A stretch of 41,182 nucleotides of DNA from Gammaproteobacteria bacterium (GTDB taxonomy: Bacteria > Pseudomonadota > Gammaproteobacteria > Enterobacterales > Psychrobiaceae), in the NCBI GenBank assembly GCA_013214965.1, contig JABSRU010000017.1:1-41182 (forward strand), in the 5' to 3' direction. A program made the position numbers and the translations under genes. This document shows positions 1 to 41,182 of the stretch, in pieces. The first letter of the stretch is position 1. Each line of letters begins with the position of its first letter. A model generated the notes under the pieces. That model searched no databases, was not told where the DNA came from, and was given only the letters and a program-made list of their open reading frames with translations.

Positions 1-62
1 AAGTATTCGTCCGGTCGATAATTGCAGCAATGATTTAATCGTGAATACAATAGGGATTTAGC

Positions 63-1112
63 ATGGTTGATAACTCACAGAAATTAAAAATTTTAATCTG
101 TCAGGCTGATAAATACTTTAAGGCTAATGAATTCAATGCTGCTTTAAAATTGTTTGATGAAATCGTACATTTAAATCCTGAGGAGCACGTTAATAACTTT
201 AAGCTAGCTTGTTGTCACTATCAGTTAAAAAACTACGGACTGGCGACAGAAATTTTCAATCATTTGACCAAAATTAACAGTCAAGATTATCAAACTTGGT
301 ATTTTTTAGGCCAGAGTTTAAGTGCTCAACATCAAAAGCAGCAAGCGCAGGAGGCTTTTAATGTCGCACAAAAAATTGATACTGCACGTTTTAGTCGCGA
401 TCAAGCACCAGCAACTAGTTTAGCCAAGCCGATCAATCAATCCCGACAACGGAGCAAAATATTAAATAGGCGATTACAAGTGATGGCCACTATCATCACT
501 ATTATTATTGGTGGCATCGGTATTTATCAGGCATCGCAGCCAAATAAAGTAATTGATCCAGTAATAAGAGTCCCACCAAAACGGATGTCGACTATATTCT
601 ATAAAGTGGTTGGCGGGCCATTCGTGATGCTAGGGGAGGCGCCTAACCAGTTAAAAGCGGCTGCAGGTAAGTATTGGTTAAAAATCGATGTACGTTTTAG
701 TAGTCATTGTCATAAACCTTTTTATGTCGAACCCAATAAATTCACCCTCAAAGTAACTAGAATTAGTAAACGGAATAAAGCAAAGCTCATCGCTCAAGCG
801 AAAGTAAAAACTCAGACTAAAAATAAAGCCAGAACCAAACCGTCAACGTTACTAGTGAAAGGCTATTATTATGCCGCTGTTCAACCAAATTCAGGCCCTA
901 AAGCAACGGGATCTAAAACCTTTAGAGGCAGATCTAAAGGTAGCGAAAAACTTAAAAAAGCACTGCCATCAGGTTTTATTGAACAAGGAGAAGTGCGTGA
1001 AGGTACTGTGTTGTTTCAGGTGTCGCGGGCATTTGTTGGTGATAGTCTGTATAAGTTGCAATTAAAGTACTCGATGAGCCGACGCTGTCAGCTAACCCTA
1101 ACGCGTAGTTAA
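63..1112 (+). CDS. TPR-repeat protein with one membrane anchor, function unknown
   Basis: 349 aa. The first ~110 residues look like two to three tetratricopeptide repeats (alternating helices with phrases such as YFKANEFNAALKLFDEI and TWYFLGQSLSAQ). A basic stretch follows, then one hydrophobic segment around residues 140-157 and a basic, Lys-rich C-terminal region of about 190 residues. This suggests a cytoplasmic TPR domain anchored to the inner membrane with an outward C-terminal domain. TPRs normally mediate protein-protein contacts. I do not recognise the C-terminal domain. The gene converges on the next gene and the two stop codons overlap. No strong Shine-Dalgarno is visible before this ATG, so the start is moderately certain. 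Nothing recognisable lies in bases 1-62. Confidence 0.75.
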   Translation: MVDNSQKLKILICQADKYFKANEFNAALKLFDEIVHLNPEEHVNNFKLACCHYQLKNYGLATEIFNHLTKINSQDYQTWYFLGQSLSAQHQKQQAQEAFNVAQKIDTARFSRDQAPATSLAKPINQSRQRSKILNRRLQVMATIITIIIGGIGIYQASQPNKVIDPVIRVPPKRMSTIFYKVVGGPFVMLGEAPNQLKAAAGKYWLKIDVRFSSHCHKPFYVEPNKFTLKVTRISKRNKAKLIAQAKVKTQTKNKARTKPSTLLVKGYYYAAVQPNSGPKATGSKTFRGRSKGSEKLKKALPSGFIEQGEVREGTVLFQVSRAFVGDSLYKLQLKYSMSRRCQLTLTRS

Positions 1113-2830
1113 AAAAAATGAGCGCTAGGATCTGGCGATTTAGGTAAAACTTCGATAGCGTAAGCCATGAGTAGCGGCGATTTTTTGGTGCTCATATTCA
1201 CTTGTTTAAGCGCTGGTTTTTCGATCTGCCAGCTAATCGACTCGTTATTATTTTCATTAATAAATTCAATTTTTTTGTTGATTAATACTGTGCCATCTGC
1301 ATTATTTAACTGCAATAATATTCTACTCAGAGTTCTAATTTTTACTATTTGATGGCCGAGCAGTTGCCCTGGTTTGTTGTGAATAAAGCGAGATGAAATA
1401 TTAACAGTAAAGTGAAGAAGCTGAGGTTCAATTTCTAACAGTAATATGGTTCTTTTTTCTAACAGCTTCGAATGTTCGAATAAGGATAACTCAAGCCTAA
1501 TCGCATCGATGGCGACTCTTGGCGGTAGCTTAATTTCTCCTTGGATAGTTATTTTTTTCGTTGCCGCTGCCATTGGTGAAACGGTGTGATTAATCTTAAA
1601 TGTTGTTTTGAAAAAATTGAATAATTTGGCCACTCCATTCGTTGTAACTTGAGTAACCTTAGGCGTATTGGTTTGCTTTACTGGTATTGGCGGTGTTTGA
1701 ACAATTAAGTCGCTGTCACAAAAAAAAGCCGCTTCCTTAACGAAAATAGCATAAGTTGCAACTGTCGGTGCTAGCCCGCCGCCTTTGCCATCAGACATCT
1801 GCTTATTCGCACGCCAATATTTGGCATTAAGAAAGTCTAAACATAGCCATTCTCGATTTAACATCACCACTACATACGAAAACTTAGCCTTGGTGATGTT
1901 CTCCTTAATATGATTGATATCGTTATTTGTTACCTTAAATAGTTGCTTAATTTGTGGTGTAAGGGCATCTAATAATTCGCGCTTATTTAAGATAATATCG
2001 GTCCAACCATGATGATCTTCAGGATTAATTAATGGTGATAATGGATGTATTTTTACCTTGGCAAACTCGAGTGCTGAAGTTAATCGTCCTTGTTTTCTTG
2101 CTGCTAGTATTGCCAGGTAATTTAATCGTTCGTCTTCAAAGCTGGCATTTTTGTCGCCAGCAATGGCGATGCTAATCATTTTCTCAATTTTGTTTTTTTG
2201 ACCAACATAATGCCATTCAGTTGTTAAGCGTAAGATCTTTAAGTTTAAATGTTCAATATGTTGAGAGTCATCAGCGACACGGGCATTGTTTAAAGCTAAA
2301 TTTAATTCGGTTATTTGGTTGTCATATTGTTCATAAAGTAAGTATGCAGAGCTCTTAGTCATCATACCTTGTTGGTCGGTGGGATATAGAAACTGTCTAA
2401 CTTGTTGTAATTCATCATCGTCGATTAATACGTGCCCAGCAAAGGAGGAAGTACGGAGCATGTCTTCGTACACCTGATTTAAGATGCTTGCGTTAAAATT
2501 CAGGCTAATCTCATGTTGAAATGGTGGCGATATATTAAGGATCCGATCATGAAAGTCGGCATTGGTGTCATCCATCAGTTCATCAAGATGAGTAATGTGC
2601 TCGGCCCGAGTATGATCTCCTTGCAGCATTTTTTTTATTGGCAACAGGCTATCGGCCACCGGATAGCCTAGTGTGCCATATTTAACCATTGTTAAATGCG
2701 GTTGACCGACTAAATGGCCATGTTTGGCTAAATTAGCATCAGCTAACGGGAAGTCCTGCCGCTTAGAAATAAGCTGTGCGAAAGCGGCGCGGATAGTTTT
2801 TTTGCAGCGATAAATCGTTTTATTGTCCAA
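1109..2830 (-). CDS. Conserved hypothetical protein, apparent paralogue of the upstream gene
   Basis: 573 aa, no signal peptide or clear membrane segment. It is collinear with the 547-aa protein encoded just upstream. Both have a VYE-type motif at residues ~116-123 and an LR..LY motif at ~143-150. Both then have a helical, charged region (QITELNLALNN here, QTLLAALDQLKK there) ending in a K.KIE..I motif. The last third is beta-rich with a substitution-tolerant linker near residues 380-420. The gene starts 9 bp after the upstream stop, so the two are almost certainly co-transcribed. Function unknown; the pair may form a heteromer. No family name can be given from the sequence alone. Confidence 0.75.
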   Translation of the reverse strand: MDNKTIYRCKKTIRAAFAQLISKRQDFPLADANLAKHGHLVGQPHLTMVKYGTLGYPVADSLLPIKKMLQGDHTRAEHITHLDELMDDTNADFHDRILNISPPFQHEISLNFNASILNQVYEDMLRTSSFAGHVLIDDDELQQVRQFLYPTDQQGMMTKSSAYLLYEQYDNQITELNLALNNARVADDSQHIEHLNLKILRLTTEWHYVGQKNKIEKMISIAIAGDKNASFEDERLNYLAILAARKQGRLTSALEFAKVKIHPLSPLINPEDHHGWTDIILNKRELLDALTPQIKQLFKVTNNDINHIKENITKAKFSYVVVMLNREWLCLDFLNAKYWRANKQMSDGKGGGLAPTVATYAIFVKEAAFFCDSDLIVQTPPIPVKQTNTPKVTQVTTNGVAKLFNFFKTTFKINHTVSPMAAATKKITIQGEIKLPPRVAIDAIRLELSLFEHSKLLEKRTILLLEIEPQLLHFTVNISSRFIHNKPGQLLGHQIVKIRTLSRILLQLNNADGTVLINKKIEFINENNNESISWQIEKPALKQVNMSTKKSPLLMAYAIEVLPKSPDPSAHFF

Positions 2831-2839
2831 AGAACAACC

Positions 2840-4483
2840 TTATATCCATTGATCTTTCGGAAATGATTCAAAATCTGGATTGGGTGATTTTTTCAGATAG
2901 ACACTCGCCATGCCAATTAAATAAGTACCATTGGCTTCGATAGTACCTGACGTTTCATCCGAGGTGCACTGGGTTGTTATGGTGGTCTTTTCATGTGAGC
3001 CTTTTGCCCCCCAACCAAAAATTGAAACATCGGCCTTACCGCTAAGAGATGCCTGTTCATCTTTCGACATTTTAGCTAAAGATTTTGACGTTACTTTTAA
3101 ATTACGAATGAAATACACGGTATTAGGTATTGCTGGCACCATCCCAGCTTTGGGTGGGATACCACCATCGGAAAGTTGAGTGATCTCCATGATGGGATCA
3201 AGGGCTTTCTCGGTCTTAAGGTCAACCGTAGTGTAGGCACGACATTCGACAAAGCTTCTATTAAACCATTGCTGACGATCGATTAATCCCTGTACTATTT
3301 CGAAACTGATGGTGAATTCATGTTCAAAAAATTTATCCTCTTTATTTTCTTTGCTACGATCGCCTCCGCCACTAGAGCGACCAAATACCCCAAACATCGG
3401 AGCCTTGACACCTGCGGAGCTCTTTGATGATTTAAAAGACGACCAAGTGGCGCTATTTTTATTCGATAAACTGACTTTTAAATGACTTGGCGCGCTTAAC
3501 ACTCCGTTAGGGCGTAACGCGGTATAATATGCACTTTCGGCGAGTAGACTACTGCCAAACTCTTCATCGGAAAATATTGAGGCGTGCATTTGACTGCCGG
3601 CAAAGCGATTTCTAAGATCTGCTACATATTCAACCATGCCGCCTTGTGATAAATGCTCAATGCGCGCTAGAATACTTTCGATCTTGGTTTTTCTGCCCTG
3701 TGCTTCCCAGCGCTGCTCTGCAGCACGAATTTTCTTTTTTAATAGCTTGATCCGAACACTGCCATTTGGATCATTCGGGCTGACTTTTTTTAACTGATCT
3801 AAGGCAGCGAGCAATGTTTGCTCATAATTATTCATTAAGGCTTCATAGAGCTTCATCGCGACTGTTGGTAGGGATATCGCGTTAGGATCGGCAACAATAT
3901 CCAGTAATGAAGGCTCGTCACCCAAAATATCATTTAAATCGAAGTCGCTTTCATCGTCATCGAATCCAGCTAATAAATCATCATCGCTGAGTTCTTGAGT
4001 TGCCGCTGGGTCTTGCGTAGCTTGGGTTTGCGTATCAACATACAGCAGGCTTCTTAATTTTTTTAATTTTTCCTTATCAGCGTCAGAGCGTTCATTGTTA
4101 AATACTCTACAATTTTTAAGTATCGACTCATAGACGTTAGAAAGTATGATGCCGCTACTAGTCAATGCATTGATGTCAACGATGTCACTGCCGGAATCTA
4201 GATGATTAATTAATGGAACGCAATCGACTATCGCCGCAAAATTTATCGCAGAACGCATCACATCGTTAACAGTAAAGCCTTGTTCGGTGAGCTTTTTGGC
4301 TTGGGGACCTATTTCCATAAAGGACACCAACTCAGGGCCAAAATTAATCGGGGGCATAAAATATTGAAACGCCACGTTTTTTGGTGAGTTTCCTTCGATC
4401 ATTTTTTGAATTTCACCATACATAAAATCACGCATGTCTTCTGCGGATAAATTTTTAACTTTATGTTTATCTAGTGCTGCCAT
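2840..4483 (-). CDS. Conserved hypothetical protein with acidic insert, first of a paralogous pair
   Basis: 547 aa, soluble by appearance. Residues 1-150 are mostly helical. Residues ~160-195 form a strongly acidic, low-complexity insert (repeated Asp/Glu, e.g. DDDLLAGFDDDESDFD). A coiled-coil-like segment spans ~210-270. The C-terminal ~200 residues are Ser/Gly-rich and then beta-rich (ISFEIVQGL, FVECRAYTTVD). Its collinearity with the downstream 573-aa protein suggests an old duplication with only one copy carrying the acidic insert. An AAGGAA ribosome-binding site lies 8-9 bases before the ATG and supports the start. It is divergent from the winged-helix regulator across ~195 bp. Function not recognised. 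Confidence 0.75.
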   Translation of the reverse strand: MAALDKHKVKNLSAEDMRDFMYGEIQKMIEGNSPKNVAFQYFMPPINFGPELVSFMEIGPQAKKLTEQGFTVNDVMRSAINFAAIVDCVPLINHLDSGSDIVDINALTSSGIILSNVYESILKNCRVFNNERSDADKEKLKKLRSLLYVDTQTQATQDPAATQELSDDDLLAGFDDDESDFDLNDILGDEPSLLDIVADPNAISLPTVAMKLYEALMNNYEQTLLAALDQLKKVSPNDPNGSVRIKLLKKKIRAAEQRWEAQGRKTKIESILARIEHLSQGGMVEYVADLRNRFAGSQMHASIFSDEEFGSSLLAESAYYTALRPNGVLSAPSHLKVSLSNKNSATWSSFKSSKSSAGVKAPMFGVFGRSSGGGDRSKENKEDKFFEHEFTISFEIVQGLIDRQQWFNRSFVECRAYTTVDLKTEKALDPIMEITQLSDGGIPPKAGMVPAIPNTVYFIRNLKVTSKSLAKMSKDEQASLSGKADVSIFGWGAKGSHEKTTITTQCTSDETSGTIEANGTYLIGMASVYLKKSPNPDFESFPKDQWI

Positions 4484-4593
4484 GATTAATATTCCTTATT
4501 TTTCATCCTAATTTTAATGTCGAACCAACGGCTATCTGTTGTTAGATTAAATAAGTAGTGAGGATAAATCCTTAGCAAAACCTTGCGATTTTC

Positions 4594-4654
4594 TTGTCTT
4601 TTATTTATGTTTAGGTGGCACAACGGTGACTTTTTTATCGATTACTAAAAGACA
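4594..4654. promoter_or_regulatory. Inverted repeat in divergent intergenic region, possible regulator operator
   Basis: TTGTCTTTTA at 4594-4603 is perfectly mirrored by TAAAAGACAA at 4645-4654, with 41 bases between the arms. It lies in the spacer between the hypothetical pair and the winged-helix regulator gene, just before the regulator start. ToxR/CadC-type regulators commonly bind near their own promoters, so an autoregulatory operator is plausible. A 10-bp match in an AT-rich spacer could also be chance. Confidence 0.35.
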
Positions 4655-4677
4655 AACTGGTTGGAGAGTGAGTTGTT

Positions 4678-6213
4678 ATGAAGTATCAAGTTAATAATTA
4701 TGAGCTCAATACGGCAACGCGTGAGTTGTCGAGTAAGGGTATTGCTCTGAGCATTGAACCTTTAATTTTTAGTTTATTAATCTACATGATTGAGAATCCC
4801 AATCGTGTGCTATCTCACGATGAGCTCATTGATTCGGTGTGGAGCGCTAAGCAGATTTCTAATTCTGCACTATGCGCGGCTATTTCAGCAGCTAGACAAG
4901 CGATTGGGGATAATGGTCGTCGACAACAGTGTATAAAAACAGTGTCAGGCCACGGTTATCGTTTTATCGCCGCTGTGGCTATTGGTCAGCAAGATGCTTT
5001 AGCCCTGCCAGAAAAACCATCGGTAGCGGTGCTTGATTTTCTCGATCAAGGAACCAATGATCAGGGACTATTATTAGCCTGCGGATTAACGGTCGACATT
5101 ACTGCGTGTTTGGCGCGGTTACCACATTTTTTTGTGATAGCTCGAGGATCGGCGGCTAATTTACAGCTGCTATCGCCCGGTGAGATCAGTCAACGATTAG
5201 GTGTCCGCTATTTAGTGCAAGGGCGAACACAAAGACTAGCAAACCGTGCTCATATTACGATTTCAGTGATTGATGCGATCGCGAATACTGAAATCTGGTC
5301 TGAATTTTTTAACCGCAGCTTAGATGATATTTTTTTATTACAAAGTGAAATTACGACTTCGGTGGTTTACGCGATTGATAAAGCGATTGAACAGGCCGAA
5401 ATTGATCGAGCATTATTGTTGCCCGTTCTAAATTTAAATGCCTGGGAAGCTTATCACCGTGGGTTGTGGCATATTGATCGGCCGACCATTGAAGATGCTT
5501 TTGTCGCTCACCAATTTTTTAGTCAGGCAGTGGAACTCGACGCTAATTTCTCGCGCGCCTATGCTGGGCTCTCTATTATCCATACCACCAAAATTTTTGT
5601 TAGCGCCGAACCTTCCATTGCCGAGGACATGGCGTTGGCTTTTGACTATGCTCAGCAAAGTATTTCATGTTGCAGGCGGGACACTCTTGGTCATTGGGCA
5701 TTAGGTAAGGCATTATTTTTATCGGGTGAACATCATCGTTCATTGGCTTCTTTTGAACAGGCGGTCAGTTTAAACCAAAATTATGCCCATGCTCACTTAG
5801 CCCAAGGAGTGGTGAACTCGCACAATGGTCATGATAGTCAGGCGTTGTTAAATCTGAATCAAGCTCAGCGCCTGAATCCTTACGATCCATTACAATTTTC
5901 ATCAATGACTATGCGCGCTATTTTGTTAGTAAACCAAGGCGAATTTGAACAAGCTGCTGCCATTAGTGTTAATGCCGCAGATGATCCGAATGCTTTTTTC
6001 ACCACTTATGCGGTGTCGGCCGCTTGCCTTGAGTTAGTCGGTCAATCACAAAAGGCGCAACAATATGCGAAAAAAGCATTATCGTTGCAAGCGCAATATT
6101 CCGTAGAGCTTTATCAACGAGCTTTCCCCCACACCAATGAGTTAATCAGACGATCTTTTATTCAAGCAATGTATAAAAGTGGCATTCCATTACATAGTGA
6201 TTGGCATGACTGA
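4678..6213 (+). CDS. Winged-helix (CadC/ToxR-type) regulator with TolB-like and TPR regions
   Basis: 511 aa. Residues 1-98 form an OmpR/PhoB-type winged helix (LIFSLLIYMIENPNRVLSHDELI, then VKTVSGHGYRF-type ending). Residues ~112-240 match the TolB-like/adenylate-cyclase-associated domain (SVAVLDFLDQGTN, GVRYLVQGRTQR, TEIWSEFF). Residues ~255-480 contain TPR-like repeats. Unlike CadC or ToxR there is no transmembrane segment, so it should act in the cytoplasm, sensing a ligand or partner through the TolB/TPR part. This architecture is common in proteobacteria but ligands are mostly unknown. The stop overlaps the ATG of the next gene (ATGACTGA), suggesting translational coupling. A purine-rich GGAGAGTGAG precedes the start. 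Confidence 0.85.
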   Translation: MKYQVNNYELNTATRELSSKGIALSIEPLIFSLLIYMIENPNRVLSHDELIDSVWSAKQISNSALCAAISAARQAIGDNGRRQQCIKTVSGHGYRFIAAVAIGQQDALALPEKPSVAVLDFLDQGTNDQGLLLACGLTVDITACLARLPHFFVIARGSAANLQLLSPGEISQRLGVRYLVQGRTQRLANRAHITISVIDAIANTEIWSEFFNRSLDDIFLLQSEITTSVVYAIDKAIEQAEIDRALLLPVLNLNAWEAYHRGLWHIDRPTIEDAFVAHQFFSQAVELDANFSRAYAGLSIIHTTKIFVSAEPSIAEDMALAFDYAQQSISCCRRDTLGHWALGKALFLSGEHHRSLASFEQAVSLNQNYAHAHLAQGVVNSHNGHDSQALLNLNQAQRLNPYDPLQFSSMTMRAILLVNQGEFEQAAAISVNAADDPNAFFTTYAVSAACLELVGQSQKAQQYAKKALSLQAQYSVELYQRAFPHTNELIRRSFIQAMYKSGIPLHSDWHD

Positions 6214-7348
6214 TTATAATATTAATGGCTTGGCGATACCGCTGTTTATCGTGTTGATGACCCTTGAGTATTTGTTTCTCAGATTCCAAGGTAACACTCT
6301 GCATCGTTATAACGACTCGGTTGCCAGTATCTCAATGGGGTTGTGTTTATTAATCTCAGATGCGTTGTTAAAAGCTTATACATTTGCCGCTTTTGTTTAT
6401 TTGTGGCAGCACCATCGGCTGTTTGATTTTGAGATCCAAGAACCTATTACTTGGCTGATATTCTTTGTGGCGTTAGATCTTTGTTATTACGGCTTTCATC
6501 GTGTTGCTCACGAAATTAACGTGCTGTGGGGCGCTCATGTTGGGCATCATCAGAGTGAAGAATACAATTTAACCACGGCATTAAGGCAAAGCGCATTTCA
6601 ATATGGATTCTCTTGGGTATTTTATTTGCCATTGGCGATATTGGGTTGCCCACCTTCGGTATTTTTAGTGTTATTTATTCTCTTGAAGGTCTATCAATTT
6701 TGGTTACACACTCAAGTGATTCAACGCATTCCAATGATTGAAGGGATTTTTTCAACGCCGTCGAGTCATCGAGTACATCATGCTAAAAACCCTATTTATA
6801 TCGATCGTAATTATGGCGGTACTTTAGTGATATGGGATCGTTTATTTGGCACTTGGCAACCGGAGTTAATTAATCAACCATGTCATTATGGTACGACTCG
6901 CCCCTTAGATACATTAAACCCGATTAAGGCCAATTTTCAGCATTGGCTTATGCTGGGTAAAGACAGTGTACACACGAGTTTATGGCGCAATAAAATAGGC
7001 TTATGGTTTCAGCCGACAGGTTGGCGGCCTGAAGATTGCAGGGATAATGGAGCAAGACACAGTACATTGCAAAAAACCGGAACGACTGAACGTGAAAAAT
7101 ACGATCCGCAAGTATCTACTAGGATCAAAATTTACTGTGGCCTCTCTTTTGCGTGCATCGTTATTGTGTCGGTGATGTTTATTTTCATGGCACCGAGCTT
7201 GCGTGGTGTGACGTTGGCTATGGGTTCAATGATCATTGTTTATGGACTTGTGGTGGTCAATGATTTTATGGAAGGGCATAAAAGATTAGCGCTGATGGAA
7301 TTGGTGCGTGTGCCGCTGACGCTGTGGTTTGCAACATCAATGATTTAG
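6206..7348 (+). CDS. Fatty acid hydroxylase / sterol desaturase superfamily membrane protein
   Basis: 380 aa with several hydrophobic helices. It carries the histidine clusters of the di-iron hydroxylase superfamily: HRVAHE (HxxxH), HVGHHQ (HxxHH) and HRVHHAKN (HxxHH). The last is followed by the usual N.GG.L..WD..FGT segment. Such enzymes use two irons and O2 to hydroxylate or desaturate lipid chains or carotenoids in the inner membrane; the substrate here is unknown. The C-terminal ~90 residues add more membrane helices, resembling alkylglycerol monooxygenase-like members. I chose the ATG overlapping the regulator stop rather than an in-frame start 27 bases upstream inside the regulator gene. 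Confidence 0.88.
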   Translation: MTDYNINGLAIPLFIVLMTLEYLFLRFQGNTLHRYNDSVASISMGLCLLISDALLKAYTFAAFVYLWQHHRLFDFEIQEPITWLIFFVALDLCYYGFHRVAHEINVLWGAHVGHHQSEEYNLTTALRQSAFQYGFSWVFYLPLAILGCPPSVFLVLFILLKVYQFWLHTQVIQRIPMIEGIFSTPSSHRVHHAKNPIYIDRNYGGTLVIWDRLFGTWQPELINQPCHYGTTRPLDTLNPIKANFQHWLMLGKDSVHTSLWRNKIGLWFQPTGWRPEDCRDNGARHSTLQKTGTTEREKYDPQVSTRIKIYCGLSFACIVIVSVMFIFMAPSLRGVTLAMGSMIIVYGLVVVNDFMEGHKRLALMELVRVPLTLWFATSMI

Positions 7349-7400
7349 GCGACCGTACTGAATTTGAATGAACGCTTTGGTGCGCTTGAAAGTGAAAATA

Positions 7401-7432
7401 GAAAACGAGTATCGAGATGACATCGATACCCG
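7401..7432 (-). terminator. Rho-independent terminator of the porin operon
   Basis: Read on the minus strand, CGGGTATCGA, a 7-base loop and TCGATACTCG form a 10-bp stem with one mismatch. A T-rich run (TTTTCTATTTT) follows. It lies just past the porin stop. On the plus strand there is no T tract, so it mainly serves the minus-strand operon. Confidence 0.65.
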
Positions 7433-7473
7433 TGGCATATCCTATTAGAGAGATTGATTTTTCTTAATGGAAA

Positions 7474-8739
7474 TTAAAAATAATAGCCAATATTAATGTT
7501 AAAACGTTTATTCCAATCATCAGAATCACTTGCCATTGAGCCGCCGATAAATGGTTGATTTTTTGCCATAATAAAATCTACGTAGGCATAAATACCGCCA
7601 GCGCTGATCGCAACACCTGTGACGTTCATTACCGTGTCTTGCTTTAGGTCGCCAGACTTGTCAGTGACTAGGTTGTAATCATTATAGAAAGTGAGGTTGG
7701 TAATCGGCCCGATAGCCACCGCTTTATTATAAGACAAATTTAAATTGTAGAGCGCGGCTTCTGCTGGAATAGTGTCATGGAAAGCCCAAGCTCCGACCGC
7801 GACAAAGTTCGAGCCGTTGTCCAAATCATACTCGTAGTTGGAATATTGGAACATGATCCCGATATTATCGATTTTACTTTTAACATGGAAAGCATAAGCG
7901 TTGTGATCGCCGACTGAACCATCTTTACCTTCAAGATCGCCAGACAGCAATGATACACCGACTTCAGTATTAGAGAAATTATAGGCATATCTGAGATTAA
8001 AGGTATTACTTTCAGCCATGGCTTGATCGGGTGCGCTCCAAATACCTTCATTGTTGTCAAAATCCCGGATCCCAACGACATCATAGGAATAACGCTTGGT
8101 TCGATCGCCAACATAGCCGTCAATGCCACCTTGCTCGTCATTTTTGAAGAATGCTAAACGAATATCATGCTGATCAAATTTACCGAGTAGCGAAACACCA
8201 GTATCAAAATCATCTTCCAAACCGGCATAAAAACCAGAGCTAAAAAAGAAGCTATTGGAGTTATAGTTAAGAATGCCAAAGGGCACCTGGGTGATCCCAA
8301 CTTGTCCCTGCCAATTCTCGTTAAACTGGTATCCGACATAGGCATGATGGATCACGTCCATGTATTGATACCAACGATATTGGGCTGATAAAGTCACGTC
8401 ACCAATGCTGCCGTTTACATCGAGACGAAAGGTGTCAAAATCAAAGTCACCGCCGCGGTCTTTATTGGCTTCGTTGTAATCTTCGTAACTATATTGAAAA
8501 CGTACCGCCCCGCCAATTTTGATCTTGGGCTTTAATGATGACGTGGTCTTTTTATTGGCTGTTGTTGCTTTTTTTAGTTCGGAAATTTGTTGTTCTAATT
8601 GTTCAATCCGCTGAGTTGTAGAGCCTTCAGCGGGTAGATAATCTTCAGCGGGTTGAGTGCCTTCAGCCCATACAGAAGTTGAAGTGGCTAGTAATAAGCT
8701 AAGCGCAGAAGTAACAAGCGAAGGTTTAAAAATTTTCAT
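7474..8739 (-). CDS. Outer-membrane porin with N-terminal coiled coil
   Basis: 421 aa. A signal peptide (MKIFKPSLV..., cleavage after SVWA near residue 25) is followed by a short coiled coil (IEQLEQQISELKKA). A beta-barrel of alternating strands follows, ending in the C-terminal aromatic signature (INIGYYF) needed for BAM insertion. This resembles gammaproteobacterial porins of the OprP/trimeric coiled-coil style. As last gene of the ALDH/M19/BCCT/RidA operon it probably lets the pathway substrate cross the outer membrane. I chose the second of two close ATGs because GGAG is 8 bases before it but only 2 before the first. Confidence 0.85.
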   Translation of the reverse strand: MKIFKPSLVTSALSLLLATSTSVWAEGTQPAEDYLPAEGSTTQRIEQLEQQISELKKATTANKKTTSSLKPKIKIGGAVRFQYSYEDYNEANKDRGGDFDFDTFRLDVNGSIGDVTLSAQYRWYQYMDVIHHAYVGYQFNENWQGQVGITQVPFGILNYNSNSFFFSSGFYAGLEDDFDTGVSLLGKFDQHDIRLAFFKNDEQGGIDGYVGDRTKRYSYDVVGIRDFDNNEGIWSAPDQAMAESNTFNLRYAYNFSNTEVGVSLLSGDLEGKDGSVGDHNAYAFHVKSKIDNIGIMFQYSNYEYDLDNGSNFVAVGAWAFHDTIPAEAALYNLNLSYNKAVAIGPITNLTFYNDYNLVTDKSGDLKQDTVMNVTGVAISAGGIYAYVDFIMAKNQPFIGGSMASDSDDWNKRFNINIGYYF

Positions 8740-8778
8740 GATCATATCTCCAATGGCTATTTATTTTTATTTTAATGA

Positions 8779-9153
8779 TTAAGGTACGGCAGCATACGCA
8801 ACCACTTCACACAGCATTTCTTCACGGGCAAGGCCAGCGACAATCATCGCTGCGCGATTTGGGTAAGGTGGTTGGAAGTACTCTGCATACACTTTATTAA
8901 AAGCAGGCAATTGGTCACGCGCCGTGACATAAATAAGCACCTGAGTGACATCATTCATGGTTAACTCAGCAGCTTCGATAGTATGTTTGAAATTTTCCAT
9001 CGTTTGGCGCGCCTGTGCTTCGATGCCTCCCTCGACCACATTACCTGCTTGATCGATAGGAATTTGTGCGGTTGATAGTGTGCCATTGGCAATGATGGCC
9101 CACTCTAATGGTGCTTTAGATGCAAAAAGATCAGTTTTAACGGCTTGTTTCAT
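8779..9153 (-). CDS. RidA/YjgF/UK114-family enamine-imine deaminase
   Basis: 124 aa, the usual RidA size. Conserved Arg100 (PYPNRAAM) and Glu116 (LCEVVAY) match the Arg and Glu of the RidA ligand pocket. Family members hydrolyse reactive enamines/imines released by PLP or flavin enzymes to ketoacids, and several subgroups are specialised for catabolic pathways. It is encoded between the BCCT transporter and the porin, so it likely handles an imine intermediate of that pathway rather than serving as the housekeeping RidA. Whether it has the canonical catalytic competence was not tested. Confidence 0.88.
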   Translation of the reverse strand: MKQAVKTDLFASKAPLEWAIIANGTLSTAQIPIDQAGNVVEGGIEAQARQTMENFKHTIEAAELTMNDVTQVLIYVTARDQLPAFNKVYAEYFQPPYPNRAAMIVAGLAREEMLCEVVAYAAVP

Positions 9154-9207
9154 GTTGTTTTACTCTTTGGTTACGAGAGGCTCGAACGAACCTCTCAAGT
9201 TGTTGGT

Positions 9208-10773
9208 TTATAAACCTTGATCCTTAGCCATTTGTTTGGCAATGCGAGGTGCCGTCCAAAGTGAAGGTAGTAATATTAGCGAGACAGGAACAGCAGTGAC
9301 GACAATGAAGGATTGCAGCGCTGAGATCCCGCCAGACCCAATTGAGATTAAGATCGCTGCCACAACTCCCATCATCACTCCCCAGAAAATTCGCACACCA
9401 CCGTTTGGATGATCAGTGCCGGTCATTACCATGGAGATTGAGTAGGTCATCGAGTCTCCGGTGGTTGCAACGAAAATAGTGGTTAAAATTAAGAACAATA
9501 TTGAAATGATTCCGCCAAATGGCAACTGCTCTGTAATCGCGAGTAATGCTGCAGGGAGATTAAAGCCGGTAAAGGGTTTTGAGATAACGCCAGGGTCAGC
9601 CAGTTCATAAAACAAGCCACTGCCGCCGACAATAGTAAACCAAAAACAAGTAACCACCGGAGCGACAATTGAAATGGTTAAGATCATTTGACGGATAGTA
9701 CGACCACGGGATATACGAGCAACAAACATCGCCATTAAAGGGCCATAACCTAAAAACCAACCCCAGAAAAATACGGTCCACCAGTCTAACCAGGCAGGAC
9801 TAGCACGGAAGGTTGCCATTGGCACGAACTCACTAATATAAATACCAAAGGAATGAACATAAGCATCAATAATGAATGCGGTTGGACCAAACAACAGAAT
9901 AAATGCCATAAGCAAGGTCGCTAATACAATATTAAAACTACTAAGGAGTTGAATACCGCGGGTGACACCGCTAACAGCTGAAAGGGTATAGATAACAATC
10001 AAACCAACTAGCACAGTCACTTGGGTGGTATAAGTGTTTGGGATGTCGAATAGTTTTTCGAGTCCGAAACTCACCTGTAAGCCAAGAAATCCGATCGGAC
10101 CAACAGTACCTGCGACCACGGCGATAACACAGACCGAATCAACAATAGCGCCAAAAGGACCGGTCATGACTTTATTGCCAAAGACTGGATAGAGTAGGGT
10201 GCGTGGTTTAAGTGGCAGTCCTTTTTCATAATGCAAATGCATTAATACTATGCCCGTTAGGCTACCTAATATCGCCCAAGCTAGGAATCCCCAATGCATA
10301 AAGCTTTGTGCTAGTGCATTATAAGCAGCATTGGTGGTGCCAGTTTCGCCACCAAATAATGGTGGCGGTGAGGTAAAATGGGCCATTGGCTCTGCCGCGG
10401 CCCAGAAGACACCACCACCAGCAAGCAACGTACACATGATGATTGAAATCCATTTAAAGGTTGTTAACTCAGGCTTTTTTAAGCCGCCGAGTACCACTGA
10501 ACCAGTACGCCCCGTGGTTAAAAAAAGTCCAATAACGAAAGTTAGCAATAGCAAAATTTGCCAATAGGCACCAAACAATTTAGTGGATGCGCCAAAGGCG
10601 CTGTTGACCCAGCTAGACATCAATTCAATGTCATATAATGCCAAAGCAACAAACAGTAAGATTGCGCCACCACTGATGAAAAAAACAGGCAAATCTACAT
10701 CGGCCAGCCATTGACCTTTTTTCTTGGCTGCACTCTCATTAGCAGCTATAGGGGTATTAATACTATTACTCAT
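9208..10773 (-). CDS. BCCT-family transporter (betaine/choline/carnitine type)
   Basis: 521 aa with about 12 membrane helices. BCCT hallmarks are present: the FVARISRGRTIRQMI segment after the substrate-site helix and a GGVFWAAAEPMAHF segment. The substrate box reads WGWFLGYGP rather than the tryptophan-rich WWISWSP-like form of most characterised members, so the substrate cannot be assigned. BCCT proteins move quaternary ammonium or sulfonium compounds by Na+ or H+ symport or by antiport. I chose the internal ATG preceded by AGGAG at 7 bases (MSNSINTP), which removes a 27-residue unsupported N-terminal extension. It is in a five-gene operon with ALDH and the M19 protein. Confidence 0.88.
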   Translation of the reverse strand: MSNSINTPIAANESAAKKKGQWLADVDLPVFFISGGAILLFVALALYDIELMSSWVNSAFGASTKLFGAYWQILLLLTFVIGLFLTTGRTGSVVLGGLKKPELTTFKWISIIMCTLLAGGGVFWAAAEPMAHFTSPPPLFGGETGTTNAAYNALAQSFMHWGFLAWAILGSLTGIVLMHLHYEKGLPLKPRTLLYPVFGNKVMTGPFGAIVDSVCVIAVVAGTVGPIGFLGLQVSFGLEKLFDIPNTYTTQVTVLVGLIVIYTLSAVSGVTRGIQLLSSFNIVLATLLMAFILLFGPTAFIIDAYVHSFGIYISEFVPMATFRASPAWLDWWTVFFWGWFLGYGPLMAMFVARISRGRTIRQMILTISIVAPVVTCFWFTIVGGSGLFYELADPGVISKPFTGFNLPAALLAITEQLPFGGIISILFLILTTIFVATTGDSMTYSISMVMTGTDHPNGGVRIFWGVMMGVVAAILISIGSGGISALQSFIVVTAVPVSLILLPSLWTAPRIAKQMAKDQGL

Positions 10774-10857
10774 TATCGACTCCTGTAATGGAACTCTTAT
10801 AATTGATTCATATTGGTGGTTTTCAGTGGAATTTGGGGCGTTACAGTCCCTCAACTC

Positions 10858-11868
10858 TTAGCTGGTGACCACGTTAGGTTGTAATGCGTCGTCAAGAAAA
10901 TTGAGCCAATTGAGCCCCATTACCTTCGCGACGTCTTGATCATTAAAGCCCCGTTCTTGCAAGCCTTTGGTGATGTTTGGAAAATCTCTGCTGTCACGAA
11001 ACCACGATAGTGGTCGCGGCCAGTCAGCGTTAGCTTTTGAGCCTTCGCCATAATCCATTTCTTTTGACCAGCGGCCATTACGCATCCATTCAAGAATGGA
11101 GAGCGGTTGGTCCTGACAGAGATCGGTCCCAATACCGATATGGCCTATCCCCATCAGATCGGCTGTGTTGGCGACCATGTCACAAAAATCATTAAGACTA
11201 CAGTCTGAGCCATGTTTAAGATGGAAAGGATAAAGACTAAAGCCTAACAATCCTCCCGACTGCGCTAACGACTTAAGTACCGTGTCGGATTTATTGCGTT
11301 TGGCGGCGTGAAAGCTATTTGGATTGGCGTGTGAAATAACGATTGGTCGCTGCGATAGTTCGATCGTTTCAAGAGTACTCCGCTCGGCGCTATGACTCAT
11401 ATCGATGACCATGCCCACGCGATTCATCTCTGCGATCACCTGTCGACCAAAGCGCGTGACGCCACTGTCGACTGCCTCATAACAACCGCTAGCTAATAAG
11501 CTTTGGTTGTTATAAGTGAGCTGCATAATCATTAAATTAAGTTCACGCATTATCTCAACCATACCAATGTCGTCTTCAACTGGTGAACAATTTTGAGCGC
11601 CAAACATAATGCCAACTTTGCCAAGTGTTTTCGCCAGCCGAATATCCCCAGCGTTTTTCACTGGCATAATCAGATCGCTGTGTTGTTCAAATTGGCGATT
11701 CCAATCGCTGATCCGCAGTAAAGTTTCACGGATCTGCTCATGGTAGACAATCGTGACATGAACCATGGTAACGCCGCCAGCTCGAAGCTGTTCGAAAATC
11801 GTGCGGTTCCAGTTCGAGTATTGCAGACCGTCAATGACAATAAGGTCTTTATGCAGCTGAGTATTCAT
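10858..11868 (-). CDS. Peptidase M19 (membrane dipeptidase)-like protein with altered metal site
   Basis: 336 aa, covering the TIM-barrel of renal-dipeptidase family M19 (VIDMSHSAERSTLE, PIVISHANP, IGIGTDLCQ). The two downstream histidine ligands (MSH, ISH) are present. The N-terminal HxD motif of classical members (DGHND-like) is replaced by DGLQYSNW, and the bridging-Glu region reads MFGAQN. It is therefore unlikely to be an ordinary di-zinc dipeptidase. M19-like proteins of this kind occur beside glycine-betaine/dimethylglycine genes in Pseudomonas (recalled, not checked). It starts 13 bp after the ALDH stop. The role may be hydrolysis of a non-peptide amide or ring, or non-catalytic. Confidence 0.82.
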   Translation of the reverse strand: MNTQLHKDLIVIDGLQYSNWNRTIFEQLRAGGVTMVHVTIVYHEQIRETLLRISDWNRQFEQHSDLIMPVKNAGDIRLAKTLGKVGIMFGAQNCSPVEDDIGMVEIMRELNLMIMQLTYNNQSLLASGCYEAVDSGVTRFGRQVIAEMNRVGMVIDMSHSAERSTLETIELSQRPIVISHANPNSFHAAKRNKSDTVLKSLAQSGGLLGFSLYPFHLKHGSDCSLNDFCDMVANTADLMGIGHIGIGTDLCQDQPLSILEWMRNGRWSKEMDYGEGSKANADWPRPLSWFRDSRDFPNITKGLQERGFNDQDVAKVMGLNWLNFLDDALQPNVVTS

Positions 11869-11881
11869 CGGTTAGCTCCCG

Positions 11882-13324
11882 TTATGCGCGGATATAAGTC
11901 GTTTTAACGATGGTGTAAAACTCTTTGGCATAAGTGCCTTGCTCGCGCGAGCCAAAGCTTGAGTCTTTGCGACCACCAAATGGCACATGGTAATCAGTGC
12001 CAGCCGTTGGTAGATTTATCATGACGCAACCCGTTTTAGCACGACGCTTAAAATCGGTGGCATATTTTAATGAAGTAGTACAAATGCCACCCGTTAAACC
12101 AAAGTTGGTGTCATTAAGAGTCGCCAACGCTTCCTCGTAATCTTGAACTTTTATCACACAGGCGATTGGCGCAAATGCTTCATCGCGATTAATGGTCATG
12201 TCGTTGGTGGTTTCGGTGAAAAGTGCCGGCCGCATGTAATAGCCGTCGGTTTCTTCGGTGAGCACGTCGCCACCGTAAACGAGTTTTCCACCTTCTTCTT
12301 TAGCGATAGCCAAATAATTTAAGTTTTGTTCCATTTGACGGGCATCGGCGACTGCACCAATATGTACCCCTTCTTTAAGCGGATGGCCGACAACCAATTT
12401 CTTCATGCGGGCAATGACTTTTTCAACAAATAGATCATGAATACCAGCGGTAACGATCAAGCGAGAAGACGCAGTACATTTCTGGCCTGTACCACCATAA
12501 GCACCACCAACGGCACACTCGACAGCATTATCTAAATCGGCATCATCAAGTACTATTAAGGCATTCTTACTACCCATTTCTAATTGACATTTAACCAAGT
12601 TAACCGCAGTTGCTGCTGCTACTTTACGACCTGTTTCTAATGAGCCAGTGAAGGTGAGGGCGTTAATTTTTGTTGAGTGAATTAATACATCACCGACTTG
12701 CGCTCCGGGTCCCATCACTAAGTTAAATGTTCCGGCTGGTAAACCTTGACGCGAGATGATTTCGGTCAGTGCCCAGGCACTGGCTGGCACTTGGTTGGCG
12801 GGTTTAAATACGATTGAGTTACCAAAAGCCAATGCTGGCGCTATTTTCCATGCACCGGTAGCGGTTGGGAAATTCCAAGGGGTAATGATACCGACAACAC
12901 CGACTGGTTCGCGACGGGTTTCTATTTCGACGCCGGGGCGCACTGAATCGGCCGTTTCGCCCATTTGGCGTAGTACTTCTGCGGCGTAATAGTGAAAGAA
13001 TTGACCTGAACGGTACGTTTCACCAACGCCTTCTGCCAGTGTTTTACCTTCTTCTCGAGCGAGTAATTTACCCAGTTCATCTTTACGGGCAATTAGTTCA
13101 TCGCCAATGGCCATTAATACTGAGTAGCGTTGTTCTAACCCACTTTCTTGCCAAGCTAGCTGGCCTTGAATAGCGGCATCGATAGCGGCTTCTGTTTGTG
13201 CTTTGTCGGCTTGAGCGTAGTGACCGATAATGTCACTGGTATCTGCTGGGCTAATATTGATAATTGAGCTAGCGCCGTCAACCCATTGACCGTTGATGTA
13301 GTTACTAAAAATTGAATCTGACAT
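11882..13324 (-). CDS. NAD(P)+-dependent aldehyde dehydrogenase, semialdehyde dehydrogenase-like
   Basis: 480 aa, full-length ALDH. Catalytic Cys283 (GQKCTASSR), general-base Glu249 (LEMGSKN) and the oxyanion Asn151 (PWNFP) are all present. LEMGSKNALIVLDDADLDNA and the C-terminal REQGTYAKEFYT segment resemble 2-oxoglutarate semialdehyde dehydrogenases and related dicarboxylic semialdehyde enzymes. That is a resemblance only. It is the first gene of the minus-strand operon; GGAGG sits 5-6 bases before the ATG. It probably oxidises the aldehyde produced at the end of the catabolic route. Confidence 0.9.
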   Translation of the reverse strand: MSDSIFSNYINGQWVDGASSIINISPADTSDIIGHYAQADKAQTEAAIDAAIQGQLAWQESGLEQRYSVLMAIGDELIARKDELGKLLAREEGKTLAEGVGETYRSGQFFHYYAAEVLRQMGETADSVRPGVEIETRREPVGVVGIITPWNFPTATGAWKIAPALAFGNSIVFKPANQVPASAWALTEIISRQGLPAGTFNLVMGPGAQVGDVLIHSTKINALTFTGSLETGRKVAAATAVNLVKCQLEMGSKNALIVLDDADLDNAVECAVGGAYGGTGQKCTASSRLIVTAGIHDLFVEKVIARMKKLVVGHPLKEGVHIGAVADARQMEQNLNYLAIAKEEGGKLVYGGDVLTEETDGYYMRPALFTETTNDMTINRDEAFAPIACVIKVQDYEEALATLNDTNFGLTGGICTTSLKYATDFKRRAKTGCVMINLPTAGTDYHVPFGGRKDSSFGSREQGTYAKEFYTIVKTTYIRA

Positions 13325-13351
13325 ATAAACCTCCGTAAACTGATTAGCTGT

Positions 13352-13368
13352 ATCATATAAAACATGAT
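13352..13368. promoter_or_regulatory. Dyad overlapping a probable -10 of the ALDH operon
   Basis: ATCAT-N7-ATGAT in the spacer between the divergent ALDH and lysR genes. On the minus strand it contains TATGAT, a good -10 hexamer for the ALDH promoter about 30 bases before the start codon. It could be a LysR activation site or simply a promoter element. Confidence 0.35.
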
Positions 13369-13400
13369 TTAATAATAAAAATTAATTAATAATATCTAAC

Positions 13401-13417
13401 GATAAGGAATACTTATC
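13401..13417. promoter_or_regulatory. Predicted LysR operator, copy 1 (GATAAG-N5-CTTATC)
   Basis: A perfect 6-bp dyad with a 5-base spacer directly abuts the lysR start codon. It fits the T-N11-A LysR box form. It includes the lysR ribosome-binding sequence AAGGA, so binding would directly repress lysR. The same dyad recurs at 14353-14369. Confidence 0.6.
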
Positions 13418-14311
13418 ATGATGGCAGAATTTAAGATGGCTCAGCTCAGACATTTTGTGTGGGTTGTTGAATATAAAGGCTTTCATGCTGCAGCCGAGAA
13501 GGCGTGTCGTACTCAACCGGCCATTTCATTATCGATAAAAGATCTGGAAAATAAATTAGGGACGGCGGTTTTTGAAAAGCGTAATGCAAGAACAACATTG
13601 ATTGAATTAACCCCATTTGGTCAAGAATTTTTACCTAAAGCTAAAGAGTTAATCGCGCATCACGACAGGCTATCTCTTGATATGTCCTTATTGCGCGAAC
13701 ATAAAACCGGCCATCTTCGAATTGCTTCGGTGCCTTCGATTGCGTGTCGGATGTTACCGGATGTGTTGTCACAATTTGTGAAAAATCTCCCCGATCTTCA
13801 TGTTAGTTTTTATGACGATAATTCTGAAGCAGTATTGCGGATGGTCGAAAATCAACAAGTTGATCTCGGCATTGCCAGTTTATGGCATCAAGATGAGCAC
13901 AGTGATAAGACGTTCACCCCGATCTGGGAAGATCGTATCGGGGTTGTTTGCCGCTTCGATCACCCCTTGGCCGATGCAAATGAGTTACATTGGAAAGCAT
14001 TACGTCAGCAGCGCCTGATTCGTAATGGTACTTCGCGTTTGTTAGAAGATAGTGAGGCTGCACCGTTGTTAGAGGATTCGCAATTTTATATTTCCAGCAT
14101 GATGTCATTGATTGCAATGCTTGAAGCTGGCGTGGGGATCACGACATTACCTTGGTTTGCTTTTCCTAAAGATAGTGCGACTTTACGTTTTATTCCATTG
14201 AGCGAACCCCAAGTGATACGTCATATTGGTCTGGTGCAACTGAGTGACAAATCATTATCGCCAGCGGCACAGGCGCTGGCTGATTTCATTATCGAGAGTA
14301 CGAAAAAATAA
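13418..14311 (+). CDS. LysR-family transcriptional regulator
   Basis: 297 aa. The N-terminal winged helix-turn-helix (LRHFVWVVEYKGFHAAAEKACRTQPAISLSIKDLE, here split as residues ~8-45) is typical of LysR regulators and is followed by the two-lobed effector-binding domain (GHLRIASVPSIA, WEDRIGVVCRFDHPL, GVGITTLPWFAF). It is divergent from the ALDH-M19-BCCT-RidA-porin operon and upstream of the 573-aa/DUF3726 pair, the usual placement of a pathway-specific LysR activator. Two adjacent ATGs are possible starts; the first is listed. Confidence 0.93.
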   Translation: MMAEFKMAQLRHFVWVVEYKGFHAAAEKACRTQPAISLSIKDLENKLGTAVFEKRNARTTLIELTPFGQEFLPKAKELIAHHDRLSLDMSLLREHKTGHLRIASVPSIACRMLPDVLSQFVKNLPDLHVSFYDDNSEAVLRMVENQQVDLGIASLWHQDEHSDKTFTPIWEDRIGVVCRFDHPLADANELHWKALRQQRLIRNGTSRLLEDSEAAPLLEDSQFYISSMMSLIAMLEAGVGITTLPWFAFPKDSATLRFIPLSEPQVIRHIGLVQLSDKSLSPAAQALADFIIESTKK

Positions 14312-14351
14312 AAATTACAATTTTCATTTAGAACAATTGGTTAATTTGACT

Positions 14352-14370
14352 TGATAAGTTTTTCTTATCA
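14352..14370. promoter_or_regulatory. Predicted LysR operator, copy 2 (TGATAAG-N5-CTTATCA)
   Basis: A 7-bp perfect dyad with a 5-base spacer lies about 100 bases before the 573-aa gene. Its core GATAAG-N5-CTTATC is the same as the dyad at the lysR start. A terminator of lysR is the alternative, but no T tract follows it, so an operator is favoured. Confidence 0.55.
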
Positions 14371-14471
14371 GGTGATTTAGCCTTTTGATTTGGAGAGGTC
14401 ACTTTTTTGTTCAACAATGAGTCAAATGTCCGATAGTCTCGGTGCCGTAAAAATAAATAAGGAACAGCATA

Positions 14472-16193
14472 ATGACCTCTGATGCCGCTATTCAAACATC
14501 ACTGCGCGGGGACACAGCCATGCTATTGCGCCCTGCCAAACAAGTGATGGATATTGAACGATTAGGTGCCTTTCATCAAAGTCGATTGAGCTTTATGCGG
14601 ACGTTAGTACGACGCATATTCCGCGAACGTTGGCAAATTGAACCCGTGCGATTTGAACTAGATCCAAAAGGTTATGGTACTGTGGTTTATGAAGTTAGCG
14701 CGCCTCATGGCATCTTTAGTTTTGTATTGTTTTCATCATTTCTTTCTGATGATGAGCGTAATGATCGGGTGATTGCGACGAAATGGGATTTAACAATGGC
14801 GCTAGTGGAAGGGCGAGTTGATAAGGCTTATGTTGATCATTTGGCGCAGAATGTGCCAAAGCAAGAAGCCGGACGTCTCGATTCGCGCGTTTTTGTGTTA
14901 TCACGGGCTAATCGTAGCGCCCGTAATTTTAATTATGTCGTCGATCAACTTGCCGCAGGTAAACAACCTGATATCGCTAAAATTGCTGAAGTTGGTTATT
15001 TGTACCGCACAACCGCCGTTTATGGCAGTGGCAAGTTAGGGATGGCAGATTGGGATAAAGTGTGTGATAAGCATAAGGATTTTTCCCGTCCATTTGCTGG
15101 GGAAATGTTTGTCTGTTGGATGTTACGTAATTTTAGTCTATTGCAGGTCGAACATATTGCACAGCATCAGTCGTCTAACACCTATCAACCGATGCAAGCT
15201 GACATTAAACGTTACTTTGGAATTGGTAATTCAACGGGATTGGGGATGGCACCTTATCTGGTGAATCATCCGCAATTGATTAATCAATGGATTGAAATGC
15301 GGGAATTGGCCTTGGCACGTGTTCGAACGCTCGGTGGTGTTAATCCGCTAATTAAACAAAATTTGATCGATTTAATTAACCGCTGTTCGCTCCATACCCG
15401 CCAAACCATTACTGAAGATGAGCGACAAACTGGACACAATCAACAGATGATCGAAGATTTAGCGTTGATGAAGCGTCAAGTTGAGGCGGATCTTGAGTCC
15501 TTTGATGCGCTTGTAACGTGGAGCGAGCAACATTGCTTAGTACCAGCCCAAGAAATGTTGGTGTCAATTTTATTGGAAATGCATCCAGAACTGGTCGATG
15601 AATTAGAAGACTTCCACACGGTCGAAGAGCTTCTCGACTTGGAGCCCTTAATGCCACTGTCGGAGTTAAAAATGATGATTGAGCAACGTTATGATTGGGC
15701 GCTCGCAATCGATTTTGACGCTGAAGGTTCGCGTGAAACTTACTGGTATCGCTCAGAGGAAAAAATGGAGCCTCGACTTGGTAGTATCGCTGATGTGGAA
15801 GGGAAGAAAAAACACATGGACTTGGCCGTAGGGTTTGCAGTACGCCGATGCTACGATTTACTCGGTGAATATATCAACGTTCATCGGAATCATACGACCG
15901 CTGACTTTATGGTGCAACAACCCAAATTACGGGGCACTGTGCGCCGAATTCAAACGATGAATCATTGTATTTATGGTGATATTCAAGCGAATCTATTAGA
16001 TAAAAATATTTTACCAATGCATTTGTTACGTTGTAAATTGGCCTTTTTCGGGGTCAGTAAATTTGACCCACGTTCTCGATTATGGGTGCGTAATACGATG
16101 TTTCAAGGCGCGCCGTTGCTTGACGAAATTGGTACGACATTTAGCGATGATTGGTTTATGCCGATCGCGCCAACTCTCTCTTCAACAGTCTAG
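14472..16193 (+). CDS. Uncharacterised conserved 573-aa protein of a catabolic island
   Basis: 573 aa, no signal peptide or membrane helices. Likely conserved motifs are YRTTAVYGSGKLGMAD (residues ~180-195), PFAGEMFVCWMLRNFSL and GIGNSTGLGMAP (250-261), which look like ligand-binding loops. The C-terminal half is helical, with an acidic stretch near 380-400. It resembles large hypothetical proteins I recall from alpha- and gammaproteobacterial genomes, but I know no assigned function. AAGGAA lies 7 bases before the ATG. It is followed 14 bp later by the DUF3726-like gene and preceded by a predicted LysR operator shared with lysR. This ties it to the BCCT/ALDH pathway, perhaps as the key missing enzyme. 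Confidence 0.85.
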   Translation: MTSDAAIQTSLRGDTAMLLRPAKQVMDIERLGAFHQSRLSFMRTLVRRIFRERWQIEPVRFELDPKGYGTVVYEVSAPHGIFSFVLFSSFLSDDERNDRVIATKWDLTMALVEGRVDKAYVDHLAQNVPKQEAGRLDSRVFVLSRANRSARNFNYVVDQLAAGKQPDIAKIAEVGYLYRTTAVYGSGKLGMADWDKVCDKHKDFSRPFAGEMFVCWMLRNFSLLQVEHIAQHQSSNTYQPMQADIKRYFGIGNSTGLGMAPYLVNHPQLINQWIEMRELALARVRTLGGVNPLIKQNLIDLINRCSLHTRQTITEDERQTGHNQQMIEDLALMKRQVEADLESFDALVTWSEQHCLVPAQEMLVSILLEMHPELVDELEDFHTVEELLDLEPLMPLSELKMMIEQRYDWALAIDFDAEGSRETYWYRSEEKMEPRLGSIADVEGKKKHMDLAVGFAVRRCYDLLGEYINVHRNHTTADFMVQQPKLRGTVRRIQTMNHCIYGDIQANLLDKNILPMHLLRCKLAFFGVSKFDPRSRLWVRNTMFQGAPLLDEIGTTFSDDWFMPIAPTLSSTV

Positions 16194-16207
16194 GAAGGAA
16201 CGCGATA

Positions 16208-16945
16208 ATGCATATTTCAATGAATGAACTAAAAGCAGCACTGCGTCGATGTTTTGAAGCTAGCGGCTATTTTGTTGGTAACTACGAAGATGCGGCCAAT
16301 ATGATTGTATGGTTGGAAAAGCACGGCCTAAAAGGGCTAGAAGAGCTAGAACATGCGCTAGCGTACATCGCTGCTGACCAAAATAAACCCCAAAGCAAGA
16401 TTATTTACGAAGACAGCACATCGGCAACTATTGATGCTCATGGTCGAAGCTCACTTAATTGCGTTGCGGCCGCCGTTGATTTGGCTCAAGCCAAAGCTCT
16501 AGCGAGTGGTATTGCAACGATCACGGTACATAATTGCCACAATCGGATGTTTATTTTAAAGGCACTGACAGATTGTGGACGTCGCGGTATTAGCGCGGCG
16601 GCTTATTGGCAAAATGGCAGTGAAATCATTACCGAACACACTGCCGCTATTCGTTCCGGGCAGCGTTACCCCAATTATAGCCAAGCTATCACAAACCTAG
16701 CCTGCAGTGGTGAAGATAAGCAGGCATTAACCATTATATGTAGTTCGAGGGTTGATTTGACCTCGTCATTGCAAAGTACTGAGCAGCAATCTATTAGCGC
16801 GCAACAAATTGCAGAACATAAAGCACTAACTGTTGAACTAGGGATAGAGATTGACAAGAAATTGTGGGCTGAAATTAATCAATTGGGCACCGGTATTTTG
16901 GTTGAAAATACCGAACGTTCTCGTTTAGATGCTGGCGGTCGCTAA
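16208..16945 (+). CDS. DUF3726-like / LDH2-type oxidoreductase-like protein
   Basis: 245 aa. The N-terminus (MNELKAALRRCFEASGY... ANMIVWLEKHGLKGLEEL) fits the DUF3726 pattern I recall. The central region (IDAHGRSSLNCVAAAV, ALASGIATITVHNCHNR, RGISAAAYWQNG) echoes the malate/L-lactate dehydrogenase LDH2 fold. LDH2 members include imine reductases such as piperideine/pyrroline-2-carboxylate reductase. It is shorter than true LDH2 enzymes (~340 aa), so it may be a subunit. The ATG preceded by AAGGAA was chosen over an upstream start overlapping the 573-aa gene. The two genes are clearly co-transcribed and may form a complex. Confidence 0.7.
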   Translation: MHISMNELKAALRRCFEASGYFVGNYEDAANMIVWLEKHGLKGLEELEHALAYIAADQNKPQSKIIYEDSTSATIDAHGRSSLNCVAAAVDLAQAKALASGIATITVHNCHNRMFILKALTDCGRRGISAAAYWQNGSEIITEHTAAIRSGQRYPNYSQAITNLACSGEDKQALTIICSSRVDLTSSLQSTEQQSISAQQIAEHKALTVELGIEIDKKLWAEINQLGTGILVENTERSRLDAGGR

Positions 16946-17065
16946 GCATCACCCTGTTACTTATTATGGCTTGTCGTAAATTAATACATTAGATGTCGTC
17001 AGTTGAATATTTTTTTGAGCTGATCGATTAATCTTGTGTACCCATGATGAGAAGGGAATAGTATT

Positions 17066-17627
17066 TTGCGGCTCGCTTTTATTTTCTTGTATCATCTGTT
17101 TGTTGGTGGGGGTTTCTACTATGCCAATTTGAACAGTACTTCTCTGGATGAATTAGGCTTGCCAGCATCAATCGGTGGTTATACTAGGAGTATTGTCGGA
17201 ATTAGTGGCATGGTGGCTGGTTTTATTACCGGTCGGATAGCCGATAAAATGGAGCATGCAATTGCCCTATTGGTGATTTTTAGTTGTTTATTCATGCGTC
17301 TATTGAGCTTTATTTATGATCCAACCCGCTTTGCTTTTGTCGCCGGATTTGGTTGTGGCATGATGTGTTTTCCGGTTTTCCGGTTTTCCAGTTTTGGGGA
17401 TTTTGGCTGGCTGGATCCGACAACATTACTCTTCAACGGCCACGATGCAAATAAGCAGTGACTTTAGGTCTTGGTGGTGTCTTAGGAAATGTGTTAGCGG
17501 GCTATATTCGCGATATTACGGGCTCACTGGCACTTGTTTACAATAGCGGTGCTATTACTCGTTATATTCACGGTGTTTATATTGCATTAAAGCCAAAAGA
17601 CGCATTATGCAAACAATGCGTCTTTTG
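17066..17627 (+). pseudogene. Decayed MFS transporter fragment
   Basis: An initial frame from a TTG codon encodes ~130 aa. It resembles the C-terminal half of a monocarboxylate-type MFS protein (GLPASIGGYTRSIVGISGMVAGFITGRIADKM, like helices 7-8). It stops at 17461. The family sequence continues in other frames: SSTATMQISS near 17430-17460, then GLGGVLGNVLAGYIRDITGS from about 17468, typical of the last helices. The N-terminal half is missing and at least one frameshift is present. It is a remnant, possibly a former second transporter of the adjacent catabolic island. Confidence 0.7.
17595..17626. terminator. Bidirectional rho-independent terminator
   Basis: AAAAGACGCATT, an 8-base loop, and AATGCGTCTTTT form a perfect 12-bp stem with A and T runs at either end. 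It sits between the converging MFS remnant and the minus-strand membrane protein gene, so it can act in both directions. Confidence 0.75.
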
Positions 17628-17639
17628 ATGTATAGTCAG

Positions 17640-19562
17640 TTAATTCAGTTTTTCTGCTGGCGATTTATCTTCCTGATCTTGCTCGTTTCGTAAAAAACCT
17701 GCTGCTTGTTCTTGTTGTTGATGATCAAGCTGTACCGGATTATGACGTGATGCTTGATTTACTTTAAGAATGTTTTCAGCGTGTTGTAAATCAGCAGCAT
17801 TGGTAAAGCCTGCAATATTTTCACGGCCTTTTAAGAAGCTGCGGATCTCATCAATGATTGTGTTGAGTTCATCATCATTCTTGTTCATCGACATTACATA
17901 ACGTGGCATTTCAACATTTTGACTGCCAGCTGTTGCATAAGTACTACTGACAATACGTGAGCTAACCACCCACGGTGTAATTGACGATTTGACCACCACG
18001 TTTTCACTGCGAGTGGAATCATGAATCGACATTCCAGTTGATACTTTAGATTCTGAGAAAGTACCTTCGGTTTTAAAATACATCAGCAAGGATTCAAATT
18101 GCAATTCAGCATAAAAGACATTAGCGAAACTCTCGAGCATCCGACCAATTGTGGTGATGATTTGCCACATAAATAATGTGCTGACAAAGCCAACAACTAA
18201 TATCGATGATTGCGCAATAATGGGTTGTAATTCTTCTATCGCCCGTTGATTGTTACCGCTGATGGTTGGTGGATTAGCGATAAGATTTTTAACAAAATCG
18301 ATGATCAGACCAATTTGATCGGCCATGGCGAAAAATAGTAATGCGCCGATAACTAATAACAGCTGACCCGCAATAGCAGAGATGGTTCGGGCACCTTTAA
18401 AGGCCGGAGAATGATTTGTTTCTTTATATTGAGGTTGAGTCTCTATCAGTAATTCACCTTCGAATGAACCTTTGCCTTGGGATTGCTCCTTAAGTTGAGG
18501 ATCGAATGCGCGGTAAGTACGGTTTGGAATTTCCTTATAACGTCGATTGGCCAAAATGATATTTTCGACATTGATGAAAATTTCATTGGGATGAACTGAT
18601 TCTTGTAGATTTTCTCTAAATTCACTGACTTCTGTGACAGGATTTGCCGCTTTGCTCCGCACGGTTACCATATATAAAACCAAGCCACTGGTGAGTACCC
18701 CTAGCACCAGCAATAGCATTAGAGATGGCCATGCTGAAAATATTTTGGCATCGACAAATAGTTGGCTTACTTGCTCGCTGTTGCCAAATTTTTGGCTGAA
18801 AAATTGATAACCAAAACCAATCACCACAGGAAATACAATTGAAAAGGCGATAATCTTTGCGAGGCTAGCAGCGCCAGCACTCTGAAGTTCTTTGACTCGG
18901 TTTATTCGCACGGCAGCCGCTGCACTGCGCCAAGCGGCAATTAAATAAATCAGTAACAAAATCGAAAAAGCTGGAATAATAATATGACCCGCTTGACCAG
19001 CTAAACCACTTGATGAAACAAAATAGGTTAGGCCAAATGCAATAAAAGCAACCAAGGTTGTTGCTAACACGGATACCACTTCTTGCAGCACATTACGTAC
19101 TGGGTAGGGCAAGAAAATCAATTTGGGAAAAATTGAATGGACAAAGCGACCCATCCAGCCTTTTGGCTCGGTAAATGTCGCATTTTTTCGACCCATCAAC
19201 ATCGATTCTAGCGTGTTCGACTTGTAGGCAAGGACACCAGAGCGCTGTTCTTGCTTGGCATTATCGGCTTCACTAGGGGTGTGGTTAAAAGCGAGGGAAG
19301 ATGGTACTGAGCGACCAACAAAAAACTTAAATAAATAGAAAATTCCGCTGCCTAAACGACGTAAACCAGCAACTAACAACGCTAATCCCATAATCGCGTA
19401 GACCCAAGCCTGAATCAGATCTTGCTCGATGATGGTGGTGGTTTTAAAAATACTGTATAAACCGATTGCCGCGATTATGCCACCGCCAATGGCGCGGATC
19501 ATACCTTCTTGTTTAAATGGGTTGTTAATCCCTAACCCTGCCGAACCAAAATCATAGGCCAC
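17640..19562 (-). CDS. Large polytopic membrane protein of unknown function
   Basis: 640 aa. I count about eight hydrophobic helices: two near residues 22-65, two near 155-210, two near 230-295 and two near 390-465. There is a soluble loop around 300-385 and a hydrophilic C-terminal tail of ~170 residues (DDELNTIIDEIRSFLKGRENIAGF). No transporter or enzyme motif is recognised. The start is a GTG with GAAGGAGA at 7 bases. It stands alone between a terminator and the cobD operon, which ends ~70 bases upstream, so it is not obviously linked to B12 synthesis though read-through is possible. Confidence 0.75.
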   Translation of the reverse strand: MAYDFGSAGLGINNPFKQEGMIRAIGGGIIAAIGLYSIFKTTTIIEQDLIQAWVYAIMGLALLVAGLRRLGSGIFYLFKFFVGRSVPSSLAFNHTPSEADNAKQEQRSGVLAYKSNTLESMLMGRKNATFTEPKGWMGRFVHSIFPKLIFLPYPVRNVLQEVVSVLATTLVAFIAFGLTYFVSSSGLAGQAGHIIIPAFSILLLIYLIAAWRSAAAAVRINRVKELQSAGAASLAKIIAFSIVFPVVIGFGYQFFSQKFGNSEQVSQLFVDAKIFSAWPSLMLLLVLGVLTSGLVLYMVTVRSKAANPVTEVSEFRENLQESVHPNEIFINVENIILANRRYKEIPNRTYRAFDPQLKEQSQGKGSFEGELLIETQPQYKETNHSPAFKGARTISAIAGQLLLVIGALLFFAMADQIGLIIDFVKNLIANPPTISGNNQRAIEELQPIIAQSSILVVGFVSTLFMWQIITTIGRMLESFANVFYAELQFESLLMYFKTEGTFSESKVSTGMSIHDSTRSENVVVKSSITPWVVSSRIVSSTYATAGSQNVEMPRYVMSMNKNDDELNTIIDEIRSFLKGRENIAGFTNAADLQHAENILKVNQASRHNPVQLDHQQQEQAAGFLRNEQDQEDKSPAEKLN

Positions 19563-19634
19563 TAGTGCTCTCCTTCGTTAAATAATCGCAATATCCGGTG
19601 GCAAGATTAGCAAATAAGGTTACAAAAACATATC

Positions 19635-20630
19635 TCAAATTTCTTGGAGGATGTTTCTTAACTGATTTAATTCAGTATCTGTTGTAATGCCAAACCGCAG
19701 GGCATTATTTTCATCACACAATCGAACATAGACGCCAGCGTGACACAATTGTTCGAATATTTCAGGAGCGTTAGTCAATGGCACGGTTTTAAACAGTAAA
19801 TTACCGGAAATAGTGACCGAAAAATGCTGCATTAACAATTGTTCTAGTTGCTTTGATAATTGTTGCAAGGCTGCGAGTTGTACTTGCTGCCAAGGGGTAT
19901 CTTTTAGCGCTTGGGTCGCGACAAATTGCGCCGGACCATTGACTTCCCACGGGCTCGACATTGCCATTAACCGTGCTAACCAAATTGGAGACGCACTAAC
20001 AAAACCAAGCCGAATGCCTGCTAAGCCAAAAAATTTTCCGACTGACCGAAAAACGAAAAGATGTTGGTTAGAGGTTTGCCCTATTAAGGATTGGGTTGGG
20101 CTGATAACATCCATAAATGCTTCATCAATGACCAGCCAGCCATCGAGGTTTTTAAGGTGGCTCAATAAATGATTAAGTTGCTGCTTGGAATATAGCTCAC
20201 CGGTTGGATTATTGGGATTTATCACAATGACCACACATTGCGCGGTTAATTGCGCTGGCTGTGGTAGTTGGTGATAGTGGCATATTTGATAGCCGTTATC
20301 GCGCCATGCCTTTTCATGTTCTTTATAACCAACCGCAGGGAGCCATACTTTCAATTTTTCCGCGAGATATTGGCGGCATAACAAGGGTAATTTACTGATA
20401 ATACTCTGGCTACCGCTGGTTGCCATAATATGATCGCAGTCGTAATAATGGCTTGCTGCGGTTAGCAGATCGGCGCTGGGTTGCGGCAATTGCTGCCACA
20501 CCGCCACCGGAATCTCAGGGATCGGATAAACCAAGGGGCTAATGCCGGTGGACAAATCCAGCCATTGCGCTTGAGGTATCTGATACAGCTCAGCTATTTT
20601 GTCTAACTGCCCACCGTGAATTAATGCCAT
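19635..20630 (-). CDS. cobD: Threonine-phosphate decarboxylase-like PLP enzyme (cobalamin side chain)
   Basis: 331 aa, fold-type I aminotransferase. Motifs: TSGSQSI (71-77), NPNNPTG (138-144), DEAFMD (169-174) and PLP Lys199 (SVGKFFGLAGIRLGF). The LDLSTGISPLVYP opening and GG.LD.IA N-terminus are typical of CobD/CobC, which decarboxylates L-threonine phosphate to (R)-1-aminopropan-2-ol phosphate for the nucleotide loop. The ATG overlaps the cbiB stop (TAATG) with AGGA 8 bases upstream, so I rejected an upstream in-frame start inside cbiB. Context with cbiB, which uses its product, makes the call strong. Confidence 0.9.
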   Translation of the reverse strand: MALIHGGQLDKIAELYQIPQAQWLDLSTGISPLVYPIPEIPVAVWQQLPQPSADLLTAASHYYDCDHIMATSGSQSIISKLPLLCRQYLAEKLKVWLPAVGYKEHEKAWRDNGYQICHYHQLPQPAQLTAQCVVIVINPNNPTGELYSKQQLNHLLSHLKNLDGWLVIDEAFMDVISPTQSLIGQTSNQHLFVFRSVGKFFGLAGIRLGFVSASPIWLARLMAMSSPWEVNGPAQFVATQALKDTPWQQVQLAALQQLSKQLEQLLMQHFSVTISGNLLFKTVPLTNAPEIFEQLCHAGVYVRLCDENNALRFGITTDTELNQLRNILQEI

Positions 20631-21550
20631 TAAATCAGTCCTAATGTTAGTTGAATGAGGGCGTAACAACTGATAAAAATAATCAGCGCGTTAGTGACTA
20701 AAGATAAACTCGGTTCGATGTCACTCATTGATACTTCACACCCAGCGCCTAACGTAACCGATTCAATCGTTTTACCATGATAACTAGCGGTGCCGCCCAG
20801 GCTAATACCCAAGACACTGGCACCCGCTGCCATCACCCAACCGCCATTAAGGCTTTTATATTGTCGCCCTTGATCCCGGGCATTACGTAATGCCGGAAGC
20901 AATTTCCCCTGCACAGCAAAAAGAACACTGGTTACTTTAGCACTAGGCCAGCCAAGTAAGTCGTCCACTCTTGCTGCACACCAGCCAAAGTAGATAAAAC
21001 GCGGACTTTTATAACCCCACATTGCATCTAAGGTGTTGGCTAACCTGTGTAGTATCATCAACGGTGCCCCACCAATTGCAAACCAAAATACCGTGGCAAT
21101 CACCGCATCATGACCATTTTCTAACATCGACTCAGTCGTGGCACGAGCTATTTGTTGTTCGCTTAACTGATCTGTATTGCGACTGACAATATAGGAGCAA
21201 TAGTGACGGGCTTGCGTGATATCGCCAGCAGCGAGCGGGATTAAAATTTGTCGAGCGTGTTTTAATAAGCTGTTATAGCCGATAGCCGCATATAAAAGGA
21301 GGCAATCAAGCAGCCAAAATAGCCAGTTGTCCTGATGTAGCCAATAAACTAATAATGGCAAAGGCATTACTAGTAATAACCAGCAGCTCACTCCAATGAT
21401 GCGAGCTATCATCGGAGAGTGAGCGTGATTAAAGCGTTGTTCTAATCGATTGGCGAGCATGCCAAAACCAACTAGTGGGTGATAACGATTAGGCTCACCA
21501 AAAAGGTAATCGAGTAAACAGCCAGTGATTAAAATCAAGACGCTAATCAT
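20630..21550 (-). CDS. cbiB: Adenosylcobinamide-phosphate synthase CbiB
   Basis: 306 aa, polytopic inner-membrane protein. It opens with the family signature DYLFGEPNRYHPLVGFG and continues with SRNTDQLSEQQIARATTESM-type sequence, GHDAVIATVFWFAIGG and a conserved R.DD..G.P.A segment. CbiB joins aminopropanol phosphate (or aminopropanol) to adenosylcobyric acid. The start overlaps the end of the phosphatase gene by 8 bp and its stop overlaps the cobD start, so the three are one translationally coupled operon. Confidence 0.95.
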   Translation of the reverse strand: MISVLILITGCLLDYLFGEPNRYHPLVGFGMLANRLEQRFNHAHSPMIARIIGVSCWLLLVMPLPLLVYWLHQDNWLFWLLDCLLLYAAIGYNSLLKHARQILIPLAAGDITQARHYCSYIVSRNTDQLSEQQIARATTESMLENGHDAVIATVFWFAIGGAPLMILHRLANTLDAMWGYKSPRFIYFGWCAARVDDLLGWPSAKVTSVLFAVQGKLLPALRNARDQGRQYKSLNGGWVMAAGASVLGISLGGTASYHGKTIESVTLGAGCEVSMSDIEPSLSLVTNALIIFISCYALIQLTLGLI

Positions 21551-22193
21551 TAGTAACCACGGAAAATGTATTTGATGGCTGGTGGTAATCGATGGCGAAT
21601 ATACAACAATTGACTAATTCGTCGCTGGGCTTAGGAAAGTTAAACGCGAGATAAAATGAAAGAAAAGAGCGAAGAATATCGCCATGGCTAACCACTAAAA
21701 TGTTAGTTTTAGCGCTATTGTTGGCGATGTTTATTAAAGAGTTATGGAAGCGTTTGGCACTCTCTTGTGCTGATTCTCCCTGAGGCGGTGCTAGGTTAGT
21801 GACATCTAAAAATATATCATTAAATGATTTACACAGCTTAGCTTCGCTCATCAGCATGCCTTGCCATTGACCAAAATGACGTTCCATTAATTGCTCATCT
21901 ACAAACTGGCGGCATAATAATTGTTGTTGAATAATTTCTGCAGTTAGTAATGCTCGTGGTAATGGTGAGCTCACTATTAATTCGATGTCATAACTGGTGA
22001 GTGATTTTGCTAATTGATTCGCTTGGTTAATGCCATTTTGAGTTAATGGGCTATCGAGTTGCCCTTGTAATTTTTGTTGCTTGTTCCATTGAGTTTCACC
22101 ATGGCGAGCGAGAAAAAAACGAGTTGTTGTTAAGGGGGTAATAAAAAACTCCGCAAAATATAAGGGCAGCAATGAGTGGCGGCACTCTAACAT
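21543..22193 (-). CDS. cobC: Histidine phosphatase, probable alpha-ribazole phosphatase
   Basis: About 216 aa from the listed ATG. It has the phosphoglycerate-mutase-type core: FFLARHGETQWN (catalytic His in RHG), SSPLPRALLTAEII, ERHFGQWQG and VVSHGDILRSFL (second His). Alpha-ribazole-5'-phosphatase removes the phosphate of the lower-ligand nucleotide; the cbiB-cobD context supports this over a general phosphatase. The start is uncertain: none of the candidate ATGs has a clear Shine-Dalgarno, and the family core begins ~25 residues after the chosen Met. Upstream in-frame extension would run into the divergent small gene and is unlikely. Confidence 0.8.
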   Translation of the reverse strand: MLECRHSLLPLYFAEFFITPLTTTRFFLARHGETQWNKQQKLQGQLDSPLTQNGINQANQLAKSLTSYDIELIVSSPLPRALLTAEIIQQQLLCRQFVDEQLMERHFGQWQGMLMSEAKLCKSFNDIFLDVTNLAPPQGESAQESAKRFHNSLINIANNSAKTNILVVSHGDILRSFLSFYLAFNFPKPSDELVNCCIFAIDYHQPSNTFSVVTND

Positions 22194-22279
22194 ATTTATT
22201 GTTTTGTTGCGCAATAGAGCGATGCACTTAGTTGATTTTTCTATTATCATGGGTAGCTTATTGAGGGGAAGCGCGGTTG

Positions 22280-22600
22280 ATGGGTGAATTAGAACAATCT
22301 GGATTAGAGCAAGCGTTGTATCGCGCGACATTAAGTTTGTTATCAACGGTACTGGTTGAACATCGCGTTAGCGAGACCCATTATTATGTTCATGATGGCC
22401 AATTTACGTTTAGTTTAGCGGCGATATATCATCAGATCAAAACAGTAGAGACCATTAGTTATAATCAGTATCGGCGAATGATATTTAGTAGCTCACTCAA
22501 TCAAGATTTATTACCATATCAGTTAAAAGTCATCAGTCATGGTATTGAGTCGTCGACAAATACTCCGTTGTATCGCCTTGTTAGGTTCACAGGACACTAA
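22280..22600 (+). CDS. Small hypothetical protein upstream of cobO
   Basis: 106 aa, soluble, with a mixed helix/strand pattern (LEQALYRATLSLLSTV, ETHYYVHDGQFTFSLAAIY). I do not recognise the family. Reality is supported by GAGGGGAA about 9 bases before the ATG and by close coupling to cobO: the cobO ATG begins 1 bp after this stop and the cobO ribosome-binding AGGA is inside this gene. A role in B12 metabolism is inferred only from position. It is divergent from the cobC-cbiB-cobD operon. Confidence 0.6.
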   Translation: MGELEQSGLEQALYRATLSLLSTVLVEHRVSETHYYVHDGQFTFSLAAIYHQIKTVETISYNQYRRMIFSSSLNQDLLPYQLKVISHGIESSTNTPLYRLVRFTGH

Positions 22601-22601
22601 A

Positions 22602-23195
22602 ATGAATGAAGTAGAAAAACACCTCAAAAAATCTCAAAATCGTAAAAAAAAGGTTGATCAAGGGATCGCGAAAGCCAAGATTGAGCGTGGTATCATGTTG
22701 GTGATAACAGGAAATGGCAAAGGTAAGTCGACCGCCGGTTTTGGGATGGTGACTCGCTGTGTCGGTCATGGTAAAAAAGCCGCTGTGGTGCAATTTATTA
22801 AAGGAAAATGGGCCTGTGGTGAGCGTGACTTGTTGGAAGAACATGGCGTGCCGTTTGCTGTGATGGGCACTGGATTTACGTGGGAAACTCAAAATGCTGA
22901 TCTTGATCGTCAAGCTGCGCTTAAAGTCTGGCAGCAGGCTAAACAATTTTTGGCTGATCCTAGTATTGATCTAGTGCTACTCGATGAGCTCACTTATATG
23001 CTGAGCTACGATTACCTACCCAAAGAAGAAGTATTGGCGGCACTGGCTAATCGCCCTTATGAGCAGTCGGTCGCTGTGACGGGTCGTCGTGCTAGTGATG
23101 AATTAATTGAAATGGCTGATACCGTCAGTGAGATCAACGATATCAAGCATGCTTTTCGCGCGGGAATTAAAATACGTCAAGGTATTGATTGGTAA
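22602..23195 (+). CDS. cobO: Cob(I)yrinic acid a,c-diamide adenosyltransferase
   Basis: 197 aa. It has a P-loop GNGKGKST (residues 37-44), the KGKWACGERDLLE motif, LLDELTYML and the VTGRRASDELIEMADTVSEI ending typical of CobO/CobA/BtuR adenosyltransferases. It transfers the adenosyl group of ATP to Co(I) corrinoids. The N-terminal Lys-rich tail is normal for this family. I chose the ATG preceded by AGGA over an upstream in-frame start. It lies 2-5 bp from bluB and probably shares its transcript. Confidence 0.95.
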   Translation: MNEVEKHLKKSQNRKKKVDQGIAKAKIERGIMLVITGNGKGKSTAGFGMVTRCVGHGKKAAVVQFIKGKWACGERDLLEEHGVPFAVMGTGFTWETQNADLDRQAALKVWQQAKQFLADPSIDLVLLDELTYMLSYDYLPKEEVLAALANRPYEQSVAVTGRRASDELIEMADTVSEINDIKHAFRAGIKIRQGIDW

Positions 23196-23197
23196 TT

Positions 23198-23842
23198 ATG
23201 ATGAGTAAAGAATTTACCGCAACCGACAGTGAAACCTTAAAAGAGATTATGCGATTGCGCCGTGATGTTCGTGGCAATCGTTTTATTGATAGAGAATTGC
23301 CGGATGAGGTGATTGAGCAATTACTAGAGGCTGCCTTATTCGCGCCATCGGTGGGATATTCGCAGCCATGGCAATTTGTGGTGATCCGAGACTTAACGAT
23401 TAAACAGCAAGTATTTGATTCATTCAACATCGAAAATCAACAGGCTAAAACACTTTTTAGTAGTGATAAATTACCAAAATACAATCAATTAAAACTTGAA
23501 GGGATTTTAGAAGCGCCAGTTAATATTGCGGTTTTTTATCAGCCTAGTGAAGAACCCGTGCTGGGACAAACTAGCATGGCCGACATGGGTAAGTTTAGCG
23601 TGGTTTGTGCGATTCAAAATATCTGGCTAATGGCACGCTCATTAAATGTTGGGCTGGGCTGGGTTAGTATTGTTAATCCGCAAGTGGTTAAACAAGCGGT
23701 TAATGCCCCTGATTCTAGTGAACTTATTGGCTATTTGTGTGTTGGTTATGTTAGTGAATTTTTAGATCAGCCAGAACTGAAGACGTTAGCGTGGCAACAA
23801 CAAAAGCAGCAACAAGAAGTGGTGTTTCACGATCAGTTTTAA
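23198..23842 (+). CDS. bluB: 5,6-dimethylbenzimidazole synthase BluB
   Basis: 214 aa, nitroreductase fold. BluB signatures: RRDVRGNRF near residue 22, FAPSVGYSQPWQFVVI, and GLGWVSIVNP in the last third. BluB uses O2 to break down reduced flavin mononucleotide to DMB, the lower ligand of cobalamin. The context (cobO immediately upstream, riboswitch downstream) separates it from generic nitroreductases. Two adjacent ATGs (23198, 23201) are possible starts; neither has a strong Shine-Dalgarno, which suggests coupling to cobO. Confidence 0.93.
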   Translation: MMSKEFTATDSETLKEIMRLRRDVRGNRFIDRELPDEVIEQLLEAALFAPSVGYSQPWQFVVIRDLTIKQQVFDSFNIENQQAKTLFSSDKLPKYNQLKLEGILEAPVNIAVFYQPSEEPVLGQTSMADMGKFSVVCAIQNIWLMARSLNVGLGWVSIVNPQVVKQAVNAPDSSELIGYLCVGYVSEFLDQPELKTLAWQQQKQQQEVVFHDQF

Positions 23843-23872
23843 TTTAGTTATACCTTTGTTTTTAATGATATA

Positions 23873-23900
23873 TTGACTTGCGTTGATTTCATGGTATTTT
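23873..23900 (+). promoter_or_regulatory. Candidate sigma70 promoter of the cobalt/cobalamin operon
   Basis: TTGACT (23873-23878) and TATTTT (23895-23900) with a 16-base spacer lie just before the riboswitch. Transcription would begin near 23907, a few bases before the aptamer. Confidence 0.45.
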
Positions 23901-23907
23901 GACCGCG

Positions 23908-24020
23908 TATTTTAGGTGCCAAATTTATTTGGATAATCGGGAAGTAGGTGAATAATCCTACGCTGCCCCTGCAACGGTAATGGATTGTTAACAATCCTGA
24001 GTCCGGAGACCGGCCTTTTT
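23908..24020 (+). promoter_or_regulatory. Cobalamin riboswitch aptamer
   Basis: Conserved blocks appear in order: AGGTGCC (23914-23920), the P2-like CCAAAT/ATTTGG, AATCGGGAA, AGGTG...AATCCTA, GCTGCCCCTGCAACGGTAA (23962-23980), and the B12 box GAGTCCGGAGACCGGCC (23999-24015). This is a textbook AdoCbl-type aptamer. It should repress the downstream receptor/transport/biosynthesis run when cobalamin is plentiful. Boundaries are approximate. Confidence 0.95.
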
Positions 24021-24303
24021 ACAATTAACCTAATTTTTATAACAGGTTATAAGCGTTATGACAAGCAGGGTGACTTGTCTGCAGCGAATTTGTCGGGCGA
24101 TCTTGCCCGATATAAATCTATGCGATACATCCCAATACACGAGATATTGGTGACATAATTGTCAGTAGAGTCCATTTTTTAGTGGAATTACTTGTTAATA
24201 ACTGCCGCTATATCCGTACTCGTCATTACCTATGTTAACTAACTTATGCTTTTAGACCGCTCGCGTGTGCGACGATCTCTGGCAATTAACACCAGGAAAT
24301 ATC
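24021..24303 (+). promoter_or_regulatory. Long structured leader between riboswitch and TonB receptor
   Basis: About 280 bases without a gene. Two hairpins are evident: GACAAG-N8-CTTGTC (24060-24079) and TCGGGC-N6-GCCCGA (24093-24110). The rest has no recognised signal. No hairpin-plus-T-run terminator is clear, so control may act by hiding the AGGAAAT ribosome-binding site before the GTG start. That is inference. Confidence 0.5.
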
Positions 24304-26388
24304 GTGAAAACTCAACCAACAGCTTTAGCAACCGTGCTGCTTAGTTTCAGTCTAAGTAGTCATGCAGTTGTACCAACTAGTAGTTTAGACTCTAGCAATT
24401 CAGAACCGGAAATCATTGAAGTTAAAGGGCGTCATACCAATCTGGTTGGCTCTGCTATTTCGGCTTCGCAAGGCTTAATTAGTCAAGCCGAAATTAGCAT
24501 TCGACCTTTATTACGCACTGGCGAAATCCTCGAAACAATTCCCGGCCTTGTTGTGACCCAACACAGTGGTACCGGCAAGGCTAATCAGTATTTTCTCCGC
24601 GGATTTAATTTAGATCATGGCACCGATTTTGCTACTTTTGTCGATAATATGCCAGTGAATATGCGGACCCATGGTCATGGCCAGGGCTATAGTGATCTCA
24701 ATTTTATTATTCCAGAATTTATTCAAGAAATTGAATATAAAAAAGGGCCATATTATGCCCAAGTCGGTGATTTTAGTGGGGCTGGCAGTGCAACAATGCG
24801 CCAAGCTAGTTCATTAGAGCGGCGACAATTAAGCGTTAGTTTAGGTCGTGATAATTATAGACGCTATTTACTGACCAATCAGCATCAGTTGGCCGAAGGT
24901 ATACTATTATATGCTATCGAACGTCATACAGGCGATGGTAATTGGAGTGATATTAATGAAGATCTTAATAAAACCAATGGCATTGTTAAATTTAAGAGTG
25001 AATTATTTGATGGTGATTTTTCGATAACTGCGATGGCTTATGACGGTAATTGGAACAGCGCCGATCAAATTCCGCAACGGGCGGTTGAGCGTGGGTTAAT
25101 TGATAATTTTGGTTCGATTGATCCTACCGTTGGTGGCAAATCACACCGCTATAGTATCAGTAGTGAATGGCGCAATCAGCATTGGCAAGTATCCGCTTAT
25201 GCCATCGATTACAGCATGAGTTTGATTGGTAATTTCACTTATTTCATGGAGGATCCACTTAAGGGTGATCAAATGGAACAAGTTGATCGCCGCCAGCTCT
25301 ATGGCGCTAATGTTGCTTATCAAAAAAATGGCGAGCTATTTGGTAAAGAGGTTGAGCATCAAATCGGCCTTGAGCTTAGATATGATGATATTGACGAAGT
25401 TGCCCTTTATAAAACAAGTTCGCAACGCCGCCTCGGTGCAATTCGCATCGATGAGGTTGCTCAATGGAGTACTGGATTATTTTGGCAAAGCGATATTGAT
25501 ATCACTGATAAATTACGCAGTTCGATTGGTCTCCGCTATGACCGATATAACTTCGATGTCGCCAGCTCTATTGCTAAAAATCATTATGAGGTTGATTTGA
25601 CTGATAATAGCGGAAAGGCTAGCGATGATAAATTGTCATTTAAATTTAATCTTAGTTATGCTATTGATCAGCATGTTGAGCTATATGGTTCCATTGGCCA
25701 AGGTTATCATTCTAATGATGCTCGGGGCACAACCGTGGTGGTTGACGCCATTAGTGGTGATGCATTATCCCCAGTTGATCCGTTGGTTGGCTCATTGGGT
25801 TATGAAGTGGGGTTACGCAGTTTCTGGCAAGATCAGTTTAACTTATCATTGGTGTTATGGCGGCTTGAGTTAGACAGTGAGTTAATTTTTGTCGGCGATT
25901 CGGGCAGCACAGAACCGAGTGGTGCGAGCAAGCGTCAAGGATTGGAACTGACCAGTTACTATTATTTTGATCATCATTGGACCTTGGATCTCGAATACTC
26001 AATCTCTGATTCTATTTATGCCACAGAGCCGAAATCGGCTAATTTAATCCCCGGCACCATTGATAAAGTGGTGCAGCTGGGGCTTAGTGGTCAGTGGGAC
26101 AATGGTTTGTTTGGCAGTTTACGGATGCGCTATTTCGGCAAGCGTCCGCTGACCGAAGATGGCCTGTTAAATTCGAAATCGAGTAAGGTGACCAACTTTA
26201 GAATGGGTTATCGCACGTCAGACTGGTCATTAACCGCCGATATTTTAAATGTGCTGGACAGTAAAGATCATGACATCGACTACTATTATGAGTCGCAACT
26301 TAAAGGCGAAGCGCAACCTGTGGCCGATTATCATTATCATCCGCTGGCACCGAGATCGTTTCGGATTGTCGTCAGTTATTATTTCTAA
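24304..26388 (+). CDS. TonB-dependent outer-membrane receptor, predicted cobalt/corrinoid uptake
   Basis: 694 aa from a GTG preceded by AGGAAAT. A signal peptide (MKTQPTALATVLLSFSLSSHA) and a plug domain (LLRTGEILETIPGLVVTQHSG, RGFNLDHGTDF, IEYKKGPYYAQ) precede a 22-strand-type barrel ending in FRIVVSYYF. The plug has a His-rich THGHGQGYSDL loop. It belongs to a receptor group that differs from Escherichia coli BtuB. Riboswitch control plus the adjacent cbtB-cbtA suggests it imports cobalt or a cobalt chelate, as proposed in comparative genomics of B12 regulons; corrinoid import is the alternative. I rejected a start 39 bases upstream, which lacks a signal-peptide-first layout. Confidence 0.85.
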   Translation: MKTQPTALATVLLSFSLSSHAVVPTSSLDSSNSEPEIIEVKGRHTNLVGSAISASQGLISQAEISIRPLLRTGEILETIPGLVVTQHSGTGKANQYFLRGFNLDHGTDFATFVDNMPVNMRTHGHGQGYSDLNFIIPEFIQEIEYKKGPYYAQVGDFSGAGSATMRQASSLERRQLSVSLGRDNYRRYLLTNQHQLAEGILLYAIERHTGDGNWSDINEDLNKTNGIVKFKSELFDGDFSITAMAYDGNWNSADQIPQRAVERGLIDNFGSIDPTVGGKSHRYSISSEWRNQHWQVSAYAIDYSMSLIGNFTYFMEDPLKGDQMEQVDRRQLYGANVAYQKNGELFGKEVEHQIGLELRYDDIDEVALYKTSSQRRLGAIRIDEVAQWSTGLFWQSDIDITDKLRSSIGLRYDRYNFDVASSIAKNHYEVDLTDNSGKASDDKLSFKFNLSYAIDQHVELYGSIGQGYHSNDARGTTVVVDAISGDALSPVDPLVGSLGYEVGLRSFWQDQFNLSLVLWRLELDSELIFVGDSGSTEPSGASKRQGLELTSYYYFDHHWTLDLEYSISDSIYATEPKSANLIPGTIDKVVQLGLSGQWDNGLFGSLRMRYFGKRPLTEDGLLNSKSSKVTNFRMGYRTSDWSLTADILNVLDSKDHDIDYYYESQLKGEAQPVADYHYHPLAPRSFRIVVSYYF

Positions 26389-26468
26389 TCATTCGTATTG
26401 CGGTTTACTTCATCTGGGGTTACCGCATAATGACAATCAATCAACATTGAGTTTAAAAGGGTTTTATT

Positions 26469-26669
26469 ATGTCGACCGTACAATTACAACAAACTACACC
26501 TGCACAACAGTCAGCACCATTAACGGAGTCAACACTGACTACCGCCCAACATATTGGCGTGTTCGGCTTTGGCGCAATAATTTTATTTATGGTTGGTTTC
26601 TCGCCAATGCCACAAGCCCATAATGCTGCTCACGATACTAGACATAGCATGGCATTTCCTTGCCATTAA
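26469..26669 (+). CDS. cbtB: CbtB, small subunit of predicted cobalt transporter
   Basis: 66 aa with one membrane helix (HIGVFGFGAIILFMVGFSP) and the C-terminal His signature HNAAHDTRHSMAFPCH characteristic of CbtB, likely a metal-binding tail. CbtAB was predicted as a cobalt transporter because it recurs under B12 riboswitches; direct biochemistry is sparse. AAAGGG precedes the ATG. cbtA follows 24 bp downstream. Confidence 0.93.
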   Translation: MSTVQLQQTTPAQQSAPLTESTLTTAQHIGVFGFGAIILFMVGFSPMPQAHNAAHDTRHSMAFPCH

Positions 26670-26693
26670 CGATCAATCAGAGAGGATTTAATT

Positions 26694-27428
26694 ATGTTTC
26701 GTCGATTAATTATGGCTGCGATGATCGTTGGTATCATCAGCGGATTAGTGTTTAGTATTGCCCAGTATTTTACCGTAACACCAATTTTATTGGAAGCTGA
26801 GTTGTTTGAACAAGCCCCAGAGATCGCAACGTATCAGCATCATCAAATGGCTATGCCAAGTGAATGGTCACCAAGCGATGGACTTGAACGTAGCAGCTAT
26901 ACCTTTGGTGCTAATATTTTAGCCGCGATTGGTTTTGCTAGTCTATTTTTGGTAGTGATGAGTCAATTGGTGTTGCGTAAGAAGATAGAATTGTCAGCAA
27001 GCTATGGTGCGATTGCTGGCTTGTTAGCTTATGCCATATTCTTTGTTATTCCGGGCTTAGGATTACCCCCTGAAATCCCTGGCTCTAGTGCTGATCTGCT
27101 TAAAAATAGACAATCTTGGTGGCTAATAGCAGTGGTTGGCGCGGCTATTGGGGTGATGGTTATGGTGTTTTCGCCCCTTAAATATAAAGCGCTTGGCTTG
27201 ATTAGTATAGCGGTGCCTTTTATTATTGGTGCCCCCCATTATGATGGCCCGATGTTTAACCATTCAGATCCACAAGCCGTCGCCAGTTTAGAAGCCTTGC
27301 ATCAGCAGTTTCTGATTGCGACTAGCATGAATAACTTGATCTTTTGGTTAGTATTAGGAGTTTCAGCGATCTTATTACTTAAAAATTGGATTTATCAACC
27401 GGCAGTGGCTAACGCAAATAATGACTAA
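26694..27428 (+). CDS. cbtA: CbtA, integral membrane subunit of predicted cobalt transporter
   Basis: 244 aa with five to six hydrophobic helices. Family landmarks: RLIMAAMIVGIISGLVFSIAQ at the N-terminus, a His/Met-rich loop (TYQHHQMAMPSEWSP) and FVIPGLGLPPEIPG. It pairs with CbtB. AGAGAGGA sits before the ATG. The stop overlaps the next gene's start by 8 bp, coupling transport to the chelatase-like protein. Confidence 0.92.
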   Translation: MFRRLIMAAMIVGIISGLVFSIAQYFTVTPILLEAELFEQAPEIATYQHHQMAMPSEWSPSDGLERSSYTFGANILAAIGFASLFLVVMSQLVLRKKIELSASYGAIAGLLAYAIFFVIPGLGLPPEIPGSSADLLKNRQSWWLIAVVGAAIGVMVMVFSPLKYKALGLISIAVPFIIGAPHYDGPMFNHSDPQAVASLEALHQQFLIATSMNNLIFWLVLGVSAILLLKNWIYQPAVANANND

Positions 27429-29142
27429 ATCTAACTTTCCTTTTGGCTTCCCTTTTTGTGCGGTCACTGGCAATCAGCCCTTTAAGCTGGCATTGATTTT
27501 GTCAGCAATTAATCCCGCCATTGGTGGCGTGTTAGTTAGTGGCCCTCGGGGTGCGGCTAAGTCGACATTAGCCCGTGCCATTGTTGACTTATTACCCGCA
27601 GCATCTAAGTTAGTCACCTTGCCGTTAGGTGCTAGTGAAGAAATGCTGGTGGGGAGTCTCGACTTGCAACAAGTGATTAAAGAGCAACAGGTTAATTTTA
27701 GTCCGGGCTTATTGGCCAAGGCTGATCAAGGGGTGTTATACGTTGATGAAGTGAACCTGTTAGCGGATCCTTTAGTGGATTTATTACTGGATGTTTGCGC
27801 CAGTGGCATCAACGTCATCGAGCGTGATGGCATTAGTCATCAACATCAATCACGCTTTATCCTCTTAGGCACGATGAACCCAGATGAAGGGGAATTACGG
27901 GCGCAATTGGTTGATCGTTTTGGTTTGTGTGTCGAACTTGATGAAAAACTCGAGATTGCGCAGCGGGTCAAAATCGTGCAGTTAAGAGAGAACTTTGATC
28001 GTGATCCTCAGGCGTTTATCGACTCTTATCAGTCGCAACAACAGTTATTACAACAACAGATTACTAGCGCCAAAGCCCAGTTAGCAGCGGTGGTATGTAA
28101 CACTCAATTGCGGACTTTAATTGCTACGCGCTGTGTCCAAGCCAAAGTTGATGGTTTGCGCGCCGATATTGTGTGGCTTAAAGCTGCCATCGCCCACGCG
28201 GCATGGCGAGGTCAGCAGCAGGTTGCAGCAAGTGATATTGATGCGGTGGCCGAATTAGTCTTGAGCCATCGCCGGCAAGGGGCACCATCCAATCAACCAC
28301 CGCCACCGCCTAAAGAGCCGCCGCCTTTTAGCCGGCCACCTTCAGTTGAGTCGCCATCATTATCAAGTGATAACAGTAATTCAGCCAGTGATAATAGCGG
28401 CGAATGGGGTGCGATGACCCCAATTTCGCAGCGTACTGGTCAATTAGATCGTGAAGTGTTGCCAGCAACGCCGAGTGTTAATCACAGTAAGTCGCCAATG
28501 GTTACGCGTACCAGCAATAAATTGGGCAAGATCATTGGTGGTCAAAAAGTCAGTGGCGCTCAACAAGCGGCACCGCTAAGTAAAGCGATTGATTGGTTTG
28601 GGACATTAAGCCATGCCATGGGGCAATGGCCGCTAACGGCGTTACGATTTAAACCCGCTAAAACCGGTCAGCCGTTGGTGCATCTGGTATTGCTTGATAC
28701 TTCAGGTTCAACCTTAAGTCGCCAGCAATTTGGGCAGGCGAAAGCGGTGGTACAACAAATTGCCAGCCGTGCTTATCAACAGCGTGAATTGTTAGTGATT
28801 TTTGGTTTTGGCAATCAGCAAGTACAGCAAATTATGGCATTGCAAAAAGCCCCTAAACAACTCGACAATATCCTCGATAACGTAAAAGCGGGTGGTGGCA
28901 CGCCGTTAAGCGATGCACTAACCACGGTGCTTGATTATCAACATAGTCAGCTACTTGCCAAGCCAATGCTCGCCTTTCGAAATTATTTGATCACCGATGG
29001 CCGAGTCAGTCAGCAAGTTACTGGCTTGAAATTACAAGGTCAAACCACAGTGATTGATATTGAAAATAGCGCGGTTAAGCACGGTCGCGGCCAGGAAATC
29101 GCCCAACAGCTTGATGGTGGTTATATTCAATTACTGGCGTAA
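27421..29142 (+). CDS. Chelatase AAA+/vWA fusion (ChlI-ChlD-type), putative cobaltochelatase component
   Basis: 573 aa in three parts. The AAA+ ATPase of BchI/ChlI type has a P-loop GPRGAAKST (41-49), Walker B GVLYVDEVN and GTMNPDEGELRAQLVDRFG. A Pro-rich linker (PPPPPKEPPPFSRPP) lies near 290-310. The vWA domain has MIDAS DTSGSTLS starting at D426. Such fusions supply the ATPase modules for CobN-type cobaltochelatase. No cobN is in this window. The gene overlaps cbtA and precedes cbiA, so a job in cobalt insertion is likely, though it could also act as a metal-loading chaperone. Confidence 0.85.
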   Translation: MTKSNFPFGFPFCAVTGNQPFKLALILSAINPAIGGVLVSGPRGAAKSTLARAIVDLLPAASKLVTLPLGASEEMLVGSLDLQQVIKEQQVNFSPGLLAKADQGVLYVDEVNLLADPLVDLLLDVCASGINVIERDGISHQHQSRFILLGTMNPDEGELRAQLVDRFGLCVELDEKLEIAQRVKIVQLRENFDRDPQAFIDSYQSQQQLLQQQITSAKAQLAAVVCNTQLRTLIATRCVQAKVDGLRADIVWLKAAIAHAAWRGQQQVAASDIDAVAELVLSHRRQGAPSNQPPPPPKEPPPFSRPPSVESPSLSSDNSNSASDNSGEWGAMTPISQRTGQLDREVLPATPSVNHSKSPMVTRTSNKLGKIIGGQKVSGAQQAAPLSKAIDWFGTLSHAMGQWPLTALRFKPAKTGQPLVHLVLLDTSGSTLSRQQFGQAKAVVQQIASRAYQQRELLVIFGFGNQQVQQIMALQKAPKQLDNILDNVKAGGGTPLSDALTTVLDYQHSQLLAKPMLAFRNYLITDGRVSQQVTGLKLQGQTTVIDIENSAVKHGRGQEIAQQLDGGYIQLLA

Positions 29143-29175
29143 CTTTTTAATAGCGACTTTGCTAGGAAATACTCA

Positions 29176-30501
29176 ATGAAACAAGCTTTATGTCCGGCAC
29201 TGATAATGGCCGCACCAGCCTCAGGTCAGGGAAAAACCACCATTACTGCGGGGATAGCGAGCATGCTAACTCGTCAAGGATTGGTGGTACGAATTTTTAA
29301 AGTCGGTCCGGATTATCTCGATCCGAAAATTTTAGCGCAGGCCTCACAGCAACCGGTCGAAGCACTGGATATGTGGATGGGCGGTGATGATTACTGCCAA
29401 GATAAATTGTATCAAGCAGCCCTTGAGGCCGATCTTATTTTGATTGAAGGTGCGATGGGGATCTTTGATGGTACGCCATCGAGTGCTGATTTAGCGGCGC
29501 GCTTTAATATTCCGATTGCCTTGGTGCTAGATGTCAAAGGCATGGCACAAACCGCTGCTGCCATTGCCATTGGCTTGGCTAATTTTAGAGACGATATTCA
29601 CTTTGCTGGTCTGATTGCCAATCGCTGTGGTAGCGACCGTCATGCGTCATTAATTAGTAATGCTTTACCGCCATCGTTACCTTTACTTGCGACGCTTAAA
29701 CGCAGTGACACAGTATGCTTTCCAGAGCGTCATTTGGGACTCGTGCAAGCTGAAGAAATGGCGCTAGAACTTGATTCGATACTAGCCGCCGGGGCGGATT
29801 GGATTGTAGATTCTGGCTTGGCTAATTTACTCGAGCAGTTAACCCCAGTGGCTTTTGAGCCGGTTGCCAGCGAAAATTTAGCCCCTGTGTCACCGTTATT
29901 AACCGGAAAAACCGTCGCGATTGCTAAAGATCAGGCGTTTAGTTTTATTTACGATGCTAATTTGCAACTATTACGCGATTTGGGCGCGAGGTTAACATTC
30001 TTTTCGCCGCTTCATGATCTCATTATTCCTGCCGCCGACGCGATGTGGTTGCCCGGTGGTTATCCTGAGTTACACGCGGTGCAGTTAGCTGAAAATAGCC
30101 CAATGCGCGAAGCGATTAAAGCCTTCGCGAAGACTAAACCGGTACTAGCGGAATGTGGTGGTTTACTCTATTGTTTAGACTCATTAACCACCCTTGATGG
30201 CCTAGAATACCCGATGAGTGGTTTGATTGCTGGCCACGGCGTGATGCGTGATCGTGGCGGTTGTCAGGGCATGCAGACGGCGATTTTTCCTGAGGGCGAA
30301 ATCCGCGGTCATTCTCATCATCGTTCTAAGGCCGTTGAAACATCGACGGTGATTGGTCATGGCAAACGTCCTTACCATCCGGCACCCGGCGAAGACATTT
30401 ATCGTACTGGCTTAGTTACCGCCAGTTATATTCATTTATTTTTCCCATCTAATCCACTGGCCGTCAGTCAGTTATTGATGGCAACAGGCAACAAATCATG
30501 A
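29176..30501 (+). CDS. cbiA: Cobyrinate a,c-diamide synthase
   Basis: 441 aa. The N-terminal dethiobiotin-synthetase-like ATPase has APASGQGKTTITAGI and KVGPDYLDP. The C-terminal class I glutamine amidotransferase has Cys327 (AECGGLLYC) and a GHSHHRS His motif near 379-383. CbiA amidates the a and c side chains using glutamine and ATP. AGGAAATACTCA precedes the ATG. It overlaps the NiCoT gene by 4 bp (ATGA). Confidence 0.96.
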   Translation: MKQALCPALIMAAPASGQGKTTITAGIASMLTRQGLVVRIFKVGPDYLDPKILAQASQQPVEALDMWMGGDDYCQDKLYQAALEADLILIEGAMGIFDGTPSSADLAARFNIPIALVLDVKGMAQTAAAIAIGLANFRDDIHFAGLIANRCGSDRHASLISNALPPSLPLLATLKRSDTVCFPERHLGLVQAEEMALELDSILAAGADWIVDSGLANLLEQLTPVAFEPVASENLAPVSPLLTGKTVAIAKDQAFSFIYDANLQLLRDLGARLTFFSPLHDLIIPAADAMWLPGGYPELHAVQLAENSPMREAIKAFAKTKPVLAECGGLLYCLDSLTTLDGLEYPMSGLIAGHGVMRDRGGCQGMQTAIFPEGEIRGHSHHRSKAVETSTVIGHGKRPYHPAPGEDIYRTGLVTASYIHLFFPSNPLAVSQLLMATGNKS

Positions 30502-31184
30502 TCTTAGAATTTTTACCTTTAATCTTATTAGGCTTTAGCCTTGGACTATTGCATGCGCTCGATGCCGATCACGTGATGGCCGTGTCAGCATTAAGTAATC
30601 AACGACCAAGTTTACGCCAAACCTTGTATTTTAGTGCCAATTGGGCGCTCGGTCATGGCGGTATTTTACTGCTGGCTGGTGGCTTATTATTTGGGGTAGG
30701 GATTGCTATTCCTGCCGCTTTACAACAAATTGCCGAAATGACTGTGGGCGTGGTGTTAATTGTGCTTGGGCTGTATTTGTTTTGGCAATTTAGACAACGG
30801 GCACTGTCGGTTAAGACTCATTGCCATGGCGATACGACGCATACTCATTGGCACGATCATAATCATCTTAAGGATGGCTCCAAGCCAGCAACTAAAGACG
30901 GTCATTTACCAGTGATGGTTGGAATGGTTCATGGCTTAGCAGGTAGTGCGCCAGCATTAGCCTTAATACCACTGGCTGGGCAAGGTAATATGATGGTGGT
31001 CATGAGTTATCTGTTGTGCTTTTCGTTTGGCGTGATGTTATCGATGATAGTGTTTGGTTTTGGCTTAGGCTCGCTGCAGAAAATATTGGTTAAACGCAGT
31101 CAGCGGTTATTTCAATGGAGCCGTGGTTTAGTGGCGTTAACATCCACGGTGCTCGGCACTATTTGGTTTTATCAGGCTATTTAA
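30498..31184 (+). CDS. NiCoT/UreH-type cobalt (or nickel) transporter
   Basis: 228 aa, about six helices. The first helix carries LLHALDADHVMAVSAL, the HxxxDH-type metal signature of nickel/cobalt permeases. A cytoplasmic His-rich loop (HCHGDTTHTHWHDHNH) lies near residues 110-126, followed by VGMVHGLAGSAPALAL. Its place within the B12 operon argues for cobalt. Together with CbtAB it gives two candidate inner-membrane cobalt uptake systems in one transcript, which may differ in affinity. Nickel cannot be excluded from sequence. Confidence 0.85.
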   Translation: MILEFLPLILLGFSLGLLHALDADHVMAVSALSNQRPSLRQTLYFSANWALGHGGILLLAGGLLFGVGIAIPAALQQIAEMTVGVVLIVLGLYLFWQFRQRALSVKTHCHGDTTHTHWHDHNHLKDGSKPATKDGHLPVMVGMVHGLAGSAPALALIPLAGQGNMMVVMSYLLCFSFGVMLSMIVFGFGLGSLQKILVKRSQRLFQWSRGLVALTSTVLGTIWFYQAI

Positions 31185-31187
31185 TTG

Positions 31188-32288
31188 ATGTGGCCCGAGA
31201 GTAAGGAGCAGCCCAAGCAATTAAAAACCGGTTTAACGACCGGCTGTTGTGCGACCGCCTGTTGCGTCGCAGCGGCTTATCATTTACTCGACCAACAAAT
31301 AATCAAGCACAGTGAAGTGACTTTACCGCGCGGTAAATTAGTTAAGCTAGCGATTGTTACTAACACGCAATTATCCCCGACCATGGTGCGGGCCGAAGTG
31401 ATCAAAGACGCGGGCGATGATCCTGATGCGACCCACGGCGCGACTATTTTTGTCGAGCTCACTTTAGTGGCACCAGCTGGCGTGGTATTTAAGGCTGCCA
31501 GCGGTGTTGGTACTGTCACTAAAACGGGCTTGGCATTGGCCATTGGTGAGCCAGCGATAAATCCGGTGCCACGATTGATGATGACTGAGCATTTAACTGC
31601 TCTTGCTGAACACTTTAATTATTGCGGTGGCTTTGAAGTTGCGGTTGGCGTGGTTAATGGCGAACAAATCGCGTTAAAAACTATGAATGGCCGCTTAGGA
31701 ATTCTTGGTGGCTTATCGATTTTAGGGGTCTCGGGCATTGTACGACCATTTTCATGTTCAGCCTATATTTCATCCATTTTTCAAGGGATTGATGTCGCGG
31801 CAAGTAACGGTTTTAGCCATATAGCGGCCTCAACTGGTAACAGCAGTGAAGCGGCGATTAAAGATTATTATCGATTGCCAGATACTGCCTTAATCGAAAT
31901 GGGCGACTTTGCTGGTGCGGTGATTAAGCAACTAAATAAAGTGGCGATGACTAAACTAAGCGTCTGTGGTGGCATTGGTAAAATCAGTAAATTAGCCCAA
32001 GGTAAGTGGAATTTACATAGTAAAGCTGCCTCGATCGATTTTAATTTTTTTGCTCAATTAGCCCTGGAACTTGGCGGTGATCATATTTTGGAGCAAAAAA
32101 TTATCAATGCCAATACCACCATTGAAGTGCTGCAACATTGTTATGAAGTGAAAATCGATTTAGCAACGGTGATTTGTCAGCACGCTTATCAGCAATTACG
32201 GGCTAAGTTACCGCAATCATTAGCCGTCGAAGTCTGGGCAATTAACCGTCAGGGACAGCTAATTGGTTTTGGCGGAGCAAATTATTGA
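31188..32288 (+). CDS. cbiD: Cobalt-precorrin-5B C1-methyltransferase
   Basis: 366 aa. The KTGLTTGCCATACCVAAAY opening (here TGCCATA in place of TG.CA.AA), VIKDAGDDPDATHG and a late GGIGKISKLAQG segment are CbiD landmarks. CbiD methylates C1 in the anaerobic pathway and marks the early-cobalt route. The ATG three bases after the NiCoT stop is taken, not the TTG one codon earlier. Confidence 0.95.
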   Translation: MWPESKEQPKQLKTGLTTGCCATACCVAAAYHLLDQQIIKHSEVTLPRGKLVKLAIVTNTQLSPTMVRAEVIKDAGDDPDATHGATIFVELTLVAPAGVVFKAASGVGTVTKTGLALAIGEPAINPVPRLMMTEHLTALAEHFNYCGGFEVAVGVVNGEQIALKTMNGRLGILGGLSILGVSGIVRPFSCSAYISSIFQGIDVAASNGFSHIAASTGNSSEAAIKDYYRLPDTALIEMGDFAGAVIKQLNKVAMTKLSVCGGIGKISKLAQGKWNLHSKAASIDFNFFAQLALELGGDHILEQKIINANTTIEVLQHCYEVKIDLATVICQHAYQQLRAKLPQSLAVEVWAINRQGQLIGFGGANY

Positions 32289-33058
32289 TGAAAATATTAT
32301 TACTGGGTGGCACTGCCGATGGTCGAAAACTAGCTGATATACTGCACCGTCACCAAGAGTATCAACAGCAGATCAGCGTTATTTATAGCGTTGCAGGGCT
32401 GGTGCGAATTCCGAAATTAGATTGCGCGGTGATTAGTGGTGGTTTTACGCAGTTTGGTGGGCTTAAGAACTATATTAACCAGCAACAGATTGATGCGGTG
32501 TTAGATGTTACGCATCCTTACGCGAGTAAGATGAGTCATCAAGCTGCGTTGGCAGCCAGTGATTGTGCCATTCCCTATTGGCGCTTTCATCGCCCTGCGT
32601 GGCAACAATCGGCAGGCGATAATTGGCAAACATTTGATTACCTTGAGCAACTTCCCGCATTATTGGGCCCATACCAGCGGGTATTTTTTACCATTGGTCA
32701 ACTCAATAGCGAGTTAATCACTGCGCTTGATGTGCAACAAACGGCTAAGTCGCCGTGTCATGTGGTGCGCACCGCTGCACTATCAAAAGCACAGCTAAGT
32801 GATTCAATGTTGTGGCTTAAGGGGATTGGTCCTTTTAGCGTTGAAGATGAAATAGCCTTAATGCAACAACATGGTATTGAGGTGTTGGTAACTAAAAATA
32901 GCGGTGGTAGATCAACTTGTGCAAAGCTTGAGGCGGCGCGGAAATTAAAGATCCCCGTGTTTATTCAAACTCGACCATTACTGCCCAATGCCGATCAGCT
33001 ATTTGTTGAACCCTGTGCCGTAGTGCAACATATTTTGAAGATAAATAATCATGAATAA
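32288..33058 (+). CDS. cbiJ: Cobalt-precorrin-6A reductase
   Basis: 256 aa. The N-terminal ILLLGGTADGRKLAD dinucleotide motif, VLDVTHPYASKMS, and VTKNSGG..TCAKLEAARKLKIPVF are typical of CobK/CbiJ, which reduces the corrin macrocycle with NAD(P)H. The ATG overlaps the cbiD stop (TGATG) and the end overlaps cbiC by 8 bp. Confidence 0.94.
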   Translation: MKILLLGGTADGRKLADILHRHQEYQQQISVIYSVAGLVRIPKLDCAVISGGFTQFGGLKNYINQQQIDAVLDVTHPYASKMSHQAALAASDCAIPYWRFHRPAWQQSAGDNWQTFDYLEQLPALLGPYQRVFFTIGQLNSELITALDVQQTAKSPCHVVRTAALSKAQLSDSMLWLKGIGPFSVEDEIALMQQHGIEVLVTKNSGGRSTCAKLEAARKLKIPVFIQTRPLLPNADQLFVEPCAVVQHILKINNHE

Positions 33059-33689
33059 CTATGAAATGAACCCACAAAGCATCGAGCAACAAAGCTTTGT
33101 CCAGATCCGGGCGCTAACCGAGCTCGATCACTTGAGTATTGAACAGCAACAAGTGGTGATGCGTATTGTCCACAGTCTAGGCTTGCCACAGGTTAGTGAA
33201 TTGGTGCGTTTTAGTGACAACGCTTGCGAGCAAGGCTTGCTAGCGATTACCAATAACACGACTATTTTGTGTGATGTTGAAATGGTGCGACAGGGTATTA
33301 CCAAGCGAATGAATAAGCTGTCGACTCAATGCTATTTAAATGATCCCCGAGTGCCAGACTTAGCTAAGCAGCGCGGCGAAACTCGCACTATGGCGGCTTT
33401 GGATTTTTGGCGCGATGACTTGGCCGGAAGCATCGTGTTAATTGGTAATGCGCCAACAGCATTATTTCGGTTACTGGAGATGATTCGCCAAGGCACGCCG
33501 AAACCAGCGTTAATTATTGGCATGCCCGTTGGCTTTGTTGGCGCGGCAGAATCGAAACAGGCGTTATGGGATGCTCATCAAGAGTTGGGAATAGAATGTA
33601 TAACGTTGTTAGGTCGTCAAGGTGGTAGCGCCGTGACCGCCGCGAGTTTAAATGCTTTATTAAGGTGTTCAATTGGAGAGTTGTATTAA
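33051..33689 (+). CDS. cbiC: Cobalt-precorrin-8 methylmutase
   Basis: 212 aa. Catalytic His41 lies in RIVHSLGLP. Other landmarks: TTILCDVEMVRQGI, RGETRTMAALDFW, GNAPTALFRLLEMI and GMPVGFVGAAESK. It moves the methyl group from C11 to C12 to give cobyrinate. The gene is followed by a palindromic repeat before the next cobalamin gene. Confidence 0.96.
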   Translation: MNNYEMNPQSIEQQSFVQIRALTELDHLSIEQQQVVMRIVHSLGLPQVSELVRFSDNACEQGLLAITNNTTILCDVEMVRQGITKRMNKLSTQCYLNDPRVPDLAKQRGETRTMAALDFWRDDLAGSIVLIGNAPTALFRLLEMIRQGTPKPALIIGMPVGFVGAAESKQALWDAHQELGIECITLLGRQGGSAVTAASLNALLRCSIGELY

Positions 33690-33713
33690 GTATTTGCGCA
33701 ATGAAGAGTCGGC

Positions 33714-33794
33714 ACTTGAACAACAAGACGCCGTGAATCCCTCCATGGAGGCTCTGGAGCAGCATCCATGCTGCTCAAGCTTGTCTTATCAAGT
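33714..33794. repeat. Palindromic repeat element inside the cobalamin operon
   Basis: An 81-base unit bounded by ACTTGA...TCAAGT ends with imperfect ~15-base terminal complementarity. It contains CCTCCATGGAGG (33740-33751) and GAGCAGCAT-CC-ATGCTGCTC (33757-33776). It resembles dispersed 'gaatccctccatggaggct' repeats I recall from marine gammaproteobacteria. Transcribed, it would fold into stable hairpins between cbiC and cbiET. Confidence 0.75.
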
Positions 33795-33841
33795 ACCAAC
33801 ACTTCTAGTCCAGTTAGCATGCATAAAGCAGGATAATGAAA

Positions 33842-35104
33842 ATGATTGATGTGATTGGTCTTGGGGTGAGTGATAAGGCGTTGTTGAGCTCGGAGGCTCA
33901 ATTGGCTATCCGCAGTGGCGCAGTGGTGATAGGTTCGGCGCGGCAGTTGGCGACGGTTAATCACTTATTTGAGGCACAGCAGAAAATTGAATTGCCAAAA
34001 CTGAGCGAACTTAAAAAGCTGCTGGGGCAATATGCTGATCAGGCGGTGGTGATCTTAGCTTCGGGTGATCCGTTGCATTATGGCATTGGTCGTTGGTTGG
34101 TTAAGCAGGTTGGTCGTGAAGCGCTTAACTTTCATCCGGCGGTGTCGAGTATTCAGGCCGCTTGTCATCATCTTGGTTTGGCGTTGCAAGATGTTGAGGT
34201 ATTAAGTTTACATGGTCGCGGTATTGAGAAAATTCGTCGCAGTTTTAAAGCGCAGCAACACTTAGTGATCTTAACTGATCAACACAGTCAGCCAGCGCGG
34301 TTGGCCCAAGAATGCCTTGATAGTGGTTATGGCGCTTCAACCTTATGGGTCTGTGAATTATTGGGCTATCCGCAGCAGCGAATCCGCCAATTTAGCGTTG
34401 ATCAGTTATTAAATGATCAAGAGTTGGAGTTTGATCCTCTCCATGTCACGGTGATCGATGTTCAAGGACTTGGCCAGCGGCCGCAGTTTCCTGGCTTTGC
34501 TGATCATTTATTTATTACCGGACAGCCCGATGGCAAAGGAATGATCACCAAGCGTGAAGTACGATTAATGATCCTGTCTTTATTAGCGCCAGCGGTAGAC
34601 GATATTATTTGGGACATTGGTGCTGGCTGTGGCAGTGTGGCGATCGAGTTAGCATATTGGCAACCTCGCGCGACTATTCATGCCATCGAGCATCATCCAC
34701 AGCGGTTAAGTTGCTTGGCTCAAAATCGCGATAAATTTGGCGTGGTTGATAATTTATTGATTGTTGAGGGGCGAGCGCCACAGCAATTAGCTGATTTACC
34801 TAACGCCAACAAAGTCTTTATTGGTGGCAGTGACGGCGAACTCAACCAATTATTACAACAAACTTGGCAGCAGTTACCGATTAATGGTGTGCTGGTGGCG
34901 AGTGCAGTGACCGAACAAACTAAGGCGCAGTTTATCGCGTTTTCTGCTGACGTTGAGCATGGAGATTGTGAAACCATGAGTCTAGCGGTTAGTCGTGGTC
35001 AGACGCTGGCGGGACAATTGATGTATAAACCTAATTATCCAGTGACCTTATTCAAAATAACCAAAACCACCAAAATAACAACAACAGCAAGGAGTATCGC
35101 TTGA
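33842..35104 (+). CDS. cbiET: CbiE-CbiT fusion: cobalt-precorrin-7 C5- / -6B C15-methyltransferase
   Basis: 420 aa. The CbiE part (residues 1-~205) has IDVIGLGVSD and VVILASGDPLHYGIG, typical of tetrapyrrole methylases. The CbiT part (~220-420) starts with ITKREVRLMILSLL and has the SAM motif WDIGAGCGSVAIE near 257-270. The fusion matches aerobic CobL in layout and performs C5 and C15 methylation plus acetate decarboxylation. I take the second of two near ATGs because AGGA is 8 bases before it and only 2 from the first. Confidence 0.95.
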   Translation: MIDVIGLGVSDKALLSSEAQLAIRSGAVVIGSARQLATVNHLFEAQQKIELPKLSELKKLLGQYADQAVVILASGDPLHYGIGRWLVKQVGREALNFHPAVSSIQAACHHLGLALQDVEVLSLHGRGIEKIRRSFKAQQHLVILTDQHSQPARLAQECLDSGYGASTLWVCELLGYPQQRIRQFSVDQLLNDQELEFDPLHVTVIDVQGLGQRPQFPGFADHLFITGQPDGKGMITKREVRLMILSLLAPAVDDIIWDIGAGCGSVAIELAYWQPRATIHAIEHHPQRLSCLAQNRDKFGVVDNLLIVEGRAPQQLADLPNANKVFIGGSDGELNQLLQQTWQQLPINGVLVASAVTEQTKAQFIAFSADVEHGDCETMSLAVSRGQTLAGQLMYKPNYPVTLFKITKTTKITTTARSIA

Positions 35105-35835
35105 GCGGTAAATTTATTGGGGTTGGGGTTGGTCCCGGCGATCCAAAATTGATGACCATCAAAGCCTATGAGCTGGTCAAAGACGCGGCGGTGATTTGTT
35201 ATCTGACCGATAGCGAAGGCCATTCACAGGCTAAAACTATTGCCAAGGCTGCTATGGGTGCTTTGGGTGGGCTAGCAACACTGAATCCAAACACCATCGA
35301 ACTGCCGATCATTATGCCAATGGCCAAAGATCGAACCTTGGCCAATGCCGCTTATGATCAAGGCAGCATTGAAATATCAGCGCAATTAGCCGCTGGCAAC
35401 GATGTATTATTTTTGTGTGAAGGTGATCCATTATTTTTTGGATCTTATAGCTACCTACTTGAACGCCTGCAAGGTGAGTTTGTGTGTGAAGTGGTGCCAG
35501 GGATTTCGTCAGTTAATGCCGCCTCAGCCGCATTAGTTGCACCACTTACCACCTTAACCGATTCTTTTGCCGTGGTGAGTGGTCGTCATAGTGATCAGTT
35601 TTTACGTCACAGCTTAAGCACTTACGATACCGTGGTAATTATGAAAGCGGGGCAGTCGCGATCACGTATTTTAGCGGCACTTGAGCAAACTAATCGTAGC
35701 GGTGATGCTAAATATCTCGAATATATTGGTCGTGATCAACAAATGATTGAGCCTGATGTCAGTCAGCTAGCGGATCAAGTTGGCCCTTATTTTTCACTGT
35801 TTGTGGTGACACGCCAAAATAAGATCACCCGATGA
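35101..35835 (+). CDS. cbiL: Cobalt-factor II / precorrin-2 C20-methyltransferase
   Basis: 244 aa. GVGVGPGDPKLMTIKAYELVK, FLCEGDPLFFGSYSYL and VPGISSVNAASAAL are typical of CbiL/CobI. It starts at TTG, overlapping the cbiET stop (TTGA), with AGGAG 7 bases upstream. It adds the C20 methyl group early in the corrin route. Confidence 0.95.
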   Translation: MSGKFIGVGVGPGDPKLMTIKAYELVKDAAVICYLTDSEGHSQAKTIAKAAMGALGGLATLNPNTIELPIIMPMAKDRTLANAAYDQGSIEISAQLAAGNDVLFLCEGDPLFFGSYSYLLERLQGEFVCEVVPGISSVNAASAALVAPLTTLTDSFAVVSGRHSDQFLRHSLSTYDTVVIMKAGQSRSRILAALEQTNRSGDAKYLEYIGRDQQMIEPDVSQLADQVGPYFSLFVVTRQNKITR

Positions 35836-36611
35836 TCAAAATTATTGCGTTAACTGAAGCGGGTTTAGTCTTAGCCAACAAGCTGCAACTGATCCTTGAT
35901 CAGCCCCGTGAAATTTTATATAAACCGCAGCCATTTACCGCCACCGTGCAACAAGCGTTTGTGGCGGGTGATCCGCTCATTTTCATCTGTGCTACTGGCA
36001 TTGTGGTACGAACACTGGCAGTGGTACTAGATAGTAAGCTAAGGGATCCACCCGTATTAGTGTTAGATGAAGAGGGGCAATTTGTGATCCCACTGATTAG
36101 CGGTCATGAAGGTGGTGCTAACGAATGGGGCGCGCAAGTGGCAACCGCTATTAACGCTCAGCTAGTAATAACCACCGCCAAGCCTTATTTAGCACCAGTT
36201 TATAGTGTCGGCATGGGTTGTGAACGGGGTTGTAGTGTTGATGATTTAGCATTAATCCTCGAACAGTGTTTGGCACAAGCCAACTTAACCATCAGTCAAA
36301 TTAGTCACATTAATAGCATCGATATTAAAAGCGATGAGCTGGGATTAATCGAATTAGCACAGCGACTCAACAAGCCCTTTATTACATGGAATGTTAAACA
36401 ACTCAGCGCGGTTGAATCCTTATTAAGCACCAAATCCGATTATATTTTCAGTGTGGTCGGGGTTTATGGCGTGGCTGAATCTGCCGCCTTAGTCGATGTG
36501 ATTAACCAAACTGGCCAAGCGGGCGAGTTAATCCTTAACAAACAAAAATCGGCAACGGCCACCTGTGCTATTGCCCGATCTTATCCTACGAACAAGAGAA
36601 GTTATGAGTAA
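35832..36611 (+). CDS. cbiG: Cobalt-precorrin-5A hydrolase, short form
   Basis: 259 aa, against ~350 in Salmonella. The N-terminal domain (FICATGIVVRTLA, RDPPVLVLDEEGQFVIPLISGHEGGANE) runs directly into the C-terminal domain (VGMGCERGCSVDDLALIL, SIDIKSDELGLIELA). The central CbiG_mid domain is absent. CbiG opens the delta-lactone with loss of acetaldehyde and is diagnostic of the oxygen-independent route. The ATG overlaps the cbiL stop (ATGA). Confidence 0.92.
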   Translation: MIKIIALTEAGLVLANKLQLILDQPREILYKPQPFTATVQQAFVAGDPLIFICATGIVVRTLAVVLDSKLRDPPVLVLDEEGQFVIPLISGHEGGANEWGAQVATAINAQLVITTAKPYLAPVYSVGMGCERGCSVDDLALILEQCLAQANLTISQISHINSIDIKSDELGLIELAQRLNKPFITWNVKQLSAVESLLSTKSDYIFSVVGVYGVAESAALVDVINQTGQAGELILNKQKSATATCAIARSYPTNKRSYE

Positions 36612-37380
36612 ATTATTTTTAATTGGCACCGGTCCTGGTGATATCGATTTAGTCGCACCCAAAGCACTAGCAGCCATTAAAGCGAGTACCGATTTAGTGG
36701 CTTATGGTCTTTATTTAGATTTGTTAGGCCAGATTTGTGATGGTAAAATCCATCATGATTTACCCCTAGGTCAGGAAATTAACCGTGCCCGCTTGGCACT
36801 AGATTTAGCCGCCAGCGGTAAAGCGACCGCCTTGGTTTCCAGTGGCGACATTGGCATTTATGCGATGGCGACTTTGGTGTTTGAACTGATTGATCGCCAG
36901 TTGCAAGGGTTAGAAAATAGCCCGCAATGGCTCGACGTTGATATTGAAACAATCCCCGGCATTTCAGCAATGCAGGCGGGTTCTAGCAAGGTTGGCGCGA
37001 TATTAGGTCATGATTTTTGTACCATTTCATTGTCTGATTTATTAACCCCGTGGCAAACGATTAAAAAACGAATTGAGTGCTGTGCCCTTGGTGATTTTGT
37101 GGTGTCTTTTTATAACCCTAAATCGATCAAACGTGATTGGCAGCTCGGAGTAGCGCGCGATATTTTACTTGAGCATCGCCCAGCCGATACCCCCGTATTA
37201 TTAGGCCGTCAGTTAACCCGTGATGAAGAGTCAATTACCTTAACCACTCTTGGTGAGTTAAATGTTGATGATGTTGATATGTTTACCATGGTGACCGTCG
37301 GCAACAGTCAATCTAAGCACATTGTTAACGGCGATAAAGAGTGGATTTATACCCCGCGAGGATACGATAAAAAATTATGA
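36604..37380 (+). CDS. cbiH: Cobalt-factor III / precorrin-3B C17-methyltransferase
   Basis: 258 aa. The N-terminal LFLIGTGPGDIDLVAPKALAAI, LVSSGDIGIYAMATLVFEL, IPGISAMQAGSSKVGA and VVSFYNPKSIKRDWQL segments match CbiH/CobJ. It methylates C17 with ring contraction. The start overlaps cbiG by 8 bp; AGAGAAG precedes it. An upstream in-frame start lies within cbiG and is rejected. Confidence 0.94.
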   Translation: MSKLFLIGTGPGDIDLVAPKALAAIKASTDLVAYGLYLDLLGQICDGKIHHDLPLGQEINRARLALDLAASGKATALVSSGDIGIYAMATLVFELIDRQLQGLENSPQWLDVDIETIPGISAMQAGSSKVGAILGHDFCTISLSDLLTPWQTIKKRIECCALGDFVVSFYNPKSIKRDWQLGVARDILLEHRPADTPVLLGRQLTRDEESITLTTLGELNVDDVDMFTMVTVGNSQSKHIVNGDKEWIYTPRGYDKKL

Positions 37381-38138
37381 CAGTTTATTTTATAGGGGCT
37401 GGCCCCGGCGATCCTGAACTTATTACGGTTAAAGGCCAACGGCTGATTAACGCCAGTCCGGTAGTTATTTATGCCGGTTCGTTAGTACCACGAGCGGTGA
37501 TGGCCGATACGATTGCCCGCCCTGAGTTTATTATCGACAGTGCTAAATTACACTTAGATCAAATTATCGAGCACATCAAGCAAGCCGATGATCGCGGCGA
37601 AGATGTCGCACGGGTGCATTGTGGCGATCCTGCATTATATGGTGCTATCGGCGAGCAAATGCGCCGCTTAGATCAACTGGGCATCGACTATCAAGTGATC
37701 CCCGGCGTCACGGCAATGGCCGCTTCAGCCGCTTGGCTTAAAAAAGAGCTCACGCTATCAGGGGTTTCACAAACCATTATTATGACCCGTTATGAAGGGA
37801 AAACTCCTTTCCCAGAGCGCGAGCGTCTGCCAGCATTAGCCGCAAGTGGAGCGACCTTAGCGATTCATTTAGGGGTGACTAAAATTGCTAAAATCGTCGA
37901 AGAATTACTGCCATTTTACGGTAAAGATTGCCCCGTCGCCGTGTGTTATCGCACCTCATGGCCCGATCAAGATCAGGTCACTGGTACCCTTGGCGATATT
38001 GTTGAAAAAGTTCGAGCCAAAAAATTTACCCTCACTTCATTAATCCTAGTGGGGCAGGTGTTGGCAACTGATAAATTTGATGATTCGTATCTGTACGATC
38101 CAGCGCAACCGAATATTTTTAGACCACCGGAGAGCTAA
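37377..38138 (+). CDS. cbiF: Cobalt-precorrin-4 C11-methyltransferase
   Basis: 253 aa. VYFIGAGPGDPELITVKGQRLI, VVIYAGSLVP, RVHCGDPALYGAIGEQM and the TRYEGKTPFPERERL segment are CbiF/CobM signatures. It methylates C11. The ATGA overlap with cbiH makes it the last member of the coupled run; no clear terminator follows, only a MITE-like element 100 bp downstream. Confidence 0.96.
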   Translation: MTVYFIGAGPGDPELITVKGQRLINASPVVIYAGSLVPRAVMADTIARPEFIIDSAKLHLDQIIEHIKQADDRGEDVARVHCGDPALYGAIGEQMRRLDQLGIDYQVIPGVTAMAASAAWLKKELTLSGVSQTIIMTRYEGKTPFPERERLPALAASGATLAIHLGVTKIAKIVEELLPFYGKDCPVAVCYRTSWPDQDQVTGTLGDIVEKVRAKKFTLTSLILVGQVLATDKFDDSYLYDPAQPNIFRPPES

Positions 38139-38241
38139 TATAACTTAGCTTCCTTAGTTAACGGCTCGATATGCAAGCCTACAAGCTCAACAGAAATCTT
38201 GATATTAGGCCATTATTGCTGATATTAAATTCAACTTGGTA

Positions 38242-38508
38242 TATACCCGTTACCAATGAAAATGCATGACTTCAGCGGGAATTTAAATGCTCAAGTGCAA
38301 GGCATTTATTGAAGCTAATGGTTATTCCCTTATCAAAATAAAGAACGCGGCAATTGAGTCTTTAAAACCCGCCCTACGGGAATGGCTCAGGTGAGTAAGC
38401 GCTGCGTTACATCAGTTTGAAAGGCAATAAGCCTTCCTAAAATGATGTGCCTTGCGCTGACTCACCTGAGTCATTCTGAAACAAGCATTTTCAATGGTAA
38501 CGGGTATA
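38242..38508. mobile_element. MITE-like element with 24-bp terminal inverted repeats
   Basis: Left end 38242-38265 (TATACCCGTTACCAATGAAA plus ATGC) and right end 38485-38508 are inverted repeats with one mismatch. Total 267 bp with no ORF. Inside, arms 38381-38414 and 38443-38475 form a second long imperfect palindrome (AATGGCTCAGGTGAGT versus its near complement). TA repeats at both outer ends fit a TA target duplication, as for IS630/Tc1-derived MITEs. The rest of the 38139-38596 spacer shows nothing recognisable. Confidence 0.8.
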
Positions 38509-38596
38509 GACATCAGGTAGAATGCGCAATGTTTGAGCGTATTGTTGTGTCGCTAATTGGCGAATCTGTGAGTAAACTAAGGGTAATATACGGTAT

Positions 38597-39769
38597 ATGA
38601 TTTCACTTTTATTAAACGTAAATCTTTATAATCCAGTTTTTATGGGCTTGAGGGATGTATTAGTAAGTGGTGGTAAAATAAGTAAAATATTTGACATTTC
38701 AGACACTAATCATCGAAATGTACCTACCGAGTGGAATGCCGAGGTTATTGATTTTGAAGGCGCGATACTCACGCCTGGTTTTATTGATTGTCATGCTCAT
38801 CTTACTGGCGGCGGTGGTGAAGCTGGGTTTTCAACTCAGGTTCCACCGGTACCATTGTCACAATTTACTGGTGTTGGAGTGACAACTGTTGTCGGTTTAT
38901 TAGGAACCGATGATACGACTAGAACTATCGGTAATTTAGTTAGTCGGGTTTATGCTCTTCGCGAAGAAGGTATGTCAGCTTATTGTTGGACAGGTGGTTA
39001 TCATTATCCGCTAACAACATTAACTGGAAGTGCTAAATCAGACATTGTTTTTATCGATCCAGTTATCGGGATTGGCGAGTTTGCTATTAGTGATCATCGT
39101 TCGAGTCAACCGACATTTGATGAAATACTCAAGCTGGCAAGTGAAACCCACGTTGCCGGTTTGATGACAGGAAAAGCAGGTGTGATACATTTTCACCTCG
39201 GGGATGGAGAGCGAAGATTAGAATTAATCGAGCGTGCGATTACCGAAACGGAAATACCGGCTCGGGTGTTTAACCCGACGCATGTCAATCGTAATAAACC
39301 TTTATTTGAAGACAGTTGCAAGCTATTAGACAGAGGATGTTATATTGATATTACTGCATTTCCTGCAGGGACAGCTGATCCCGGCATTGAGGCGTGTGAT
39401 GCCATAGCTATTGCAATAAAGCGCGATTTACCATTAGATAAAATTACCGTGAGTTCAGACGGCGGTGGTTGTTTACCTTGTTTTAATCGGCAAGGAGAAC
39501 TAGAGCATATGGATTTTGGGCGAGCAAGTACATTACTCGAAACTCTTCAGGCAACACTGGCAGCTGGGATACCGCTTGAAACCGTGTTGCCAATGTTTAC
39601 CAGTAATGTAGCCACCCTTTTACGGCTAACAGAAAAAGGACAATTAATCACAGGCAGAGATGCTGATTTATTGGTGTTTAATCAAAATTTTGAAATAACA
39701 GATGTCATGGCAAAGGGGTTGTGGCATAAACGTAACAATAAGCAACTAATTATCGGAACTTTTGAATAG
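38597..39769 (+). CDS. iadA: Isoaspartyl dipeptidase (M38 amidohydrolase), cyanophycin dipeptide breakdown
   Basis: 390 aa. Metal ligands H66 and H68 (DCHAHL), HFHLGDGERR, NPTHVNR and the catalytic Asp in SSDGGG are all present. E161 (GIGEFAISDHRSSQPT) occupies the place of the carbamylated Lys162 I recall in E. coli IadA. The enzyme hydrolyses beta-Asp-X dipeptides; next to cyanophycinase its substrate is most likely beta-Asp-Arg. The Shine-Dalgarno is weak. cphB follows 8 bp downstream, so the two are co-transcribed. Confidence 0.92.
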   Translation: MISLLLNVNLYNPVFMGLRDVLVSGGKISKIFDISDTNHRNVPTEWNAEVIDFEGAILTPGFIDCHAHLTGGGGEAGFSTQVPPVPLSQFTGVGVTTVVGLLGTDDTTRTIGNLVSRVYALREEGMSAYCWTGGYHYPLTTLTGSAKSDIVFIDPVIGIGEFAISDHRSSQPTFDEILKLASETHVAGLMTGKAGVIHFHLGDGERRLELIERAITETEIPARVFNPTHVNRNKPLFEDSCKLLDRGCYIDITAFPAGTADPGIEACDAIAIAIKRDLPLDKITVSSDGGGCLPCFNRQGELEHMDFGRASTLLETLQATLAAGIPLETVLPMFTSNVATLLRLTEKGQLITGRDADLLVFNQNFEITDVMAKGLWHKRNNKQLIIGTFE

Positions 39770-39777
39770 AGGTATGT

Positions 39778-40599
39778 ATGTGTCCAGCAAAAACAGTTGA
39801 TGGTCAGCAACGGGGATTTGTAATTCCTATCGGGGGGGGGGAAGAGCGGATTAACGATCCTGTTATATTACAGCGTTTTGTTGATATAAGTGGTGGTAAA
39901 GAGGCGTATATAGTCATTATTCCGACGGCGTCTCAGCTTGTTGAAACAGGTCCAAACTACGAAGCTATTTTTAAAGACTTGGGAGTGAAACATGCGATAT
40001 CACTGCCAATAAATAGCAGAGAAGACGCGCAAAGTACCGACTATTTAGCCGAGCTAGATAAAGCAACGGGGATCTTTATTACCGGTGGTAATCAATTAAG
40101 GTTATCTACTATCTTAGGCGGTACGCCGGTTGCTCAGGCGATTCGACGATTGAATGCGGACGGTGTTCATGTTGCGGGTACATCAGCTGGCGCAGCAATT
40201 ATGCCAGAGCACATGATCGCAGGTGGTCCAACGGGAGCCTTACCCAATGAGCAAGGGGTCACATTTGCTCCTGGACTTGGATTAATTAATAAAATTTTGC
40301 TAGATCAACATTTCAGTCAACGTAATCGCTTAGGACGTTTGTTGTCTGCGGTATCTTATAATCCCTTTGCATCAGGTATTGGTATTTGTGAAGATACAGC
40401 CGCATTTATTGGCCCTGATGGTGTGATTGAAGTTGTTGGTAATGGCAGCCTGACGGTCGTCGATCCTTCCGACTTGCAATATACTTCAATGGCCGCCGCA
40501 CGAACTGGCGATGCAATTACCTTGATTGGGCTTAAACTGCATTTGTTAAGTCACGGCGATACTTATTGTTTGAACACTAGAATTGCCTCACCCAAATAG
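39778..40599 (+). CDS. cphB: Cyanophycinase
   Basis: 273 aa, serine peptidase family S51. Nucleophile Ser136 lies in GTSAGAAIM, and His178 in LDQHFSQRNRLGRL. VIPIGGGEERI at the N-terminus and FITGGNQLRLS are typical of the family. It cuts cyanophycin to beta-Asp-Arg dipeptides as a cytoplasmic exopeptidase. Codons for IGGGE contain a run of ten G (39832-39841). The neighbours are iadA upstream and the synthetase downstream. Confidence 0.95.
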   Translation: MCPAKTVDGQQRGFVIPIGGGEERINDPVILQRFVDISGGKEAYIVIIPTASQLVETGPNYEAIFKDLGVKHAISLPINSREDAQSTDYLAELDKATGIFITGGNQLRLSTILGGTPVAQAIRRLNADGVHVAGTSAGAAIMPEHMIAGGPTGALPNEQGVTFAPGLGLINKILLDQHFSQRNRLGRLLSAVSYNPFASGIGICEDTAAFIGPDGVIEVVGNGSLTVVDPSDLQYTSMAAARTGDAITLIGLKLHLLSHGDTYCLNTRIASPK

Positions 40600-40608
40600 C
40601 TTAAATTT

Positions 40609-40652
40609 AACCTCGTCATAAGTATTTAGTGCGGGGTTATCTCTTTGTTTTA
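40609..40652 (+). terminator. Possible terminator after cphB
   Basis: AACCTCG (40609-40615) can pair with CGGGGTT (40632-40638) with one G-T pair, and inner TAA/TTA may extend it. A T-rich stretch (ATCTCTTTGTTTTATT) follows. The large loop makes it a moderate candidate. Confidence 0.4.
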
Positions 40653-40732
40653 TTAAAATTGTTTGTCTGTTTCAGAAATTATGCTATGTTTTTTATGTTG
40701 TCGCTAATTTAATCGATCTTTAAAATTGTACT

Positions 40733-40911
40733 CATACCAACCAGAATCATAAGCTGTACTTTTTAATGCGTCGAATGAAAAACCATCGATGGAATAACAG
40801 TTCAGATCTAAATCCCACCATTTTTATCGAAACCATGCCAAAGTGGTTTAATTGATAGCGACGTAATTTCTAATTATTTAACGACTAAACTCAGTTTATC
40901 CGATTGGTATG
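40733..40911. mobile_element. Second MITE-like element with imperfect terminal inverted repeats
   Basis: CATACCAACCAGAATCATAA at 40733 onward is an imperfect complement of CAGTTTATCCGATTGGTATG at 40892-40911; the outer CATACCAA/TTGGTATG eight bases match exactly. The unit is 179 bp with no ORF and sits in the otherwise unassigned 40653-41089 spacer before cphA. It differs in sequence from the 38242-38508 element. Confidence 0.55.
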
Positions 40912-41089
40912 GCCTTACGACACATCATCACAATTTTAGAGGGTTTTCATGACTTCAAGGGTTGAGTTAATGGCGTCTAGATAGGTTGCTTTCTCCTGTT
41001 TTATTCAATAGAACCCGTTTTGTCAGTACGCGTACAACAACAATAAAATAATAATACAATAATCATCTGAAACGTAAGGTAATTTAAAA

Positions 41090-41182
41090 ATGAAAATAAT
41101 ATCAACTAATGTTTATGTTGGTCCTAATGTTTATGCTCATTTCCCTGTTATTCGTCATGTTGTTAATATTGGAGTTTTAGAA
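41090..41182 (+). CDS. cphA: Cyanophycin synthetase, N-terminal fragment cut by window end
   Basis: Only 31 codons are present. The start MKIISTNVYVGPNVYAHFPVIR fits the GPN.YAHFPVIR opening of cyanophycin synthetases (split here as residues 1-22). CphA builds the Asp-Arg polymer with ATP. The location just after cyanophycinase supports the call. AAGG lies about 11 bases before the ATG. The rest of the gene is outside the window. Confidence 0.85.
   Translation, partial: MKIISTNVYVGPNVYAHFPVIRHVVNIGVLE

Follow-up and report, generated by a model that had tools for sequence, protein, structure and literature searches.

It was found that two adjacent genes in the window (the whole stretch of DNA analyzed, 41,182 nucleotides in length) may encode a two-subunit enzyme that opens an N-methylated pyridine-ring betaine, with homarine (N-methylpicolinate) as the likeliest substrate, and that belongs to a conserved catabolic cluster. 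I put the probability of this reading at roughly 0.55. One gene encodes a 573-aa protein and the other a DUF3726 protein (Table 1). By elimination, the first attack on the ring is most readily assigned to this pair. The cluster probably encodes a known pathway in variant form, with an enzyme that has no fold match in the PDB. A preliminary description of this DNA had placed the two ORFs at 14472-16945 beside genes for a BCCT transporter, an aldehyde dehydrogenase (ALDH), an M19-like protein, a RidA protein, and a porin. All of these are present, the porin-like assignment being weak, and a LysR gene is to be added.

Table 1. Positions of the genes of the cluster in the window
Gene product	Position	Strand	Basis and remarks
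Outer-membrane porin-like protein, possible entry channel	7474..8745	-	PF07396, weak assignment
RidA family protein, variant-defining gene	8779..9153	-	PF01042, 75.2 bits (cut-off 27.3)
BCCT betaine-type transporter	9208..10854	-	PF02028, 510 bits
M19-like hydrolase, altered metal site	10858..11868	-	PF01244, 271 bits (cut-off 26)
Aldehyde dehydrogenase (ALDH)	11882..13324	-	PF00171
LysR-type regulator	13418..14311	+	PF00126/PF03466
573-aa protein	14472..16193	+	ATG start; ORF list; proposed large subunit of the enzyme for the first attack on the ring
DUF3726 partner, 245 aa	16208..16945	+	PF12525; shortened Ldh_2 fold, conserved C-terminal tail; proposed small subunit

The start of the second gene had to be moved. 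The ORF as listed spans 16151-16945 on the forward strand, while the ATG at 16208 is the more plausible start, since aligned homologues share M-x-[IV]-S-x-N-E there; this leaves a gap of 14 bases after the 573-aa gene. In a scan of species genomes, relatives of the 573-aa protein are encoded at 184 places, and a same-strand ORF of at least 150 aa lies within 160 bases 3′ of the gene in 101 of the 109 loci examined. Thus, the pairing is more than chance. Among the eight exceptions, two lie at a contig end (L009 and L039), two are domain fusions (L059 and L088), and L137, at 868 aa and without a Pfam match, is probably a distant fusion, on the sole ground of its length. The ORF of L143 is over-extended and its partner is annotated, while L091 and L127 were left unresolved by the ORF rule used. 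The two proteins, which had been described as coupled, are therefore a near-obligate pair that is sometimes fused.

The 573-aa protein, whose ORF translation contains both GSGKLGMAD and GIGNSTGLGMAP, had been said to belong to no recognized family, and this was borne out: it matched no Pfam or NCBIfam family at E≤1 and no PDB sequence at E≤10. Pfam gave only scattered matches among 57 members of the family, each in at most four of them. The sole strong one, to DUF3726, was in one member and is taken to be the L059 fusion. The best hit of a 57-row profile against PDB sequences was an unrelated T-cell receptor (E=0.37). The AlphaFold2 model is confident (pLDDT 88.4, pTM 0.89), although residues 184-192 are partly invariant and yet have pLDDT below 50. 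Foldseek found no PDB match to this model at E≤0.001 (best E=1.0) and no fold match among viral models. The 57-row alignment has 117 invariant positions, including only two His and no Cys. Since an invariant Cys is absent, a Rieske, iron-sulphur, or haem-thiolate enzyme was rejected as the identity of the 573-aa protein. No recognizable cofactor site was found in it, and thus nothing in it directly supports a cleavage that depends on O2 and NAD(P)H.

The partner exceeds the Pfam threshold for DUF3726 (81.7 bits against a cut-off of 22.1), while its score with Ldh_2 (PF02615) is just below the cut-off (36.3 against 38.8 bits) and covers only profile positions 1-130 of 333. Its AlphaFold2 model, folded alone without the 573-aa protein (pLDDT 86.5, pTM 0.82), matched type-2 malate/lactate dehydrogenases in Foldseek (E=8.4e-12 for 3i0p; TM-score 0.68 by query length and 0.48 by target, rmsd 6.9). 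According to this model, its overall fold is that of the Ldh_2 family, which includes delta1-piperideine-2-carboxylate reductase, in a shortened form. In contrast to Ldh_2 proteins, DUF3726 falls short of the matched structures by some 90-115 residues, scores below the Ldh_2 cut-off of Pfam, and has a conserved C-terminal tail. The GTNP motif is present in 12/12 full-length Ldh_2 rows but in 0/47 DUF3726 rows; thus, judging from the alignments, it seems doubtful that the partner works as a dehydrogenase. Structure prediction, which the preliminary description had put forward as a check, gave no familiar fold for the 573-aa protein and upheld the LDH2-like assignment of the partner as to fold. 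In the tail, S238, A242, and G243 are found in 47/47 DUF3726 rows, and GAG or AGG occurs within the final 20 residues of 99 of the 101 partner ORFs. Gammaproteobacteria are among the carriers of the tail, and so are genomes of 1.2-1.4 Mb in the class of Leisingera. A literature search on DUF3726 gave nothing useful.

Is the neighborhood conserved? Long flanks are available for 94 loci; of these, 92 have an M19-like gene nearby and 82 an ALDH gene. With contig ends included, LysR (at least 190 bits) was found in 87 and BCCT (at least 180 bits) in 71 of 105 loci. Homologues regularly lacking these neighbors, named earlier as what would count against a shared system, were not found; the exceptions are the long loci L036 and L133, where the pair is present without M19 and without ALDH. 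The nearest curated model for the ALDH is alpha-ketoglutaric semialdehyde dehydrogenase (NF042993, 486 bits, below the cut-off of 770), followed among NCBIfam models by 2,5-dioxovalerate dehydrogenase (463 bits). The best NCBIfam model for the LysR regulator is PsrA, an L-proline-binding regulator (159.5 bits, below the cut-off of 540). RidA proteins are imine/enamine hydrolases in which the Arg of the P-x-R motif has a catalytic role, and in the window protein this Arg is aligned with an Arg of 2csl. The porin-like protein matches PF07396 at residues 81-164 only (27.6 bits; cut-off 20.9), and a relative is also present at the edge of L014; it is a possible member of the cluster and a possible entry channel. 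A scan for promoters and terminators gave sites no commoner than in shuffled sequences.

The M19-like neighbor belongs to the M19 renal dipeptidase family (PF01244), as had been described, and keeps two His and an Asp. However, it is not an ordinary dipeptidase, an identity that was rejected owing to an invariant Gln (position 92; 7 rows) opposite the Glu of 3id7 and 5lx0. In classical M19 dipeptidases, this Glu bridges two metals, and the N-terminal His-x-Asp metal ligands lie in the motif DGHND. The window protein reads DGLQY in its N-terminal part, and the alignments shown to classical dipeptidases begin after that stretch. The nearest PDB entry is 2i5g, an amidohydrolase with the same Glu-to-Gln change. 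A literature search on an M19 relative in Pseudomonas gave nothing useful. Being about as constant as the pair, the M19-like hydrolase might itself make the first attack, with the pair acting later or only assisting as a chaperone or activator. This is very unlikely, as L036 and L133 have the pair without M19, and a mere helper role is unlikely for a protein with so many invariant positions. Moreover, a second M19-like protein of the same altered type is encoded on contig C112 of the source genome, so its chemistry is not specific to the pathway, whereas the 573-aa protein occurs only once in that genome, in the window.

I infer the substrate, every chemical step, and the subunit contact of the following route. 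The betaine would be taken up by the BCCT transporter. The 573-aa protein with bound DUF3726, whose conserved tail would lie near the active site, would dearomatize the ring and break it beside the nitrogen to give an N-formyl-N-methyl amino semialdehyde; by atom count, this step would need O2 and NAD(P)H. The ALDH would oxidize the five-carbon semialdehyde, a step which fits the likeness of this ALDH to alpha-ketoglutaric semialdehyde dehydrogenase. The M19-like hydrolase would then release the one-carbon unit in the form of formate, and the remainder would be 2-(methylimino)glutarate or its enamine. Either a full-length Ldh_2 enzyme would reduce this intermediate to N-methylglutamate for demethylation by N-methylglutamate dehydrogenase (Mgd), or RidA would hydrolyze it, with 2-oxoglutarate and methylamine as products. 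The window would carry the RidA branch.

The logic of ring cleavage, aldehyde oxidation, and deformylation proposed here is that of trigonelline degradation by TgnABCDE of Acinetobacter, in which an N-methylpyridinium carboxylate ring is cleaved to give an N-methylformamide. However, TgnA, a flavin oxygenase, and TgnB, a flavin reductase, both come from known families, whereas no fold in the PDB matches the model of the 573-aa protein. A literature search on pyridinium ring cleavage gave nothing useful. The homarine operon of a 2026 study is reportedly named homABCDER and is said to comprise five enzymes and a regulator, which is one likeness to the window cluster. From the reported operon name and gene count, the cluster probably represents this homarine pathway. 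A possible further likeness is the link to Mgd, which takes part in homarine catabolism according to PMC13390433. The same paper cites Ferrer-Gonzalez et al. (2026, Nat Microbiol 11:1531) for the homarine catabolic pathway, a conserved pathway of environmental bacteria by the cited title. Rapid uptake of homarine by the roseobacter R. pomeroyi is described in PMC12817926. The window cluster differs in that RidA takes the place of a full-length Ldh_2 reductase and Mgd-type genes are not adjacent.

The ring may instead be opened without O2. The pair, or the pair with M19, would add water to the pyridinium ring to give 2-(methylamino)muconate semialdehyde, which the ALDH would convert to N-methyl-2-aminomuconate, and RidA would release methylamine as in 2-aminomuconate catabolism. 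Neither an oxygenase nor an electron donor would be needed, and the annotated loci L087-L090 and L141-L144 have no gene for either interspersed with the conserved ones. The atom balance closes with one ALDH and one RidA, and the ALDH matches 2-aminomuconate 6-semialdehyde dehydrogenases in the PDB with E-values of about 1e-74 to 1e-75, which are no better than those of many others. I regard this hydrolytic route as quite unlikely, since its product has six carbons, whereas the Mgd-homarine link in PMC13390433 implies the five-carbon N-methylglutamate. The best curated model for the ALDH is also a five-carbon one, and M19 would be left without a clear job.

The last step of the favored, oxygen-dependent route bears on an exclusion that is new here. 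RidA and full-length Ldh_2 were found together in 0/109 loci: 68 have RidA only, 15 Ldh_2 only, and 26 neither nearby, L135 and L142 being one and the same place within these counts. On a quick tree of 77 rows, the smallest number of switches is seven, including one between the sister rows L139 and L135. In Marinomonas vulgaris (L033), Ldh_2 occupies the position that RidA has in the window, whose cluster is a RidA variant; full-length Ldh_2 gave no match above the cut-off in the source genome (95.7% complete). The substrates of both families are of one kind, 2-imino acids. Thus, the presence of one or the other, never both, suggests that a single imine intermediate is shared and can go two ways. 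A SoxA/Mgd-type subunit (at least 300 bits) was found in the Ldh_2-type loci L089 and L135, is annotated in L142, and was also found in L124 and L125, which have neither gene; the NCBIfam models matched by these Sox-like genes do not separate sarcosine oxidase from Mgd. It was found in none of the 66 RidA-type loci scanned and is not annotated in the remaining two, L141 and L144. Mgd-type genes are also absent beside the window cluster. However, the source genome has two SoxBDAG clusters on a contig other than that of the window, and thus a RidA-type genome need not lack Sox/Mgd-type demethylases.

More tentatively, and with the balance somewhat against it, the pair may found a new enzyme class with a new fold, dearomatizing and opening N-methylpyridinium rings with the conserved Ser/Ala-Gly tail of the partner in the active site. 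The last step would have been exchanged several times (the seven switches of the quick tree) between RidA hydrolysis and Ldh_2 reduction, giving methylamine or N-methylglutamate from the same algal metabolite. If so, the ring of a common marine metabolite would be opened by an enzyme with no PDB counterpart to its model, and from the RidA/Ldh_2 exchange one could predict which marine bacteria give off methylamine and which of them retain the nitrogen in the form of glutamate.

Homarine, now favored, was absent from the substrate list of the preliminary description. Might the pair serve another betaine or cyclic N-methyl compound, such as trigonelline or a proline betaine, the homarine operon being something else? 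Relatives are found in soil rhizobia, Variovorax, and a haloarchaeon, and some clusters adjoin genes for Rieske-type and FAD-dependent oxidoreductases. In L090, L142, L148, and L124, Rieske-type oxygenases are encoded no more than about 10 kb away and could attack the substrate in those strains. Distant relatives (29% identity) on S. meliloti pSymB are accompanied by an aminotransferase and a semialdehyde dehydrogenase annotated as succinate-type; thus, other substrates are likely within the family. A literature search linking these pSymB genes to trigonelline gave nothing useful. For the pair itself, a substrate other than homarine is unlikely: the frequency in marine taxa of the species-genome scan and in the family of Leisingera (the 573-aa protein is encoded in 176/394 sampled genomes) fits homarine, as do the betaine-type transporters, the position of some loci near Mgd/Sox-type tetramers, and the reported count of five enzymes and a regulator. 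In Phaeobacter inhibens DSM 17395, one plasmid carries two clusters, one beside RidA and the other beside Mgd/SoxBDAG-type genes.

The preliminary description placed a 573-aa protein and a short LDH2-like partner here, and its coordinates proved right (table); both quoted glycine-rich motifs lie in the larger protein. Its statement that this large protein belongs to no recognised family also held, since Pfam and NCBIfam gave nothing at E<=1 and the PDB sequences nothing at E<=10. The partner matches DUF3726 and, below threshold, Ldh_2 (PF02615). According to Pfam, the neighbours named there, ALDH, an M19-type hydrolase (PF01244), BCCT, RidA (PF01042) and a weakly matching porin, lie upstream on the opposite strand, and a LysR gene lies between the ALDH and large-protein genes.

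Coordinates of the features in the window and in other loci (L-numbers)
Sequence	Positions	Strand	Feature
Window	1109-2830		573 aa; no Pfam family at E<=0.001
Window	2840-4483		547 aa; no Pfam family at E<=0.001
Window	14472-16193	+	Large protein, 573 aa
Window	16151-16945	+	DUF3726 partner ORF; better start ATG 16208 (alignment to homologues)
Window	17066-17461		131-aa ORF; partial MFS transporter match
Window	17640-19562		640 aa; no Pfam family at E<=0.001
Window	19635-35835		Cobalamin region (Pfam)
Window	27421-29142		AAA/VWA gene
L040	5408-6403		ORF adjoining LysR
L043	5324-6319		ORF adjoining LysR
L099	6227-12362		soxBDAG-purU cluster, window's genome
L100	3321-9443		soxBDAG-purU cluster, window's genome
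L141	8232-19686		Sinorhizobium meliloti pSymB cluster
L149	9091-11621		Natrinema versiforme plasmid, pair
L151	8067-12437		Variovorax cluster

Is this neighbourhood conserved? Scanning species genomes yielded 285 candidate stretches; 184 encode a relative of the 573-aa protein. The best 80 of these (L007-L086) were compared together with nine picked plasmid regions (five plus four) and 20 loci picked from matches in the class of Leisingera, 109 loci in all (L135 and L142 are one place), 94 of them with long flanks. Of the latter, 92 have an M19 gene (>=200 bits) and 82 an ALDH gene (>=500 bits) at a distance of up to 9 kb; L036 and L133 have neither, and ALDH is also absent by this test from L123-L127, L129, L134, L137, L140 and L141, although a semialdehyde dehydrogenase is annotated in L141. 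Of 105 scanned loci, contig ends included, 87 have LysR nearby and 71 have BCCT; some other loci have annotated ABC or TRAP transporters. The observation in the preliminary description is genuine and goes beyond coincidence, and the two genes are part of a conserved catabolic cluster. In 101 of the 109 loci, the next ORF on the same strand after the large gene is 150 aa or longer, and both domains are fused in L088 (814 aa) and L059 (799 aa). Since the pair is retained in L036 and L133 despite the loss of M19 and ALDH, I take the large protein and its partner to form one functional unit.

An unexpected result is the mutual replacement of RidA and Ldh_2. With cut-offs of 30 and 100 bits, respectively, and each within 9 kb, 68 of the 109 loci have RidA only (that of L141 almost at the distance limit), 15 have full-length Ldh_2 only, 26 have neither (seven being short contigs), and none has both. 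No Ldh_2 match over the cut-off was found in the window's genome. Both states occur in gammaproteobacterial as well as alphaproteobacterial rows. The most parsimonious count on a quickly built tree of 77 rows (leaving out 25 near-copies, the seven short contigs and L137) is seven changes between RidA and Ldh_2, rising to 15 when "neither" is treated as a separate state. This tree is supported by SH-aLRT alone, leaves 24 of its 74 inner branches open, and includes several long branches as well as rows with unusual composition. Marinomonas vulgaris (L033), a gammaproteobacterium, has an Ldh_2 gene after BCCT, at the place that RidA takes in the window. RidA adjoins LysR instead in Phaeobacter and Sulfitobacter, and thus RidA was probably recruited into the cluster more than once. 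RidA hydrolyses 2-imino and enamino acids, and certain Ldh_2 enzymes are reductases for imines of 2-oxo acids, either cyclic or N-alkylated. Since mutually replacing genes most simply share one intermediate, this would be an imine of the 2-oxo acid type.

The Ldh_2 branch would yield an N-methyl amino acid, then in need of demethylation. A SoxA/Mgd-type subunit (NCBIfam models do not separate N-methylglutamate dehydrogenase, Mgd, from sarcosine oxidase) lies near the pair in Ldh_2-type L089 and L135 (annotated in L142), and also in the "neither" loci L124, L125 and, clipped at the locus edge, L123. None was found in 66 scanned RidA loci, and none is annotated in the remaining two. Against too neat a reading, two SoxBDAG clusters are present on a different contig of the window's RidA-type genome. 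These two alike clusters lie about 16 kb apart and at least some 34 kb from a second M19-like gene. In two "neither" clusters, the ORF adjoining LysR is a PLP enzyme (PALP family) in L043 and looks similar in L040, possibly a third way of ending the pathway.

What is the substrate? The Ldh_2-type clusters have the order LysR / ALDH-M19-(BCCT)-573-DUF3726-Ldh_2, and their five enzymes and one regulator fit the name homABCDER, reportedly that of the homarine operon reported in 2026 and said to be found in Rhodobacterales, SAR11 and SAR116. The nearest curated models of the ALDH, alpha-ketoglutaric semialdehyde and 2,5-dioxovalerate dehydrogenases (NCBIfam, both under cut-off), fit a five-carbon semialdehyde en route to glutamate or 2-oxoglutarate. 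Homarine (N-methylpicolinate) is described as a diatom osmolyte rapidly taken up by Ruegeria pomeroyi (PMC12817926), and a bacterial pathway for homarine that is conserved and involves Mgd is cited as reported in 2026 (PMC13390433). I put the probability that homarine is the substrate at about 0.65. By my own atom balance, the pair would convert homarine, O2 and NAD(P)H into an N-formyl-N-methyl amino semialdehyde (C7H9NO4), from which ALDH and M19 would give formate and 2-(methylimino)glutarate. This O2-dependent ring cleavage is less probable than the homarine assignment. The annotation of eight loci (L087-L090 and L141-L144) has no oxygenase or electron donor between the conserved genes; in L090, L142, L148 and L124, genes for Rieske-type oxygenases are found at distances of up to about 10 kb. 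The cluster is probably the one already reported for homarine in 2026, and the interest left lies in the enzyme itself, which has no fold match, and in the RidA variant, for which a different end product is predicted.

The M19 protein is over the Pfam threshold. It retains two His and one Asp of the classical dipeptidases 3id7 and 5lx0, whereas their Glu is replaced by a Gln invariant in seven aligned rows; its nearest solved relative, 2i5g, has the same change. A role as formamide or enamide hydrolase would fit better than that of a dipeptidase. The second M19 gene of the window's genome, the only other one found, is of the same altered type.

Structure prediction had been suggested for both proteins. 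The large-protein model, built from 56 homologues with 40-77% identity to the window, is confident (pLDDT 88.4, pTM 0.89). No known fold was matched by Foldseek at E<=0.001 among 350,542 PDB chains (best E 1.0, TM 0.09) or among viral models (best E 0.21), a comparison that may miss relatives known only from predictions. Over 57 rows, 117 positions are invariant, many of them Gly or Arg and seven of them Trp; His is invariant at 266 and 308 only, no Cys is invariant, and no recognisable cofactor site was seen. Loop 184-192 is partly invariant yet has pLDDT <50 in the model, and might be a lid closing on a ligand.

The partner (AlphaFold2, pLDDT 86.5, pTM 0.82) gave 27 Foldseek matches at E<=0.001 (best TM 0.68 by query, rmsd 6.9), to type-2 malate/lactate, ureidoglycolate and sulfolactate dehydrogenases and to delta1-piperideine-2-carboxylate reductase. 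The profile-profile match to full-length Ldh_2 is confined to 122 columns on the N-terminal side (probability 59%, E 9e-5). The GTNP motif is present in 12 of 12 full-length Ldh_2 rows but in none of 47 partner rows, and a His stands beside invariant Gly40 in only 22 of the 47. The model of the partner alone leaves the C-terminal tail poorly ordered (block mean pLDDT 55 and 50); in this tail S238, A242 and G243 are found in all 47 rows. Of 101 partner ORFs, 99 have GAG or AGG among their final 20 residues, the exceptions being L141 and L031 (where the ORF rule chose a different ORF from the aligned row); the tail is at the very end of fusion L088 and absent from distant L137. That so degenerate a dehydrogenase keeps a conserved, flexible tail suggests that it serves as a structural subunit and reaches into the large protein.

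The 573-aa protein is an accessory trait, as only five of 38 related genomes besides the window's own, and two of eight in its genus, carry one. The 80 retained loci are mostly from marine-genus Gammaproteobacteria (Colwellia, Pseudoalteromonas, Oceanospirillaceae, Vibrio, Photobacterium, Psychrobacter), with one Leisingera and one Helicobacteraceae MAG. Within Leisingera's class, 53 of 385 sampled genomes have a match, within its family 176 of 394, and so do 168 of 72,556 plasmid records (Sinorhizobium 64, Phaeobacter 58). Four carriers among Leisingera's relatives (L121-L124) have genomes of 1.2-1.4 Mb and low-G+C neighbourhoods (0.28-0.36) and look like streamlined ocean bacteria. Plasmid pPGA1_262 of Phaeobacter inhibens DSM 17395 carries the cluster twice (L087, L148), once with RidA and once beside sarcosine-oxidase/Mgd-type genes, and is a natural test system. 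The plasmid matches include the haloarchaeon Natrinema, whose relative (28.9% identical to the L135 protein) is followed by a 317-aa Ldh_2-like partner, with ALDH and BCCT genes near. The relatives in S. meliloti (29% identical to the window's) and Variovorax (31% to that of L135) form a distant branch whose clusters share IclR, the pair and M19, S. meliloti adding an aminotransferase, a semialdehyde dehydrogenase and RidA; this branch likely acts on another substrate.

Just after the pair, an ORF matching positions 207-313 of the 347-position MFS profile, under the Pfam cut-off, is probably a transporter gene remnant. The cobalamin region, unrelated to the pair, encodes a class I/II aminotransferase, CobD/CbiB, a histidine phosphatase, BtuR/CobO, a nitroreductase, a TonB receptor, CbtA, an AAA/VWA protein, a CobB/CobQ-like protein, CbiD and TP methylases, in a Pfam scan leaving out ORFs from 35.8 to 38.1 kb. 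Its AAA/VWA gene may encode a chelatase-like subunit.
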